Origin: Leucobacter zeae
GTDB lineage: Bacteria > Actinomycetota > Actinomycetes > Actinomycetales > Microbacteriaceae
Assembly: GCF_016758175.1 (NCBI RefSeq)
Contig: NZ_QYAB01000002.1
Location: forward strand, 1-64,000
Length of the DNA: 64,000 nt
Direction of reading: 5' to 3'
Shown here: positions 1-64,000 of the stretch, one piece after another
Layout: each line of letters opens with the position of its first letter
How positions within the stretch are numbered: the first letter of the stretch is position 1
Translations under genes and position numbers: made by a program
The notes under the pieces: model-generated
The model's database searches: none
Seen by the model: only the letters and a program-made list of their open reading frames with translations
Told to the model about the DNA's origin: nothing

Positions 1-28
1 GGGGGTGGGGGTGGGTGAAGTTGATAGA

Positions 29-147
29 GTTACGGTGGTTATAGCGTCAGGGAAACGCCCGGTCACATTCCGAACCCGGAAGCTAAGACTGACAGCGCCG
101 ATGGTACTGCGAGGGGGACCTCGTGGGAGAGTAGGACACCGCCGGAC
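29..147 (+). rRNA. rrf: 5S ribosomal RNA
   Basis: This is 5S rRNA of the large ribosomal subunit, about 119 nt. It is recognised from the conserved opening GTTACGGTGGTTATAGCGT, the GGGAAACGCCCGGTC block, the CCGAACCCGGAAGCTAAG block and the 3' part GGGAGAGTAGGACACCGCC, which pairs back with the 5' end. The G-rich stretch before it (1-28) is presumably the spacer after the 23S gene, so the window opens at the end of an rRNA operon. The ends are estimated to within a few bases. Confidence 0.95.
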
Positions 148-155
148 ACCTTTTG

Positions 156-217
156 TGAGGGTCGTGGAGTTGATGGGGTATCGCCAGGGTTGGTGGTACA
201 CCACTCCACGACCCTCA
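156..217 (+). terminator. Perfect 15-bp hairpin after 5S rRNA, possible rrn terminator
   Basis: TGAGGGTCGTGGAGT (156-170) is the exact reverse complement of 203-217. The 32-nt loop holds a smaller hairpin, GGTG-GTA-CACC. There is no run of T after it, so it is not a textbook intrinsic terminator. Its place right behind 5S rRNA suggests rRNA operon termination or 3' processing. Confidence 0.5.
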
Positions 218-267
218 ACCAGTTTATAGACTCATATTTTCACAGCGCTGCTTTCCGGGAGGACCCC

Positions 268-1992
268 ATGAACGATCGACCCCGTCGAGACGATCGCGAC
301 GACCGCGGTCCCCGGAACCAGCGCGACGACTCGCGTCAGCATCGCTCCGGCGGCGACCGCCGCGAGGGCGGTTTCCGGCCGCGCCGAGACGGCGATGACC
401 GGCGTGAGGGCGGTTTCCGGCCGCGCCGAGATGGCGATGACCGGCGTCCGCGCCGGGATGGCGATGATCGGCGTGAGGGCGGTTTCCGGCCGCGCCGAGA
501 CGGCGACGATCGGCGTCCGCGCCGGGATGGGGATGATCGGCGTGAGGGCGGTTTCCGGCCGCGTCGCGACGGCGATGACCGGCGGCCGCGCCGCGATGGC
601 GATGATCGCCGTGAGGGGGGCTTCCGGCCGCGCCGCGAGTTCGACCGCGACGATCGGCGTCCGGACCGTGATGGCGATGACCGGCGTGAGGGCGGTTTCC
701 GGCCGCGTCGCGACGGCGACGATCGGCGGCCGCGCCGCGATGGCGGCGACCGCCGTGAGGGGGGCTTCCGGCCGCGCCGCGAGTTCGACCGCGACGATCG
801 GCGTCCGCGTCGGGACGGCGATGACCGGCGTCCGCAGCGGAGCTCGGGAGACCGCGACTCACGTGGCGGCGACCGCGATGCCCGAGGGGGAGAGCGGCGT
901 TTCGGCGGGCGCGACTCCGGGCCCGAACGCGTACGCGGGGGTACCCGCGGCGGCGGCAGGAGCGATCGGGGCGGGCAGGCGCGCGAGTACACGGAGGCCG
1001 AGCGTCTGCAGCACCAGCTGCGGCCCGTGCGCGCCGATCACAACGACCCGGTGATCCCCGAGGACGTGCAGGCGAAGGATCTGCATCCGGCCGCCCGCAA
1101 TGAGCTCAAGACGCTGCAGGCCGACGTGCAGGAGCGCGTCGCCCGGCACCTCGCGATGGTCGCGATGCTCATCGACGACGATCCCGAGCTCGCGCATCAG
1201 CATGCGCTGTCGGCGAGTCGTCGCGCCGGCAGGATCCCGGTGGCGCGCGAGACCCTCGCGATCACCGCCTACCGCACGGGCGACTTCGCGCTCGCCCTGC
1301 GCGAGCTGCGCACCCACCGACGGATCAGCGGTCAGGTCGGTCACGTCGCGCTCATGGTGGACTGCGAACGCGGCCTCGGGCGCCCCGAGAAGGGGATCGA
1401 AACGGGCCTCGCGGTCGACGCGAAGACCCTGGAAACCGAGGAGCGCGTGCACCTCGCCATCGCGATGTCCGGCGCACGCCTCGACCTGGGGCAGACCCAG
1501 CAGGCGCTCTTCGAGCTCGAGATCCCCGAACTGAACCCGCGCAAGGCGTTCTCCTGGAGCCCTGACCTCTTCGGCGCCTACGCCGCGGTGCTCGAGGACC
1601 TGGGGCGCGACGTCGAAGCTGCGCAGTGGGAGCGTCACGCGCGGCACGCCGCGAACGCGCTGCAGGAACTGGTCGGCGGACACGACGAGCTCGAGGTGTT
1701 CGAGGTCCCCGAGACCGAGATCGTCGAGGAGGCGTCGTCGATCGAACCGGCGCCCGTCGGCGATGCAGACGATTCGGCGCAGCGCGACGAGCCGGTGCCC
1801 GCGGGCGATGCATCGGGCGATTCCGGTCCCGCACCCGCGTCGGAGGACGCGGCGCCCGCGGAGCACGCGGACGTCGTTCCGGAGCCGGCTTCCCTGAGCT
1901 TCCAGGAGGAGATCGAGGCCGAGGTCGACGAGCTGCTCGCCGAGGCCGGCCTCGGCGACGAGGGGGACCGCTCGTCCGGCGAGGACCGCTGA
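268..1992 (+). CDS. Arg/Asp/Gly-repeat protein with TPR-like helical domain
   Basis: This is a 574-residue protein of unknown function. The start is ATG 268, because GGGAGGA lies 5-11 bases upstream; an in-frame start at 190 would run through the hairpin after the 5S gene. Residues 1 to about 235 are disordered and highly charged. They consist of tandem units built from RPRRDGDDRR and REGGF, and then SRGGDRDARGG-type RGG boxes. Residues from about 240 to 470 look like a helical TPR-type domain (AITAYRTGDFALALRELRTH). The C-terminus is acidic and Pro/Ala-rich, ending in a helix rich in Glu. RGG/RDD tails usually bind RNA, so a role near rRNA or ribosomes is possible, but this is inference. The stop overlaps the next start (TGATG), so the two genes are probably translated together. 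Confidence 0.85.
   Translation: MNDRPRRDDRDDRGPRNQRDDSRQHRSGGDRREGGFRPRRDGDDRREGGFRPRRDGDDRRPRRDGDDRREGGFRPRRDGDDRRPRRDGDDRREGGFRPRRDGDDRRPRRDGDDRREGGFRPRREFDRDDRRPDRDGDDRREGGFRPRRDGDDRRPRRDGGDRREGGFRPRREFDRDDRRPRRDGDDRRPQRSSGDRDSRGGDRDARGGERRFGGRDSGPERVRGGTRGGGRSDRGGQAREYTEAERLQHQLRPVRADHNDPVIPEDVQAKDLHPAARNELKTLQADVQERVARHLAMVAMLIDDDPELAHQHALSASRRAGRIPVARETLAITAYRTGDFALALRELRTHRRISGQVGHVALMVDCERGLGRPEKGIETGLAVDAKTLETEERVHLAIAMSGARLDLGQTQQALFELEIPELNPRKAFSWSPDLFGAYAAVLEDLGRDVEAAQWERHARHAANALQELVGGHDELEVFEVPETEIVEEASSIEPAPVGDADDSAQRDEPVPAGDASGDSGPAPASEDAAPAEHADVVPEPASLSFQEEIEAEVDELLAEAGLGDEGDRSSGEDR
354..838 (+). repeat. Coding minisatellite of REGGF and RPRRDGDD units
   Basis: Imperfect tandem repeats of about 60-75 bp lie inside the preceding gene. 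Each carries GAGGGCGGTTTCCGGCCGCG followed by one or two copies of a CGCGATGGCGATGA-like block. The reading frame is kept throughout and most differences are at third positions. The array is likely to vary in copy number between strains. Confidence 0.85.
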
Positions 1993-3032
1993 TGGGGATC
2001 TTCGGGAAGCGCCACGGCGGGTTCGGCCCTGCACCGGTCACCGGTCGGGACCTGCTCCTCGCCGATCTCGACGGGGTCGTCTACCGCGGCCCCGAGGCGA
2101 TCCCGGGTGCCGTCGAACAGCTCAATCTGGCGTCCGAGTCGGCCCGGCTCGCGTACATCACGAACAACGCCTCGCGTACGGATGAGACGGTCGCAGCGCA
2201 TCTGCGCAGCCTCGGCCTGCGCGCCGCGGCCTCGGACGTCGTGACGTCACCCCAGGCGGCGGTGGCACTGCTGGCTGAGACCGTTCCCGTCGGCTCCACG
2301 GTGCTCGTGGTCGGCGGCGACGGCCTCATCGATGAGTTGCACAAGGCGGGCTTCGTCTCGACGCGGAGCGCCGAAGACGATCCCGCGGCGGTCGTGCAGG
2401 GCTTCGCCCCCGAGGTCGGGTGGACCCACCTCGCCGAGGCAGCCTTCGCGCTCGCGGAGCAGCCGGGGCGCGACCCGCTGCCCTGGATCGCCACGAACAC
2501 GGACTGGACGATCCCCGTCGCGCGCGGCCTGGCGCCGGGCAACGGCACGCTCGTCTCGGCGGTGCACACCGCGGTGCAGCGGCTTCCGGTGTTCGCGGGC
2601 AAGCCCGAGACGCCGATCTTCGAAGCCGCTTTCGCGCGCTTCGGCACCCGCGACGCGCTCATGATCGGTGATCGCCTCGACACCGACATCAAGGGAGCGC
2701 GCGCTGCCGGTATCCCCGCGCTGCACGTGCTCACGGGCGTCGACCGCCCGAAGCAGCTCGTCGCGGCATCGCGGGACATGCAGCCCGACTACATCGTCGC
2801 GACCCTCGCTGAGCTCGGCGAGCCGTATCCGCGCACGACCTTCGGCAAGGACGGTGCCGCGCAGGTCGGTGCCGCGCGCGTGCGGATGGACGGCCACGTC
2901 GTCACGGTGGTGCAGGAGGGGGAGGCCCCGCTGGACCTCCTGCGAGCCGGGTGCGCGGCGATCTGGGCCTCGGGCCTCGCCATCTACGGTCTGAAGGTCC
3001 CCGAGATCCTGTACGAGGATCACTGGGGCTGA
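1992..3032 (+). CDS. HAD-IIA family sugar/nucleotide phosphatase (NagD-like)
   Basis: This is a 346-residue HAD hydrolase of subfamily IIA, the NagD/phosphoglycolate-phosphatase group. Motif I is DLDGVVYRG near residue 26 (both aspartates present), motif II is ITNNASR near residue 57, the lysine lies in AGKPETP, and motif III/IV is MIGDRLDTDIKGA. Such enzymes dephosphorylate small sugar or nucleotide phosphates in the cytosol; the substrate cannot be read from sequence. About 80 residues follow the usual end of the domain. The start ATG overlaps the upstream stop. In actinobacteria a gene of this kind commonly precedes tlyA, as it does here. Confidence 0.9.
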   Translation: MGIFGKRHGGFGPAPVTGRDLLLADLDGVVYRGPEAIPGAVEQLNLASESARLAYITNNASRTDETVAAHLRSLGLRAAASDVVTSPQAAVALLAETVPVGSTVLVVGGDGLIDELHKAGFVSTRSAEDDPAAVVQGFAPEVGWTHLAEAAFALAEQPGRDPLPWIATNTDWTIPVARGLAPGNGTLVSAVHTAVQRLPVFAGKPETPIFEAAFARFGTRDALMIGDRLDTDIKGARAAGIPALHVLTGVDRPKQLVAASRDMQPDYIVATLAELGEPYPRTTFGKDGAAQVGAARVRMDGHVVTVVQEGEAPLDLLRAGCAAIWASGLAIYGLKVPEILYEDHWG

Positions 3033-3040
3033 CCCGAAGA

Positions 3041-3104
3041 TATGCGATCGGCGATTCGTATGCCGGTTCCCGCCGGATCCGCCATACGGATCGCCGATCC
3101 CATA
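3041..3104. repeat. 22-bp inverted repeat, extragenic hairpin (copy 1)
   Basis: The arms are 3041-3062 and 3083-3104. They match at 20 of 22 positions, and one mismatch would be a G-U pair in RNA. The right arm carries GCCGATCCCATAC, which recurs exactly at 27681-27693 in another extragenic hairpin. The element lies just after the HAD gene stop and could act as a terminator or an interspersed palindrome. Confidence 0.75.
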
Positions 3105-3155
3105 CGACATGCCGGGCGGTCGCGCGACTCGATCCTCGACGTCGGAGGCGGCGGC

Positions 3156-3161
3156 TAGGCT
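3156..3161 (+). promoter_or_regulatory. -10 element of a leaderless promoter
   Basis: TAGGCT ends six bases before ATG 3168, so predicted transcription starts on the A of the start codon. There is no Shine-Dalgarno sequence. Confidence 0.5.
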
Positions 3162-3167
3162 GGTCGC

Positions 3168-3356
3168 ATGAACGAACTCGAGCACCGCGCGGCCGAAGCC
3201 GCGCCCCGGCCCGGAACGGAGTCCGATGCGGACGGGCTGCTCGGGAGGCTCGAGCTGATCGAGGCCGAGCCGTTGGCGCACCGTGCCGCACTGCTCGAGC
3301 AGCTGCACGACGAGCTGCTGGTCGAACTCCAGCGGAGCGATCGCAGTGGTGAATGA
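3168..3356 (+). CDS. Small conserved-type hypothetical protein upstream of tlyA
   Basis: This is a 62-residue acidic helical protein with no recognised domain. The second half (LGRLELIEAEPLAHRAALLE) predicts one amphipathic helix. It is translated from ATG 3168, probably leaderless, and its end overlaps the GTG start of tlyA by 11 bases, so it is coupled to it. A small ORF at this position is, to my knowledge, common in actinobacterial HAD-tlyA-nadK-recN operons; its function is not known to me. Confidence 0.75.
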   Translation: MNELEHRAAEAAPRPGTESDADGLLGRLELIEAEPLAHRAALLEQLHDELLVELQRSDRSGE

Positions 3357-4263
3357 CGCCTCGCACGGCGCGACCTGGACCGGCGCGCCCGCGCGCCTCG
3401 ACCGCGTCCTCGCCGAGGCGGGGCTCGCGCGCTCCCGCAGCCGAGCCGCTGAGCTGATCGCGTCGGGCGGCGTGCGGGTCGACGGCGCCATCGCGACGAA
3501 GGCCGGGGCGCGGGTCGCGGCCGGATCCCGGATCGAGGTCTCGGGCGACGACCACTACGTGAGCCGCGCCGCCCACAAGCTCATCGCCGGCCTCGACCGC
3601 TTCGGCATCGACCCGTCCGACGCGGTCGCGATGGATCTGGGCGCGTCGACGGGCGGGTTCACCCAGGTGCTGCTCGAGCGCGGGGCGCGAGCGGTGCTGG
3701 CGATCGACGTGGGGCGCGACCAGATCGTCGACGAGCTGCGTTCGGACGCGCGGGTGCGGCTCGTCGAGGGATGGAACGCGCGCGAGCTCGATGCAGACGC
3801 GCTGGCGGAGCGCACGGGCGTCGACGAGCCGCCCGGCCTCGTCGTGGCCGACCTGTCGTTCATCTCCCTGACGCTGATCCTCCCGGCGATCGCGCGGGTC
3901 GCGGCTCCTGGGGCCGACCTCGTGCTCCTCATCAAGCCGCAGTTCGAGGTCGGCCGGGTGCGCGATGGCGTGGTCACCGATCCCGGCCTCTGGGCCGAGG
4001 CGATCCGCCTCGTGCTCTCCGCTGCGACGCGCCACGGGTTCGGCGCGCGCGGGCTCGACGCCTCCCCGATCGCGGGCGGGGCGGGCAATCGGGAGTTCCT
4101 GGTCCACTTCCAGCGCGGCGGCTCCGGGGATCCGACAGAATGGGACGAGCGGATCGCCCAGCTCGTCTCGGAGGCCGCGTCCGCGCCGGCCACGGGCGGA
4201 ACGTCGGCCCCCGGTGGATCCCGGGAGGAACCCGAGCGGATGTCGGAAGGAGCGTCGAGATGA
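3346..4263 (+). CDS. tlyA: TlyA family rRNA (cytidine-2'-O)-methyltransferase
   Basis: TlyA is an S-adenosylmethionine-dependent enzyme that 2'-O-methylates rRNA; in mycobacteria its loss gives capreomycin resistance. The 305-residue protein has an N-terminal S4 RNA-binding domain (RLDRVLAEAGLARSRSRAAE) and an FtsJ-like Rossmann methyltransferase domain with the SAM-binding motif MDLGASTGGFTQVLLERGA. Candidate catalytic residues are K in RAAHKL, D in VVADLSF, K in LIKPQFE and E in NREFL. GTG 3346 is preferred because GGAG lies eight bases upstream; GTG 3349 is the alternative. It overlaps nadK by ATGA. Confidence 0.95.
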   Translation: MVNDASHGATWTGAPARLDRVLAEAGLARSRSRAAELIASGGVRVDGAIATKAGARVAAGSRIEVSGDDHYVSRAAHKLIAGLDRFGIDPSDAVAMDLGASTGGFTQVLLERGARAVLAIDVGRDQIVDELRSDARVRLVEGWNARELDADALAERTGVDEPPGLVVADLSFISLTLILPAIARVAAPGADLVLLIKPQFEVGRVRDGVVTDPGLWAEAIRLVLSAATRHGFGARGLDASPIAGGAGNREFLVHFQRGGSGDPTEWDERIAQLVSEAASAPATGGTSAPGGSREEPERMSEGASR

Positions 4264-5189
4264 CGGAGCGGAGCACGGAGAGCCGGTACATTCTCGTGGT
4301 GTCGCACACCCACCGCGACGAGGCCGTTGCTGCGACGGTCGACGCGGTCTCATCGCTGCTCGCTGCCGGCGTCGTTCCCGTGCTCGACGCGCAGGACCGC
4401 AGGGAGTTCGCACCGCACATCGACATCGAGTCCACCGCGGAACTCGGCGACGGCGTGGAGCTCGCCGATCTCGAGGTCGCGATCGTGCTCGGCGGCGACG
4501 GGACGATCCTGCGGGCCGCGGAGCTGCTGCGCGGCTCGGAGTGCCCGATCGTCGGCGTGAATCTCGGACACGTCGGATTCCTCGCCGAGATGGAGAGCTT
4601 CGACCTCGCCACGACGCTCGAGCGGGTCCTGAGCGGGGACTACACGGTCGAGGAGCGGCTGACCCTCGATGTCACGGCCACCTGCAACGGCGAGGTCATC
4701 GCCGGCACCTGGGCGCTCAACGAGGCGAGCGTCGAGAAGCGGCGCAGGATGCTCGAGGTCGAGATCGGGGTCGACGGGCTGCCGGTGAGCTCGTTCGCGT
4801 GCGACGGCGTCGTGCTCGCGACCCCGACGGGGTCCACCGCGTACGCGTTCTCCGCGGGCGGTCCCGTGGTGTGGCCGAGCGTGCAGGCGATGCTGCTCGT
4901 GCCGATCGCGGCGCACGCCTTGTTCGATCGACCGCTCGTCACGGGCACCGATTCCGAGCTCAGCGTGCGGATCCTGCCCGAGAACATCGGGCCGGGGGTG
5001 CTCTGGTGCGACGGCCGTCGCCGCACGGAACTGCCCGCGGGCTCGGTGGTCACCGCGAGCCGTTCGACCTCGTCGGTCCGGCTCGCGCGCCTCGATGCCG
5101 GCGTGTTCTCCGATCGTCTCGTGCGGAAGTTCCACCTGCCGACCTCGGGGTGGCGGGGTGCACGACGCGAGGAGGATGCCCGCTCATGA
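4260..5189 (+). CDS. nadK: NAD kinase
   Basis: NAD kinase phosphorylates NAD to NADP in the cytosol, using ATP or polyphosphate. The 309-residue protein has the GGDGTILRAAE motif near residue 80, the WALNEASVEK (NE) motif, and the glycine-rich TPTGSTAYAFSAGGP segment. It lies in the tlyA-nadK-recN operon, overlapping tlyA by four bases and recN by four bases, which is the common actinobacterial arrangement. Confidence 0.96.
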   Translation: MTERSTESRYILVVSHTHRDEAVAATVDAVSSLLAAGVVPVLDAQDRREFAPHIDIESTAELGDGVELADLEVAIVLGGDGTILRAAELLRGSECPIVGVNLGHVGFLAEMESFDLATTLERVLSGDYTVEERLTLDVTATCNGEVIAGTWALNEASVEKRRRMLEVEIGVDGLPVSSFACDGVVLATPTGSTAYAFSAGGPVVWPSVQAMLLVPIAAHALFDRPLVTGTDSELSVRILPENIGPGVLWCDGRRRTELPAGSVVTASRSTSSVRLARLDAGVFSDRLVRKFHLPTSGWRGARREEDARS

Positions 5190-6871
5190 TCGAGGAACTG
5201 AGGATCCGCGACCTCGGAGTGATCGCGGATGCGACGCTGCCGCTCGGAGCCGGCTTCACCGCGATCACGGGGGAGACGGGCGCGGGGAAGACCATGGTCG
5301 TGAGCGCGCTCGGCCTGCTCATGGGGGAGCGCAGCGACGCCGGGGCCGTGCGCACCGGAGCGAATCAGGCGCGCGTGGGCGGCATCGTGCGGACCGCCGA
5401 CCCCGCGGTCGTGGACCTCGTCGAGGAGCTCGGAGGCGGGATCGAGGACGGGGAGCTCGTGCTCAGCCGCACGGTGAACGCAGAGGGGCGCAGCCGTGCG
5501 AGCGTGGGCGGCACGGCGGCGCCTGTCGGCAGTCTCGGCCGGCTCGCCGAACGGCTCTTCGCGGTGCACGGACAGTCGGAGCAGCTCCGACTGAAGTCGG
5601 CCGCGGCGCAGCGCGACACGCTCGACCGCTTCGGCGGCGATGAGATCGCCGCCCTGCTCGCGGAGTACCGCGAGGCGCACCGCGCGCGTCAGGAGCTCGC
5701 TGCGCGCGTGGCGGAGCTGACCAACGCACGCGACGAGCGGGCCGCGGAGGCCGTGCGACTGCGCGCCGAGCTCGACGAGATCGCCGCGGTGGATCCCCAG
5801 GCCGGCGAGGAGGACGAGCTGGCCAGACGCATCGAGCGTCTCAGCAACGTCGAGGAGCTCCGGTCGGCGACCTCGGGGGCGCACGAGGCGCTCTCGAGCG
5901 AGTCCGACGACCCGATGCGGCGCGATGCCGGCGGTCTCGTCGACGAGGCCGTGCGCGAGCTCGAGCGGGTCGCCTCGCACGACGAGGCGCTCGCCGGGCT
6001 CGCGGAGACCCTGCGCGGGGTGAGCTTCCAGATCGCCGACGCGGCGCGGGAGCTCGCGGCCTACGCCGACGACCTCGACCAGGAGGGCCCCGGGGAGCTC
6101 GCCGGAGCGAACGAGCGCCTGGCCGCGCTCACCGCGCTCTTCAGGCTCTACGGACCGGACGCCGCCGCCGTCGTCGCCTACTCGGAGGGGGCCTCCCGAC
6201 GGCTCACCGAGCTCGAGGGGGACGACGAGACGATCGACGCGCTCGCCGCGAGCCTCGCGGCGGAAACGGAGCGCGAGCGCGCCCTCGCGGACCGGTTGCA
6301 CGAGCTGCGGACCGCGGCCGCCCTGCGCCTCTCCGCGGCCGTCACCGCAGAGCTCGGGCATCTCGCGCTCCCTGACGCCGAGTTCGTCGTCCGGGTGACC
6401 CCGATCGAACGCCTCGGCTCGTCGGGCGGGGACGAGGTGCAGCTGCTGCTCGCGCCGCACCCCGGCTCGCAGCCCCGGCCGATCGCGAAGACCGCCTCGG
6501 GCGGAGAGCTCTCGCGCGTGATGCTCGCCCTGGAGGTCGTGGTCGCGGCGGTCGACCCGGTGCCGACCTTCGTCTTCGACGAGGTCGACGCCGGCGTGGG
6601 CGGCGCCGCTGCGATCGAGATCGGGCGCAGGCTCGCCCGGCTCGCGCGCACGTCGCAGGTGATCGTCGTCACGCATCTGGCGCAGGTGGCGGCCTTCGCG
6701 GGCAATCACCTGCAGGTCGTGAAGGACTCCTCCGGAGGGTTCACGGAGAGCAGCTGCCGGCGGCTGGACGGGGACGCCAGGCTCGCCGAGATGGCGCGCC
6801 TGCTCTCGGGTCTGAGCGACTCGGAGAGCGCGCTCGAACACGCGGCCGAACTGCTCGCGCTGCGCGACTGA
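5186..6871 (+). CDS. recN: DNA repair protein RecN
   Basis: RecN is an SMC-like ATPase that acts early in double-strand break repair. The 561-residue protein has Walker A ITGETGAGKTMVV near residue 30, a coiled-coil middle with many Arg/Glu/Ala residues (about 165-370), the ABC signature ASGGELSRVMLALE, Walker B FVFDEVDAGVGG, and the switch histidine in VIVVTHLAQVAAF. The start ATG 5186 follows a good GGAGG at 5171-5175. It closes the operon begun upstream; the next gene is convergent 18 bases away. Confidence 0.96.
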   Translation: MIEELRIRDLGVIADATLPLGAGFTAITGETGAGKTMVVSALGLLMGERSDAGAVRTGANQARVGGIVRTADPAVVDLVEELGGGIEDGELVLSRTVNAEGRSRASVGGTAAPVGSLGRLAERLFAVHGQSEQLRLKSAAAQRDTLDRFGGDEIAALLAEYREAHRARQELAARVAELTNARDERAAEAVRLRAELDEIAAVDPQAGEEDELARRIERLSNVEELRSATSGAHEALSSESDDPMRRDAGGLVDEAVRELERVASHDEALAGLAETLRGVSFQIADAARELAAYADDLDQEGPGELAGANERLAALTALFRLYGPDAAAVVAYSEGASRRLTELEGDDETIDALAASLAAETERERALADRLHELRTAAALRLSAAVTAELGHLALPDAEFVVRVTPIERLGSSGGDEVQLLLAPHPGSQPRPIAKTASGGELSRVMLALEVVVAAVDPVPTFVFDEVDAGVGGAAAIEIGRRLARLARTSQVIVVTHLAQVAAFAGNHLQVVKDSSGGFTESSCRRLDGDARLAEMARLLSGLSDSESALEHAAELLALRD

Positions 6872-6889
6872 TCCGCTCGCGACGCGGGC

Positions 6890-8413
6890 TCAGACGGAGC
6901 CGAGCTCGCCGCTGAGCCGGGAGTGGAAGGTCGCGGTGACGTCGTTCATGCCGATCAACTCGACCGCGGCTCCGTGTTTCGCGTACTTGGTCTCGATCGC
7001 GTCGATCGCCGCGACGGTCGATGCGTCCCAGATGTGCGACCGCGTGAGGTCGATGATCACCCGCTCGGGATCGCCTGCGTAGTCGAAGAGCGTCGTGAGC
7101 TCGTTGCTCGACGCGAAGAACAGCTCGCCGTTCACGGTGTAGCGCGCCGCGTCGGCCCCGTCGATCCTGACCAGCTCGCGGTCGACGGTGACGACCCGCG
7201 CGACGCGCCTGACGAAGAGGACGGAGGCGACGACCACGCCGAACACGACGCCGATCGCCAGGTTGCTCGTCGCGAGCACCACGACGACGGTCGAGATCAT
7301 GACGAGCGTCTCGCTCAACGGCATCCGTCGCAGCGTGGACGGGCTCACCGAGTGCCAGTCGAACGTGGTGGCGGACACGACGATCATCACCGCCACGAGC
7401 GCCGCCATCGGGATGACGGCGACGAGGTCGCCCAGCGCTACGACGAGCACGAGCAGGAACGCCCCGGCGAGGAATGTCGAGATGCGCGTGCGCGCTCCCG
7501 AGACCTTCACGTTGATCATGGTCTGGCCGACCACGGCGCATCCGCCCATGCCGCCGAAGAGGCCCGAGGCGATGTTCGCGACGCCCTGGCCCCACGACTC
7601 GCGCGTCTTGTTCGAGCGCGTGTCGGTGATGTCGTCCACGAGCTTCGCCGTGAGCAGCGTCTCCATCAATCCCACCAGGGCCATGCCGAGCGCGTACGGG
7701 GCGATGAGGCGGAGGGTCTCCCACGTGACCGGCACGTCGGGCAGGAAGAACTCGGGCAGGCTGCTCGGCAGTTCGCCCTGATCCCCGACGGTCGGCACGT
7801 GCATCGCGAACGCCACCGAGACCGTCGTGACGACGACGACCGTCACGAGGGGGGCCGGAACGACGCGCGTGAGCCGGGGCAGCACGACGAGCAGGAGCAG
7901 ACCGCCGGCGACGAGCGGATAGACGAGCCAGGGCACCCCGATGAGATGCGGGAACTGCGCGGCGAAGACGAGCAGCGCGAGGGCGTTCACGAAGCCCACC
8001 ATCACGCTGCGCGGGATGAAGCGCATGAGTCGCGCGACGCCGAGCGCGCCGAGCAGGATCTGGAAGACCCCTGCGAGGAGCACCGTGGCGATGAAGTAGT
8101 CGAAGCCGAGCTCGCGGGAGACGGGCGCGATGACGAGCGCGACGGCCCCGGTCGCCGCGCTGATCATCGCCGGCCGTCCCCCGACGAACGCGATGGTCAC
8201 CGCCATGATGAAGGACGAGAAGAGGCCGACCCTGGGATCGACCCCGGCGATGATCGAGAACGAGATCGCCTCGGGGATGAGCGCGAGGGCCACCACGAGA
8301 CCTGCGAGCGCCTCGCGGGTGAGCGCGCGCGGGGACCGCAGCGTCGCGAGCACCGTCGGTTCCGCGCGGTACGGGGAGCCCCCGGCCGTCGTCTGCCGAT
8401 TCGCTGGGGTCAC
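6890..8413 (-). CDS. SulP family anion transporter with STAS domain
   Basis: This is a 507-residue inner-membrane transporter of the SLC26/SulP family, which carries sulfate, bicarbonate or other anions. About ten to twelve hydrophobic segments span residues 30-395, including VALALIPEAISFSIIAG at the start. The C-terminal STAS domain contains the DLTRSHIWDASTV motif. GTG 8413 is chosen because GGAGGA lies seven bases upstream; a longer frame exists upstream but has no support. It diverges from the AI-2E gene. The anion carried cannot be told from sequence. Confidence 0.92.
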   Translation of the reverse strand: MTPANRQTTAGGSPYRAEPTVLATLRSPRALTREALAGLVVALALIPEAISFSIIAGVDPRVGLFSSFIMAVTIAFVGGRPAMISAATGAVALVIAPVSRELGFDYFIATVLLAGVFQILLGALGVARLMRFIPRSVMVGFVNALALLVFAAQFPHLIGVPWLVYPLVAGGLLLLVVLPRLTRVVPAPLVTVVVVTTVSVAFAMHVPTVGDQGELPSSLPEFFLPDVPVTWETLRLIAPYALGMALVGLMETLLTAKLVDDITDTRSNKTRESWGQGVANIASGLFGGMGGCAVVGQTMINVKVSGARTRISTFLAGAFLLVLVVALGDLVAVIPMAALVAVMIVVSATTFDWHSVSPSTLRRMPLSETLVMISTVVVVLATSNLAIGVVFGVVVASVLFVRRVARVVTVDRELVRIDGADAARYTVNGELFFASSNELTTLFDYAGDPERVIIDLTRSHIWDASTVAAIDAIETKYAKHGAAVELIGMNDVTATFHSRLSGELGSV

Positions 8414-8418
8414 CGTGA

Positions 8419-12156
<3,738 letters not shown>

Positions 12157-12157
<1 letters not shown>

Positions 12158-13125
12158 TGGGAGTCACGGCGGAGCACGGCGCGGAGCGCTACCTGCGCCA
12201 CGTCGCCCTCGAGCTGGGGCTCTCGGCGAACAGCCGGTCGGCCTACCGGCGGGACCTGACCGCCTACGCCGGGTGGCTCGGGACGCGCGGCATCGCGGAT
12301 CTCGCCGAGGTAACGCCCGAGACCCTGTCCGCGTACGTCGCCGAGCTCGCGGAGCCGGTCGACGGCGGCCGCGCGCTCGCCGCGGCGTCGATCACGCGCC
12401 GGCTGTCGACGGTGCGCGGGATGCATCGATTCCTGTTCGAGGAGGGTCTGCTCCCCGCGAACCCCGGCAGCGGGGTGCGCACCCCGAAGCGCGCCCAGCG
12501 GCTGCCGAAGGCGCTGGCGCTGGAGGAGGTCGAGGCGCTGCTCGCCGCGGTCGCGGGCGAGGATCCCGTCGCGCTGCGCGACCGCGCGCTGCTCGAACTG
12601 CTCTACGCGAGCGGCGCCCGAGTGAGCGAGGTCACCGCGCTCGACATCGACGATCTGATCGCGGGTCCGGGCGGCGGCGACGCCTGGGAGGACCCGCCGA
12701 CGGCGCTCGCAGCGGGCGGATTCATCCAGGTGACGGGCAAGGGATCGAAGCAGCGGATCGTCCCGTACGGCAGCTTCGCGGGTCGCGCCCTCGCCGCATA
12801 TCTCGTGCGCGCGCGCCCCGAGATGGTCGCGCGGGGACGCGGCACGCCCGCGCTCTTCGTCGGCCCCCGTGGCGCGCGGCTCTCGCGCCAGAGCGCCTGG
12901 CTCGTGATCCGCGCAGCCGCCGACCGCGCGGGGATCACCGCGGACGTCTCGCCGCACACCCTCAGGCACTCGTTCGCCACACATCTGCTCGCGGGCGGGG
13001 CCGACGTGCGCACGGTCCAGGAGATGCTCGGCCACGCGTCCGTCACCACGACGCAGATCTACACGCAGGTCACCGCGGACACGCTGCGCGAGCACTACCT
13101 CATGTCCCACCCGCGCGCGCGGTAG
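12157..13125 (+). CDS. xerD: Site-specific tyrosine recombinase XerD
   Basis: XerD resolves chromosome dimers at dif with XerC. The 322-residue protein has the N-terminal SAM-like core-binding domain (about 8-105) and a catalytic domain with all active residues: Arg in ASGARVSE (about 157), Lys in GKGSKQR (about 195), His-Thr-Leu-Arg at 267-270, His 293 in LGHAS and Tyr 302 in IYTQV. A slightly longer Gly/Ala loop ([14 protein letters not shown]) precedes the lysine strand. It is placed between pyrG-nudix and parA-scpAB, as in many actinobacteria, and is a housekeeping gene rather than an integrase of a mobile element. Confidence 0.94.
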
Positions 13126-13207
13126 CCGCGGCGGGCGCATGTCCCGCGCGCGCGGGTGCCGCGGGTCGCCTCGGCCCCGGCGGCCCCGGACCGATCGGGT
13201 CGCCCGG

Positions 13208-14119
13208 TCAGGCCGGGGCGACCGGGATGCGGATGCGGACGCTCGTGCCGGCGCCCTCCCGCGATCGGATGGCGACGTCGCCGCCGTGGCGCTCCGCGAC
13301 GACGCGCACCAGCGACAGCCCGAGGCCGCTGCCCTCGACGCGGCGGGCACGTCCGCCGCGCCAGAGTTCGTCCCACACCCGGACGAGCTCGTCCTCCGGG
13401 ATGCCCCACCCGGTGTCGGCGACCTCGATCACGACCCATCCCGCATCCTCGGCGCCGCGGATCTCGATGCGTGCGCCGGGGTCGGCGTACTTCGCGGCGT
13501 TCACGAGCAGGTTCCGCACGGCGACGGCGAGCAGGTCGGCGTCGCCGGCCACGCTCGGGAGCGGCCACGGCGCGGCGGGGAGCTGCACGTCGATCTCGCG
13601 GCGCATCCCCCGCGCGGCGAGATCCTCGGCGAACGCATCGGTCTCGTCGCGCACGACGGCGGAGAGGTCGACGGGCGCGCGCTCGATCTCGGAGGTCTCG
13701 AGCGCGGAGAGGGAGCGCAGCTCGCCGATGAGGACCGCGAGGCGGTCGGCCTGCCCGGCGGCGACCGCGAGCGACGGCGACGGCTCGAGATCCGTCTCGA
13801 GCGCGGCGCGGATCGCGGTCACGGGATTCTTGAGCTCGTGATCGAGCCGGGCCAGGAATCGGCGGTGCGCCTCGCGCTCGCGCTCGGATCCCATCGCGAT
13901 GCCGCGCTCCTCCCGCGAGCGGAGCGATCTGCGCGCTGCCGATCCGACGGCGATCGCGCACGAGAGCACGAGGCCCGAGACCAGGAGCGCGCTCGTGAGC
14001 GGGAAGGTCACCGCGACGACGCCGTTCGCCCCGGCGGCTGCGACTCCGGCGGCGGCCGCGACCCCCGCGAGTGCGGGGGCTGCGACCGCCGCCGCGCTGA
14101 GCAGGCGCCGGCGGGTCAT
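13208..14119 (-). CDS. Two-component sensor histidine kinase
   Basis: This is a 303-residue membrane kinase. Residues 1-60 form two closely spaced membrane segments with only a few residues between them, so there is almost no extracellular sensor. The DHp domain has phosphoacceptor His 94 in DHELKNPVT. The ATPase domain has the N box NLLVNAAKY, G1 box DTGWGIP and G2 box GSGLGLS. It overlaps the response-regulator gene by ATGA and is its cognate kinase. Without a sensor domain, the signal probably comes through partners, possibly the membrane protein and lipoprotein encoded in the same operon. Confidence 0.93.
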   Translation of the reverse strand: MTRRRLLSAAAVAAPALAGVAAAAGVAAAGANGVVAVTFPLTSALLVSGLVLSCAIAVGSAARRSLRSREERGIAMGSEREREAHRRFLARLDHELKNPVTAIRAALETDLEPSPSLAVAAGQADRLAVLIGELRSLSALETSEIERAPVDLSAVVRDETDAFAEDLAARGMRREIDVQLPAAPWPLPSVAGDADLLAVAVRNLLVNAAKYADPGARIEIRGAEDAGWVVIEVADTGWGIPEDELVRVWDELWRGGRARRVEGSGLGLSLVRVVAERHGGDVAIRSREGAGTSVRIRIPVAPA

Positions 14120-14832
14120 GCCCGCACCACCGCTCCGCAGAACCGGTAGCCCGCGCCCGGGACGGTCTCGATCCAGCGGGGACGCTGCGGGTCGTCGCCG
14201 AGCACCCGGCGGAGTTCGGCGACGCGGTGATCCACGGCCCGGGTCGTCACCGCGAACTCGAACCCCCAGAGCGCGGAGAGCAGATGCTCGCGGGTGTGGA
14301 TCTCGTCGGGGTGCGCCATGAGGTAGTCGAGCAGCGCGACGGCCTTCGGGGTCAGCTCGACGGGGCGGCCGTCGATGCGCGCCCGCCGCCCGGGGCGGTC
14401 GAGCTCGAGCCCGTCGCTCGCGAGCAGGTCCGCCGCGGAGAGCGGACGTCCGCCCGTGGTACGGCGCAGCACCGCGCGGATCCGCGACACGAGCTCCGAC
14501 GGCAGGAACGGCTTGCCGAGGTAGTCGTCGGCGCCCTCATCGAGCGCCGCAGCGCGCTCGGACGCCTCGTCCACCTGCGTGAGCAGGATGACCGGAGTCC
14601 AGGTCTCGGCGCGCCTGAGCCGACGCACCAGCTGCCGACCGTCGATGCCGGGCATGAGCACGTCGGAGACGACGATGTCGGGGCGGGTCTCAGCGTGCCT
14701 GGCGAGGCCGGCCTCGCCGTCGCTCGCGATCACGACCTCGAACCCCGCGCGCTCCAGGTAGGGCCCGAGGGTGGAGGTGATCGCCTCCTCGTCGTCGACG
14801 AGGAGCACGCGGCGGCGCGGCTCCGTCGTCAC
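14116..14832 (-). CDS. OmpR-family response regulator
   Basis: This is a 238-residue transcription factor. The receiver domain spans about 8-120 with acidic pocket DDE, phosphoacceptor Asp 57 in VVSDVLMPG and Lys 107 in LGKPF. The C-terminal winged helix has the OmpR-type end RAVDHRVAELRRVLGDD and ETVPGAGYRF. GTG 14832 gives a standard N-terminus and a four-base GTGA overlap with the upstream gene. It is phosphorylated by the kinase encoded next to it. Confidence 0.94.
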   Translation of the reverse strand: MTTEPRRRVLLVDDEEAITSTLGPYLERAGFEVVIASDGEAGLARHAETRPDIVVSDVLMPGIDGRQLVRRLRRAETWTPVILLTQVDEASERAAALDEGADDYLGKPFLPSELVSRIRAVLRRTTGGRPLSAADLLASDGLELDRPGRRARIDGRPVELTPKAVALLDYLMAHPDEIHTREHLLSALWGFEFAVTTRAVDHRVAELRRVLGDDPQRPRWIETVPGAGYRFCGAVVRA

Positions 14833-15119
14833 GGCAGGCTCACCGCCCAGCCGATCGCGCCGACGGCGACGAGCGCGACGAGGGCGATCGCGGCGAGCGA
14901 GAGGTATCCGATGACGAGCGCGATGACGGCCATCACCGCGCCGGAGCCGCCGGTGCGCCCGATGACGGCGAGCGAGACGTGGCCGAGGACGACCGCGACG
15001 ATGTTCAGGCCGACGACCGCGCAGATCAGCGCCGCGATCGCGAACCCATCGGTGGGGGCCGGCCTGGCGCAGGGCCGAGCCGCGGGCGGGAGCGGGCCGC
15101 TCGGGGCGCTCACGGTCAT
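14829..15119 (-). CDS. DUF4190-type small membrane protein
   Basis: This is a 96-residue protein with a short Pro/Ala-rich N-terminus (about 1-25) and two to three hydrophobic segments (FAIAALICAVVGLNIVAVVLG, then AVMAVIALVIGYLSLAAIAL). The pattern matches DUF4190 proteins, whose function is unknown. It sits between a lipoprotein gene (3 bases upstream) and the response regulator (four-base overlap), so it is co-translated with the two-component system and may take part in signal input. Confidence 0.8.
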   Translation of the reverse strand: MTVSAPSGPLPPAARPCARPAPTDGFAIAALICAVVGLNIVAVVLGHVSLAVIGRTGGSGAVMAVIALVIGYLSLAAIALVALVAVGAIGWAVSLP

Positions 15120-15122
15120 CGC

Positions 15123-15749
15123 CTACTCGCCCGCGTCCCAGCTCGTCGGCAGCAGCACATTGCCGACGCCGCTCTCGGTGACCACGGGGTCGCCGGTGGA
15201 CCAGGCGACCGTGTTGCCGTTCCCGGTCGTGTCCACCGATCCCAGCCGCGCGACGAAGAGCGTGTTGCCGGTGCCGGTCACCTCGAGCGCGTCGATGTTC
15301 CGGGCGAGCACCGACATCCCGTTGCCCGAGACCGTGATGCTCGCGCAGTCGCCCTCGAGCGCGATCACGTCGCCGACGCCCGAGATGTCGAGCACGCCGT
15401 CGGGGCAGCTCACCGACTTCGTCACGTTGGCGCCGAGCACGTCGTGGACGGACTGCAGCTCCCCGGGCGGCAGCTGCGAGAGGTCGCCGATCTCGGACAG
15501 CGCATCGACGTCGGTGATCGCGCCCTCGGCGGATGCGGCGCCCGAGGTCCCGGGGGAGTCCCGCGCCTCGGGATCCGGCTCGACGGACCGCTGGGGGGTC
15601 GTGGAGGGCTGCGTCTCCGACGGCTGCTGCGCGGCGGCGTCTGAGTCGGGTGTGAACGCGACGCCGCAGCCCGTGAGGCCTCCTGCGGCGACGAGCAGCG
15701 CCGCGACTGCTGCAGCGGTGCGGGGGAGGAGCGTGCGCGATGCGGTCAT
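15123..15749 (-). CDS. DUF3060-type lipoprotein
   Basis: This is a 208-residue secreted lipoprotein with a signal peptide of about 27 residues ending in the lipobox LTGC (Cys 28). A Ser/Thr/Pro/Glu-rich linker extends to about residue 90. The C-terminal half has repeating beta-strand turns (SGVGDVIALEGDCASITVSG, then TGTGNTLF and TGNGNTVAW), the pattern of DUF3060. The function is unknown. It is the first gene of the four-gene operon with the DUF4190 protein, response regulator and kinase, which suggests an envelope-sensing role. AAAGGA lies about eight bases before the ATG. Confidence 0.85.
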   Translation of the reverse strand: MTASRTLLPRTAAAVAALLVAAGGLTGCGVAFTPDSDAAAQQPSETQPSTTPQRSVEPDPEARDSPGTSGAASAEGAITDVDALSEIGDLSQLPPGELQSVHDVLGANVTKSVSCPDGVLDISGVGDVIALEGDCASITVSGNGMSVLARNIDALEVTGTGNTLFVARLGSVDTTGNGNTVAWSTGDPVVTESGVGNVLLPTSWDAGE

Positions 15750-15859
15750 GGGGGAATCCTTTCACGTTCTCGGGCCGGCGGTGCCGCCCGGGTCCCCGGT
15801 GCGTCCGGGGCGATCCCCACGCTACGGAGCATCCCGCCGGAGGTGATCGCGGGGGCGTC

Positions 15860-16810
15860 TCAGACCCGTCGCAGTTCTGCGACATCCTCCGGGGCCGCGC
15901 GCACGGGGGTCCCCGCCTGGCCGCGCCAGCGCCCCTCGGCCCGGCGCCCCCACGCCATCGCGACGAGGAGGATCCCAGCACCGATCCAGCCGACGAGTCC
16001 GATGCGCTCGCCGCCGATCACCGCTCCGATGAGCAGCGCCCAGCCGGGTTCAGAGCCCAGCATCAATCCCGCGCGGGAGGCCGACGTGCGGCTCGTGGCC
16101 CAGAGCTGGCCGAGGAAGGCGAGGACCGTGCATCCGAGCGAGAGGTAGAGCACGAGCCCCCATTGGCCTGCTGAGAGGGCGGGCAGGCCGGCGACGACGC
16201 CGACGCCGCCCCATGCGCTGAAGAGCAGGGCTCCCAGCGCCACTTCCACCGCGGTGAGCCCGAGCAGATCGGCGCCCCGGCCGCGCGTCGCCCGGGCCTC
16301 GGCGACCCCGAGAGCCGCGCGCGTGACAGCCGCGATCAGGATCAGTCCGTCACCAGGATTCAGGGCGTCGAAGCCGGCCCCTCCCACCAGGAGCGCGATC
16401 CCGCAGAGCGCGAGGAGCACGCTGCCGATGAGACCCGGCGTCAAGCGCCGCCCCGTCGACCAGGACTCGAGGACGGGGGTGATGAGGATCGACAGGCCGA
16501 TGAGCAGGCCGGCGTTCGTCGCGCTCGTCATCGTCACGCCCACCGTCTCGAGCGCGATCGTCGCCGCGCGCAGCGCACCGAGGATCGACCCCGCACCGAG
16601 CGACGCCCGGAGGCGGGGACCGCGGCGGGCGCACACGAGCGCACCGAGCACGACCGCGGCCGGCAGGAACCGCGCGCAGAGGACCGCCGCGACTCCGAGC
16701 GTCGCGGCGAGCTCCTGCGCGGCCAGGTAGCTGCCGCCCCACACTGCGGCGATGCCCAGCAGGGCGAGATCGGGGAGCGGTGATCGGCGAGGACTCAGGG
16801 AGGTCGGCAT
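15860..16810 (-). CDS. EamA family (DMT) transporter
   Basis: This is a 316-residue inner-membrane protein of the drug/metabolite transporter superfamily with ten predicted membrane helices in two EamA halves (about 13-140 and 155-285). The first helix has the family pattern LGIAAVWGGSYLAAQEL. Such proteins often export amino acids or metabolites. It diverges from a LysR gene across 72 bases that hold a clear inverted repeat, so it is likely the regulated target of that LysR protein. Confidence 0.9.
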   Translation of the reverse strand: MPTSLSPRRSPLPDLALLGIAAVWGGSYLAAQELAATLGVAAVLCARFLPAAVVLGALVCARRGPRLRASLGAGSILGALRAATIALETVGVTMTSATNAGLLIGLSILITPVLESWSTGRRLTPGLIGSVLLALCGIALLVGGAGFDALNPGDGLILIAAVTRAALGVAEARATRGRGADLLGLTAVEVALGALLFSAWGGVGVVAGLPALSAGQWGLVLYLSLGCTVLAFLGQLWATSRTSASRAGLMLGSEPGWALLIGAVIGGERIGLVGWIGAGILLVAMAWGRRAEGRWRGQAGTPVRAAPEDVAELRRV

Positions 16811-16834
16811 GACCTCGACGATGCCCGATGCATC

Positions 16835-16863
16835 GATGAAGAACCACGGGCAATGTCTTCATC
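16835..16863. promoter_or_regulatory. Inverted repeat, candidate LysR operator
   Basis: GATGAAGA (16835-16842) and TCTTCATC (16856-16863) are exact reverse complements separated by 13 bases. The centre is about 33 bases before the LysR start and overlaps its predicted -35 region. Symmetry and placement between divergent genes fit a LysR-type operator. A ten-base palindrome, CGATGCATCG, lies next to it at 16826-16835. Confidence 0.6.
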
Positions 16864-16869
16864 AAGAGG

Positions 16870-16875
16870 TAAGAT
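16870..16875 (+). promoter_or_regulatory. -10 element of a near-leaderless promoter
   Basis: TAAGAT ends seven bases before ATG 16883, with no Shine-Dalgarno sequence between. Confidence 0.45.
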
Positions 16876-16882
16876 CTGCTTC

Positions 16883-17812
16883 ATGGAGGTCCGGCATCTG
16901 CGCACGCTGCGCGAGCTCCGCGATCGGGGTTCGGTCACGGCGGTCGCAGCCGCACTGCATCTGTCCCCCTCGGCGGTCTCGCAGCAGCTGGCGGCGCTGC
17001 AGCGCGGGTTCGACGTCCCGCTCACGGAGCAGCGCGGACGGCACCTCGGGCTGACGCCGGCCGGGGAACGACTCGCGCTGGCCGGCGACGGGGTCATCGC
17101 AGCCGTTGCCCGCGCGGAACAGGCCGCCCGCGGGACCGATGCCGAGCCAGGCGAGCCCGTCACCGTCACTGCGTTCCACAGCGCGGCGCTCGCCTGGTTC
17201 CCTGATCTGATCGCGCAGAGTCTCGCGGATCCGGACGGGCCGAGCGTGCGGTGCCGGGACGAGGACGTCTCGATCTCGGAGTTCGTGGGCCTCGCGGCCG
17301 ATCACGACCTCGTGATCGCGCACCGTCCGCCCGCGGCCGAGCCGTGGCCGGACGGGAGGATCGTCTCCGTTCCCGTGCTCGAGGAACCCATCGAGCTCGC
17401 CCTGCGCCGCGATCATCCGCTCGCGGCGCGATCCACCGTGGAGCTCGGTGATCTGGCCGCCGAGATCTGGGTCGCCGCGCACGAGGGCTTCGCCCTCGAA
17501 CCCCTCGTGGTGCAGGCGCTCGCCGCGGGCGCGGGCGACCGCCTCGAGATCGCGCATCGGGTGAACGAGTTCAACGTGGTGGCCGCGATCATCGCGCGCA
17601 CCGGAGCCGTCGGACTGCTGCCGCGCCACACCGGGCTGCCTGCGGCCCTGCGCGACGAGCTCGTGCTGCGGCCCATCCGAGGCGTCTCGGTGACGAGGCG
17701 CATCGATGTGCTCGCGCGGCCGGAGGCGCTGACCCGGCCGGCGGTGCGGGAGGTCGTCGGCCGGATCGTCGAGATCGCAGGGCGCCGATCCCGCGAGGGC
17801 GAGGCACGGTAG
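16883..17812 (+). CDS. LysR family transcriptional regulator
   Basis: This is a 309-residue LysR regulator. The N-terminal winged HTH spans about 1-60 (ELRDRGSVTAVAAALHLSPS, then AVSQQLAALQ), and the substrate-binding domain runs from about 90 to 300. ATG 16883 is chosen over ATG 16853, since the longer start lies upstream of the predicted -10 box and would add ten residues before the conserved MEVRHLRTL beginning. It is divergent from the EamA transporter gene and probably controls it, with an effector related to the cargo. Confidence 0.92.
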   Translation: MEVRHLRTLRELRDRGSVTAVAAALHLSPSAVSQQLAALQRGFDVPLTEQRGRHLGLTPAGERLALAGDGVIAAVARAEQAARGTDAEPGEPVTVTAFHSAALAWFPDLIAQSLADPDGPSVRCRDEDVSISEFVGLAADHDLVIAHRPPAAEPWPDGRIVSVPVLEEPIELALRRDHPLAARSTVELGDLAAEIWVAAHEGFALEPLVVQALAAGAGDRLEIAHRVNEFNVVAAIIARTGAVGLLPRHTGLPAALRDELVLRPIRGVSVTRRIDVLARPEALTRPAVREVVGRIVEIAGRRSREGEAR

Positions 17813-17815
17813 GAT
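17810..17815 (+). promoter_or_regulatory. -10 element upstream of parA
   Basis: TAGGAT overlaps the LysR stop codon. Predicted transcription starts near 17822 and gives a 22-base leader containing the GGAAGGAG Shine-Dalgarno sequence of parA. Confidence 0.45.
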
Positions 17816-17843
17816 GGGGCGTTAGCAATCGGAAGGAGCGGGA

Positions 17844-18698
17844 ATGGCGACCACCCTGTTCGACTTGGGCCCCACCGGGCGCCCCGACCGGGTCATCCCG
17901 CCCCCCGCGAAGCTGGAACGGCACGGGCCGGCGCGCATCATCGCGATGTGCAACCAGAAGGGCGGGGTCGGCAAGACGACGAGCACGATCAACCTCGCCG
18001 CGGCGCTCGCGCGGTACGGGCGCCGCGTGCTCGCGATCGACTTCGATCCCCAGGGCGCGCTCTCTGCGGGCCTCGGAGTCCCCGCGCACGACGTGCCGAC
18101 CATCTACGACCTCATGCTCGGCAAGGAGAAGGATCCGCACGCCGCGATCCAGCGCACCGCGACCCCGGGGCTCGACGTGATCCCGGCGAACATCGATCTC
18201 TCCGCAGCCGAGGTGCACCTCGTCACCGAGGTCGCCCGCGAGCAGATCCTCGCCGGAGTGCTGCGCAAGGTCGCACCCGACTACGACGTGATCCTGATCG
18301 ATTGCCAGCCGTCGCTCGGCCTGCTCACCGTGAACGCGCTCACCGCGAGCCACGGAGTGCTCATCCCGCTCGCCTGCGAGTACTTCGCGCTGCGCGGCGT
18401 CGCGCTGCTGGTGGAGACCGTCGAGAAGGTCAGGGACCGGCTGAACCCGGCGCTCGAGCTCGACGGCATCCTCGCCACCATGTACGACTCGCGGACGCTG
18501 CACGCGCGTGAGGTGCTCGAGCGCGTGGTCGACACCTTCGGCGATACGGTGTTCGAGACCGTGATCGGGCGTACGGTGAAGCTGCCCGACGCGCAGATCG
18601 CGGCCAAGCCGATCCTCGACTACGCGCCGTCGAACGCCGCGTCGGAGGCCTACCTGAAGCTCGCGCGGGAACTGGTGCAGCGCGGCGTCGTCGCCTAG
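17844..18698 (+). CDS. ParA/Soj family ATPase linked to scpAB
   Basis: This is a 284-residue deviant Walker-A ATPase. The P-loop KGGVGKTTSTINLA lies near residue 37, and the later aspartate motifs are in AIDFDPQG and VILIDCQPSLG. The N-terminal 30 residues are a short extension. There is no parB gene next to it; instead it precedes scpA and scpB, an arrangement found in many actinobacteria. It is therefore likely a second ParA homologue acting with condensin loading or nucleoid organisation, rather than the partner of the main ParB (inference). A strong GGAAGGAG lies before the ATG. Confidence 0.9.
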   Translation: MATTLFDLGPTGRPDRVIPPPAKLERHGPARIIAMCNQKGGVGKTTSTINLAAALARYGRRVLAIDFDPQGALSAGLGVPAHDVPTIYDLMLGKEKDPHAAIQRTATPGLDVIPANIDLSAAEVHLVTEVAREQILAGVLRKVAPDYDVILIDCQPSLGLLTVNALTASHGVLIPLACEYFALRGVALLVETVEKVRDRLNPALELDGILATMYDSRTLHAREVLERVVDTFGDTVFETVIGRTVKLPDAQIAAKPILDYAPSNAASEAYLKLARELVQRGVVA

Positions 18699-18713
18699 CC
18701 GCGGGATTCCTGG

Positions 18714-19568
18714 ATGACGGCCCCGCGATCGGAGCACGGACCGGGCGCCGCGGGCGCGCACTCGGACGAGGACGACGGCTTCCGGGTCTCCCTCGAGGTG
18801 TTCGACGGCCCCTTCGACCTGCTGCTGAACCTCATCGGCAAGCACGAGCTCGACATCACCGAGGTCTCGCTGAGCCTCGTCACCGACGAGTTCATCGCCT
18901 ACCTCGGCCGGCTCGAGGGGCAGGACGCGGCCCGGCTCGATCGCGCGTCGGAGTTCCTGGTCGTCGCGGCGACACTCCTCGACCTCAAGATCGCGAGCCT
19001 GCTGCCGCAGGGCGAGGCGGTCGACGCCGAGGACATCGCGCTGCTCGAGGCCCGCGACCTGCTCTTCGCGCGACTGCTGCAGTACCGCGCATTCAAGCAG
19101 GCGAGCGCGTGGTTCCGCGAGCGACTCGAAGCGGAAGCGGCCCGCCATCCGCGCCTCGTGCCGCTCGATGCGAAGTATCGTGATCGCGCGCCGGAGCTCG
19201 TGTGGAAGCTCTCCGCCGAGGACTTCGCGGCGATCGCGACGCTCGCGTTCGCGCCGCGCGAGATCCCGACCGTCGGCCTCGACCACCTGCACGCGCCGCT
19301 CGTGTCGATCCGCGAGCAGGCGGCGATCGTGGTCGCGCTGCTGCGGCCGGCGGACGGACGCGGCGGCGCGCGCAGCTTCCGCGAGCTCATCGCCGGCGTC
19401 GACGAGCGCGGCGTGATCGTCGCCCGCTTCCTCGCGGTGCTGGAACTGTACCGGCGAGCCGCGGTGAGCTTCGAACAGGCGGAGCCGCTCGGCGAGCTGC
19501 ACGTGCAGTGGACCGGCGAGAGCTGGTCGGACGATGAACTTGCTACCTTGGGGAACGACTATGACTGA
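18714..19568 (+). CDS. scpA: Segregation and condensation protein A
   Basis: ScpA is the kleisin subunit that bridges the SMC head domains, with ScpB, to form the bacterial condensin. The 284-residue protein has the N-terminal motif FDGPFDLLLNLIGKHELDI (about 24-42) and the C-terminal winged-helix end ARFLAVLELYRRAAVSFEQ. The ATG lies 15 bases after the parA stop. The end overlaps scpB by eight bases. Confidence 0.95.
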   Translation: MTAPRSEHGPGAAGAHSDEDDGFRVSLEVFDGPFDLLLNLIGKHELDITEVSLSLVTDEFIAYLGRLEGQDAARLDRASEFLVVAATLLDLKIASLLPQGEAVDAEDIALLEARDLLFARLLQYRAFKQASAWFRERLEAEAARHPRLVPLDAKYRDRAPELVWKLSAEDFAAIATLAFAPREIPTVGLDHLHAPLVSIREQAAIVVALLRPADGRGGARSFRELIAGVDERGVIVARFLAVLELYRRAAVSFEQAEPLGELHVQWTGESWSDDELATLGNDYD

Positions 19569-20232
19569 CACGAACGAGACCCGGGCCGAAGGGGCGACGG
19601 AACTGGAGCGCGCTCGCGCGACCCACTCGCTCGCGCAGCAGCTCGAGGCGCTGCTCATCGTCGCCGACGAACCGCTGAGCGCCGTCGCGCTCGCGACCGC
19701 GACGGACCGGCCGGTGCGCGAGGTGCGGGACGTGCTCGACGCGCTGATCGCGGACTACGACGGCGCGGGAGCGGAAGGGGACCCCGCAGGCGGATCCGGA
19801 TCCGCGGCCACCGCCACCGCCGCCGACGCGCCTGGGTCCAGGGGATTCGAGCTGCGGGAGGTCGCGGGCGGCTACCGGTTCTACGTGCGCGCGAGCCTCG
19901 ACCCGCTCATCGCCGACTTCGTGCGGCAGCAGACGCCCGCGAAGCTCTCGCAGGCGGCGCTCGAGACGCTCGCCGTCATCGCCTACCGGCAGCCGATCTC
20001 GCGCGGCGCCATCGCCTCGATCCGCGCGGTCAACGTCGACTCGGTCGTGCGGACGCTGCTGGCGCGCGGGCTCATCACCGAGGTCGGTCGCGATCCCGAG
20101 ACGAACGCGACCCTCTACGGCAGCTCCGAGACGCTGCTGGCGCACCTGGGCATCGGGGACCCCTCCGAGCTCCCCCCGATCTCGCCCCTCCTCGACGACG
20201 GAAGTGAAGGATTCGATCATGAGCCGATCTGA
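19561..20232 (+). CDS. scpB: Segregation and condensation protein B
   Basis: ScpB dimerises through winged helices and binds ScpA in the SMC complex. The 223-residue protein shows the first wing LEALLIVADEPLSA and the second wing QAALETLAVIAYRQPIS, followed by RTLLARGLI. A Gly/Ser/Ala-rich insert of about 25 residues separates the first helix pair from the beta wing. ATG 19561 is chosen because GGGGA lies eight bases upstream; ATG 19534 would overlap scpA by 35 bases. Confidence 0.93.
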   Translation: MTDTNETRAEGATELERARATHSLAQQLEALLIVADEPLSAVALATATDRPVREVRDVLDALIADYDGAGAEGDPAGGSGSAATATAADAPGSRGFELREVAGGYRFYVRASLDPLIADFVRQQTPAKLSQAALETLAVIAYRQPISRGAIASIRAVNVDSVVRTLLARGLITEVGRDPETNATLYGSSETLLAHLGIGDPSELPPISPLLDDGSEGFDHEPI

Positions 20233-21259
20233 CGACGCGCGGCGCGAGCCGCGGGACGCCGAGGGCGTCGAGCCGGCCCGGGGCGCGGGCGCCTCTGGCG
20301 GGGAGTTCACGGTCGACGGTCAGGCCGTCGACATCGACCTCGCCGAGTGGGGCTGGCCCGCGGACCGCGGCAGCGGCGGGGGCGAGGCGCCCGTCCGGGA
20401 TGAGCCGGCCGACGATCGGCCGCGTCTGCAGAAGGCGCTCGCGCACGCGGGCGTCGCCTCCCGCCGCGCCTGCGAAGCGCTCATCACCGGCGGGCGCGTG
20501 ACCGTCAACGGGGCCGTCGTGCGCGAGCTCGGCAGCCGTATCGATCCGGGTGACGAGGTGCGCGTCGACGGCGTGGTCGTGCAGCTCGACGCGAGCAAGC
20601 GCTACTTCGTGCTCAACAAGCCCCGCGGGGTCGTGTCGACGATGTCGGACGAGCACGGGCGCCGCGACCTGCGCGAGTTCACGGACCGCATCGATGACCG
20701 GCTCTACAACGTCGGGCGCCTCGACACCGACACCTCGGGGCTGCTCGTGCTCACCAACGACGGCGACCTCGCGCATAAGCTCGCGCACCCGAAGTTCGGA
20801 GTCCAGAAGACCTACATCGCGAAGGTGTCCGGTCGGGTGACCCCCGCGACGATCCAGCGGCTCAAGACCGGCATCGAGCTCGAGGACGGCCCGATCCATG
20901 CCGATGCCGCGAAGCTGCTGCCCGGCGAGGGCGGGAGGAGCTCGCTCGTCGAGATCACACTGCACTCGGGCAGGAACCGCATCGTGCGCCGGATGCTGGC
21001 CGCGGTCGGGCACCCCGTCGAGGAGCTCGTGCGCCGCCGGTTCGGCCCGCTGAACCTCGGAACGCTCCGGCTCGGCGAGATGCGCGAGCTCTCGGATGCC
21101 GAGCGCGGTGCGCTCCTGACGGCTGCCGAGGGCGGCGGCGGGCGCCGCCGGCCCCCCTCGGCGGGTCGGCCGGGCGACGGCAAGGGGGCGAAGGGGATGC
21201 GCGGGATCGCGGCCCGCGGCAACCCGCACGGCCGCGGCGGTCCCCGCAAGACCCGCTAG
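20219..21259 (+). CDS. rluB: 23S rRNA pseudouridine synthase RluB family
   Basis: This enzyme converts a uridine in 23S rRNA (2605 in E. coli) to pseudouridine. The 346-residue protein has an N-terminal extension of about 60 residues, an S4 domain (QKALAHAGVASRRACEALI), and the RsuA/RluB catalytic motif GRLDTDTSGLL with the catalytic Asp. The C-terminus is a basic Gly/Arg/Lys-rich tail ending GRGGPRKTR, likely to bind RNA. ATG 20219 is preferred over GTG 20204, since GAAGG lies eight bases upstream. It ends the scpAB operon. Its stop overlaps the stop of the convergent dehydrogenase gene by four bases. Confidence 0.93.
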   Translation: MSRSDDARREPRDAEGVEPARGAGASGGEFTVDGQAVDIDLAEWGWPADRGSGGGEAPVRDEPADDRPRLQKALAHAGVASRRACEALITGGRVTVNGAVVRELGSRIDPGDEVRVDGVVVQLDASKRYFVLNKPRGVVSTMSDEHGRRDLREFTDRIDDRLYNVGRLDTDTSGLLVLTNDGDLAHKLAHPKFGVQKTYIAKVSGRVTPATIQRLKTGIELEDGPIHADAAKLLPGEGGRSSLVEITLHSGRNRIVRRMLAAVGHPVEELVRRRFGPLNLGTLRLGEMRELSDAERGALLTAAEGGGGRRRPPSAGRPGDGKGAKGMRGIAARGNPHGRGGPRKTR

Positions 21260-22401
21260 TTCTGCGCCGCCGCCGATCGGCTCGGTTCGAGGGTCGCGAG
21301 GACGCCGAGCAGCGAGCCGGGAACGAGGGCGGCGTCTGCGGCGCCGTCGCGCACGATCGCGGCGATGCGCGAGCCGAGCTCGGCGGTGGAGGCGCCCATG
21401 CCCGGTCCCGAGAGCTCGGGCAGCGAGGCCAGCACCTCGACCGTCGCCGCCTCGACGGCGCGCGCGGCATCGGCTTCGCCGAGGTGGCCGAGCATCAGCG
21501 CAAGCGAGAGGATCGCGCCGGACGGGTTCGCCCAGCCGGTGCCCGCGATGTCTGGGGCCGAGCCGTGGATCGCCTCGAACATGCTGGGCGCCGAGCCGTC
21601 GAGGTTGAGGTTCGCGCTCGTCGCGACGCCCAGTCCGCCCTGGATCACCGCGCCGAGGTCGGTGATGATGTCGCCGAACAGGTTGTCGGTGACCACCACG
21701 TCGAAGCGCTCGGGGGCGAGGGGCAGGTGGAAGCACATGGCGTCGACGTGCACGTAGTCGGTCTCGACCTCGGGATAGCGGGCGCCGACGTCGGCGACGA
21801 CCTCCTGCCAGAGCTGCCCGGCCGCGACGAGGATGTTCGTCTTGTGGCACAGGGTCAGCCGCTTGCGCCGGCCGGCGGCGAGGCGGAACGCGAAGTCGAC
21901 GACGCGCTCGATGCCGGCGCGGGTGTTCAGGGACTCCTGCATCGCGACGGCGTGGGGCGTGCCGGCGTGCACGGTGGACCCGCGTCCGACGTAGGCGCCC
22001 TCGGTGTTCTCGCGCACGATCACGAGCTCGCAGCGCTCGGGGGTGAGGCCCGCGATGGGCGTCGGGACGCCCGGGTAGAGGCGGACCGGGCGGACGTTCG
22101 CCGCCTGCTGGAACCGCTGGCGCATCTCGAGGATGAACCCCCGCTCGAGGATGCCAGGGGTGACGCGCGGGTCGCCCATCGAACCGAACAGGATCGCATC
22201 GGCGCCCCGCAGCTCCGCCTCGAGCTCCGCGAACAGCTCGCCGGTTTCGAGGTAGTGCTCCGCCCCGGCCGCGTACGTGCGGCGCTCGGTGCTGAAGCCG
22301 TAGCGGGCCTCTGCGGCGTCGAGCACGTCGAGCGCGCAGCCGACGACCTCGGGGCCGATCCCGTCGCCGGGGAGCACGGCGATCTGGTGGGAGTGCGTCA
22401 T
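21256..22401 (-). CDS. Isopropylmalate-dehydrogenase-family beta-decarboxylating dehydrogenase
   Basis: This is a 381-residue metal- and NAD-dependent enzyme that oxidises and decarboxylates a substituted malate. Catalytic Tyr 137 (TEGAY) and Lys 187 (CHKTN) and metal-binding Asp 220, 244 and 248 are present. The substrate loop (GILERGFILEMR) resembles actinobacterial LeuB loops with hydrophobic changes. By family it could be LeuB of leucine synthesis. However, it shares one operator and divergent promoters with a catabolic aldehyde dehydrogenase operon, which favours a catabolic substrate such as 3,3-dimethylmalate (inference). GGAAGGA lies six bases before the ATG. No other leucine genes are near. 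Confidence 0.88.
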   Translation of the reverse strand: MTHSHQIAVLPGDGIGPEVVGCALDVLDAAEARYGFSTERRTYAAGAEHYLETGELFAELEAELRGADAILFGSMGDPRVTPGILERGFILEMRQRFQQAANVRPVRLYPGVPTPIAGLTPERCELVIVRENTEGAYVGRGSTVHAGTPHAVAMQESLNTRAGIERVVDFAFRLAAGRRKRLTLCHKTNILVAAGQLWQEVVADVGARYPEVETDYVHVDAMCFHLPLAPERFDVVVTDNLFGDIITDLGAVIQGGLGVATSANLNLDGSAPSMFEAIHGSAPDIAGTGWANPSGAILSLALMLGHLGEADAARAVEAATVEVLASLPELSGPGMGASTAELGSRIAAIVRDGAADAALVPGSLLGVLATLEPSRSAAAQN

Positions 22402-22447
22402 CGGGGGTCCTTCCGTCGGGGCGCGAGCGGCGCGGCGAGAGCCGGCA

Positions 22448-22476
22448 TTGTTGCGTCGTGGATCTTGAACTATATT
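22448..22476 (+). promoter_or_regulatory. Promoter of the aldehyde dehydrogenase operon
   Basis: TTGTTG (22448-22453) and TATATT (22471-22476) are separated by exactly 17 bases. This is one of the few near-consensus sigma-70 type promoters in the window. Transcription should start near 22483, inside the operator. Confidence 0.7.
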
Positions 22477-22499
22477 AAATGGTAAGGCCACTCAAGCAA
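22472..22499 (-). promoter_or_regulatory. Divergent promoter of the dehydrogenase gene
   Basis: On the minus strand TTGCTT (22499-22494) and TAATAT (22477-22472) are separated by 16 bases. The operator lies in the spacer, so one bound protein could block both divergent promoters. Confidence 0.55.
22479..22492. promoter_or_regulatory. GntR/FadR-type operator, site 1
   Basis: ATGGTAAGGCCACT, with core TGGTAAGGCCA, has the near-palindromic TGG...CCA shape of operators bound by FadR-subfamily GntR proteins. The same 14 bases occur exactly at 33147-33160 beside a GntR gene of this family. Confidence 0.7.
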
Positions 22500-22510
22500 G
22501 GATTCAGCGC

Positions 22511-24016
22511 ATGCACGCAACGCCCCCACGCCTCGCCCCCGCGGGCGCCCTCCCCATCGGCGCCGGCTGGCGCGAGTTCGCGGAGGCGTCGGACGTCGTC
22601 TTCCCCTACGACGGTTCCGTGATCGGTCGTGCGCCGGTGAGCCGCGCGGCGGACTCGCTCGATGCGCTCGACGCCGCCGAGGCGGCGCGGACTGAGGTCG
22701 CCGCACTCACGACCGCCGAGCGGAAGTCGATCCTGCTCGCGGTGCACGACCGGCTGCGCGCCGACGCGCAGCGCTTCGAGGATCTGCTGGTGCTCGAGAC
22801 CGGGAAGCCCCGGATCGACTGCCGCACGGAGGTGAACCGCACGATCGTCACTCTGCAGGCCACGGCGGAGGAGGTCTCGCACGTGCGCGGCGAGACCGTG
22901 CCGCTCGATCTGCAGGATCTCGGCCGGGGCATGATCGGCTACTACACGCGCAAGCCCGCTGGCGTCGTCGTCGGCATCGCCGGCTTCAACTACCCGGTGC
23001 TCCTCGCGACCCACAAGCTCGCGCCCGCGATCGCAGCCGGCTGCCCGGTTGTTCTGAAGCCCGCGCCGAACACCCCGCTCGCCACCATCGAGCTCGTCGC
23101 CATCGTGCGCGAGACGCTCGCCGAGCACGGCGTCACCGGTGCCGCGGTGCAGCTCGTGAACGGCGGCCCGGAGGTCGGCGAGACGCTCGTGCGGGATCCC
23201 CGCGCACAGGTCGTGTCGTTTACCGGTTCCGCGAAGATCGGCCATCTCATCGCGCAGCAGTCGGCGCCGCGCAAGGCCCTGCTCGAGCTCGGCTCGAACA
23301 CGGGCTTCATCGTCGCGGCCGACGCCGACGTCGAGGCCGCCGTCGACGCCGTGCTGCGCGGCGGCTTCTACGCGAACGGCCAGGCCTGCATCTCGGTGCA
23401 GCGCGTCGTGCTCGAACGCCCGATCGCCGAGCGGTTCTCCGAGCGCCTCGTCTCGCGCATGGGGGAGCTCGTCGTCGGGGACCCCAGGGACATCGCGACG
23501 CACGTCGCGCCCGTCATCAACGCCGCGTCCGCGGACCGGATCCGCGCGACCGTCGACGACGCGCTCGCCGCGGGCGCCGCGCTGCTCAGCCCCGCCGAGA
23601 TCCCGGCTCCGGGATCCGGGACCGAGGGCGCGTCCGCGGCCCTCGTCGCGCCGATCGTGCTCGGCGATGTGCCCCGCGACGCCGAGGTCTGGCGCGAGGA
23701 GATCTTCGGGCCCGTCGTCTGCCTCACCGTCGTCGACTCGGTCGACGAGGCGGTCGACGTGGTCAACGACTCCCGCTACGGGCTGCAGGCCGCGATCTAC
23801 ACCGCCTCGCTCGAGAGCGCGTTCGCGGCGGTCGAGCGCCTCGAGGTCGGCGGCGTCGTCGTGAACGAGATCCCCGGCTTCCGATCCGACATCATGCCGT
23901 ACGGCGGCGTCAAGGACTCTGGCATCGGCCGCGAGGGCCCCCGCTACGCGATCGAGGAATTCACCGTCACCCGCATGGCCATGATCCGCCCGACCCCCCG
24001 AAAGGTCTCCGCATGA
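22511..24016 (+). CDS. NAD(P)-dependent aldehyde dehydrogenase
   Basis: This is a 501-residue cytosolic aldehyde dehydrogenase. It has catalytic Cys 293 (GQACISVQR), general base Glu 259 (LLELGSNTG), Asn 160 in GFNYPV and cofactor Lys 183 (VLKPAPN). It oxidises an aldehyde to the acid; the substrate is not known. It is the first gene of a two-gene operon whose second gene is a short-chain dehydrogenase (four-base overlap), so the pair probably oxidises an alcohol to an acid in two steps. A strong promoter with the GntR operator at its start site lies upstream. Under the pantothenate hypothesis it would convert 4-dehydropantoate to 3,3-dimethylmalate. Confidence 0.93.
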   Translation: MHATPPRLAPAGALPIGAGWREFAEASDVVFPYDGSVIGRAPVSRAADSLDALDAAEAARTEVAALTTAERKSILLAVHDRLRADAQRFEDLLVLETGKPRIDCRTEVNRTIVTLQATAEEVSHVRGETVPLDLQDLGRGMIGYYTRKPAGVVVGIAGFNYPVLLATHKLAPAIAAGCPVVLKPAPNTPLATIELVAIVRETLAEHGVTGAAVQLVNGGPEVGETLVRDPRAQVVSFTGSAKIGHLIAQQSAPRKALLELGSNTGFIVAADADVEAAVDAVLRGGFYANGQACISVQRVVLERPIAERFSERLVSRMGELVVGDPRDIATHVAPVINAASADRIRATVDDALAAGAALLSPAEIPAPGSGTEGASAALVAPIVLGDVPRDAEVWREEIFGPVVCLTVVDSVDEAVDVVNDSRYGLQAAIYTASLESAFAAVERLEVGGVVVNEIPGFRSDIMPYGGVKDSGIGREGPRYAIEEFTVTRMAMIRPTPRKVSA

Positions 24017-24816
24017 ACGCCGCCCAGGCAACCCCCGACTACGCGAAGCTGTTCCGCCTCGACCACCGCACGGTCGTGGTGATCGGTGCGGGCAGCGGGA
24101 TCGGCCGCGAGGCCGCCCAGGCGCTCGCCGCGCAGGGGGCGCACGTCGTCGTCGCGGACTATTCGCTCGAGAGCGCGGAGCGCACCGTCGCGATGATCGG
24201 CGAGTGCGGCGGCGTCGCCGAGGCGTACGAACTGAACGTGCTGGACGATGCGGCCGTCGAGACCGCGGCGGAGCGCTTCGGCACCGCCGCCGCGCTCGTG
24301 TTCACCGCGGCGACGAACGTGCGCAAGCGCATGGACGACTACTCGATGGACGAGTTCGATCGGGTCGTGAACCTCAACCTGCGGGCCTCGTTCCAGCTGA
24401 TCCGTCGCTTCGGCGCCCGGTTCGCGGCGAACGGCGGCGGCTCGATCGTGGGCTTCGCGTCGATCCGCGCGCAGGTCGTCGAGCCGGGCCAGGGCGTCTA
24501 TGCGGCGACGAAGGCCGGACTGGTGCAGCTCGCGAAGACCGCGGCTGCCGAGTACGGCGATGCAGGCGTGCGGGTGAACGTCATCGCGCCAGGGGTCGTC
24601 GAGACGCCGCTCACGGGCCAGATCCAGGCCGACGAGGAGTGGTACGGCGCCTACGCCAGGAAGGCCGCGCTCGGCCGCTGGGCGCGCCCCGACGAACTGG
24701 CGGGCGCGGTCGTGTTCCTCGCCTCGGACGCCTCGACGTTCGTGACCGGATCGACGCTCACCGTCGACGGCGGCTGGACCGCGATCGACGGCCGGTACAC
24801 TCCGCCGGCATCGTAG
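24013..24816 (+). CDS. Short-chain dehydrogenase/reductase
   Basis: This is a 267-residue classical SDR oxidoreductase. It has the cofactor motif GAGSGIG (about 25-31), an acidic residue after the second strand (VVVADY) that favours NAD, catalytic Ser 150 and the Tyr 163/Lys 167 pair in YAATK, and the usual C-terminal TVDGGW. It probably oxidises a hydroxyl group to the aldehyde used by the aldehyde dehydrogenase whose stop it overlaps (ATGA). In the proposed pathway it would be pantoate 4-dehydrogenase; that assignment is inference. Confidence 0.93.
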   Translation: MNAAQATPDYAKLFRLDHRTVVVIGAGSGIGREAAQALAAQGAHVVVADYSLESAERTVAMIGECGGVAEAYELNVLDDAAVETAAERFGTAAALVFTAATNVRKRMDDYSMDEFDRVVNLNLRASFQLIRRFGARFAANGGGSIVGFASIRAQVVEPGQGVYAATKAGLVQLAKTAAAEYGDAGVRVNVIAPGVVETPLTGQIQADEEWYGAYARKAALGRWARPDELAGAVVFLASDASTFVTGSTLTVDGGWTAIDGRYTPPAS

Positions 24817-24874
24817 GGGCGGCGCGGACGGACGTCGCCCGCCGTCGCGGGGCGCGGCGGCCGGGCTGCCGAGG

Positions 24875-25660
24875 TCAGTCGCCGCGTCGATGGATCGCGA
24901 GGTCGGACCTCCCGGGCGCGATGGCGGGGTCCAGGGTGCGGCTCCGGGTGTAGTCGCCTCCGCGCATGCTGCGGAAGGGGATCGGCGTTTCCTCAGCGAG
25001 ACCCGAGATCCGCGCGCGCAGGCGTGCGGTCTCCCGGGCGATGTCGGAGCTGTCGAAACCGTCCGCGTCCGCAATCGCGTGCACCGGGAGTACCTCGACC
25101 CCCGTGTAGAAGAGCGTGCCGTGGATGAGGCCGAACAGGATCGAATCGAGGTCGCCTGCGATGCCGCGCGGACCCATCGCCGACGCGGACTCGCCGAAGG
25201 AGACGACGATCAGCGCTCGGGTGCCGGTGAGCAGGCCGTCGCCGTACTTGCGCGTGCGGCCGGTCGCGGGATCGACGACATCGAACCCGAATCCGGCGGT
25301 GAGGACGCGGTCGAACCAGCCTTTGAGGATGGCGGGAACCGAGTACCACCAGAGCGGGAACTGGATGACGACGACGTCGGCCTCCCGCAGTTTCCGCTGC
25401 TCGTCGAGGATATCCGAGGCGAGGCCGCGCGACGCGGTCGCGCGTCCCCACCGCTCCAGGAAGGTGCCCGGCTCGCGGCCGCTGGCGCCCAGGTCGCAAG
25501 TGGTCAGCACCGGGTCGAATCCCATCGCGTAGAGGTCGCTCACGGCCACATCGTGCGTGCGTTCCAGTTCGGCTCGCGCCGCCGCGAACAGCTCGCGATT
25601 GAGGGAGTGCTGCTCGGGGTGCGCGAGGACGTAGAGGGCTTGCGGTCGGGATCGGCTCAT
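24875..25660 (-). CDS. NAD(P)H-dependent flavin quinone reductase (MdaB/NQO family)
   Basis: This is a 261-residue flavodoxin-fold oxidoreductase. It has the N-terminal FMN/FAD-phosphate strand [17 protein letters not shown] and the [20 protein letters not shown] motif of the quinone-reductase family, which reduces quinones by two electrons and limits quinone stress. It diverges from an HxlR-family regulator across 77 bases and is the likely target of that regulator. It is transcribed against the SDR gene, with 58 bases between the two stops. Confidence 0.9.
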
Positions 25661-25737
25661 GGCACCATCTCAGCAGGTCGCACGCGCTCGGGGAAGTACG
25701 CACTTTCTCGGCAGATACTGACGGATGGGATAGTGAT

Positions 25738-26109
25738 ATGCGCTCGGGAACGAAGCACGCGCTCTCGGTCTGCCCGGTCGAGGTGACCGTGAGCGTGGTC
25801 GGCGGGAGCTGGAAGCTGACGATCGTGCAGAAGCTGCTCCGCGGCGCCCTGCGCTTCGGCGAGCTGCGTCGCGCGGTCGGCGACGTCACGGAACGGGTGC
25901 TCACCCGTCAACTCCGCGAGCTCGAAGCCGACGGCCTCGTGCACCGAGAGGTCTTCGCAGAGGTGCCGCCGCGCGTCGAGTACTCCCTCACGCCATTGGG
26001 GGAGTCGGCCCGGCCGCTCGTCGACCTCATGGAGGCCTGGGGGCGCAACTGGGTGCAGGCGACGGGCGCTGCCGCGGAGGCGGGGCCTCAGGCGCGGCCG
26101 CTCGAGTGA
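25738..26109 (+). CDS. HxlR family transcriptional regulator
   Basis: This is a 123-residue winged-HTH regulator of the HxlR/YodB family. The first cysteine of the family lies in CPVEVTVSVVGGSWKL, followed by LRFGELRRAV and ERVLTRQLRELEADGLV as the recognition helices. Such single-cysteine regulators often sense quinones or aldehydes, which fits the divergent quinone-reductase gene. GGATGGGA lies seven bases before the ATG. Its stop is ten bases from the convergent amidase stop. Confidence 0.92.
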   Translation: MRSGTKHALSVCPVEVTVSVVGGSWKLTIVQKLLRGALRFGELRRAVGDVTERVLTRQLRELEADGLVHREVFAEVPPRVEYSLTPLGESARPLVDLMEAWGRNWVQATGAAAEAGPQARPLE

Positions 26110-26119
26110 GGCCGGGCGC

Positions 26120-27529
26120 TCAGCGCACCGCGTCCCAGTCCACGGTCGCCCCGGGCCCGCGCACCGTCTCGAACCAGTGCGCCACGCGCAGCAGTCGGTC
26201 GTCCGAGCCGATGGGTCCGGCGATCTGGAGGCCGACCGTGCGCCCGTCGGCCTGGATCCCGGCGCCGATCGATACGGCGGGCTGCCCGGACATGTTGTAG
26301 GGCACGGTGAACGAGATGTGCCCCATGGTCGCGAGCGGATCGGTGATGGGCATGGGATCCTCTGCCGCGAACGCCGCGACGGGCGTCACGGGAGAGAGCA
26401 CGAGGTCGTAGGGCGAAGTGGCCGCGCGGGTGAGGCGGGCCATCTCGTCGACCATGCCGCGGTTGCGGACGGTCTGCGCCGCCGAGAATCCGGCACCGGC
26501 CGCGCACCACTCGACGATGAAGGGCAGTACGCGCGCACGGTCCGCGTCGCTCAGCGGCTCGAGGTCGGCGTAGGAGCGGCTCCGCCAGAAATCGACGAGC
26601 CCGTCGAGCACGTCCGCGGGAACGAAGGGATCGAGCGGTTCGACCGTCGCGCCGGCTGACGCGAACCGTTCGGCAGCGGCCTCGATGAACGCGCGGGTGT
26701 CGGGCTCGACCGGCAGGCCCGAGCCCGCGTCGAGCTGCACCGCAACGCGCAGGCCGACGGGCGAGAGCGGTTCGGTCGACCAGTCCATCTCGGCGTACGG
26801 GCGCGTCAGGTAGTCGCGCGGGTCGGGGCGCGCGACGATCGACATCAGCCGGATCGCGTCGGCGGCAGTACGGGTCAGCGGGCCGGCGGCGCGGCCCGCA
26901 TAGGGCACGTCGAGCGGGATCAGTCCCTCGCTCGGCTTGAGTGCGGCGACGCCCTGCCAGGACCCGGGCAGACGGATCGAGCCGCCGATGTCGGTGCCGA
27001 TGTGGAAGGGGCCGTAGCCCGCGGCGGCGGCGGTGCCTGCGCCCGCGCTTGAGCCGCCCGAAGTGTGCGCCGGGTCGAGCGCCCCGCGCGTGATCCCGTG
27101 CAGGCTCGAGACGCCCGAGGAGAGCATGCCCCAGTCCGGCATCGTGGTCGAGCCGACGATCACGGTCCCCGCTTCGAGCAGGCGATCGGTCGTCGGGGCG
27201 TTGCGATCCGGAACGGGCGGGTTCGGGATCGCCGTGCCCGAGGGCTTCGGACGTCCCGCACGGGCGATGTTCTCCTTGACGGTGACCGGCACGCCGTCGA
27301 ACGCGCTGCGGGGCGCGCCGGCCCGCCAGCGGGCGGTCGACGCCGCGGCATCGGCGCGGACCTCATCGGGCTCGAACAGGTAGAGCGCGTTCAGCTCGGG
27401 CTCGCGCTCCGCGACCCTGGCGAGCACGCTCTCGGCGACCTCGCTCGGAGTGAGGGTCCCGTCCGCGTAGCGCGCGGCGAGGGAGCCGGCGTCGAGGTCG
27501 GCGAGGTTCTGCTCGGGGGTGGCGGTCAT
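26120..27529 (-). CDS. Amidase signature family hydrolase
   Basis: This is a 469-residue amidase with a complete Ser-cisSer-Lys triad: Lys 85 (TVKENIA), the SGGSSAG motif near 157-163 with cis-Ser 160, and nucleophile Ser 184 (GTDIGGSIR). It hydrolyses a C-N amide bond in the cytosol. It is not GatA, as no gatB or gatC is near and the context is catabolic. A weaker copy of the GntR operator lies 36-49 bases before the start, and the downstream-oriented importer operon carries the same control element. Pantothenase is a candidate function (inference). AAAGGA lies a few bases before the ATG. Confidence 0.92.
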   Translation of the reverse strand: MTATPEQNLADLDAGSLAARYADGTLTPSEVAESVLARVAEREPELNALYLFEPDEVRADAAASTARWRAGAPRSAFDGVPVTVKENIARAGRPKPSGTAIPNPPVPDRNAPTTDRLLEAGTVIVGSTTMPDWGMLSSGVSSLHGITRGALDPAHTSGGSSAGAGTAAAAGYGPFHIGTDIGGSIRLPGSWQGVAALKPSEGLIPLDVPYAGRAAGPLTRTAADAIRLMSIVARPDPRDYLTRPYAEMDWSTEPLSPVGLRVAVQLDAGSGLPVEPDTRAFIEAAAERFASAGATVEPLDPFVPADVLDGLVDFWRSRSYADLEPLSDADRARVLPFIVEWCAAGAGFSAAQTVRNRGMVDEMARLTRAATSPYDLVLSPVTPVAAFAAEDPMPITDPLATMGHISFTVPYNMSGQPAVSIGAGIQADGRTVGLQIAGPIGSDDRLLRVAHWFETVRGPGATVDWDAVR

Positions 27530-27564
27530 CCGGGGTCCTTTCGGGAGGTTCGGCTCGGGCCTTC

Positions 27565-27578
27565 GTGCTGAGGCCACT
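27565..27578. promoter_or_regulatory. Candidate GntR operator, site 3 (weaker)
   Basis: GTGCTGAGGCCACT matches 11 of 14 positions of the two exact operator copies, including the whole AGGCCACT half. It lies upstream of the amidase start, on the side expected for control of that gene. No clear -10 box was found with it. Confidence 0.45.
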
Positions 27579-27627
27579 GGTTCGGCTGGGAGGCTGCTGC
27601 CGGGGCGGGATCAGCCGCTGCAATCGA

Positions 27628-27692
27628 TATGGGATCCGCGGGTCGTATGGCCGTCGGTCCTGCGTGACGACGTATCGCTTGCCGATCCCATA
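27628..27692. repeat. Extragenic hairpin related to the one at 3.0 kb (copy 2)
   Basis: The arms are 27628-27649 and 27671-27692. They begin TATGGGATC and end GATCCCATA, and are less perfect inside but with several G-U pairs possible. The right arm shares GCCGATCCCATAC exactly with the element at 3093-3105. It lies just beyond the end of the ABC ATPase gene and before the amidase gene, a place where a terminator would be expected. Confidence 0.6.
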
Positions 27693-27728
27693 CCGTTGGG
27701 GGCGGAAGCCGCCCGCCCGCCCGATCGC

Positions 27729-29504
27729 TCAGCCGCTCTGGGCGAGCTCCTGGCGCAGGGTGAGCGACGAATCGATGAGGCGCTTCGTGTACGGATGCTG
27801 CGGATCCCGGTAGACGGCCTCGGTGTCGCCGGCCTCGACGATCTCGCCGGACTGCATCACGATCACCGAGTCGCAGAGGTGGCGCACGACGTTCAGGTCG
27901 TGCGACACGAACACGAGCGTCAGGCCGTACTCGTCGACGAGGTCCGCGAGCAGGTTGAGCACCTGCGCCCGGACGGAGACGTCGAGGGCGCTCACGGGCT
28001 CGTCCGCGACGACGACCTCCGGCCGGCAGATGAGCGCGCGCGCGATCGAGATGCGCTGCCGCTGCCCGCCCGAGAACTGGTGGGGGTAGCGCTCGGCCGC
28101 CGAGGCGGGCAGGCCGACGGCCTCCAGCATCTCGGCCACCATGCGCGAGCGCTCGGCTGCCGTCTCGGAGCGTCCGCGAACGAGCAGCGGCTCCGAGATG
28201 ATCTGCTCGACCGTCATGCGCGGGTCGAGCGAGCCCATCGGGTCCTGGAACACGATCTGCAGCTGCTGGCGGAGCTCCCGCAGCTGCGCCTCCCGGGCGC
28301 CGGCGACCTCGTTGCCCGCCACGACGGCGCTGCCGGAGGTCGGCTGGTCGAGGCCGGCGAGGATCCGGAGCAGCGTCGACTTGCCCGATCCCGATTCGCC
28401 GACGACGCCCAGCCGTCCGCCGCGCGGCACCTCGAACGAGATGCCGCGCAGGGCGCGCACCTCGGGAGCTGGCTTGAACAGGCTCGTGCGACCGCGGGTG
28501 TACGTGCGCACGAGATCGGTCACGCGCATGACCGGCTCGGACGCGGCGCCCCCGCCATCGGCGCGCCGCGCCGCATCCGCGCCGGTCTCCGGTGCGGATG
28601 CGGGGCCAGCGGGGTCCGTCGGGTTCGCCCCGTCGACCGTCGGAGGCACGTAGTCCTGCGCGCTCGCGACGGTGAACAGCCGGCCGTCAGCGTCCGTCGC
28701 CTCGAGGTCGGAGGCCGCGAGCAGCCCGCGCGTATAGGGGTGCTGCGGACGGGTGAAGATGTCCTCGGTCGCGCCCTCCTCGACCACCACGCCCTGGTTC
28801 ATCACGAGGACCCGGGTGCACATGTTCGCGACCACGGCGAGGTCGTGCGTGATGAAGAGCAGACCGGTGCCGCGTTCGCGCACGAGTTCGAGGATCAGGT
28901 CGAGCACCTGGCGCTGCACGGTGACGTCGAGCGCGGTCGTCGGCTCGTCGCAGAGCAGCAGGGACGGGTCGTTGGCGAGCGCCATGGCGAGCATCACGCG
29001 CTGCCGCTGCCCGCCCGAGAGCTGGTGCGGGTACGCGCGCGCTGCCTGGGCGGGATCCGGCAGCTTGACGGCGTCGAGCATCTCGACGGCCCGCCTGCGG
29101 GCCTCGGCCTTCGAGGGCGCCAAGCGGTGCTGCAGCATGATCTCGGCGACCTGATCGCCCGCGCGCATGAGCGGATTCAGCGCCGTCAGCGGCTCCTGGA
29201 AGACCATCGCCATGTCGCGGCCGCGGATCCGCATGAGCTCGCGCTCTGGGGCCTCGAGCAGGTTCCCCTCGTGCCCGTCGAGTCGCACCGAGCCGTCGGC
29301 GGTGACCCCGTTCGGCAGCAGGCCGAGCAGGGCGGTCGTGGTCATCGACTTGCCCGACCCCGACTCGCCGATGAGCCCGATCCGCTCCCCGCGTGCCATG
29401 TGCAGCGTGAAGTTCTCGACGAGCGTGCGCTGCGGGGTGCGGACGTTCAGTCCGTCGACGGTCAGCAGCGGCGTCTCCGGCCGCGTCTTCGTTTCGTGGG
29501 TCAT
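27729..29504 (-). CDS. Peptide-type ABC transporter, double ATP-binding protein (DppD-DppF fusion)
   Basis: This is a 591-residue protein with two complete ABC domains. The first (about 12-265) has Walker A GESGSGKSMTT, signature LSGGQRQRVMLA and Walker B LLLCDEPTTALD. The second (about 325-580) has GESGSGKSTLL, FSGGQRQRISIA and VVVADEPVSALD. Each is followed by the oligopeptide-transporter region HPYTRGLL or HPYTKRLI. An Ala/Gly/Asp-rich linker joins them. It powers import together with the two permeases and the lipoprotein encoded upstream. Its start overlaps the permease stop by one base. Confidence 0.94.
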   Translation of the reverse strand: MTHETKTRPETPLLTVDGLNVRTPQRTLVENFTLHMARGERIGLIGESGSGKSMTTTALLGLLPNGVTADGSVRLDGHEGNLLEAPERELMRIRGRDMAMVFQEPLTALNPLMRAGDQVAEIMLQHRLAPSKAEARRRAVEMLDAVKLPDPAQAARAYPHQLSGGQRQRVMLAMALANDPSLLLCDEPTTALDVTVQRQVLDLILELVRERGTGLLFITHDLAVVANMCTRVLVMNQGVVVEEGATEDIFTRPQHPYTRGLLAASDLEATDADGRLFTVASAQDYVPPTVDGANPTDPAGPASAPETGADAARRADGGGAASEPVMRVTDLVRTYTRGRTSLFKPAPEVRALRGISFEVPRGGRLGVVGESGSGKSTLLRILAGLDQPTSGSAVVAGNEVAGAREAQLRELRQQLQIVFQDPMGSLDPRMTVEQIISEPLLVRGRSETAAERSRMVAEMLEAVGLPASAAERYPHQFSGGQRQRISIARALICRPEVVVADEPVSALDVSVRAQVLNLLADLVDEYGLTLVFVSHDLNVVRHLCDSVIVMQSGEIVEAGDTEAVYRDPQHPYTKRLIDSSLTLRQELAQSG

Positions 29505-30415
29505 CAGCCGCGGCTCCCGTTCAGCTTCGGATCGAATCGGTCCCGCAGCCCATCGCCCAGCAGGTTGAATCCCATGACGGCGATCGCGATGGCGATGCCT
29601 GGCACGATGGCGAGCAGCGGGTGGGTGCCGAGGAACTGCTGCGACTCCTGCAGCATCCGGCCCCAGGACGGAGTGGGCGGCGGGGTGCCGAGCCCGAGGA
29701 AGCTCAGGCCGGCCTCGGCCAGCACCGCGAGTGCGAACGACACCGAGCACTGCACGACGACGATGCCGACGATGTTGGGCAGCACGTGCCGGATCGCGAT
29801 CCGCGTGCGGGACTGGCTCGCCGCGCGGGCTGCGAGCACGTACTCGGTGTTCATCACCTGCAGCGTGCCGGAGCGCGCGACGCGGGCGAAGGCCGGGATC
29901 GTCGAGATCCCGATCGCGACCATCGCGGTCAGCGTCGACGCCCCGAACACGGCGGCGAACATGATCGCGAGCAGCAGCGCGGGGAATGCGAGGGCGATGT
30001 CGGACGCGCGCATCACGACCTCCTCGATCCAACCGCCGCGGATCCCGGCAAGGATGCCGAGCGGGGTGCCGATGAGCAGGGCGATCCCGACCGAGATGAT
30101 CCCGACGAAGAGCGTGATCCTGGCGCCGACGAGCATGCCGGAGAACAGGTCGCGGCCGTACTTGTCGGTGCCGAGGAGGTGCGCACCGCTCGGCCCTTGG
30201 AGCCGGTCGGCCGCGTTCACCTGGATGGGATCGTAGGGCGTCCAGACGAACGACACGACCGCGGCGAGCACCACGATGCCGACGAGGACGAGCCCGGCGA
30301 CGAGGGTGGGGGAGAGGCTGCCGAGGGTGCGCCGGGTGCGCGGCGGGGCCGGTGCGGCGATCGCGGTCGTGCGGGGCGCCTGCGACGGCGGCGTCGGAAT
30401 GTGCTTCGTATCCAT
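29504..30415 (-). CDS. Peptide-type ABC transporter permease (DppC-like)
   Basis: This is a 303-residue inner-membrane permease. A proline-rich N-terminus (about 1-30) precedes the first helix. The OppC-type segment HLLGTDKYGRDLFSGMLVGA and the ATPase-contact loop EYVLAARAASQSRTRIAIRH are both present, with six predicted helices. It forms the pore with the DppB-like protein, whose gene is two bases upstream. Confidence 0.94.
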   Translation of the reverse strand: MDTKHIPTPPSQAPRTTAIAAPAPPRTRRTLGSLSPTLVAGLVLVGIVVLAAVVSFVWTPYDPIQVNAADRLQGPSGAHLLGTDKYGRDLFSGMLVGARITLFVGIISVGIALLIGTPLGILAGIRGGWIEEVVMRASDIALAFPALLLAIMFAAVFGASTLTAMVAIGISTIPAFARVARSGTLQVMNTEYVLAARAASQSRTRIAIRHVLPNIVGIVVVQCSVSFALAVLAEAGLSFLGLGTPPPTPSWGRMLQESQQFLGTHPLLAIVPGIAIAIAVMGFNLLGDGLRDRFDPKLNGSRG

Positions 30416-30417
30416 GG

Positions 30418-31365
30418 TCACGCGCTCTTTCGCATCCGCGGGTCGACGATCGTGTAGACGACGTCGATCACGAGGTTCAGGATCAGGGTGATGGCGACGA
30501 GCACCATCACGACGGACTGCACGGTGAGCAGGTCCCGGTTGCCGACCGCGTCGAGCAGCATCGAGCCGAGGCCGGGGATCACGAAGACCCGCTCGATCAC
30601 GACCGCGCCGATGATGAGGGCCGCGATCTGCACGCCCGTCACCGTGATGACCGGGATGGCGGCGTTGCGCATGCCGTGCTTGAGCAGCGCCGCGGTCGGG
30701 CTGAGCCCCTTCGCGCGGGCGGTGCGGAGGTAGTCCTCGCTCATGATCTCGAGCACGGCCGAGCGCACGTAGCGGGTGAGGATCGCGCCCTGCACGGATG
30801 CGAGCGCGAGCACGGGCAGGATCAGGCGGCGCAGGAAGTCGCCGAAGTCCTCGCCGGGCGGGGTCCACCCGCCCGCGGGCAGCCAGCCGAGCCCGACGGC
30901 GAAGACGAGCACGAGCAGGATGCCGGCGAGGAACCCGGGGACGGCGACGCCGAGCTGGGATCCGGCTCCGATGATCACGCCGGAGGCGCTGCGGTGCCTG
31001 ACCGCCGCGATGGTGCCGAGCGGGATCGCGGCGAGGAGCGCGATGACCATCGCCGTGAGCACGAGGATCAGGCTGACCTGCAGGCGGTCGACCACGAGCG
31101 GGCTGATGTCGGCGCGCGTCACGTACGAGGTGCCGAAGTCGCCCGTGAGCAGGCCGCCGACCCAGTCGAAGTACTGGACGACGAGCGGGCGGTCGGTGCC
31201 GAACTCGCGCCGGGTCTGCTCGAGCAGCTCGGGGCTCGCGTTCACGCCGAGCGCGACCTGCGCCGGGTCGCCGGGGATGGGGCGCATGAACAGGAAGACG
31301 ACGACCGTGGCGACGAGGAACGTCACCGCGAATCGCGCGAGGTTGATGAGTATCCGGATGGCCAT
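30418..31365 (-). CDS. Peptide-type ABC transporter permease (DppB-like)
   Basis: This is a 315-residue inner-membrane permease with the N-terminal helix typical of DppB (ARFAVTFLVATVVVFLFMR), the conserved GDPAQVALG, FGTSYVTRADIS, and the coupling loop EDYLRTARAKGLSPTAALLK. Six membrane helices are predicted. It lies 98 bases after the substrate-binding protein gene and is transcribed with it. Confidence 0.94.
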   Translation of the reverse strand: MAIRILINLARFAVTFLVATVVVFLFMRPIPGDPAQVALGVNASPELLEQTRREFGTDRPLVVQYFDWVGGLLTGDFGTSYVTRADISPLVVDRLQVSLILVLTAMVIALLAAIPLGTIAAVRHRSASGVIIGAGSQLGVAVPGFLAGILLVLVFAVGLGWLPAGGWTPPGEDFGDFLRRLILPVLALASVQGAILTRYVRSAVLEIMSEDYLRTARAKGLSPTAALLKHGMRNAAIPVITVTGVQIAALIIGAVVIERVFVIPGLGSMLLDAVGNRDLLTVQSVVMVLVAITLILNLVIDVVYTIVDPRMRKSA

Positions 31366-31463
31366 GCTGATCCTCTGGAAGACGGACGCCGCGGCGGTCG
31401 CCGCGGCCGTGGACGGGGTGGGGATGACGGGGCGACCGCCGGTGCGGCCGCCCCGTCACCGGG

Positions 31464-32990
31464 TCACTTCCAGGCGAGACCGGTGAGGTCCAGCGACTCC
31501 ACGATGGAGTTCTCGGGCATGCCCTCGAGGCCCGACTGGGTGATGACGATGTTCGGGAAGAGGAACAGCACGCCCGACGCCGCGTCGTCGACGATCTGCT
31601 CCTGCACCTGCTGCATGTCGGAGATGAAGCCCTGGTCGTCGGCCTCGTCGGCCTGCGCCGCGATCGGAGCGATCTTGGCGTTGTCGTATCCGATGTAGTA
31701 GTCGGGGTTGTTGAAGACCGTGAGCAGGTCGCGGGCTTCGACGGCGAGCACGGTCGTCATCTGATAATCGTGCTTCGTGAAGACCTCGTCGAGCCAGACC
31801 GCGGGGAACTCGGAGGACTCGATCGTGACGTCGATGCCGACCTCCTTGAGCTGCGAGACGACGATCTCCGAGACGGCCTGCGCGTAGGGGCGCGTCGGCA
31901 CGGAGTACGTGATCGAGAGATTCTCGGCGCCCGCCTCCTTGAGGAGCTGCTTCGCCTTCTCGGGGTCGTACGGGTACGCGTCGTTGAGGTCGACGTAGTA
32001 GGGGTCGGTCGGGGTCGCGTAGGTCGCGACGAGCGAGCCGTAGCCGTTCCAGGCCGTGTCGATGATGGCCTGCCGGTCGAGCGCGTAGAGCACCGCCTGG
32101 CGCACGCGCTTGTCGTCGAACGGCGCGACGCGGTTGTTGAAGGACAGCGAGACCTCGCCGCTCGAGGTGCCAGAGGTGACCGTGAACTGGTCGTCGTCCT
32201 TGAAGGTGTCGACGAGCTCGGGCGCCTGCAGGTTGACGATCGCGTCGACGTCGCCGGTGCGCAGCGCGTTGGTGGTGGCGGTGGCGTCGGCGAAGTACTG
32301 CAGCGTCACCCGATCCACTTTCGGGGCCTCGCCCCAGTAGTCGTCGCGGGTCTGCAGCACGATGTTCTCGTTCTGCTTCCACGAGTCGACGGTGAAGGGG
32401 CCGGTGCCGACGGGGGCGTTCGCGAGGTCGTCGACGCCGTCGGGCGAGAACATGGCCCCGACCGGCGTCGCCATGTCGAAGAGCCAGGCGTTGGAGGGGC
32501 GGCTCAGGTGGATGGCGACCTCGGTCGGGCTCGTCACCTCGACCTCCTCGACCACGTCCATCTTGGCCTTCAGCGTGGTGGTCCAGTCCGCCTGCACCCG
32601 CTCGATGCTGAACTTCACATCCTCCGCGTCGAACGCGTCGCCGTTCGAGAAGGTGACGCCCTCGTGCAGCGTGAAGGTGTAGGTCTTGCGGTCGTCGCTG
32701 ACCTGCCATTCCTCGGCCAGCTGGGGCACGATCTCGCCGCTCTGGTCGACGCGCACGAGGCCCTCGTAGACGTTGGTCATGAGCGCCTGCGGGATCGCCG
32801 AGCCCGCGGTCTTCGTGAAGTCGAGGTTCACGGGCGCGCCGGTCAGCGCGACGGTGACGTCGGTCCGGTCGGAGCCGCCCGACTCGGTTCCGCCTGAGCC
32901 GGCGGAGCCCGCCGAGCAGGCCGTGAGGGCGAGGGTGCCGACAGCGACGAGTGCCGCGGCGAGGGTCAGTGGGGTCTTGCGTCGCATCAT
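31464..32990 (-). CDS. ABC transporter substrate-binding lipoprotein (family 5)
   Basis: This is a 508-residue extracellular solute-binding protein of the dipeptide/oligopeptide family. The signal peptide ends in the lipobox LTAC (Cys 25), followed by a Gly/Ser linker, so it is anchored outside the membrane. The family pattern GPFTVDSWKQNENIVLQTRDDYWG and the ALDRQAIID region are present. It captures the imported compound; peptide-family proteins also bind other amide-containing solutes. The first codon is ATG 32990 or ATG 32987; AGGAA fits the second slightly better. It heads the importer operon and diverges from the GntR gene across a shared operator. Confidence 0.93.
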   Translation of the reverse strand: MMRRKTPLTLAAALVAVGTLALTACSAGSAGSGGTESGGSDRTDVTVALTGAPVNLDFTKTAGSAIPQALMTNVYEGLVRVDQSGEIVPQLAEEWQVSDDRKTYTFTLHEGVTFSNGDAFDAEDVKFSIERVQADWTTTLKAKMDVVEEVEVTSPTEVAIHLSRPSNAWLFDMATPVGAMFSPDGVDDLANAPVGTGPFTVDSWKQNENIVLQTRDDYWGEAPKVDRVTLQYFADATATTNALRTGDVDAIVNLQAPELVDTFKDDDQFTVTSGTSSGEVSLSFNNRVAPFDDKRVRQAVLYALDRQAIIDTAWNGYGSLVATYATPTDPYYVDLNDAYPYDPEKAKQLLKEAGAENLSITYSVPTRPYAQAVSEIVVSQLKEVGIDVTIESSEFPAVWLDEVFTKHDYQMTTVLAVEARDLLTVFNNPDYYIGYDNAKIAPIAAQADEADDQGFISDMQQVQEQIVDDAASGVLFLFPNIVITQSGLEGMPENSIVESLDLTGLAWK

Positions 32991-33139
32991 TGCTTCCTGT
33001 CGCAGGTGGATCCGGCCGGGGATCGGCCGCTCGGGGCGCCGGCGGGCGGGTGTGCTGCCGGTTGATTCGAACGGTGCTGGTGGCACCCCTCCGCATGCAT
33101 CTTCCTCGATGCGCGCGCTCGAACCAAGAGGTGTAAACC

Positions 33140-33168
33140 AGGATACATGGTAAGGCCACTTGTTCCAG
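33140..33168 (-). promoter_or_regulatory. Putative promoter of the importer operon
   Basis: On the minus strand TATCCT (33145-33140) forms a TANNNT -10 box. CTGGAA (33168-33163) lies 17 bases upstream as a weak -35. The operator falls within the spacer, as it does at the other divergent promoter pair. Confidence 0.45.
33147..33160. promoter_or_regulatory. GntR/FadR-type operator, site 2
   Basis: ATGGTAAGGCCACT is identical to the 14 bases at 22479-22492. It lies between the divergent importer and regulator genes, within the importer promoter spacer and over the regulator's -35 position. This placement fits repression and autoregulation. Confidence 0.72.
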
Positions 33169-33171
33169 CGC

Positions 33172-33177
33172 TAAGAT
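33172..33177 (+). promoter_or_regulatory. -10 element of the GntR gene
   Basis: TAAGAT predicts transcription from about 33184. This leaves ATG 33176 outside the transcript and supports the TTG start at 33269. Confidence 0.45.
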
Positions 33178-33268
33178 GAGGGCACTTCGGCTCATCGATG
33201 AGCGCTCCGGGTCCGTGCTCGAGCGTTTCGGGCCGGATCGAACTCGAGCCGCTCAGGAGGCGCCGCCG

Positions 33269-34024
33269 TTGTCCAGCCCCCACAGCTTCGCCCCAGCGGT
33301 CCCGGTGCACACGTATCAGCGCATCGTCGAGCAGATTGAGCACGCGATCGTCTCGGGGGAGATCCCCGTCGGGTCCCAACTGGCCAGCGAGCGCGAGCTC
33401 ATGGTGCAGTTCGACGTCAGTCGGCCGACGGTGCGCGAGGCCCTGCGGGTGCTGCAGAGCATGGGGCTCATCGAGTCGCGGCCCGGGACGCGCGGCGGGC
33501 CGCAGGTGCTGGCCCCGTCGCCGGACGTGCTGCGTCGGTCGCTGCGGGCCATGCTCGGCACCGCGGCGCTCGACCTCGCCGAACTGGTGCAGTACCGCGT
33601 GGTCCTGGAGGGCTCCGCGAGCGCGCTCGCGGCGCTGGAGCACTCGGACGGCCAGCGCGAGGAGATGCGGATTGCGGTCGATCGGATGCAGCTCGCGGCG
33701 GAGGCGAACGCCGAGGAGTTCGCCGACCTCGACCTCGCGTTCCACCAGCTCATCTGGGCCGCGAGCGGCAACCGGATCTTCGCGCTCAGCGGCGAGGCCG
33801 TCTCGGGCGTGCTGCGCACCGTGATGCACCGCGACGCCGAGGGCGCCCACCACGACAACCGCGTGAAGCTCGAGTCGGCGACGATCGACCGCGGGCTCTT
33901 CGACGCGATCGCGCGACGCGACGCCGCCGAGGCCGGGAGGATCGCGCGGGGGGCCGTCGCGAATCGATTCGGACCGCTGCTCGAACCCGAGCAGCGGGAG
34001 GCGCTCGCGCTGCTCGCCGGGTGA
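33269..34024 (+). CDS. GntR family regulator, FadR (FCD) subfamily
   Basis: This is a 251-residue regulator. The N-terminal winged HTH has the GntR pattern IVSGEIPVGSQLASERELM followed by SRPTVREALRVLQSMGLI. The C-terminal all-helical FCD ligand-binding domain (about 95-235) has the metal/ligand pattern DLDLAFHQLIW and a His-rich segment near MHRDAEGAHH. TTG 33269 is chosen because AGGAGG ends eight bases before it; ATG 33176 lies within the predicted -10 box. It is the likely owner of the operators at 22479, 33147 and 27565, and a repressor relieved by a pathway acid (inference). Confidence 0.88.
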   Translation: MSSPHSFAPAVPVHTYQRIVEQIEHAIVSGEIPVGSQLASERELMVQFDVSRPTVREALRVLQSMGLIESRPGTRGGPQVLAPSPDVLRRSLRAMLGTAALDLAELVQYRVVLEGSASALAALEHSDGQREEMRIAVDRMQLAAEANAEEFADLDLAFHQLIWAASGNRIFALSGEAVSGVLRTVMHRDAEGAHHDNRVKLESATIDRGLFDAIARRDAAEAGRIARGAVANRFGPLLEPEQREALALLAG

Positions 34025-34056
34025 CGGGCGCGCGGCGCCGCGGCGGGGATCCGCCC

Positions 34057-35403
34057 TCATGCGGATGAGCGCTTCGCGCGATTCCGCTCAGGAGCGGGTC
34101 CGCGCAGCGCTGCGAGGGACGCTTCGCCCGCCGGGCGGCGAGAGCCGAGCCCGCCGCATGCGGTGAGCACTGCCGCCAGCGCGACGAGCGCGGCGAACCC
34201 GAGAACTGCGATCGGGAGCCCGACACGGGCCGCCGCGAATCCGAGGGCCAGCACCGGCACCGCGCTGCCGAGGTAGGTGACCGTGTAGATCGCGCTGACC
34301 GTCGCGCCGTGCCGCGCAGGGGGCACCGCGGCCACTGCTCGGCCGAACGCCGACTGGAATGCGAGGCCCTGCCCGATCCCCGCGGTGATCGCGCCGGCGA
34401 TGACGAGTTCGAGGCGGCCGGTCAGCGGAGCGAGGCCGAGGAGCAGGATCCCGACGGCGAGCAGCGAGAGCCCCACCGGTTCGCGCCGGTCGCCGTGCAC
34501 GGGGATGAGCTGGACCGACGCCGAGGCGAGCAGGGTGAGCGCGGCGAGCAGCCCGACCGCGGTGCGGGACTCGACGGGCAGCAGCGCCGCGAACGCGGAG
34601 GGCGCGAGTGACAGGCAGAATCCGAAGAGCGCGAAACTCAGGAACCCGATGCCCGCAGCGCGGCGCACGGCCCGTTGCTCGGTACCCCGCTCGCCGTTGC
34701 GTGGGGTGCCGCGCTCGCCGCCGCGCTCCCGTGCACCGCTCCGTCTCCGGCGGCCTCGCGGATCCGCGGACAGCGGCACGGCGTCCTCCGCCCGGCAGGC
34801 GCCGTGCGGCACGACCGCGAGGATGACCGGGGCCACGAGGGCGAGCAGGAGCGCGAGCGCGACGAAGGGGGTGCGCAGCGGCGCCCCGGCTTCCGAGAGC
34901 GCGCCGCCGAGCACCGGGCCGAGCGCGACTCCGCCCGAGCTCGCGAGCAGCGTCAGCCGCCCCGCGGTCCGCGGCCGCCCGGAGAGCAGCACGCGGAACG
35001 CGCTCGAGGCCGTTCCCGTCGCCGCCGCGATCGCGAGGCCCTGCGCCGCCCGGGCGGCGCAGAACCACGCGAGCGTCGGAGCGAGCGCGAGGCCCAGCGT
35101 GGCGAGTGCACCGACGGCGAGCGCCGAGACGAGCACGGTGCGGCGGTTCAGGCGGTCGGCCAGCCGCCGGAAGAGGATCAGTCCCGCGAGCATGCTGAGC
35201 ACGTAGCTGGAGAAGGCGATCGTGATGCCGAAGGCGTCGATCCCGAGCCGCTGCTCGAGCAGCGGGTAGAGCGGCGTCGAGAGGTTCGCGGCGACGAGGA
35301 GCGACGCGAGCGTCAGGGCGGTCAGTGCGACCCGGATCCTGGGACGGGCCGTGGTGACGGCGGGTGCGAGGGGCCGGGCGGCGAGAGCATGGGGTGCGCT
35401 CAA
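34057..35403 (-). CDS. MFS transporter
   Basis: This is a 448-residue major facilitator with twelve predicted membrane segments. The loop between helices 2 and 3 has the MFS pattern [18 protein letters not shown]. The central cytosolic loop is long, Arg/Gly-rich and of low complexity. TTG 35403 is preferred as start because GGAG lies seven bases upstream; the frame stays open for 41 codons before it with no support. It resembles drug or amino-acid efflux proteins. It diverges from an AsnC/Lrp-type gene, which suggests it exports an amino acid or related compound under that regulator. Confidence 0.85.
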
Positions 35404-35542
35404 GGGGGTTCTCCATTTCGGGCGTGCCCTTGTGGGGCGGTGTCCGTGATCCGGTTCGCGCGGGGTGGTGCGCTCGCGGATCTCGATTGCGGGCGGGTGC
35501 ACTGACCGTGCCCCGCTCATATTCAAGGATCAGGGTACCGAA

Positions 35543-35583
35543 TTGCGCAAGCGAGCTCTTGCTGATTGAGCGATATGATCAAT
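35543..35583. promoter_or_regulatory. Symmetrical boxes between MFS and AsnC/Lrp genes
   Basis: Three overlapping symmetries lie here: TTGCGCAA (35543-35550), GCAAG-N6-CTTGC (35547-35562) and ATTGA-N9-TCAAT (35565-35583). TATGAT at 35574-35579 could be the -10 box of the regulator gene. Arrays of such boxes fit the cooperative binding of AsnC/Lrp proteins. Confidence 0.4.
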
Positions 35584-35617
35584 AGCGACCGTGAATATTG
35601 GGCAGAAGGTGAGCAGA

Positions 35618-36079
35618 ATGAGCGATCTCGATCAGACTGACCGGCGCATCCTGCGCGAGCTGGACACTGACGCGCGCATGCCCGTGGCGATGATCGCGCA
35701 CCGGCTCGGGCTCGCCAGAGGCACGGTGCAGGCCCGCCTCGACAAGCTCGACGCGGCTGGGGCGCTGCGGCTGCCGAGCACGCGGATCACGCCGCAGGCG
35801 CTGGGGAGGCCCGTCGCCGCGAGCGTGCAGGTCGAGCTCGATCAGCACCGCATCGCCGAAGCGATCGCCGCGCTCGCCGATATCCCCGAGGTGCTCGAGT
35901 GCTTCGCACCCGCCGGAGACACCGACCTGCTGCTCCGCGTGGTGGCGCGGAACCCCGACGACCTGTACCGGGTGAGCGAGGAGATCCGGCTCTGCCCTGG
36001 CATCACCCGCACCTCGACGAGCCTGTTCCTGCGCACCGTCATCCCGTATCGGGTGACGGGACTCCTCGCCGGGGCGTGA
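35618..36079 (+). CDS. AsnC/Lrp family transcriptional regulator
   Basis: This is a 153-residue regulator with an N-terminal HTH (LDQTDRRILRELDTDARMPV, then ARGTVQARLDKL) and a C-terminal RAM/ligand domain (about 65-150, with FAPAGDTDLLLRVVA). ATG 35618 is chosen because AAGG lies eight bases upstream; a GTG at 35591 is possible but has no Shine-Dalgarno sequence. The family senses amino acids. Its likely target is the divergent MFS gene. Confidence 0.9.
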   Translation: MSDLDQTDRRILRELDTDARMPVAMIAHRLGLARGTVQARLDKLDAAGALRLPSTRITPQALGRPVAASVQVELDQHRIAEAIAALADIPEVLECFAPAGDTDLLLRVVARNPDDLYRVSEEIRLCPGITRTSTSLFLRTVIPYRVTGLLAGA

Positions 36080-36126
36080 TCTGGGAGAATGGGCGGGGTC
36101 GAGACGGACGAGCGCGAGGGCGGAAG

Positions 36127-37227
36127 ATGAACGAACAGTCGAACGGGCTGGTGAGCCGCGTCACCGGGACGGTGCACGTGATCGGCGCGGGGCTGCTCGG
36201 TGCGAGCGTCGGGCTCGGGCTGCGCGAGCGCGGGGTCACCGTGACGCTCGAGGACCTGTCGCCCACGACGGTCGCCCTCGCAGCGGACTACGGCGCTGGG
36301 CGGGCGCGGACCGCCGACGATCCCGAGCCCTCGCTCGTCGTCATCGCGACGCCGCCCGATGTGACGGCCGACGTCATCGAGCGCGCGCTCGCGACGTACC
36401 CGAGCGCCGTCGTCACGGACGTCACGAGCGTCAAGCTGGCACCGTTCCTCGAGCTCACGCGCCGCGGGATCGACCTCACCCGGTACGTCGGCTCGCACCC
36501 GATGGCCGGGCGCGAGCGCGGCGGCGCCATCATGGCGCGCGCCGACCTCTTCAAGGCGCGGCCGTGGATCGTCTGCCGCGACGGCGAGACCCCCGCCGGC
36601 GCGCTGGCGCTCGTGGAGGCGGTCGCGCTCGACCTCGGCGGAGTGCTGCTCGAGATGACGCCCGAGGAGCACGACCGATCCGTGGGGCTCGTCTCGCACC
36701 TGCCGCAGGTCGTCTCGAGCCTGCTCGCGGCCCGTCTCGTGCCGGCCCCGGAGCAGGCCATCGGGCTCGCCGGAGCCGGCCTGCGCGACACGACGCGCAT
36801 CGCGGCGAGCGATCCCGAGCTCTGGGTGCAGATCCTCGGTGCGAACCGGGCCCCCGTCGTCGACCTCCTCGACGCGTTCGGCGCCGATATCGCCGAGTTC
36901 GCAGATGCCCTCCGCGATCCGGACCGGCCCGGCGCGAAGCGGCGCATCGCCGACCTGCTGGCCGACGGGAATCGGGGCGTCGCGCGCATCCCGGGCAAGC
37001 ACGGATCGTCCGACCGGTTCACCGCGATCACCGTGCTCGTGGACGATCAGCCCGGCGAGCTGGCACGCCTGCTCACCGAACTCGGAGATCTGGGTATTAA
37101 TATGGAGGACTTGCGCCTCGAGCACTCGCCTGGCGCCCAGATCGGTTTCGCGGAGATCGCCGTGCTGCCCGAGGTCGCCGAGCGCGCGACCGCCGATCTC
37201 ATCGAACGCGGATGGAGGACGCTGTGA
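36127..37227 (+). CDS. tyrA: Prephenate dehydrogenase with ACT domain
   Basis: TyrA oxidises and decarboxylates prephenate to 4-hydroxyphenylpyruvate in tyrosine synthesis. The 366-residue protein has an N-terminal NAD-binding fold (VHVIGAGLLGASVGLGL), the catalytic GSHPMAGRERGG motif near residue 123 with the active His, and a helical dimerisation domain. A C-terminal ACT domain (about 295-366, ITVLVDDQPGELARLLTEL) probably mediates feedback inhibition. Its stop overlaps the cmk start (GTGA), giving the operon tyrA-cmk-der. Confidence 0.94.
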   Translation: MNEQSNGLVSRVTGTVHVIGAGLLGASVGLGLRERGVTVTLEDLSPTTVALAADYGAGRARTADDPEPSLVVIATPPDVTADVIERALATYPSAVVTDVTSVKLAPFLELTRRGIDLTRYVGSHPMAGRERGGAIMARADLFKARPWIVCRDGETPAGALALVEAVALDLGGVLLEMTPEEHDRSVGLVSHLPQVVSSLLAARLVPAPEQAIGLAGAGLRDTTRIAASDPELWVQILGANRAPVVDLLDAFGADIAEFADALRDPDRPGAKRRIADLLADGNRGVARIPGKHGSSDRFTAITVLVDDQPGELARLLTELGDLGINMEDLRLEHSPGAQIGFAEIAVLPEVAERATADLIERGWRTL

Positions 37228-37958
37228 GTGATGCTGCTGTGAACGGTGCCGCGTCGACCGCGCCGCTGCTCGTCGCGATCGACGGTCCCGCGGGGAGCGG
37301 CAAGTCGAGTGTCTCGCGCGTCGCGGCCGCGCGGCTCGGGTTCGGGATACTCGACACCGGAGCTGCGTACCGCTCGCTCGCGTGGGCGTGCCTCGAAACC
37401 GGAACCGACCTCGACGACGAGGCCGCGGTGCTGGGCCTGCTCGGCTCGTGGCGGTATTCGATCACGCTCGTCGGCGAGCAGCGCGTCGAGGTCGTGCTGG
37501 CCGCCGGGTCGAGCGCAGCGCACGACATCACCTCTGCGATCCGCGAGCACGCGGTGAGCGGACAGGTGAGCCGCGTGTCGAAGCACCCGGAGGTGCGGGA
37601 GCGGCTGAACGCGATGTTCCGCGACATCGTCGCGGACTCCGGGCTCCCCGGCGTGGTGATCGAGGGCCGCGACGTCACCACGGTCATCGCGCCCGACGCG
37701 CCCGTGCGCATCCTGATGACCGCTTCGGCCGAGGTGCGCGCCCAGCGGCGCGCGGGCGAGCTCGACGGGCTCTCCCACGAGCAGGTGCTCGCCGACATCG
37801 CGGCGCGCGACGCGAAGGACGCGCTCGTCGTGGACTTCTTCACCCCGGCACCGGGGGTGACGCTCGTGGATACGAGCGATCTGGACTTCGAGCAGTCGGT
37901 TCAGGCTGTGGTCGATATCGTACGAGCGGCCCAGGACGCCGCGGAAGAGAGCGAATGA
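37224..37958 (+). CDS. cmk: Cytidylate kinase
   Basis: Cytidylate kinase phosphorylates CMP and dCMP. The 244-residue protein has the P-loop [14 protein letters not shown], the acceptor-site region [12 protein letters not shown], the [14 protein letters not shown] motif and the lid arginines [12 protein letters not shown] 37224 is chosen with GGAGG five bases before; ATG 37212 would overlap tyrA by 16 bases. It overlaps der by four bases. Confidence 0.95.
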
Positions 37959-39532
37959 TGAGCGAGCAGGACGCAGGGCGTGACGGCGTCGAGCCGGAGC
38001 GGAACGATTCCGAGGTCTTCGAGCTCGACGACGCGGACATCGCGGTCGACGCCGACGATGTGATCGTCGGGGAGGGCTTCGAGGGCGGGCTGACGGACGA
38101 GGAGCGCCTCGCCTCGATGCGGGAGCACCTCGCCGGGTTCGACCTCGAGGACGACGATGTCGCCATCATCGGCGACGACGGGGAGTTCATCGGGTTCCGC
38201 GAGACGCTGGCCGAGGCGCTTCCGGTCGTCGCGATCGTGGGGCGACCGAACGTCGGCAAGTCGGCGCTCGTCAACCGCATCCTCGGTCGGCGCGAGGCCG
38301 TCGTCGAGGACCTCCCCGGCGTGACCCGCGACCGCGTGAGCTACCCCGCCGAGTGGACGGGCAAGCGCTTCACGCTCGTCGACACCGGCGGGTGGGAGCC
38401 CGACGCGCGCGGCATCGACGCGTCCGTCGCGCTGCAGGCCGAGGTCGCGATCGAGCTCTGCGACGCCGTGATGTTCGTGGTCGACTCCCGAGTCGGCCCG
38501 ACCGCGACCGACGAGCGCGTCGTGCAGCTGCTGCGCCGCACGAACAAGCCGGTGTTCCTCGTCGCGAACAAGGTCGACGACGCCGTGCTCGAGCCCGAGG
38601 CGGCCCAGCTGTGGTCGCTCGGCCTCGGCGAGCCCCATGCGGTGTCCGCGCTCCACGGGCGCGGGGTCGCCGACCTGCTCGACCTCGTCATCGCGGCGCT
38701 GCCCGATGAGTCCGCCGTGGCGCAGCCGAAGCTCGCGGGGCCGCGCCGCGTCGCGCTGCTCGGCCGCCCGAACGTCGGCAAGTCGAGCCTGCTGAACAAG
38801 GCCGCGGGCGAGGAGCGCGCCGTCGTGAGCGATCTCGCCGGCACGACCCGCGACCCCGTGGACGAGCAGGTCGAGATCGCCGGGCGCGTGTGGACCTTCG
38901 TCGACACGGCGGGCATCCGCCGTCGCGTGCACCTGCAGAAGGGGGCGGACTTCTACGCCTCGCTGCGCACGACCGCGGCGCTCGAGAAGGCCGAAGTCGC
39001 CGTGGTGCTCATCGACGTGACGCAGGAGATCAGCGATCAGGACCTGCGGATCATCGACCTCGTGCTCGAGTCGGGCCGCGCGCTCGTGCTGGCCTTCAAC
39101 AAGTGGGACCTGCTCGACGACGACCGCCGCCGCTACCTCGAGCGCGAGATCGACCAGGACCTCGCGCACGTCGACTGGGCGCCCCGCGTCAACATCTCGG
39201 CACGGACCGGGCGGCACCTCGAGAAGCTCGTGCCCGCGCTCGAGCAGGCGCTCGAGTCGTGGGACACGCGCATCCCGACCGCCAAGTTCAACGCGTTCAT
39301 CGCCGAGCTCGTGCAGGAGCACCCGCACCCGCTGCGCGGCGGCAAGCAGCCGAAGATCCTGTTCGGAACCCAGGTGCAGAACCGCCCGCCGACATTCGTG
39401 CTCTTCGTCTCGGGCTTCCTCGATCCGCAGTACCGGCGCTTCATCCAGCGGCGCCTCCGCGAGACCTACGGTTTCGCAGGCACGCCCATCGTGCTGAACA
39501 TGCGCATCCGCGAGCGCCGGCCGCGCCCGTAG
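37955..39532 (+). CDS. der: Ribosome-associated GTPase Der (EngA)
   Basis: Der is an essential GTPase with two G domains that acts in 50S subunit maturation. The 525-residue protein has an acidic N-terminal extension of about 85 residues, then G domain 1 ([23 protein letters not shown]) and G domain 2 ([25 protein letters not shown]), and a C-terminal KH-like domain ending [11 protein letters not shown]. The acidic extension is common in actinobacterial Der proteins. The stop is followed by a strong hairpin. Confidence 0.96.
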
Positions 39533-39566
39533 GCGCGGGCCAGCAGGCGGGTCGCTCGCGGCGCTC

Positions 39567-39617
39567 GAAACCGGCACCGGCCGCACCCCGACTCGGGGTG
39601 CGGCCGGTGCCGGTTTC
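39567..39617. terminator. Perfect 25-bp hairpin after der
   Basis: Positions 39567-39591 and 39593-39617 are exact reverse complements around a single C. The arm begins GAAACCGGCACCGGCCGCAC. There is no T run, but stems of this strength act as terminators in GC-rich actinobacteria. It would end the tyrA-cmk-der operon and also serve the minus-strand gene that ends at 39717. Confidence 0.75.
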
Positions 39618-39716
39618 GCGGTGCGCGGTCGCGCGCCGTGCCGCCGGGTGGCGCGTGCCCGTGGGCTCGTGCTCACGCGGTGCACGGTGCGCTCTGCGGT
39701 CCCGCGCCGCGGTCGG

Positions 39717-40433
39717 TCAGCGTTCGGGGTGCGCGCCGAGCACGCGATCGAGTCTCGACAGCGTCACGGGGGCGGTGCGGGACCGCAGGCGCACCAGGAG
39801 CCAGAGGCCCGAGAGCGGGCCGACGCAGACCGACGTGACCCAGACGGCCGTGAGCCCGTCCGGCAGCAGCGGGTTCGGCCCGACCTCGGGCTGAGCTCCG
39901 GAGCCGGGCAGCGACAGGAGCCAGGCGGCGAGCAGCGCCAGCGCGACGCCCGCGACCGGAGCGAGCACGGCGATCGCCTTCTCCCAGCGGAACCAGAACC
40001 GGCTCGAAGTGACGAGGCCGGCGCCGATGGCCCACCCGAAGCCGGGCAGGGCGATCCCGGCGACCCCGAGCGCGATCGCCCCGGTGATGGCGAACCCCCG
40101 GGTGTCGACGAGGTACCGCGCCGCTGGCGCGGGATCGCGGGGCGCCGGCGGCGTCGGGGCCGCCGGTGCAGCTGTCGCCGGGGCAGTTCCCGCCGGTGCG
40201 TGCTCCGCGCGGTCGGTCCCTGCGCCGCTCTCGGCGGATGCGGCGGCGGCGACCGACTCGGGGGACCCGAGCTCCGCGATCCGCGCGGCCGTGTCCGCGG
40301 CATCGAGACCCGAGAGCTCCTCGGCGATCGCGGACCGCAGCTCGGAGGCGACGCCGTACGGGATCGCCTGCAGCGCGCGGTCCAGCCGGCTCAGGTAGGC
40401 GTCGCGCTGCTCGGTCGCGGTGCACTCGGTCAT
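39717..40433 (-). CDS. HAAS-type membrane protein paired with PadR regulator
   Basis: This is a 238-residue membrane protein. The N-terminal 60 residues (AYLSRLDRALQAIPYGVASE, then AEELSGLD and ARIAELGSPESVAAA) fit the HAAS signalling domain often encoded beside PadR genes. An Ala/Pro-rich linker (about 65-110) precedes three to four membrane helices. The function is unknown. It overlaps the PadR stop by four bases and is probably controlled by that regulator. Confidence 0.8.
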   Translation of the reverse strand: MTECTATEQRDAYLSRLDRALQAIPYGVASELRSAIAEELSGLDAADTAARIAELGSPESVAAAASAESGAGTDRAEHAPAGTAPATAAPAAPTPPAPRDPAPAARYLVDTRGFAITGAIALGVAGIALPGFGWAIGAGLVTSSRFWFRWEKAIAVLAPVAGVALALLAAWLLSLPGSGAQPEVGPNPLLPDGLTAVWVTSVCVGPLSGLWLLVRLRSRTAPVTLSRLDRVLGAHPER

Positions 40434-40762
40434 GACGGTACCTCCTGGATGATGTCGCCGACGGTCCGGGCGTACGGCCCCCACTGCTCGCGGAAGGCCC
40501 GGAGCTCCGCGACTCCGGCGTCGGTGAGCCGGTAGTACTTGCGTGTCGGGCCGTTGGCGGAGGCTTCCGCGAACGTCTGCACGAGCTCGCGGTCGCGCAG
40601 TCGCGCGAGCAGCGGGTACAGCGTGCCGATGCTGGCGATGAGCCCGCGTTCGGTCAGCGCCTCGGCCAGCTGCCAGCCGTACATCGGCGCGCGCGCGAGC
40701 AGACCGAGCACGCAGTACTCGACCACGCCGCGGCGCAGCTGCGTGCCGATGTCGCCTGTCAT
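40430..40762 (-). CDS. PadR family transcriptional regulator
   Basis: This is a 110-residue winged-HTH regulator with the PadR pattern EYCVLGLLARAPMYGWQLAE and IGTLYPLLARLRDREL, followed by KYYRLTDAGVAEL. ATG 40762 is preferred, since TATCTT lies seven bases upstream and would give a leaderless mRNA; TTG 40771 would fall within the -10 region. A 19-base near-palindrome upstream is the probable operator. It is the first gene of an operon with the HAAS-type membrane protein. Confidence 0.9.
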   Translation of the reverse strand: MTGDIGTQLRRGVVEYCVLGLLARAPMYGWQLAEALTERGLIASIGTLYPLLARLRDRELVQTFAEASANGPTRKYYRLTDAGVAELRAFREQWGPYARTVGDIIQEVPS

Positions 40763-40769
40763 GTGACAC

Positions 40770-40775
40770 AAGATA
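40770..40775 (-). promoter_or_regulatory. -10 element of the PadR gene
   Basis: TATCTT on the minus strand ends seven bases before ATG 40762, predicting a leaderless or near-leaderless transcript. Confidence 0.45.
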
Positions 40776-40792
40776 GCATGCGTCGCATGATA
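40774..40792. promoter_or_regulatory. Near-palindrome, candidate PadR operator
   Basis: TAGCATGCGTCGCATGATA matches its own reverse complement at 16 of 19 positions, with core ATGCG-T-CGCAT. It lies directly upstream of, and touching, the PadR -10 box. Protein bound here would block PadR transcription and perhaps that of the divergent gene. Confidence 0.6.
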
Positions 40793-40832
40793 GTGGGAGT
40801 CGCGCGATTCCCGAGCGCACGCCGTGTCCCGC

Positions 40833-40838
40833 TACCCT
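40833..40838 (+). promoter_or_regulatory. -10 element of a leaderless promoter
   Basis: TACCCT ends six bases before ATG 40845, so predicted transcription starts on the start codon. Confidence 0.5.
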
Positions 40839-40844
40839 CGAGGG

Positions 40845-41753
40845 ATGACGAACGGCGCGCGCGAGTTCACCCGCCTCGAGCGCGCGATCGACCGGGCCGC
40901 GCACCGGATCCTGCGCGATGCTCCGGCTCGGGGCGCGCGCTCGATCCTCGTCGAGTGCATCGTGTTCGTCCTGAAGCAGGCCTGGGCGTGCGTGTTCGGC
41001 GCGCTGCTGCTCGCGGTGATCGTCGCGGCGCGGCTCTGGTATCCGGACGATGCGCCGCTCGCGCGCAACGACGCGCTCACGGTCGCCGCGATCCTGATCC
41101 AGATCGGCATGCTCGCGTTCCGCCTCGAGAGCGGGCGCGAGCTCTGGGTGATCGTGCTGTTCCACGTCACCGGCACGGTGATGGAACTCTTCAAGACCGA
41201 CGTGGGCTCGTGGAGCTATGCGGGGGAGGGGATCCTCAGGATCGGCGCCGTGCCGCTGTTCTCCGGCTTCATGTACGCCGCGGTCGGCTCGTACATGGTG
41301 CGCGTGTACCGGCTGCACGAACTGCGATTCTCGCGCTATCCGCGGCGCTGGATCACGGCGGTGGTGGGGGCGCTGATCTACGTCAACTTCTTCAGCCACC
41401 ACTTCGTGTTCGACTTCCGCTGGATCCTGCTCGTCGCGGTTCTGGTGCTCTGGCTGCCGACGGTCATGCACTTCCGCGTGTGGCGCGCGACCCTGCGCGT
41501 GCCGATCCTGCTCGTCTTCGCGGGCGTCGCGCTCTTCATCTGGTTCGCGGAGAACATCGCGACGTGGGGCGGGGCCTGGTTCTATCCGGATCAGGCCGCA
41601 GGGTGGTCCCCCGTCTCCCCGCAGAAGATCATCGCCTGGTTCCTCCTGATGATCATCTCGATCGTCCTGGTCACGTTCGTGTATCCGCCACGCACCCCAG
41701 GGGGCGGGACCTTCGGGGACGGTCCGAGCGCGTCCGAACTCACTCGCGAGTGA
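40845..41753 (+). CDS. DUF817-type integral membrane protein
   Basis: This is a 302-residue protein with a charged N-terminus and about eight membrane helices. Segments such as ELFKTDVGSWSYAGEGILRI, GFMYAAVGSYMVRVYRLHEL and WFAENIATWGGAWFYPDQ match the DUF817 family, whose function is unknown. ATG 40845 is preferred to the upstream ATG 40824 because of the -10 box between them. The gene is divergent from PadR. Its stop codon lies within an 18-base perfect palindrome that starts an extragenic repeat. Confidence 0.85.
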   Translation: MTNGAREFTRLERAIDRAAHRILRDAPARGARSILVECIVFVLKQAWACVFGALLLAVIVAARLWYPDDAPLARNDALTVAAILIQIGMLAFRLESGRELWVIVLFHVTGTVMELFKTDVGSWSYAGEGILRIGAVPLFSGFMYAAVGSYMVRVYRLHELRFSRYPRRWITAVVGALIYVNFFSHHFVFDFRWILLVAVLVLWLPTVMHFRVWRATLRVPILLVFAGVALFIWFAENIATWGGAWFYPDQAAGWSPVSPQKIIAWFLLMIISIVLVTFVYPPRTPGGGTFGDGPSASELTRE

Positions 41754-41886
41754 GTCGGTGCGGGTGGTGGCGGTTCGATCCCGCATGAACTGACTCGCGG
41801 TTCTGCGGATCCGGGAGGAAGTCGTTCGCGAGTGAGTTGGTGCGGGGCTCTGGCGCCCGAAGCGGCATGAACTCACTCGCGAGTGG
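41738..41886. repeat. Two tandem extragenic hairpins built on an ACTCGCGAGT palindrome
   Basis: ACTCACTCGCGAGTGAGT (41738-41755) is a perfect 18-base palindrome that includes the upstream stop codon. Related half or whole copies occur near 41789-41799, 41825-41836 and 41871-41885. The stretch can be read as two adjacent hairpin units, each with a stem of about 18-19 bp (about 15 matches), of the form GCGAGTGAGTYGGTGCGG ... CATGAACTSACTCGC. This resembles paired REP elements. Confidence 0.7.
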
Positions 41887-41919
41887 AAACCCGTAACCTG
41901 CGACGCGGGCGACCCGGAA

Positions 41920-41968
41920 CCCGCGACCCGCGACCCGCGACCCGCGGCCCGCGGCCCGCGGCCCGCGA
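41920..41968. repeat. Heptanucleotide tandem repeat (CCCGCGR)x7
   Basis: Seven units of CCCGCGA or CCCGCGG lie in tandem in the non-coding stretch between the DUF817 and DUF4190 genes. Flanking sequence holds further degenerate units. This is a simple-sequence array likely to slip in copy number. Confidence 0.85.
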
Positions 41969-42014
41969 CCCGGACCCGGGGTCCGCGCGGCGGCGGGCTC
42001 CGGGTCCGAGCGGA

Positions 42015-42383
42015 TCAGGCGGCGATGAACGGGATCGCGAGGAGCCCGAAGCCGACCAGTGCGAGCACGGCCAGCAGCGCGAGCACGGTCAGTGCGAGCA
42101 TGACGCCGTTGAGCCAGACGCCCCAGAGGGCGAGCTTGCGGTCGTCGGCCCGGCGGCGCAGCGCGATCGAACCGAGGATGATGCCCGTGAGGGGGGCGAC
42201 GAAGGTCCAGCCGAACACGATCGAGGCGATGCCGAGCAGGAAGCTCGTGAGCGCGAGCGCGCTCGACTCGCCCTCCTCGGAGGCGCGGTACCGGTCGTCG
42301 CCCGACGCCGGGGAGGCGCCCGGCTCCGGCGCATGCGCGAAGTTCGGGAGCACGGTGACGGGGTGGGATGCGTTCGCGGTCAT
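42015..42383 (-). CDS. DUF4190-type small membrane protein
   Basis: This is a 122-residue protein with a 40-residue polar N-terminus and two membrane helices (LALTSFLLGIASIVFGWTFV, then LTVLALLAVLALVGFGLLAI) split by the RRRADDRKLALWGVWLNG loop. This is the DUF4190 pattern, of unknown function. GGAAGGAG lies before the ATG, and TAGCGT on the minus strand (42449-42444) may be its -10 box. It is the second DUF4190-type gene in the window. Confidence 0.8.
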   Translation of the reverse strand: MTANASHPVTVLPNFAHAPEPGASPASGDDRYRASEEGESSALALTSFLLGIASIVFGWTFVAPLTGIILGSIALRRRADDRKLALWGVWLNGVMLALTVLALLAVLALVGFGLLAIPFIAA

Positions 42384-42498
42384 GCGGGTCTCCTTCCGGG
42401 AGAGAACCCCGGGACTCCGATGCGGTTCCGGGATGATGCTTCCACGCTACGGGCGGTGCGGGACCCCCGCGTCCTGCCGCGGTATCGGCACGCTCGTA

Positions 42499-42512
42499 CT
42501 CCGGTACCGGAG
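42499..42512. repeat. Perfect 14-bp palindrome
   Basis: CTCCGGTACCGGAG lies between the end of the MFS gene and the start of the DUF4190 gene, both on the minus strand. It may be an operator of the downstream gene or part of a terminator. Confidence 0.4.
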
Positions 42513-42540
42513 CGCGTCGTACCGACGCCGCGCCCCGCCG

Positions 42541-44097
42541 TCAGTGCCCCGCCGAGACGTCAGTGCCCTTCGGGGTGAGGAGGAAGATCGTCAGCGCGAC
42601 GGCCAGCAGCAGCGAGCCGCCCACGATGCTCGTCGTCTGCATCGACTGGGTGAACGCGATCCCGGCCTCCTGCGCGAGGGCGGGCAGACCGAGCTGCTCC
42701 GCGACGGTGACCGCGCCGCCGAGCGACGACTCGGCATCGGCGACGATCGCGGGATCGGGCGTTCCCGGCCAGGCGAACCCCGCGATGTTCGACCGGTACC
42801 AGAGCGCCGCGAGGCTGCCCAGGATCGCGACCCCGAGCACGCTGCCGAGCTCGTACGAGGTCTCCTCGAGCGCCGCGGCGTTGCCCGCGAGCTCCTCGGG
42901 GCTTCCCGACATGATGAGCGCGGATCCGATGGCGAGGGAGCCCGTCCCGAGCCCGACGAGGATGAGCACGACGAGGACGGTGAGCTGCGAGAGGGCGCCT
43001 GGCTGCAGCCCGAGCAGGAGCATGCCGGCGCCCGTCGACGCGATGCCGGTGGCCAGCACCGCGCGAGCGCTCGTCCAGCGCGCGAGCGCGGGGGCGAGGA
43101 GCGACGCGGTGGCTCCCGCGATCGCCGCGGGGAAGAGCCGGAGCCCCGTCTCGAACGGAGAGGCGCCGTCGACGAGCTGCATCCACTGCGCGAGGAGCAG
43201 CAGAGCGGCCCCCATGGCGAAGCTGGATCCGAGTGCGCCGATGATGCCTGCCGAGAACGGTCGGCTGCGGAAGAGCCTGAGGTCGAGCAGCGGCTCGGGG
43301 CTGCGCAGGTTGCGCCGCGCGAACCATGCGAGCAGGGCGAGCGATGCGAGCAGCCCTGCCCACGCCGGAGGGTTCGAGAGCGATGCGCCCACGCCGAAGT
43401 CCTTGACCGACCAGACGAAGAGGGTCATGCCGGCGAGCGACAGGACGACCCCGATCGGGTCGAGCCTGCCTGGCCGTTCCAGGCGCGACTCCGGGAGCAC
43501 GAAGAGGCCGGCGACGAGTGCGACGACCATCAGCGGGACGTTGATCAGGAACGCCGAGTGCCAGGAGAACCGTTCGAGCAGCATGCCACCGATGAGGGGG
43601 CCGAACGCGGCTCCGAGGCTCGAGGCGGCGGCCCAGATCCCGAGCGCGACCGTGCGCTCCCGCGGGTCGCGGAAGACGACGCGGATGAGCGACAGCGTGG
43701 TCGGCATGATCATCGCGCCGCCGACGCCGAGCAGCACGCGCAGGGCGATGACCGCCTCGGCGCTCGTCGCCCAGAGGACGAGCAGCGAGGCCCCGCCGAA
43801 GATCGTGTAGCCCAGCATCAGCATGCGCTTGCGGCCCCAGCGGTCGGCGATCGCGGTGCAGGTGACGAGGAGCCCCGCGAGCACGAGCGAGTAGACGTCC
43901 ACGATCCAGAGCACCTGGTCGGCGCCGGGCCTGAGCTCCTCGGTGAGGTCGGGGATCGCGATGTTCAGGATCGTCATGTCCATCGTGATCACGAGGAGGC
44001 TCGCGGTGAGCACCGCGAGCGTCCCCCATCTGCGGGCGCTCGAGTAGCGCTGCTGGGGCGGGCCTGCGGTGGCGGCGTGCGGGTGCGCGGCGGACAT
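42541..44097 (-). CDS. MFS multidrug efflux transporter (DHA2, 14 TM type)
   Basis: This is a 518-residue drug:proton antiporter of the QacA/EmrB group. About fourteen membrane helices are predicted. Family motifs include VDVYSLVLAGLLVTCTAIAD, DRWGRKRMLMLGYTIFG (motif A) and GVGGAMIMPTTLSLIRVVF. It is 55 bases downstream of a TetR gene in the same direction, so the two are likely co-transcribed and the pump is induced when a TetR ligand is present. The substrate is unknown. Confidence 0.93.
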   Translation of the reverse strand: MSAAHPHAATAGPPQQRYSSARRWGTLAVLTASLLVITMDMTILNIAIPDLTEELRPGADQVLWIVDVYSLVLAGLLVTCTAIADRWGRKRMLMLGYTIFGGASLLVLWATSAEAVIALRVLLGVGGAMIMPTTLSLIRVVFRDPRERTVALGIWAAASSLGAAFGPLIGGMLLERFSWHSAFLINVPLMVVALVAGLFVLPESRLERPGRLDPIGVVLSLAGMTLFVWSVKDFGVGASLSNPPAWAGLLASLALLAWFARRNLRSPEPLLDLRLFRSRPFSAGIIGALGSSFAMGAALLLLAQWMQLVDGASPFETGLRLFPAAIAGATASLLAPALARWTSARAVLATGIASTGAGMLLLGLQPGALSQLTVLVVLILVGLGTGSLAIGSALIMSGSPEELAGNAAALEETSYELGSVLGVAILGSLAALWYRSNIAGFAWPGTPDPAIVADAESSLGGAVTVAEQLGLPALAQEAGIAFTQSMQTTSIVGGSLLLAVALTIFLLTPKGTDVSAGH

Positions 44098-44152
44098 GGG
44101 TCGGTGCCTTTCGGTGGTCGTGAATCGGGGAGGGGGTCGCGGATCGACGGGA

Positions 44153-44740
44153 TCAGTCGGGCATGTCGAGCAGGCCGCGCAGAGCGCGCAGGAGCTCGTC
44201 GCGCCCGAGCGGGGCGTCGTGGAGCGCTGCGTGCATCGTGGCGCCGTCGAGATAGACGGCGACCGCGGTCGCGCGCCCGCGCCCGATATGGGCTGCGAGC
44301 ATGTCGATGAGCCGATCCGTCCAGCGCAGCGCGAGCGGCCGCATGCGCGGGTCGGTCGTGCCCGATGTCATGAGGGCGACGTCGGCGTGCACGGCGCGGG
44401 GATCGTTGAGGAACTCGAGGATCTCGTCGAGCGCTCGCTCCGGGTGCCGCGCGATCTCTGCGGCGTGGGGCTCGAGCGCCGCGAGCGACGCGTCGATCTC
44501 GTCGGCCAGCTGCTGCAGCGCCGCCTCGCGCAGCTCGTCGATCGAGGCGAAGTACTGCGTCGTCGACCCGAGGGGCACGCGGGCGCGGGCCGCGATGGCG
44601 CGGTGGGTGAGCGCGGCAGCGCCCTGCTCCACGACTAGCTCGGACGCCGCGGTCAGGATCGCGCGCCTGCGCCCTTCGGGATCCCGTCGTCTCGGGGCGA
44701 GCGCGCGGTCGGCGCCCGTGCGCGGTGCGTCGTGCATCAT
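44153..44740 (-). CDS. TetR family transcriptional repressor
   Basis: This is a 195-residue regulator with a TetR HTH ([20 protein letters not shown], then [21 protein letters not shown]) and a helical ligand domain. Start is ATG 44740 or ATG 44737; GGAGG is seven bases before the second. A nested 30-base palindrome made of GTACA blocks lies just upstream and is the probable operator. The regulator would control itself and the downstream efflux pump. Confidence 0.92.
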
Positions 44741-44763
44741 CGGTCCTCCCGGTCGTCGCTATC

Positions 44764-44793
44764 CTGTACATCTGTACATGTACTTTTGTACAG
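44764..44793. promoter_or_regulatory. Nested palindrome, candidate TetR operator
   Basis: CTGTACA (44764-44770) mirrors TGTACAG (44787-44793). Inside it, GTACATGTAC (44774-44783) is a perfect palindrome with the same centre, 44778.5. About 24 of 30 positions are symmetric. A nested operator of this size could hold two TetR dimers. Confidence 0.7.
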
Positions 44794-44859
44794 AGATTCA
44801 TGCGGCGTCACAACCTCGCGCGGCTGGGCATGCGCCGAGCGTTTGTCGGAGGGAGCGGC

Positions 44860-44865
44860 TAGCGT
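44860..44865 (+). promoter_or_regulatory. -10 element upstream of the rraA-like gene
   Basis: TAGCGT predicts transcription from about 44872, leaving a 44-base leader that contains a perfect palindrome and the GAGAGGAA Shine-Dalgarno sequence. Confidence 0.4.
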
Positions 44866-44875
44866 GGAGGGTGCG

Positions 44876-44895
44876 ATGCGGCCGACCGGCCGCAT
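44876..44895. promoter_or_regulatory. Perfect 9-bp inverted repeat in the rraA-like leader
   Basis: ATGCGGCCG-AC-CGGCCGCAT lies a few bases after the predicted transcription start. It could be an operator or, in RNA, a stem next to the ribosome binding site. Confidence 0.45.
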
Positions 44896-44915
44896 TCGTG
44901 ACGAGAGGAACGAGC

Positions 44916-45392
44916 ATGGCTCAGATCAGTACCGCCGACCTGTACGACGAGCGCGGAGACGAGCTGGACTCGGTGGCGCTGCAGTTCCAGGACATCGGGG
45001 GCATGACCGGGTTCACGGGGACCGTGCGCACCGTGCGCTGCTTCCAGGACAACGCGCTGCTCAAGCAGGTGCTCTCGACGCCGGGCGACGGGGCCGTGCT
45101 CGTGATCGACGGAGCGGGGTCGCTCGAGACCGCGCTCGTCGGAGACATCATCGCGGGCCTCGGCGTCGACAACGGCTGGGCCGGGCTGATCGTGAACGGC
45201 GCGATCCGCGATCGGGTCGCCATCGGCACGCTGCCGTTCGGCGTGAAGGCGCTCGGGTCCAACCCGGCGAAGTCCACCAAGACCGGCGCCGGTGAGACCG
45301 ACGTGCCGGTCGAGATCGGGGGAGTGGTGTTCACTCCCGGTGCGACGGTGTGGTGCGACGAGGACGGCATTCTCGTCGAGCGGGCGGGGTAG
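44916..45392 (+). CDS. rraA: RraA family protein (RNase E inhibitor / HMG aldolase-like)
   Basis: This is a 158-residue protein of the RraA fold. Members either inhibit RNase E or cleave 4-hydroxy-4-methyl-2-oxoglutarate. The stretches [40 protein letters not shown] and CDEDGILV, and the length, fit the RraA group. The RD of NGAIRDR, important in the aldolases, is present. The cellular role cannot be decided from sequence. It shares the TAGTG overlap with the next gene. Confidence 0.9.
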
Positions 45393-46201
45393 TGCGCCCG
45401 GCGCTGCGCGGCCTGCTGCCCTACGCGCCCTACGCGGCGCTGTCGGCGGTCCACGTGATCGCGCGGTTCGCCGAGCATCCGAGCGCCGGCCCGACGAAGC
45501 TGCTGCTGATGCCGGCGCTCGCCGCGGGCGTCGTCTGGGCCGCGAGCCGCGCGGGGATGCTGCGGCGCCGCGCGCCGGGGGCGATGGGCACCGCCGACGT
45601 TCCCAGAGCGCCGGGAGCGATGGGCACCGCCGACGTTCCCCGCGCCGGCGGCGCCATCGCGCTGCTCGTCGCATCGATCGCCTGCTCGTGGCTGGGCGAC
45701 GGCTCGTCGACCTTCTTCCCGATGTTCGACGACGAGCTCCCGATGATGCTGCTCTGCTTCGGCATGGCCCACGTCGCCTACGTGCTGCTGATGTGGCGCG
45801 CGGCAGGCCTCGCCGTGCGGGGCCTGCCGCAGTGGTCGCTCGTCTACGGAGCGGCGTACCTCGTGCTGATCGCCGCGCTCGTGCCGCACACCGGAGGGCT
45901 CACGATCCCCGTGATGGTCTACGGCCTGCTGCTCGTCGGCACCGCCGCACTGGCGTCCCGATGCGGCGCGGTCATCGCGGCCGGCGGTGCGTGGTTCCTG
46001 CTCTCGGACGCGATCCTCGCGTTCCTGGTGTTCGTCCCACAGGCCATGCCGCCGGCGTCGGGCGGCATGGTGATGCTCACCTACACGCTCGGTCAGGGCC
46101 TGCTCGCCGGAGGCATCGTCGCCGCGCTCGCGCGTCGCGGCTCCGGAGGCCGGATCACCGGAACCGGGGTCAGTCGGGCAGCAGGTTCAGCAGCTTCCTG
46201 A
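45392..46201 (+). CDS. YhhN/TMEM86 family membrane protein (lysoplasmalogenase-like)
   Basis: This is a 269-residue membrane protein with about eight helices and conserved acidic/aromatic spots such as CSWLGDGSSTFFP, FGMAHVAYVLLMW and GGAWFLLSDAILAF, the pattern of the YhhN family. Vertebrate members hydrolyse lysoplasmalogen; bacterial roles are unclear. Start GTG 45392 overlaps the rraA stop. A 12-residue duplication, APGAMGTADVPR twice, sits in the loop near residues 60-85. The 3' end overlaps the convergent NUDIX-NYN gene by 32 bases. Confidence 0.85.
   Translation: MRPALRGLLPYAPYAALSAVHVIARFAEHPSAGPTKLLLMPALAAGVVWAASRAGMLRRRAPGAMGTADVPRAPGAMGTADVPRAGGAIALLVASIACSWLGDGSSTFFPMFDDELPMMLLCFGMAHVAYVLLMWRAAGLAVRGLPQWSLVYGAAYLVLIAALVPHTGGLTIPVMVYGLLLVGTAALASRCGAVIAAGGAWFLLSDAILAFLVFVPQAMPPASGGMVMLTYTLGQGLLAGGIVAALARRGSGGRITGTGVSRAAGSAAS
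45576..45647 (+). repeat. 36-bp in-frame tandem duplication
   Basis: Two adjacent copies of a 36-base unit encoding APGAMGTADVPR, nearly identical at the DNA level, lie inside the YhhN-type gene. The near-identity points to a recent duplication. Positions are approximate. Confidence 0.75.
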
Positions 46202-47063
46202 CGCCCCGAGCCGACGCCGAGCCGGCCGCACCTGCGCGCACCTTCAGCTCGGCGTCGCTCGTGATGACCGTGACGCGCGCGCCGACAGCGGTGAGACGAG
46301 CGACCTCGGCGACGATCGTGTCATCCCCGAGCTCCTCGGCATCGATCACGCGGACGTGCGAGCAGCCGCCGATGCCGCGGGCCACTCCCTCGACGACCAT
46401 GGACCAGTCCGGGTGCACCCGGGTGAGCCCGGGCACGACGGCCTCGCCGAGCCCGAGGAAGCCGGCGCGCACGCCGTCGGTCGACGCTGCGAGCACCTCG
46501 AGCCGGTTGCGCAGGCGCTCGGCGGCGCCCCGGCGATCCTTCCACCAGCCGTCCGGGACGCTGCCGATGACGTTCGCCGCGTCGACGATCACGACGGGGG
46601 TCGCCGTGAGCAGGGGGCGCAGCAGCGGCCAACTCGCCTCGAACGCCGGGTGCAGCTCGTACGAGTCGACGGCGTCGAGGGGGACCCAGGCGAGTGCGTG
46701 GCTCTCGGGGTCGGTGATCTCGGGCTCGAAGGGGTCGACCACCTCGGCGATGAGCGTGGTGTAGGTCCAGCCGCCCCGATCGAGCACGTGCGTGTATCGC
46801 GCGCGCACCGCGTCGTCGGGCACACCGGCCTCCTCCTGCGATTCCCGCAGCGCCCCGGCTGCGGCGGATTCGCCCTCGTGCCGCGCGCCGCCCGGGATGC
46901 CCCAGGTGTCGCCGTGGTCGCTCCAGGTCACGCGGTGCTGCAGCAGGATGCTGTCGCGGGCCCGGTCGTAGGCGAGCAGGCCGGCGGCACCGAACCTGCC
47001 CCAGTAGCGCTCGCCGTCTGCTGCCGTCACCCACGCGTCGCCGGTGGCTCGGAGATCGCTCAT
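46170..47063 (-). CDS. NUDIX hydrolase fused to NYN (PIN-like) ribonuclease domain
   Basis: This is a 297-residue two-domain protein. Residues about 20-150 form a NUDIX domain with a full box (GGARHEGESAAAGALRESQE followed by EAG, about 58-81). Residues about 155-297 form a NYN/PIN-like nuclease domain that starts PVVIVDAANVIGSVPDGWWK and keeps candidate metal-binding Asp 161, Asp 247/248 and Asp 270. NUDIX enzymes cleave nucleoside diphosphate links including RNA 5' caps, and NYN domains cut RNA, so combined RNA 5'-end removal and cleavage is plausible (inference). It overlaps the FAD-dehydrogenase stop by ATGA. A TACGCT box inside that gene could allow separate transcription. Confidence 0.88.
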   Translation of the reverse strand: MSDLRATGDAWVTAADGERYWGRFGAAGLLAYDRARDSILLQHRVTWSDHGDTWGIPGGARHEGESAAAGALRESQEEAGVPDDAVRARYTHVLDRGGWTYTTLIAEVVDPFEPEITDPESHALAWVPLDAVDSYELHPAFEASWPLLRPLLTATPVVIVDAANVIGSVPDGWWKDRRGAAERLRNRLEVLAASTDGVRAGFLGLGEAVVPGLTRVHPDWSMVVEGVARGIGGCSHVRVIDAEELGDDTIVAEVARLTAVGARVTVITSDAELKVRAGAAGSASARGVRKLLNLLPD

Positions 47064-48769
47064 ATCGTCCAGCGTAGCGGGGACGCGCTCGAGCCGCTGA
47101 TGTCCGCCGCGACGGCGCGGCCGGCGGCGCGGCCGGAGAACAGGCACCCGCCGAGGAAGGTGCCCTCGAGCGCGTTGTAGCCGTGCACGCCCCCGCCGCC
47201 GAAGCCCGCGGCCTCGCCCGCCGCGTAGAGTCCGGGGACCGGCGCGCCGTCGGCGCCGAGCGCCCGCGATCCGAGGTCGGTCTGGATCCCTCCGAGGCTC
47301 TTCCGCGTGAGCGTGTGCAACCGCACCGCGATCAGCGGGCCGGCCGCGCGGTCGAGCAGCCGGTGCGGCGCGGTCGTGCGGGTGAGCCGGTCTCCCAGGT
47401 ACCGGCGCGAGTTGCGGATGCTCATCACCTGAGCGTCCTTCGAGAACGGGTTGCGCACCTCGGCGTCCCTGGCGCGGACCACCCGATCGATGTCGGCGAC
47501 CCGCAGCAGCTCCGTTCCGGTGAGCGCGTTCATCCGCGAGACGAGCTCGGGCAGGTCGTCCGCCGACACGAAGTCGTCGCCGCGGTCGATGAACGCCTGC
47601 ACCGGCCCGGGGGCGCCCCGTCCGAGCCGGGTCTTGAGCAGCAGCTTCCGGTCGCGCCCGGTGATATCGGGGTTCTGCTCCGACCCCGAGAGCGCGAACT
47701 CCTTCGCGGCCATCCGGGCCGTCACGATGAACCACGAGTGGTCGTATTGCGCGATCGCGGGATCGGTGCGGAGCAGCTCGAGCGTGCCCAGCGTGTCGTG
47801 GCCCGGCAGGCCGGGCGGCGGCAGCCTGCGACCCAGGGCGTCGATCCAGAGCGGCGACGGGCCGGGCAGGATCCGGATGGCGTGCCCGGGCCACACGGGG
47901 TCCCAGTTGCGCACGCCCTCGGTGTAGTGCCACATCCGGTCGCGGTTCACGAGGCGCGCGCCCGCCGCACCCGCGAGGTCGATCGCACGTCCGTCGACGT
48001 ATGCGGGAACCCCCGTGACCATGCGTTCCGGCGGTGTGCCGAGCCGCTCGGGCCAGAAGCGCCTGACGAGGTCGTGGTCGCCGCCGATCCCGCCGCTGGC
48101 GACGATCACGGCCGCGGCGCGCAGCTCGAACTCCCCGGCCTCCTCGCGGGTCGAGGGGGCGCCGCGGCGGTTGCCGTCGGCGGCGAGGACCGCGCCGCGC
48201 ACGCCCACGACGGCTCCCGCCTCGACGATGAAGCCGTCGCAGCGGTGGCGGTGGAGGATGCGGGTGCGACCCGCGTCGACGGCCCGCCGGGCATCGGCGA
48301 TGAAGGGTTCGACGACCCCGGTCCCCGTGCCCCAGGGCACGTGGAAGCGGGGAACCGAGTTGCCGTGGCCGCCAGCGGTGAGGTCGCCGCGCTCGGCCCA
48401 GCCGACGACGGGCGTGAGCTCGATGCCCGCCTCGCGGATCCACGCACGCTTCTCGCCCGCCGCGAACTCGACGTACGCGCGGCCCCAGCGCTCGGCCCAC
48501 GCGTCGGCTCCGCCGTCGCCGAGACGATCCCACTGCGCGCTGCCCCGCCAGTCCTGCCACGCGAGGTCGAAGGAGTCGCGCACGCCCAGGCGGCGCTGCT
48601 CGGGGGAGTCGACGATGAAGAGGCCGCCGAACGACCACCACGCCTGCCCGCCGAGATCCTGCGGCCCCTCCTGGTCGATGATCACGGTCTTGAGCCCCGC
48701 GCGCGAGCACTCCCGCGCGGCCACGAGGCCGGAGAGCCCGGCCCCCACGATGATGACGTCGGCGTCCAT
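47060..48769 (-). CDS. FAD-dependent dehydrogenase (fumarate reductase/KstD-like fold)
   Basis: This is a 569-residue flavoprotein. The N-terminal Rossmann motif is ADVIIVGAGLSGLVAARE, the second FAD contact is VIVASGGIGGDHDLVRRFWP, and the C-terminal closure is PGLYAAGEAAGFGGGGVHGY followed by GTFLGGCLFSGRAAG. This is the FAD_binding_2 family that includes fumarate reductase and 3-ketosteroid dehydrogenases. It matches the long 'FAD-binding dehydrogenase' subgroup whose substrate is not established. A leaderless promoter (CAGAAT) precedes it, and it is coupled to the NUDIX-NYN gene. Confidence 0.88.
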   Translation of the reverse strand: MDADVIIVGAGLSGLVAARECSRAGLKTVIIDQEGPQDLGGQAWWSFGGLFIVDSPEQRRLGVRDSFDLAWQDWRGSAQWDRLGDGGADAWAERWGRAYVEFAAGEKRAWIREAGIELTPVVGWAERGDLTAGGHGNSVPRFHVPWGTGTGVVEPFIADARRAVDAGRTRILHRHRCDGFIVEAGAVVGVRGAVLAADGNRRGAPSTREEAGEFELRAAAVIVASGGIGGDHDLVRRFWPERLGTPPERMVTGVPAYVDGRAIDLAGAAGARLVNRDRMWHYTEGVRNWDPVWPGHAIRILPGPSPLWIDALGRRLPPPGLPGHDTLGTLELLRTDPAIAQYDHSWFIVTARMAAKEFALSGSEQNPDITGRDRKLLLKTRLGRGAPGPVQAFIDRGDDFVSADDLPELVSRMNALTGTELLRVADIDRVVRARDAEVRNPFSKDAQVMSIRNSRRYLGDRLTRTTAPHRLLDRAAGPLIAVRLHTLTRKSLGGIQTDLGSRALGADGAPVPGLYAAGEAAGFGGGGVHGYNALEGTFLGGCLFSGRAAGRAVAADISGSSASPLRWTI

Positions 48770-48775
48770 GCGCCC

Positions 48776-48781
48776 ATTCTG
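48776..48781 (-). promoter_or_regulatory. -10 element of a leaderless promoter (FAD dehydrogenase)
   Basis: CAGAAT on the minus strand ends six bases before ATG 48769. Confidence 0.45.
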
Positions 48782-48859
48782 CCCGCAGCCGAGGCCGCAG
48801 CGCGAGTACCCCGGGCGGTCGTCCGCAGGCGGATGAGCGCCCGCTCCTCCCGCCCGTCC

Positions 48860-48865
48860 TAGGAT
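48860..48865 (+). promoter_or_regulatory. -10 element of a near-leaderless promoter (mtr)
   Basis: TAGGAT ends seven bases before ATG 48873. Confidence 0.45.
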
Positions 48866-48872
48866 GGTGCGC

Positions 48873-50291
48873 ATGACGACCCTCTCCGCAGACCTCGCGA
48901 TCATCGGCTCCGGATCGGGCAACTCGCTCATCACTCCGTTCTGGGACGACAAGCGCGTCGCGATCGCCGAGGGCGGCGTCTTCGGCGGCACGTGCCTCAA
49001 CTTCGGGTGCATCCCCACCAAGATGTACGTGCGCCCGGCCGCGCTCGCGCGCGTGCCCGAGGAGGCCGCCCGTCTCGGCGTGACCCAACGGACCGAGTCG
49101 GTGGACTGGCCCGCGATGCGCGACCGCATCTTCGCGCGCGTCGACGCGATCTCCGCCGGGGGCGAGCGGTACCGCTCCGAGGAGCTCGAGCACGTCGACC
49201 TGATCCGGCAGTACGTGCGTCTCGACGGCCCCCGAGCCTTCGTCGCGGAGGACGGCACCCGGGTCGAGGCCGAGCGGCTCGTGATCGCGGCGGGCTCCCG
49301 GCCGGTACTGCCCGATATCCCCGGGATCGACCTGCCGCAGGTGCACACGTCGAACACGGTCATGCGCATCGACGACCTGCCTGCCCGGGTCGTGATCATC
49401 GGGGGCGGGTACATCGCGTGCGAGTTCGCGGGGATCTTCTCCGGGCTCGGTGCGGAGGTCGTGCAGGTCGTCCGCGGGGAGCGCCTGCTGCGCAGCGGCG
49501 ACGCCGACATCTCCGAGCGCTTCACCCGGATCGCGGGCGAGCGCTGGGACCTGCGCCTCGGCAGCACGGTGGCGCGCATCGACGCGGCGGCGGACGGTCG
49601 GGTGACCGCCGAGGTCCACGACGGTTCGGGATCCCGCGGGATCGAGGCGGACATCGTGCTCGTCGCCGTCGGGCGCACCCCGAACTCCGACCTCGTGGGC
49701 GCCGCAGAGGCGGGCCTCGACCTGCATCCCGATGGGCGGATCGCGGTCGACGCCTTCCAGCGCGTGCTCTCCGCGGGCGAACCGGTGCCGGGCGTCTTCG
49801 CGCTGGGCGACGTCAGTTCGCCCTCCCAGCTCAAGCACGTCGCGAACCACGAGATGCGCGTCGTCGCGCACAACCTCGAGCACCCGGACGACCTGCGCGC
49901 CTCACGGCAGGAGGCCGTGCCCGGGGCCGTGTTCAGCGACCCCGAGATCGCGATGGTGGGGCTGACCGAGGCGGAGGCCAGGGAACGGATCGGGGCCGAG
50001 CACGTGACCGCGAAGCTCCAGGACTACGGCGACACGGCATACGGCTGGGCGATGGAGGACCGCACGGGCGTCTTCAAGGTCGTCGCCGATCGCCGGGACG
50101 GCCGGATCCTCGGTGCGCACGCCATGGGCTATCAGGCCTCGAACCTCATCCAGCCGGTGATCATGGCGATGAGCCTCGGCATCGACGCGTACACCGCTGC
50201 GCGAGGCCAGTACTGGATCCACCCGGCGCTCATGGAGGTCACGGAGAACGCGCTGCTCGGCCTCGACGTACCGCAGGGCCCGCACCTCTAG
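48873..50291 (+). CDS. mtr: Mycothione reductase
   Basis: Mycothione reductase uses NADPH and FAD to reduce mycothiol disulfide, keeping the actinobacterial thiol buffer reduced. The 472-residue protein has the redox pair in GTCLNFGCIPTKM, FAD motif IIGSGSGN, NAD(P) motif IIGGGYIACEFA, second FAD motif FALGDVSSP, and the C-terminal dimer-interface motif RGQYWIHPALMEVTENALLG with the catalytic His-Glu. DYGDTAYGWAMED, typical of mycothione reductases, is also present. This identifies the host as a mycothiol user. ATG 48873 is preferred over GTG 48864 because of the -10 box. Confidence 0.95.
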   Translation: MTTLSADLAIIGSGSGNSLITPFWDDKRVAIAEGGVFGGTCLNFGCIPTKMYVRPAALARVPEEAARLGVTQRTESVDWPAMRDRIFARVDAISAGGERYRSEELEHVDLIRQYVRLDGPRAFVAEDGTRVEAERLVIAAGSRPVLPDIPGIDLPQVHTSNTVMRIDDLPARVVIIGGGYIACEFAGIFSGLGAEVVQVVRGERLLRSGDADISERFTRIAGERWDLRLGSTVARIDAAADGRVTAEVHDGSGSRGIEADIVLVAVGRTPNSDLVGAAEAGLDLHPDGRIAVDAFQRVLSAGEPVPGVFALGDVSSPSQLKHVANHEMRVVAHNLEHPDDLRASRQEAVPGAVFSDPEIAMVGLTEAEARERIGAEHVTAKLQDYGDTAYGWAMEDRTGVFKVVADRRDGRILGAHAMGYQASNLIQPVIMAMSLGIDAYTAARGQYWIHPALMEVTENALLGLDVPQGPHL

Positions 50292-50330
50292 ACGGCAGTC
50301 GGGGCCGTTCCCTCCGCGTCCGGTCGCCGG

Positions 50331-50336
50331 TACGCT
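50331..50336 (+). promoter_or_regulatory. -10 element of a leaderless promoter (TfoX-like)
   Basis: TACGCT ends six bases before ATG 50343. Confidence 0.5.
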
Positions 50337-50342
50337 GTGCTC

Positions 50343-50684
50343 ATGGGTACGCGCGCCGAGACGATGGAGTTCCTCACCGACCAGCTGAGCGCGCTGCCGA
50401 ACATCCGGTCGCGCCGCATGTTCGGCGAGTTCGCGCTCTACTGCGACGAGAAGGTCGTGGCGTTCGTCTGCGACGACGAACTCTTCATCAAGCCCACCGA
50501 GGCCGGACGGGCGTACCTGGGGACACCGGACGAGGCCCCCGCGTATCCGGGGTCGAAGCTCTACTTCCGCATCGCAGGCGACCGCTGGGAGGACCGGGAG
50601 TGGCTGACCGGTCTCATCGCGGAGACGGCCGCCGAGCTGCCGGTACCCGCCCCGAAGCGGCCGCGCGCCGCGCGCAAGCGGTAG
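50343..50684 (+). CDS. TfoX N-terminal domain protein
   Basis: This is a 113-residue protein with the TfoX N-terminal fold: SRRMFGEFALYCDEKVVAFV, DELFIKPTEAGRAYL and PGSKLYFRI. The tail is basic (KRPRAARKR). Proteobacterial TfoX regulates competence; stand-alone N-terminal domains in actinobacteria are of unknown role. ATG 50343 fits the leaderless promoter; a start six bases upstream would lie outside the transcript. Confidence 0.9.
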   Translation: MGTRAETMEFLTDQLSALPNIRSRRMFGEFALYCDEKVVAFVCDDELFIKPTEAGRAYLGTPDEAPAYPGSKLYFRIAGDRWEDREWLTGLIAETAAELPVPAPKRPRAARKR

Positions 50685-50716
50685 CGGTCCCGGAAGGCCG
50701 CGGGTCGGCGCCCCGC

Positions 50717-51142
50717 TCAGCCGGCGAGCAGAGCCGGGAACACGACGTCGGTGTTGAGCGGAGCGATGCCGTCCCGCGGGGTGGCGGGGTCGACCCACTC
50801 CAGGTGCTCGATCTCGGCCAGCGGAAGCGTCTGCAGCGCTTCGGCGACGAGCGGATGCGTGAACACGGTCGCCTCGACCGTGAAGCCGGGCTCGTTGGCG
50901 GCGCTCGCGCGGAAGACGCCGAGCAGCGTCAACCGGTCGGGATCCAATTCCACGCCCAGCTCCTCCAGGAACTCGCGGGCCGCGGTGTCCCGGGGATCCT
51001 CGCCGGGTTCGTGCTTGCCGCCCGGCAGCATCAGGGCGTCGGTGCCGCGCTTGCGGACGTTGAGGACCCGCCCCTCCGCGTCGCGCATGACGACGGCGCT
51101 GACACGGATGATGCGGTTCACGGGATCGATCGCTGCGGCCAT
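50717..51142 (-). CDS. NUDIX hydrolase (MutT-like)
   Basis: This is a 141-residue single-domain NUDIX protein. The box is GGKHEPGEDPRDTAAREFLE followed by ELGV, with the metal-binding REXXEE. The N-terminal strand IIRVSAVVMRDAEGRVLNVR and the LMLPGG lead-in fit the MutT group that cleans up oxidised or unwanted nucleotides. The substrate is not assignable. It is a separate transcription unit with a leaderless promoter. Confidence 0.9.
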   Translation of the reverse strand: MAAAIDPVNRIIRVSAVVMRDAEGRVLNVRKRGTDALMLPGGKHEPGEDPRDTAAREFLEELGVELDPDRLTLLGVFRASAANEPGFTVEATVFTHPLVAEALQTLPLAEIEHLEWVDPATPRDGIAPLNTDVVFPALLAG

Positions 51143-51148
51143 CCTTCG

Positions 51149-51154
51149 AGCCTA
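51149..51154 (-). promoter_or_regulatory. -10 element of a leaderless promoter (NUDIX)
   Basis: TAGGCT on the minus strand ends six bases before ATG 51142. Confidence 0.5.
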
Positions 51155-51188
51155 CTCCCGGCCGGGCGGTGCCCGGCGCCGTCGTGCG

Positions 51189-52031
51189 TCAGTCGGCGTA
51201 ATCGGGCGCTGCGGGCAGGCCGAAGAACTCCTCGAGCGTCGACACGCCCCGGTCGCGCATCTCCCCGGCGAGCTCGGGACCGACGTAGCGGAAGTGCCAG
51301 GGCTCCGGCATGAAGCCGGTGATGTCCTGCTTCCCGTCCGGGTAGCGGACGATGAAGCCGTACTCGGCAGCGTGCTCGGCGATCCAGGTTCCCGCGGCCG
51401 TGCCGCCGAAGCACGCCTCCAGCGCGCAGCCCGAGCCGTCGTCGAAGTCGACGGTGAGGCCCGTCTGATGCTCGGAGTGACCGGGGCGGGCGGAGTAGGT
51501 GTCCGCCGCCGCCTGCCCGTCGCGCGCGATGTAGCTCTCGTAGAGCGAAGTCTGCAGGGCGGAGTCGCGGAACGCGCTCAGGATCTGCACCGGGTGCCCC
51601 GCCGCCGCCGCATCGGCGATCAGGCGCTCGACGGCTCGAGCGGCGGGCTCGCGCAGCGGTTGGCCGTTCGCGTTGACGACTCCCTCGGGCATGACGAGGT
51701 CGCTCGGCACGAAGTCCACGGGATTCAGCGGCCGGAGCTTGTTGCTCACGACCCAGATCGACATCGGGTCGTCGATCGAGTGCGCCTGCGCGTCGAACGT
51801 CGGGGTGGGGCTGGGTTCCGGTGCGGGCGTCGGCGTCGGCGCTGCCGTCGGTGCGGGCTCGGTCTTCGGTGACCTTGTCTCGGGCTTCGGTTCCGGGTGA
51901 TCGTCGGGCTCGGGGGCGCAGCCCGAGAGCGCCGCCGCCAGCGCGACCGCGATCGCGCCGACCGCATATGCCCGCCGAGGCATGCCTGCGCGGCCGGGCG
52001 CGTGGACGGGGGAGCGCTTCGAGGATGCCAT
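51189..52031 (-). CDS. D-alanyl-D-alanine carboxypeptidase lipoprotein (VanY family)
   Basis: This is a 280-residue secreted lipoprotein with a signal segment and lipobox LSGC (Cys 38), then a Pro/Glu/Thr-rich linker (about 40-78). The peptidase M15B domain carries the zinc motifs SARPGHSEHQTGLTVDF and PEPWHFRYVG. It trims the terminal D-alanine of cell-wall peptides. No van resistance genes are near, so it is a housekeeping carboxypeptidase rather than part of a glycopeptide-resistance cluster. An internal start at Met 17 is possible, but the promoter spacing supports ATG 52031. Confidence 0.92.
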   Translation of the reverse strand: MASSKRSPVHAPGRAGMPRRAYAVGAIAVALAAALSGCAPEPDDHPEPKPETRSPKTEPAPTAAPTPTPAPEPSPTPTFDAQAHSIDDPMSIWVVSNKLRPLNPVDFVPSDLVMPEGVVNANGQPLREPAARAVERLIADAAAAGHPVQILSAFRDSALQTSLYESYIARDGQAAADTYSARPGHSEHQTGLTVDFDDGSGCALEACFGGTAAGTWIAEHAAEYGFIVRYPDGKQDITGFMPEPWHFRYVGPELAGEMRDRGVSTLEEFFGLPAAPDYAD

Positions 52032-52037
52032 GCTCCC

Positions 52038-52043
52038 ACCCTA
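52038..52043 (-). promoter_or_regulatory. -10 element of a leaderless promoter (carboxypeptidase)
   Basis: TAGGGT on the minus strand ends six bases before ATG 52031. Confidence 0.5.
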
Positions 52044-52116
52044 CGCGCGCCTCGACGGCGTCGTGCAGGATCGGAGGACCGCGGGAGCGCTCTCGCCTCT
52101 GACGCGTTCCCGCCGG

Positions 52117-52869
52117 TCAGGCGGTCGCGAGCAGGTAGACCGCTCCGAGCACCGTGAGCGCCAGAACGGCGTAGTCGAATGCCCGCTGGTCGATGCGTCC
52201 GGCGACCCACCTGCCGAGCATCGCGCCGAGGATCACGCCGGGCACGAGCAGCAGGTCGAGCAGCGCCCCGGGCGCGGTGATGAGGCCGAGGCCGACCGAG
52301 AAGGGCACCTTGAACACGTTGATGATCGCGAAGAACCAGGCCGCAGTGCCGAGGAACGCCTGCACCGGGAACCGTGCGGCGAGGAAGTACATCGACATGA
52401 CGGGGCCGCCGGAGTTCGCCACCATCGTCGTGAAGCCCGCGAGCGAGCCGAACCCGGACCGTGCGACGGGGCCGGAAGCCGCTCCCGAACCCCGTCCGTA
52501 GCGCAGCCAGAGCGTGACGCCGACGAGTGCGAGCAGGATGATCCCGATGACGCGGCGCACGCTCCCGTCGCCGGCGAAGGCGAGGAAGACGACCCCGAGG
52601 ATCACGCCGGCGACGACGGCGGGGGCGAGACGCACGAGCGTGGGCCAGTCGGCGTGCTTCCGGTAGGTCCAGACGGCGAACGCGTCGCCGACGATGAGCA
52701 GCAGCAGCAGCGCTCCGGTGGATTCCCGAGCCGGAAGGATCGAGGCGAACACGGCGATGGAGATCGTGTTGGCGCCGGGGAGCGCGGTCTTCGAGAACCC
52801 GACGATGCACGCCGACAGCGCGAGGAGGGCCCACGCCCACGGCGCGAGTGAGGGGAGCAGGTCGAGCAC
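52117..52869 (-). CDS. TauE/SafE (TSUP) family permease
   Basis: This is a 250-residue membrane protein with about eight helices and the TSUP repeat motifs ACIVGFSKTALPGANTISIA and FTTMVANSGGPVMSMYFLA. Family members export sulfite, sulfoacetate or other organic anions. It starts with GTG 52869, exactly on the predicted transcription start. It is divergent from the DUF4916 gene. Confidence 0.9.
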   Translation of the reverse strand: MLDLLPSLAPWAWALLALSACIVGFSKTALPGANTISIAVFASILPARESTGALLLLLIVGDAFAVWTYRKHADWPTLVRLAPAVVAGVILGVVFLAFAGDGSVRRVIGIILLALVGVTLWLRYGRGSGAASGPVARSGFGSLAGFTTMVANSGGPVMSMYFLAARFPVQAFLGTAAWFFAIINVFKVPFSVGLGLITAPGALLDLLLVPGVILGAMLGRWVAGRIDQRAFDYAVLALTVLGAVYLLATA

Positions 52870-52875
52870 CCGCCC

Positions 52876-52881
52876 ACTCTA
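52876..52881 (-). promoter_or_regulatory. -10 element of a leaderless promoter (TSUP)
   Basis: TAGAGT on the minus strand ends six bases before GTG 52869. It faces away from the CAGAAT box of the divergent gene, 65 bases away. Confidence 0.5.
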
Positions 52882-52945
52882 TGCCCGACCGGGCCCGAGA
52901 CGCTTCTTATGTTCTGACATTACGTCGGTGTCGTGGGCGATGGGG

Positions 52946-52951
52946 CAGAAT
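52946..52951 (+). promoter_or_regulatory. -10 element of a leaderless promoter (DUF4916)
   Basis: CAGAAT ends six bases before ATG 52958. Confidence 0.45.
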
Positions 52952-52957
52952 GGCACC

Positions 52958-53533
52958 ATGAGCATCGACACCGCAGAGCTGCCGGATCCGGAGGGCCCCG
53001 AGGATCACCCGACGCCCGCGGGGAACCCCGGCTGGCTGAGCGATGACGAGCTGAGCTTCGTGCGGGGGCGGCTGCCGATCGTCTACGTCGAGGCGGTGCC
53101 GGTGCGCCTCGACGGGCTCGGGCAGGTGACCGAGGTCGGGCTGCTGCTCCGCGCGACGCCCGAGGGCGAGATGACCCGGGCGCTCGTGTCGGGGCGCGTC
53201 CGCTTCGGCGAGACGCTGCGCGAGGCGCTCTTCCGCCATCTCGAGAACGATCTCGGGCCCATGGCCTTCCCGCAGATGCCCGCGGCGATCGCGCCCGTGC
53301 AGGTGGCGGAGTACTTCCCGATGCCCGGCATCTCGCGCTACGTCGATGAGCGTCAGCACGCGGTCTCGCTCGTCTACGTCGTGCCGGTCACGGGCACCTG
53401 CAACCCCAGGCAGGACGCGCTCGAGGTTAGCTGGATGGCGCCGGAGGAGGCGCTCGCCGCCTCGACCCTCGACGAGCTGCCCGGCGGCAGGGGCACGCTG
53501 CTGCGGCAGGCGCTCTCCGCCCTCGGCTGCTGA
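52958..53533 (+). CDS. DUF4916 family NUDIX-like protein
   Basis: This is a 191-residue protein. WLSDDELSFVRGRLPIVYVE and the FRHLENDLGPMAFPQMP region match the DUF4916 family, a NUDIX-like fold in actinobacteria. The expected NUDIX box is degenerate: GRVRFGETLREALFRHLEND lacks the REXXEE glutamates, so catalytic activity is doubtful. ATG 52958 fits the leaderless promoter, whereas the frame's earlier start at 52694 lies within the opposite-strand gene. Confidence 0.88.
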   Translation: MSIDTAELPDPEGPEDHPTPAGNPGWLSDDELSFVRGRLPIVYVEAVPVRLDGLGQVTEVGLLLRATPEGEMTRALVSGRVRFGETLREALFRHLENDLGPMAFPQMPAAIAPVQVAEYFPMPGISRYVDERQHAVSLVYVVPVTGTCNPRQDALEVSWMAPEEALAASTLDELPGGRGTLLRQALSALGC

Positions 53534-53557
53534 GGGCGCTCGCGCCGTTCGGAGGCC

Positions 53558-54016
53558 TCAGCGCCGCGACCAGGCGATGAGGTGCGCTCGCGAGAACCCC
53601 CGCGCGCACTTCGCGCACGAGGACTCTCGTGTGGGCCGCCGGAACCGGAAGTGCTCGTGCCCCGCCGGGCAGCGCCCCACCCACGGGGCCCGCTCGTGCG
53701 CGATCTCGCCCGTGTGGGTGCGCCCGCCGACGTATCCGATCTCGGCGGCGATCTCCTTCCACCGCGGTCCGTGGCCGGCGCGGGATCCCGCCATCGCGTG
53801 GGCGACCTCGTGGAGCAGCACCTGATGGATCTCGTCGTCGTCGAACTTCGCCGAGAGGTAGCGCGAGACGGTGATGCGCCGGTTCGTGTAGTCGCAGAGC
53901 CCCGCGCGCCGTTTCGCGTGGTCGAAGCCGAAGGTCCACGGGGCGCCGGGGGCGTCGCCCAGGTGCATGCGGATGAGGGCCTCCGCCCACACCCGCACCC
54001 GCGCCGGATCAGCCAC
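53558..54016 (-). CDS. SprT-like zinc metalloprotease domain protein
   Basis: This is a 152-residue protein with the zincin motif LLHEVAHAMAG (His 69, Glu 70, His 73) and a C-terminal zinc-ribbon-like pair of cysteines (C near residue 116, then CAKC). This is the SprT fold; eukaryotic Spartan relatives cut DNA-protein crosslinks. The bacterial role is not established. It starts with GTG, with no clear Shine-Dalgarno sequence. The gene ends 24 bases from the stop of the convergent DUF4916 gene. Confidence 0.88.
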   Translation of the reverse strand: MADPARVRVWAEALIRMHLGDAPGAPWTFGFDHAKRRAGLCDYTNRRITVSRYLSAKFDDDEIHQVLLHEVAHAMAGSRAGHGPRWKEIAAEIGYVGGRTHTGEIAHERAPWVGRCPAGHEHFRFRRPTRESSCAKCARGFSRAHLIAWSRR

Positions 54017-54040
54017 GGTCTGGATCCATCATGGTCGGGA

Positions 54041-54955
54041 TCATCCGCGGTCGAACAGCTCGCGGGCGGGTGCGGGGGAGTCGACCGCGGTCGCGTCGGT
54101 GACGATCGCGGCGCCGCGGGCGAACTCGTGCAGCTCGCGTCCGACGAGCATGCGAGCGGGGTGGGGGCCGCTCGCGAGCAGGCGCGGCAGCCAATCGAGT
54201 CCGTCGGTCGCGAACGCGTCGCCCGTCGGCTCGTCGGCGTCGCGCAGGGCTCCGGTCTCCGCCGCGCCGCCCGCGGCCGCAGCGACGAGCACCACGTTGC
54301 CGAAGCGTCTGCCCTTGAGCACCTGCGGCTCGGCGATCGCCGCGACCGCGCCGAAGAGCCGTGAGAGGGTCGCGACCTGACTGCGGACGAAGCGCATGCC
54401 GGCGCCGTCCGCAGCGTTGACGACCACGAGGCCGCCGGGCGCGAGGAGCGGGCGCAGCAGCTCGTAGAACTCGACGCTCGAGACGTGCGCGGGGGTGCGG
54501 TCGCCCGCGAAGATGTCGACCACGACGAGGTCCATCGCGCCGTTCATGCCCGCGGGGAGCCGGGCGAGCGCTGCGCGCGCGTCGCCGCGCCGCACGCGGA
54601 TGCTCGCGCGCCTGGGCAGCGGAGCCGCCTCGCGCACGAGATCGACGAGAGCGCCCTCGATCTCGACCACCTGCTGCCTGCTGCCCGGCCGCGTGGCTTC
54701 CACGTAGCGGGGGAGCGTGAATGCGCCGCCGCCGAGGTGCAGCGCCGAGATCGGGGCGCCCGGCAGCCGGAACAGATCGATGACGTGCCCGATCCTGCGG
54801 ATGTACTCGAAGAACAGCTCGGACGGATCCTGCAGATTCACGTGCGATTGCGGCGTGCCGTCGACGAGCAGCTGGATCGCCCCGGGAACCCAGCGGTCCT
54901 CCTCGATCTCCGCGACGAGCCCGGACGAGAGGGCGACGGGCGCCGGGAGGATCAC
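54041..54955 (-). CDS. Spermidine-synthase-like methyltransferase-fold protein
   Basis: This is a 304-residue protein with a polyamine-synthase-like Rossmann fold. It has an N-terminal strand region (QLLVDGTPQSHVNLQDPSEL), the nucleotide-binding motif ALHLGGGAFTLPRYVEATRP, an acidic ribose-binding strand (QVVEIEGALVDLV) and DLVVVDIFAG. Stand-alone actinobacterial members of this group often are not true polyamine synthases; the function is uncertain. GTG 54955 overlaps the glutaredoxin stop (GTGA), so the two are co-translated. Confidence 0.85.
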   Translation of the reverse strand: MILPAPVALSSGLVAEIEEDRWVPGAIQLLVDGTPQSHVNLQDPSELFFEYIRRIGHVIDLFRLPGAPISALHLGGGAFTLPRYVEATRPGSRQQVVEIEGALVDLVREAAPLPRRASIRVRRGDARAALARLPAGMNGAMDLVVVDIFAGDRTPAHVSSVEFYELLRPLLAPGGLVVVNAADGAGMRFVRSQVATLSRLFGAVAAIAEPQVLKGRRFGNVVLVAAAAGGAAETGALRDADEPTGDAFATDGLDWLPRLLASGPHPARMLVGRELHEFARGAAIVTDATAVDSPAPARELFDRG

Positions 54956-55245
54956 GATGCGGAGCCGAGCGACAGCTCCGCGATCTTGCGCAGCATGTCG
55001 GCGTTCGACGGTTCGACCTGATGGCTGCGGTCGGGGTAGACGATCACGGGAATGTTCGTCCGGCCGCTGATGTCCCTGGCCACGTCCGCGGCGGCGGGAT
55101 CCTGCACGAGGTCGACGTAGCGGTAGGGGGCGCCCGCGCGATCGAAGACGAGCTTCGCCCGCCGGCAATCGCCGCACCAGTCGGCGCCGAAGATGATCGT
55201 CTCGGCGGGCTCGGCGCCCCCCGCGTGGGTCTGCGAATCGCTCAT
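54952..55245 (-). CDS. Glutaredoxin/mycoredoxin-like protein
   Basis: This is a 97-residue thioredoxin-fold protein with the active site DWCGDCRRAK (Cys 24, Cys 27) and the cis-proline segment NIPVIVYPD. In an organism with mycothione reductase it probably works as a mycoredoxin, reducing mycothiol mixed disulfides (inference; the CGDC motif differs from the CGYC of mycobacterial Mrx1). It has a leaderless promoter and is coupled to the spermidine-synthase-like gene. Confidence 0.9.
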   Translation of the reverse strand: MSDSQTHAGGAEPAETIIFGADWCGDCRRAKLVFDRAGAPYRYVDLVQDPAAADVARDISGRTNIPVIVYPDRSHQVEPSNADMLRKIAELSLGSAS

Positions 55246-55251
55246 GGGTCC

Positions 55252-55257
55252 AGCCTA
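55252..55257 (-). promoter_or_regulatory. -10 element of a leaderless promoter (glutaredoxin)
   Basis: TAGGCT on the minus strand ends six bases before ATG 55245. It overlaps the last bases of the PAP2 gene. Confidence 0.5.
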
Positions 55258-55947
55258 CGCGCGACCTCCGACGCCGGGCGGCCGCTGCCGCTCGGCGGTG
55301 CCGAACCAGACGCGCCTCGCGAGGATCGCGGTGCAGGCGCCGAGCAGGGCGCCGGCGACGGTGTCGGTGAGCCAGTGCACGTGGAGCGCGGTGCGGCTCC
55401 ACATCATGCCGGCGATCCAGACGCCCGCCGCGATGCCCGCCCACCGGAGCCCCTCGCGCGAGACGCGCTCCGAGCCGGCCAGCACGAGCACGAGGGACAC
55501 GGCAAGCGCCGCAGCGCCCATCGAGTGCCCGGACGGGAAGGAGCTGGCCTGCGAATGGTAGAGCTGGTCCCAGGGGCGCGGGCGGAGCACGAGGGCCTTC
55601 ACTGCCTCGGAGAGGGCGATCCCGAGCACCGCCGCGGTGACGACGAACGCCGCGTCGCGCGCTCGCCGCATGGCGAGGAGCAGGGCGGCGGCGATCGCCG
55701 TGCACGCCGCGGCCCCGATCCCGCCGCCGACCTCGGCGAAGAAGACCGCGACGGCGAACGGCGCTGATCCCGGGGTCGCGCCCGCGGCGCCGTGCCACCA
55801 CAGGTCGATGCCCAGCGGGCCGTGATCGATGAATCTGAACGCCGCCCCGGCGAGGAGCACGGCGAGGATCCCGAGCAGCGCGCCGCGCACCGCGGCTGCG
55901 GTCGGCGCCGATCGCGCGGCAGGGCGTGCGGTGGATCCTCGGCTCAT
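55255..55947 (-). CDS. PAP2 family lipid phosphatase
   Basis: This is a 230-residue membrane phosphatase of the PAP2 type. The three active-site motifs are present: KALVLRPRPW, SSFPSGHSMGA and SRTALHVHWLTD. About six membrane helices are predicted. It likely removes phosphate from undecaprenyl diphosphate, phosphatidic acid or a similar lipid at the membrane. ATG 55947 fits a leaderless promoter; the frame stays open upstream without support. Confidence 0.92.
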   Translation of the reverse strand: MSRGSTARPAARSAPTAAAVRGALLGILAVLLAGAAFRFIDHGPLGIDLWWHGAAGATPGSAPFAVAVFFAEVGGGIGAAACTAIAAALLLAMRRARDAAFVVTAAVLGIALSEAVKALVLRPRPWDQLYHSQASSFPSGHSMGAAALAVSLVLVLAGSERVSREGLRWAGIAAGVWIAGMMWSRTALHVHWLTDTVAGALLGACTAILARRVWFGTAERQRPPGVGGRA

Positions 55948-55953
55948 CCCGCC

Positions 55954-55959
55954 ACGATA
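55954..55959 (-). promoter_or_regulatory. -10 element of a leaderless promoter (PAP2)
   Basis: TATCGT on the minus strand ends six bases before ATG 55947. Confidence 0.5.
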
Positions 55960-56038
55960 GCCGGGGGAGGCGCACCCGCAGCTGGGAGGGCCGGGCGGCT
56001 CGACGGCGTGTCGCGCGGAAATCCGCGGTGCGGACGGC

Positions 56039-56067
56039 TGGACAGCGTGTAACGATGCTGTTACAGT
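56039..56067 (+). promoter_or_regulatory. Promoter of rpoBC
   Basis: TGGACA (56039-56044) and TACAGT (56062-56067) are separated by exactly 17 bases. Transcription should start near 56074 and give a leader of about 147 bases. GTAAC-N6-GTTAC (56049-56064) is an inverted repeat in the spacer that could bind a regulator. The leader also holds a small GCGC-GAAA-GCGC stem. Confidence 0.6.
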
Positions 56068-56220
56068 AGATAGCTGCACTACGGACACCAGTGTGCCTTC
56101 ATATAGAGGTCGGCCTCGAGAGCTGGCGCGAAAGCGCAGATGAGCCTCGCCCGCGTGATCCGATGCAATTCTCGCAAGACCAGGTCAACCGGCCCGACGG
56201 GGCCCACGGAGGTAGTTTCC

Positions 56221-59718
<3,498 letters not shown>

Positions 59719-59759
59719 TCCGGACCGAACGAACTTTCACAGTTACCAAGGAGAACATT

Positions 59760-63653
<3,894 letters not shown>

Positions 63654-63667
63654 GCGCTGAGTCGGAG

Positions 63668-63702
63668 CGAAGCGGGCGTCCCCTCCGGGGGCGCCCGCTT
63701 CG
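63668..63702 (+). terminator. Terminator hairpin after rpoC
   Basis: CGAAGCGGGCG pairs with CGCCCGCTTCG, with additional C/G pairs toward a short loop; the arms are about 16 bases. It starts 15 bases after the rpoC stop. No long T run follows, as is usual in this GC-rich DNA. Confidence 0.75.
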
Positions 63703-63801
63703 TCGTACTCCGAGGAGTTCGCGGAGTCGCATCCATCGGGGGCCCGTATCCCGGGAAACCGGCGCGCGCTACGCGCGATGTCCGGGGAGGCTTGTACGGT
63801 G

Positions 63802-63823
63802 GGGCGCAGAATGTTCTGCGCCC
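63802..63823. promoter_or_regulatory. Perfect 10-bp inverted repeat at a predicted transcription start
   Basis: GGGCGCAGAA and TTCTGCGCCC are exact reverse complements around TG. TACGGT at 63795-63800 could be the -10 box of the following gene, which would place the transcription start within the repeat. It is a candidate operator or a 5' leader stem. Confidence 0.5.
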
Positions 63824-63870
63824 GGCGTCCGCCGGCTCCGGGTGCACCGACTCCTACGAGAGGTGATGCC

Positions 63871-64000
63871 ATGAGCGACGAGCGCGAGACGGGCGCGTCG
63901 AGGGCCGCTGAGACGCCTGAATCGTCGGTGAATCCCGGCGCCCCGGTCGAGGAGACCGAGGCCAGCCGCACCGAGATCCTGGAGGCCGTCGAGCGCTCGA
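63871..64000 (+). CDS. Start of a gene running off the window, acidic N-terminus
   Basis: The frame is open from ATG 63871 to the end of the window (43 codons), with GAGAGG seven bases before the start. The visible part is polar and Glu/Ala/Ser/Thr-rich (MSDERETGASRAAETPESS...), like a disordered N-terminal tail. No family can be named from this part. Confidence 0.7.
   Translation, partial: MSDERETGASRAAETPESSVNPGAPVEETEASRTEILEAVERS

Follow-up and report, generated by a model that had tools for sequence, protein, structure and literature searches.

Organization of the locus

The window (the whole analysed stretch of 64,000 nucleotides of Leucobacter zeae DNA) holds at 21256-34024 an amidase, an SDR oxidoreductase, an aldehyde dehydrogenase (ALDH), a LeuB-family enzyme, a family-5 ABC importer and a FadR-type regulator. 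All of these had been named in a sequence-only reading of the window, and every one proved to be an open reading frame within this interval. The LeuB-like enzyme of the Iso_dh family (21256-22401, minus strand; PF00180, NF002898) is a proposed (R)-3,3-dimethylmalate dehydrogenase (decarboxylating). Its start was placed at 22401, with the NF002898 match spanning residues 2-350; the end at 22491 given earlier is that of the longest open reading frame. On the plus strand lie the ALDH (22511-24016; PF00171), a proposed 4-aldopantoate dehydrogenase, and the SDR (24013-24816; PF13561), a proposed D-pantoate 4-dehydrogenase. The SDR start overlaps the ALDH stop codon, and the alcohol and aldehyde dehydrogenases are encoded together as a pair. 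The motifs GAGSGIG and YAATK are present in the SDR, and ELGS and GQAC in the ALDH. Both families are too wide to name a substrate.

The amidase-signature hydrolase (26120-27529, minus strand) matches NF005450 with 588 bits against a cut-off of 458 and is the putative pantothenase, splitting pantothenate into pantoate and beta-alanine. The importer is complete and lies on the minus strand. It consists of an ATPase with two domains fused in one chain (27729-29507; PF00005 twice, oligo_HPY), the permeases PermC (29504-30421; PF00528) and PermB (30418-31365; PF00528, PF19300), and a substrate-binding protein (SBP) of the SBP_bac_5 family (31464-32990; PF00496, 304 bits). Judged by eye from its N-terminal sequence, the SBP is a lipoprotein. 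The regulator gene (approximately 33176-34024, plus strand, alternative start at 33305) encodes a GntR winged helix and an FCD domain (PF00392 and PF07729), with a predicted palindromic operator of the TGGT-N3-ACCA type nearby.

Between the SDR and the amidase there are two further genes, which the sequence-only reading did not mention: a flavodoxin-fold oxidoreductase (24875-25660, minus strand) and an HxlR regulator (25738-26109, plus strand), with matches to PF02525 and PF01638. Searching the remaining loci of the 55-locus comparison described below gave no homolog of the oxidoreductase at E 1e-20. The segment 24875-26109 is probably an unrelated insertion.

A shared operator

An operator common to the block had been claimed from the sequence, and the claim holds. 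The identical 14-mer ATGGTAAGGCCACT is present in both divergent promoters, at 22479-22492 between the LeuB-like and ALDH genes (with the core TGGTAAGGCCA) and at 33147-33160 between the SBP and GntR genes. With up to 2 mismatches allowed, 2 copies were found in the window against 0.06 expected, and 0 shuffles reached 2. Taken by itself, the looser core TGGTNNNRCCA has 3 matches in the window against 1.23 expected, which is not significant (13/100 shuffles reach 3). We take palindromes of the TGGTNNNACCA type to be the operator type of FadR-type GntR regulators.

In many relatives TGGTCNGACCA occurs at the same place in the promoter. Of 41 loci (the window and L004-L043), 29 have a TGGTNNNRCCA-type site at a cluster promoter, as do 12 of 16 others (L115-L130); no match was found in the remaining 12 and 4, respectively. 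A set of 37 operator sites was picked from pattern matches, those in unrelated places being excluded; their TGGT and CCA ends are set by the pattern, and the flanks alone are new evidence. The 15-mer ACTGGTCNGACCAGT has 31 occurrences in 24 genomes, compared with 7 for the reversed control, and 24 of these matches coincide with the known cluster or SDR sites, a presence that is partly circular since the 15-mer was derived from the cluster sites of the same genomes. This survey shows that few further sites exist outside clusters. The extra sites were rejected as regulon members because 6 of the 7 (in L087-L092) lie inside genes, according to our own gene calls, and because the reversed control likewise gave seven. 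Across the whole window genome TGGTNNGRCCA is rarer than its control (16 versus 41, both strands).

Amide hydrolases at related loci

The comparison set comprised 55 loci with an ALDH ortholog, the window included. The ALDH served as the cluster marker, and its orthologs are 51-65% identical in L004-L043. Three loci were removed before counting (L115, near L010; L119, on the contig of L013; L131, without ALDH), and the near-duplicates L017/L018/L041/L043, L019/L023 and L030/L122 were retained. The survey counts of 4/396 and 16/394 are lower bounds, with three to four candidates scored per genome. An SDR match, 53-72% identical, is present in 50 of the 54 other loci (51/55 with the window). Co-occurrence in other genomes had been suggested as a check, and the ALDH, SDR, importer, GntR regulator and hydrolase are indeed found together in several actinobacterial families. 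Linkage of the LeuB-like gene with the ALDH likewise extends over several families.

An amidase is encoded in 30 of the 55 loci and an M20 deacylase in 17, and the two were never found together (0/55), which suggests that they are interchangeable amide hydrolases. Eight loci possess neither. Four of these are ended by the contig (L013, with a partial S58 hydrolase, L024, L030 and L036) and four are not (L004, L015, L035 and L124). Lys85, Ser161 and Ser184, presumably the catalytic triad of the amidase signature family, are invariant in all 26 aligned cluster amidases, an alignment that left out L011, L018, L041 and L043.

A third type of hydrolase, from family S58, is present in 19 of the 55 loci. 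In the S58 tree, from which the short L116 copy was excluded and generic row L151 had been lost beforehand, 18/18 near-full-length cluster proteins group with ThnT (branch support 100/100). The long-branch rows L168 and L169 also fall on the ThnT side. Identity to ThnT is 45-59% for the 15 cluster proteins with one full-length alignment and 28-35% for six generic S58 rows, two of them from the window genome. ThnT is the pantetheine hydrolase of the thienamycin pathway; according to a passage in PMC6097109, it breaks pantetheinyl groups down to cysteamine. Cluster proteins of the relatives thus share a clade with it; however, ThnT is a biosynthetic enzyme, and the cluster in the window has no S58 gene. 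No S58 protein of the window genome belongs to the ThnT clade.

Candidate beta-alanine genes, panC and the proposed substrate

A PRK06062 aminotransferase gene adjoins clusters at four loci (L031, L117, L130 and L120/G789), at L031 next to MMSDH, a CoA-acylating semialdehyde dehydrogenase. Such a pair would fit the handling of beta-alanine. Co-presence of PRK06062 in a genome was set aside as weak evidence, as it is found in 207/394 genomes of the class, and adjacency alone was counted; the Poisson chance of adjacency at four loci is 1e-5 to 3e-4, with assumed means and post hoc. The Thermus plasmid loci examined encode an M20 protein (48-49% identical to that of L028), an SDR (53-54% to that of the window) and MMSDH, and those of T. 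thermophilus also the aminotransferase. The ALDH ortholog and LeuB are absent from these Thermus stretches. In the plasmid cluster of A. dokdonellae the FadR gene is followed by panC, a linkage seen in 1 of the 55 loci. A reading of the neighbours at L007 and L015 as valine genes was reconsidered, since what they match, below curated cut-offs, is fatty-acid-type CoA enzymes and a transaminase of the GABA type.

Pantothenate had been put forward as the substrate on the grounds of matched chemistry. The exchange of amidase for M20, the S58 proteins of the ThnT clade, the beta-alanine-type genes, the panC neighbour, the conserved operator and the Iso_dh genes of two clades at clusters all support that reading, and from these comparisons we estimate a probability of roughly 78% that the gene block serves the uptake and degradation of pantothenate (vitamin B5). 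A regulon of the same chemistry might degrade another 2,4-dihydroxy acid amide or N-acyl amino acids, with the ThnT-clade enzyme of the relatives acting on a different amide. The enzyme families are wide, solved S58 and M20 relatives hydrolyse varied amides, and genes of the ThnT clade are not confined to clusters (L156, L164 and L165), all of which would agree with this. However, it appears rather unlikely, as the ThnT-clade S58, the panC neighbour, the aminotransferase and the CoA-acylating semialdehyde dehydrogenase all suit pantothenate or pantetheine, and we know of no other common natural 2,4-dihydroxybutanoate amide.

The single panC beside a cluster and the optional S58 enzyme could also point to salvage of pantothenate or pantetheine, or to detoxification (e.g. 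of pantothenamide-like compounds), rather than to carbon or nitrogen supply. This is very improbable: the oxidative branch of SDR, ALDH and Iso_dh enzymes would destroy pantoate and is needless for salvage, and a panC gene is present elsewhere in the window genome.

Proposed pathway

Under the pantothenate reading, the FadR-type regulator would control the genes for import and breakdown, and the ABC importer would take up pantothenate. Hydrolysis by the amidase would release D-pantoate and beta-alanine. The 4-hydroxyl of pantoate would then be oxidized by the SDR to give 4-aldopantoate, from which the ALDH would make (R)-3,3-dimethylmalate. Oxidation and decarboxylation of this acid by the LeuB-like enzyme would yield 2-oxoisovalerate, which may enter valine catabolism. 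Beta-alanine would pass to the aminotransferase and the CoA-acylating semialdehyde dehydrogenase, whose genes adjoin the clusters of some relatives. We infer the substrates and the assignment of enzymes to steps, as well as the transcription units, the direction of transport and the inducer.

Pantothenate degradation, as characterized biochemically in Pseudomonas fluorescens, involves pantothenase, pantoate 4-dehydrogenase, aldopantoate dehydrogenase and dimethylmalate dehydrogenase. For its hydrolysis and for its alcohol, aldehyde and decarboxylating oxidations, the regulon described here has a candidate gene of a matching family in each case, but the hosts are Actinobacteria and Thermus, not Pseudomonas, and the route in them is predicted from gene content. 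With dipeptide and oligopeptide importers of family 5 under FadR-type GntR control, the locus has a full importer, a regulator and a palindrome in common; in contrast to these, the importer in the window is linked to SDR, ALDH and Iso_dh genes, not to peptide use only.

A passage in a 2023 paper (PMC10393543) describes the identity of the pantothenase protein as unknown, and titles among its references report a bacterial pantothenate hydrolase in 1966 and 1979. The pathway enzymes were measured decades ago, in the literature searched without genes assigned, and the genes described here are probable candidates. This family of regulons probably supplies the genetic basis that has been missing for the bacterial breakdown of pantothenate and pantetheine in Actinomycetota and Thermus, with either of two unrelated pantothenases (amidase-signature or M20), an optional ThnT-like hydrolase, pantoate and aldopantoate dehydrogenases, a dimethylmalate dehydrogenase from either of two Iso_dh lineages and, in some, two beta-alanine enzymes. 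If so, there would be gene candidates for the whole route, including several activities hitherto without genes, and one way for bacteria to recover beta-alanine from pantothenate. An old biochemical question becomes directly testable with a few enzyme assays.

The proposed dimethylmalate step

The dimethylmalate step is the least certain part. Within about 10 kb, 17 of the 55 loci show an Iso_dh gene, or 18 if a truncated copy is counted, leaving 37-38 ALDH loci without one nearby; some loci end at contig ends. The Iso_dh enzymes encoded at clusters divide between a LeuB-like and a TDH-like clade. In 8 of 20 genomes (G001, G004, G005, G007, G008, G010, G013 and G016) the LeuB-like query matched only once, so that either a housekeeping LeuB would have to perform the last step there or the route would differ.

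The window genome has two further Iso_dh genes, one on C1 and the canonical leuB (L086:4949-6019, G000:C2:442948), which adjoins an ilvE-type transaminase. A separate leuB, whose presence had been left to be checked, thus exists, and the LeuB-like gene is not the only one of the genome. Canonical leuB is present in 13 of the 14 examined genomes with a LeuB-like gene, namely this one and 12 other cluster-bearing genomes; in G024 the match is in two pieces. The LeuB-like gene of G024 is not at the cluster. In the Iso_dh tree 15 LeuB-like rows are sister to 11 canonical LeuB rows, and 13 of the 15 are from ALDH clusters. L131 and L138 were added to the cluster group on grounds of similarity; L003 is not represented in the tree, and L029, which is truncated, was excluded. 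The LeuB-like enzyme therefore shares the Iso_dh family with LeuB and tartrate/D-malate dehydrogenase but belongs to a separate group, and it falls outside canonical actinobacterial LeuB despite scoring 443 bits with NF002898 (cut-off 393; canonical LeuB of the same genome, 538). If the proposed function is correct, NF002898 may mislead in naming it 3-isopropylmalate dehydrogenase.

That score, together with L131 of the same clade, which adjoins leuD and leuA in G288, would also agree with the gene encoding a second isopropylmalate dehydrogenase of the usual kind next to an operon for amide utilization, an explanation that concerns one gene and is compatible with pantothenate breakdown for the rest. 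G288 has no other match to canonical LeuB above 46%, so the LeuB-like clade can probably make leucine. Nevertheless, a mere second leuB is unlikely in view of the operator-bearing promoter common to the LeuB-like gene and the ALDH, the canonical leuB present as well in 13 of the 14 genomes, the ALDH linkage in several families and the second Iso_dh clade at clusters elsewhere. L138, also of the LeuB-like clade, is located with hydantoinase A/B genes.

Lys187, which we take to be a catalytic residue of the family, is conserved in 38/38 Iso_dh rows and Arg94 in 37/38. Position 90 is Leu in 11/11 canonical LeuB rows, Ile in 14/15 and Val in 1/15 LeuB-like rows, and Ile in 5/5 TDH-like cluster rows; the seven other rows have Leu (5), Arg (1) or Ser (1). 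Ile90 as a mark of dimethylmalate was reconsidered, since it is shared by L131, which is probably a functional leuB. At position 190, 11/11 canonical LeuB rows have Val, 13/15 LeuB-like rows Ile and 5/5 TDH-like rows Ala. L131 has Val there, as in canonical LeuB, and so does the cluster member L004.

Gene content and proposed function of the cluster

Pantothenate catabolism is the best-supported reading of the gene block at 21256-34024, with a probability of about 0.78. Stepwise degradation of pantothenate proceeds through pantothenase, pantoate 4-dehydrogenase, aldopantoate dehydrogenase and dimethylmalate dehydrogenase. The firmer assignments are those of the amidase as a candidate pantothenase and of the SDR and ALDH as a candidate pantoate oxidation pair. 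Assignment of the Iso_dh enzyme as dimethylmalate dehydrogenase is plausible and the least secure. Among the matches listed in a search of open-licence PMC papers (titles and starts of abstracts), no paper assigned genes to pantothenate degradation; pantothenase is cited in an excerpt of PMC10393543.

All genes listed in the sequence-only reading were found in the block. The LeuB-like gene is leftmost (minus strand), followed on the plus strand by the overlapping ALDH and SDR genes. Between the SDR and the amidase, at 24875-26109, lie a flavodoxin-fold oxidoreductase gene (minus), without a homolog at E 1e-20 among the other compared loci, and an HxlR regulator gene (plus). The amidase, a fused ABC ATPase, two permeases and the family-5 binding protein follow in that order, all on the minus strand, and the FadR-type GntR regulator gene (plus) closes the block on the right. 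The binding protein, permease, ATPase and amidase genes are co-oriented, so that, judging from gene direction, all of these could be under the control of the two divergent promoters, one between LeuB-like and ALDH genes and one between SBP and GntR genes. An MFS transporter gene (34057-35403) adjoins the regulator gene.

Conservation of the cluster in relatives

The best 80 loci were taken from an ALDH-query search of genome contigs: L005-L043 are close, cluster-type matches and L044-L084 contain more distant ALDHs without the gene set. A class-wide search found the cluster in at least 16 of 394 genomes. Genes were called with a custom script and the loci then compared; three were dropped, and the resulting 55 include the window and the plasmid locus of Arthrobacter dokdonellae (L004). 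A typical locus encodes the GntR regulator, the importer (binding protein, two permeases and an ATPase from one or two genes), the ALDH and SDR, and a hydrolase; an SDR match of at least 53% identity is present in 51/55 loci.

The hydrolase itself varies. Amidase only is found in 24 of the 55 loci, amidase with S58 in 6, M20 with S58 in 13, M20 only in 4, and neither amidase nor M20 in 8. Amidase and M20, an enzyme of ArgE/DapE type, never occurred in the same locus (0/55), a pattern which suggests that the two share one role, hydrolysis of an N-acyl amide; kinship among the loci reduces the weight of this count.

In the Leucobacter genome panC lies at another place than the cluster. On the A. 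dokdonellae plasmid pDCT5 panC comes after the LeuB, ALDH, SDR and FadR genes, and ahead of these four lie a GntR gene and one of the DUF2520 family, which is often encoded beside panC. This panC had no match among the other loci tested. Within 15 kb there are also genes of the methylcitrate cycle and genes for an acyl-CoA dehydrogenase, a thiolase and a dihydrolipoamide acyltransferase.

The shared operator

The shared operator of the sequence-only reading was borne out: ATGGTAAGGCCACT is present in both divergent promoters of the block (2 matches against 0.06 expected). A TGGTNNNRCCA-type site is found at a cluster promoter in 29/41 loci (the window and L004-L043) and in 12/16 loci of a further group (L115-L130). 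In Nonomuraea such a site also lies upstream of a separate SDR gene. Flanks free of the pattern are kept as well, with a preceding C at 32/37 sites and a following G at 33/37 and T at 35/37.

Across 24 genomes 31 copies of ACTGGTCNGACCAGT were detected (at least one in 19/24), against 7 for the reversed control. Cluster or SDR sites account for 24 of the 31, and the other 7 are mostly intragenic. These seven equal the control count, so the regulon is essentially the cluster.

Elsewhere in the Leucobacter genome (L085, G000:C3:399000-418000), TGGTCAGACCA and TGGTCCGACCA are found near a second family-5 ABC importer (sites 5885, 12391 and 12515 of the locus), in a region that also contains a GntR regulator, a gamma-glutamyltranspeptidase, an M24 peptidase and a POT transporter. 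Both are nearer to the relatives' operator than the window cluster's own copies, and cross-regulation between the two regions is possible.

S58 proteins related to ThnT

S58 proteins in relatives' clusters were the decisive clue to the proposed pantothenate reading. Searches with two copies (L028 and L117) placed ThnT first among solved relatives (343 and 348 bits), ahead of the next S58 at 152 and 145 bits. A tree with S58 genes of 15 genomes puts ThnT and every near-full-length cluster copy (18/18) in one clade (100/100); six generic S58 rows, including both copies of the Leucobacter genome, lie outside it. The cluster copies of L025, L122 and L125 align to ThnT in pieces only. Also in the clade are three rows that do not come from clusters (L156, L164, L165) and two on long branches, L168 and L169, whose position is doubtful; a further S58, L151, was lost before tree building. 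In the excerpts consulted, ThnT degrades the pantetheinyl group to cysteamine once it is carbapenem-attached (PMC6097109) and is termed a pantetheine hydrolase (PMC13062082). The closest characterised relative of many clusters' S58 therefore cuts pantothenate off a pantetheinyl group.

The LeuB-like enzyme

Three Iso_dh genes are present in the Leucobacter genome (3.47 Mb in 6 contigs): the cluster LeuB-like gene, a canonical leuB at C2:442948 adjoining an ilvE-type transaminase gene, and a third on C1. The LeuB-like gene is thus not the sole leuB of the genome, a point that the sequence-only reading had raised. With the LeuB family model NF002898 (cut-off 393 bits) the LeuB-like protein scores 443 and canonical LeuB 538.

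In the Iso_dh tree, the 15 LeuB-like rows group together (97/85) next to 11 canonical LeuB. Of these 15, 13 are from clusters, and L131 and L138 were added by similarity. Five TDH-like cluster rows make up a separate group (100/98). At position 90 the 20 LeuB-like and TDH-like rows all have Ile or Val, and 11/11 canonical LeuB have Leu; position 190 is Ile in 13/15 LeuB-like rows and Val in 11/11 canonical LeuB. Both are presumably isopropyl-pocket residues of IPMDH.

LeuB-like genes are found in 12/55 loci and TDH-like genes in 5/55, plus one truncated; 38 of the 55 have no Iso_dh gene nearby, or 37 when the truncated gene is included. The LeuB-like query matched only once in 8/20 genomes. 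L131 (9384-10499), of the LeuB-like clade, adjoins leuD and leuA in its genome (G288), where the only other canonical-LeuB match is 46% identical. Together these observations weaken the Iso_dh step. The setting of L131 raises the possibility that LeuB-like enzymes serve both functions, or that recruitment has gone either way, and in G288 this member may have displaced leuB.

Another clade member, L138 (4345-10638), is found with hydantoinase A/B genes and a gene that by eye looks like GntR, which suggests a different pathway with the same dehydrogenase type.

Candidate beta-alanine genes and Thermus plasmids

One usual route for beta-alanine combines an aminotransferase with a CoA-acylating (methyl)malonate-semialdehyde dehydrogenase. 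A PRK06062 class-III aminotransferase adjoins the relatives' clusters L031, L117 and L130, and in L120 one lies, by coordinates, ~800 bases ahead of the retrieved stretch.

An SDR-query protein search of plasmids returned 17 records, 15 from Thermus, and four loci were examined (T. thermophilus AA2-2, T. thermophilus SG0.5JP17-16, T. oshimai JL-2 and T. brockianus). Each contains a related set of SDR, M20 and CoA-acylating semialdehyde dehydrogenase (L172 8208-16208, L173 7502-14186, L174 6346-9801, L171 4964-12964); no ortholog of either the cluster ALDH or LeuB was seen in these stretches. Both T. thermophilus loci also have a class-III aminotransferase, PRK06062 in the one scanned; none is annotated in the T. 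oshimai and T. brockianus stretches, in a gene table that is incomplete. In the three loci compared, the M20 shares 48-49% identity with the L028 enzyme, and the SDR 53-54% with the window SDR and 60-62% with the nearest actinobacterial SDRs.

In Acidiferrimicrobium (L031, 7693-16987) the neighbour of the aminotransferase gene encodes a (methyl)malonate-semialdehyde dehydrogenase of the CoA-acylating type (659 bits, cut-off 448.5). The locus has a candidate for each of the proposed steps that lead from pantetheine to 2-oxoisovalerate and acetyl-CoA, with M20 and S58 at one end and the semialdehyde dehydrogenase at the other, and is a good one for whole-pathway work.
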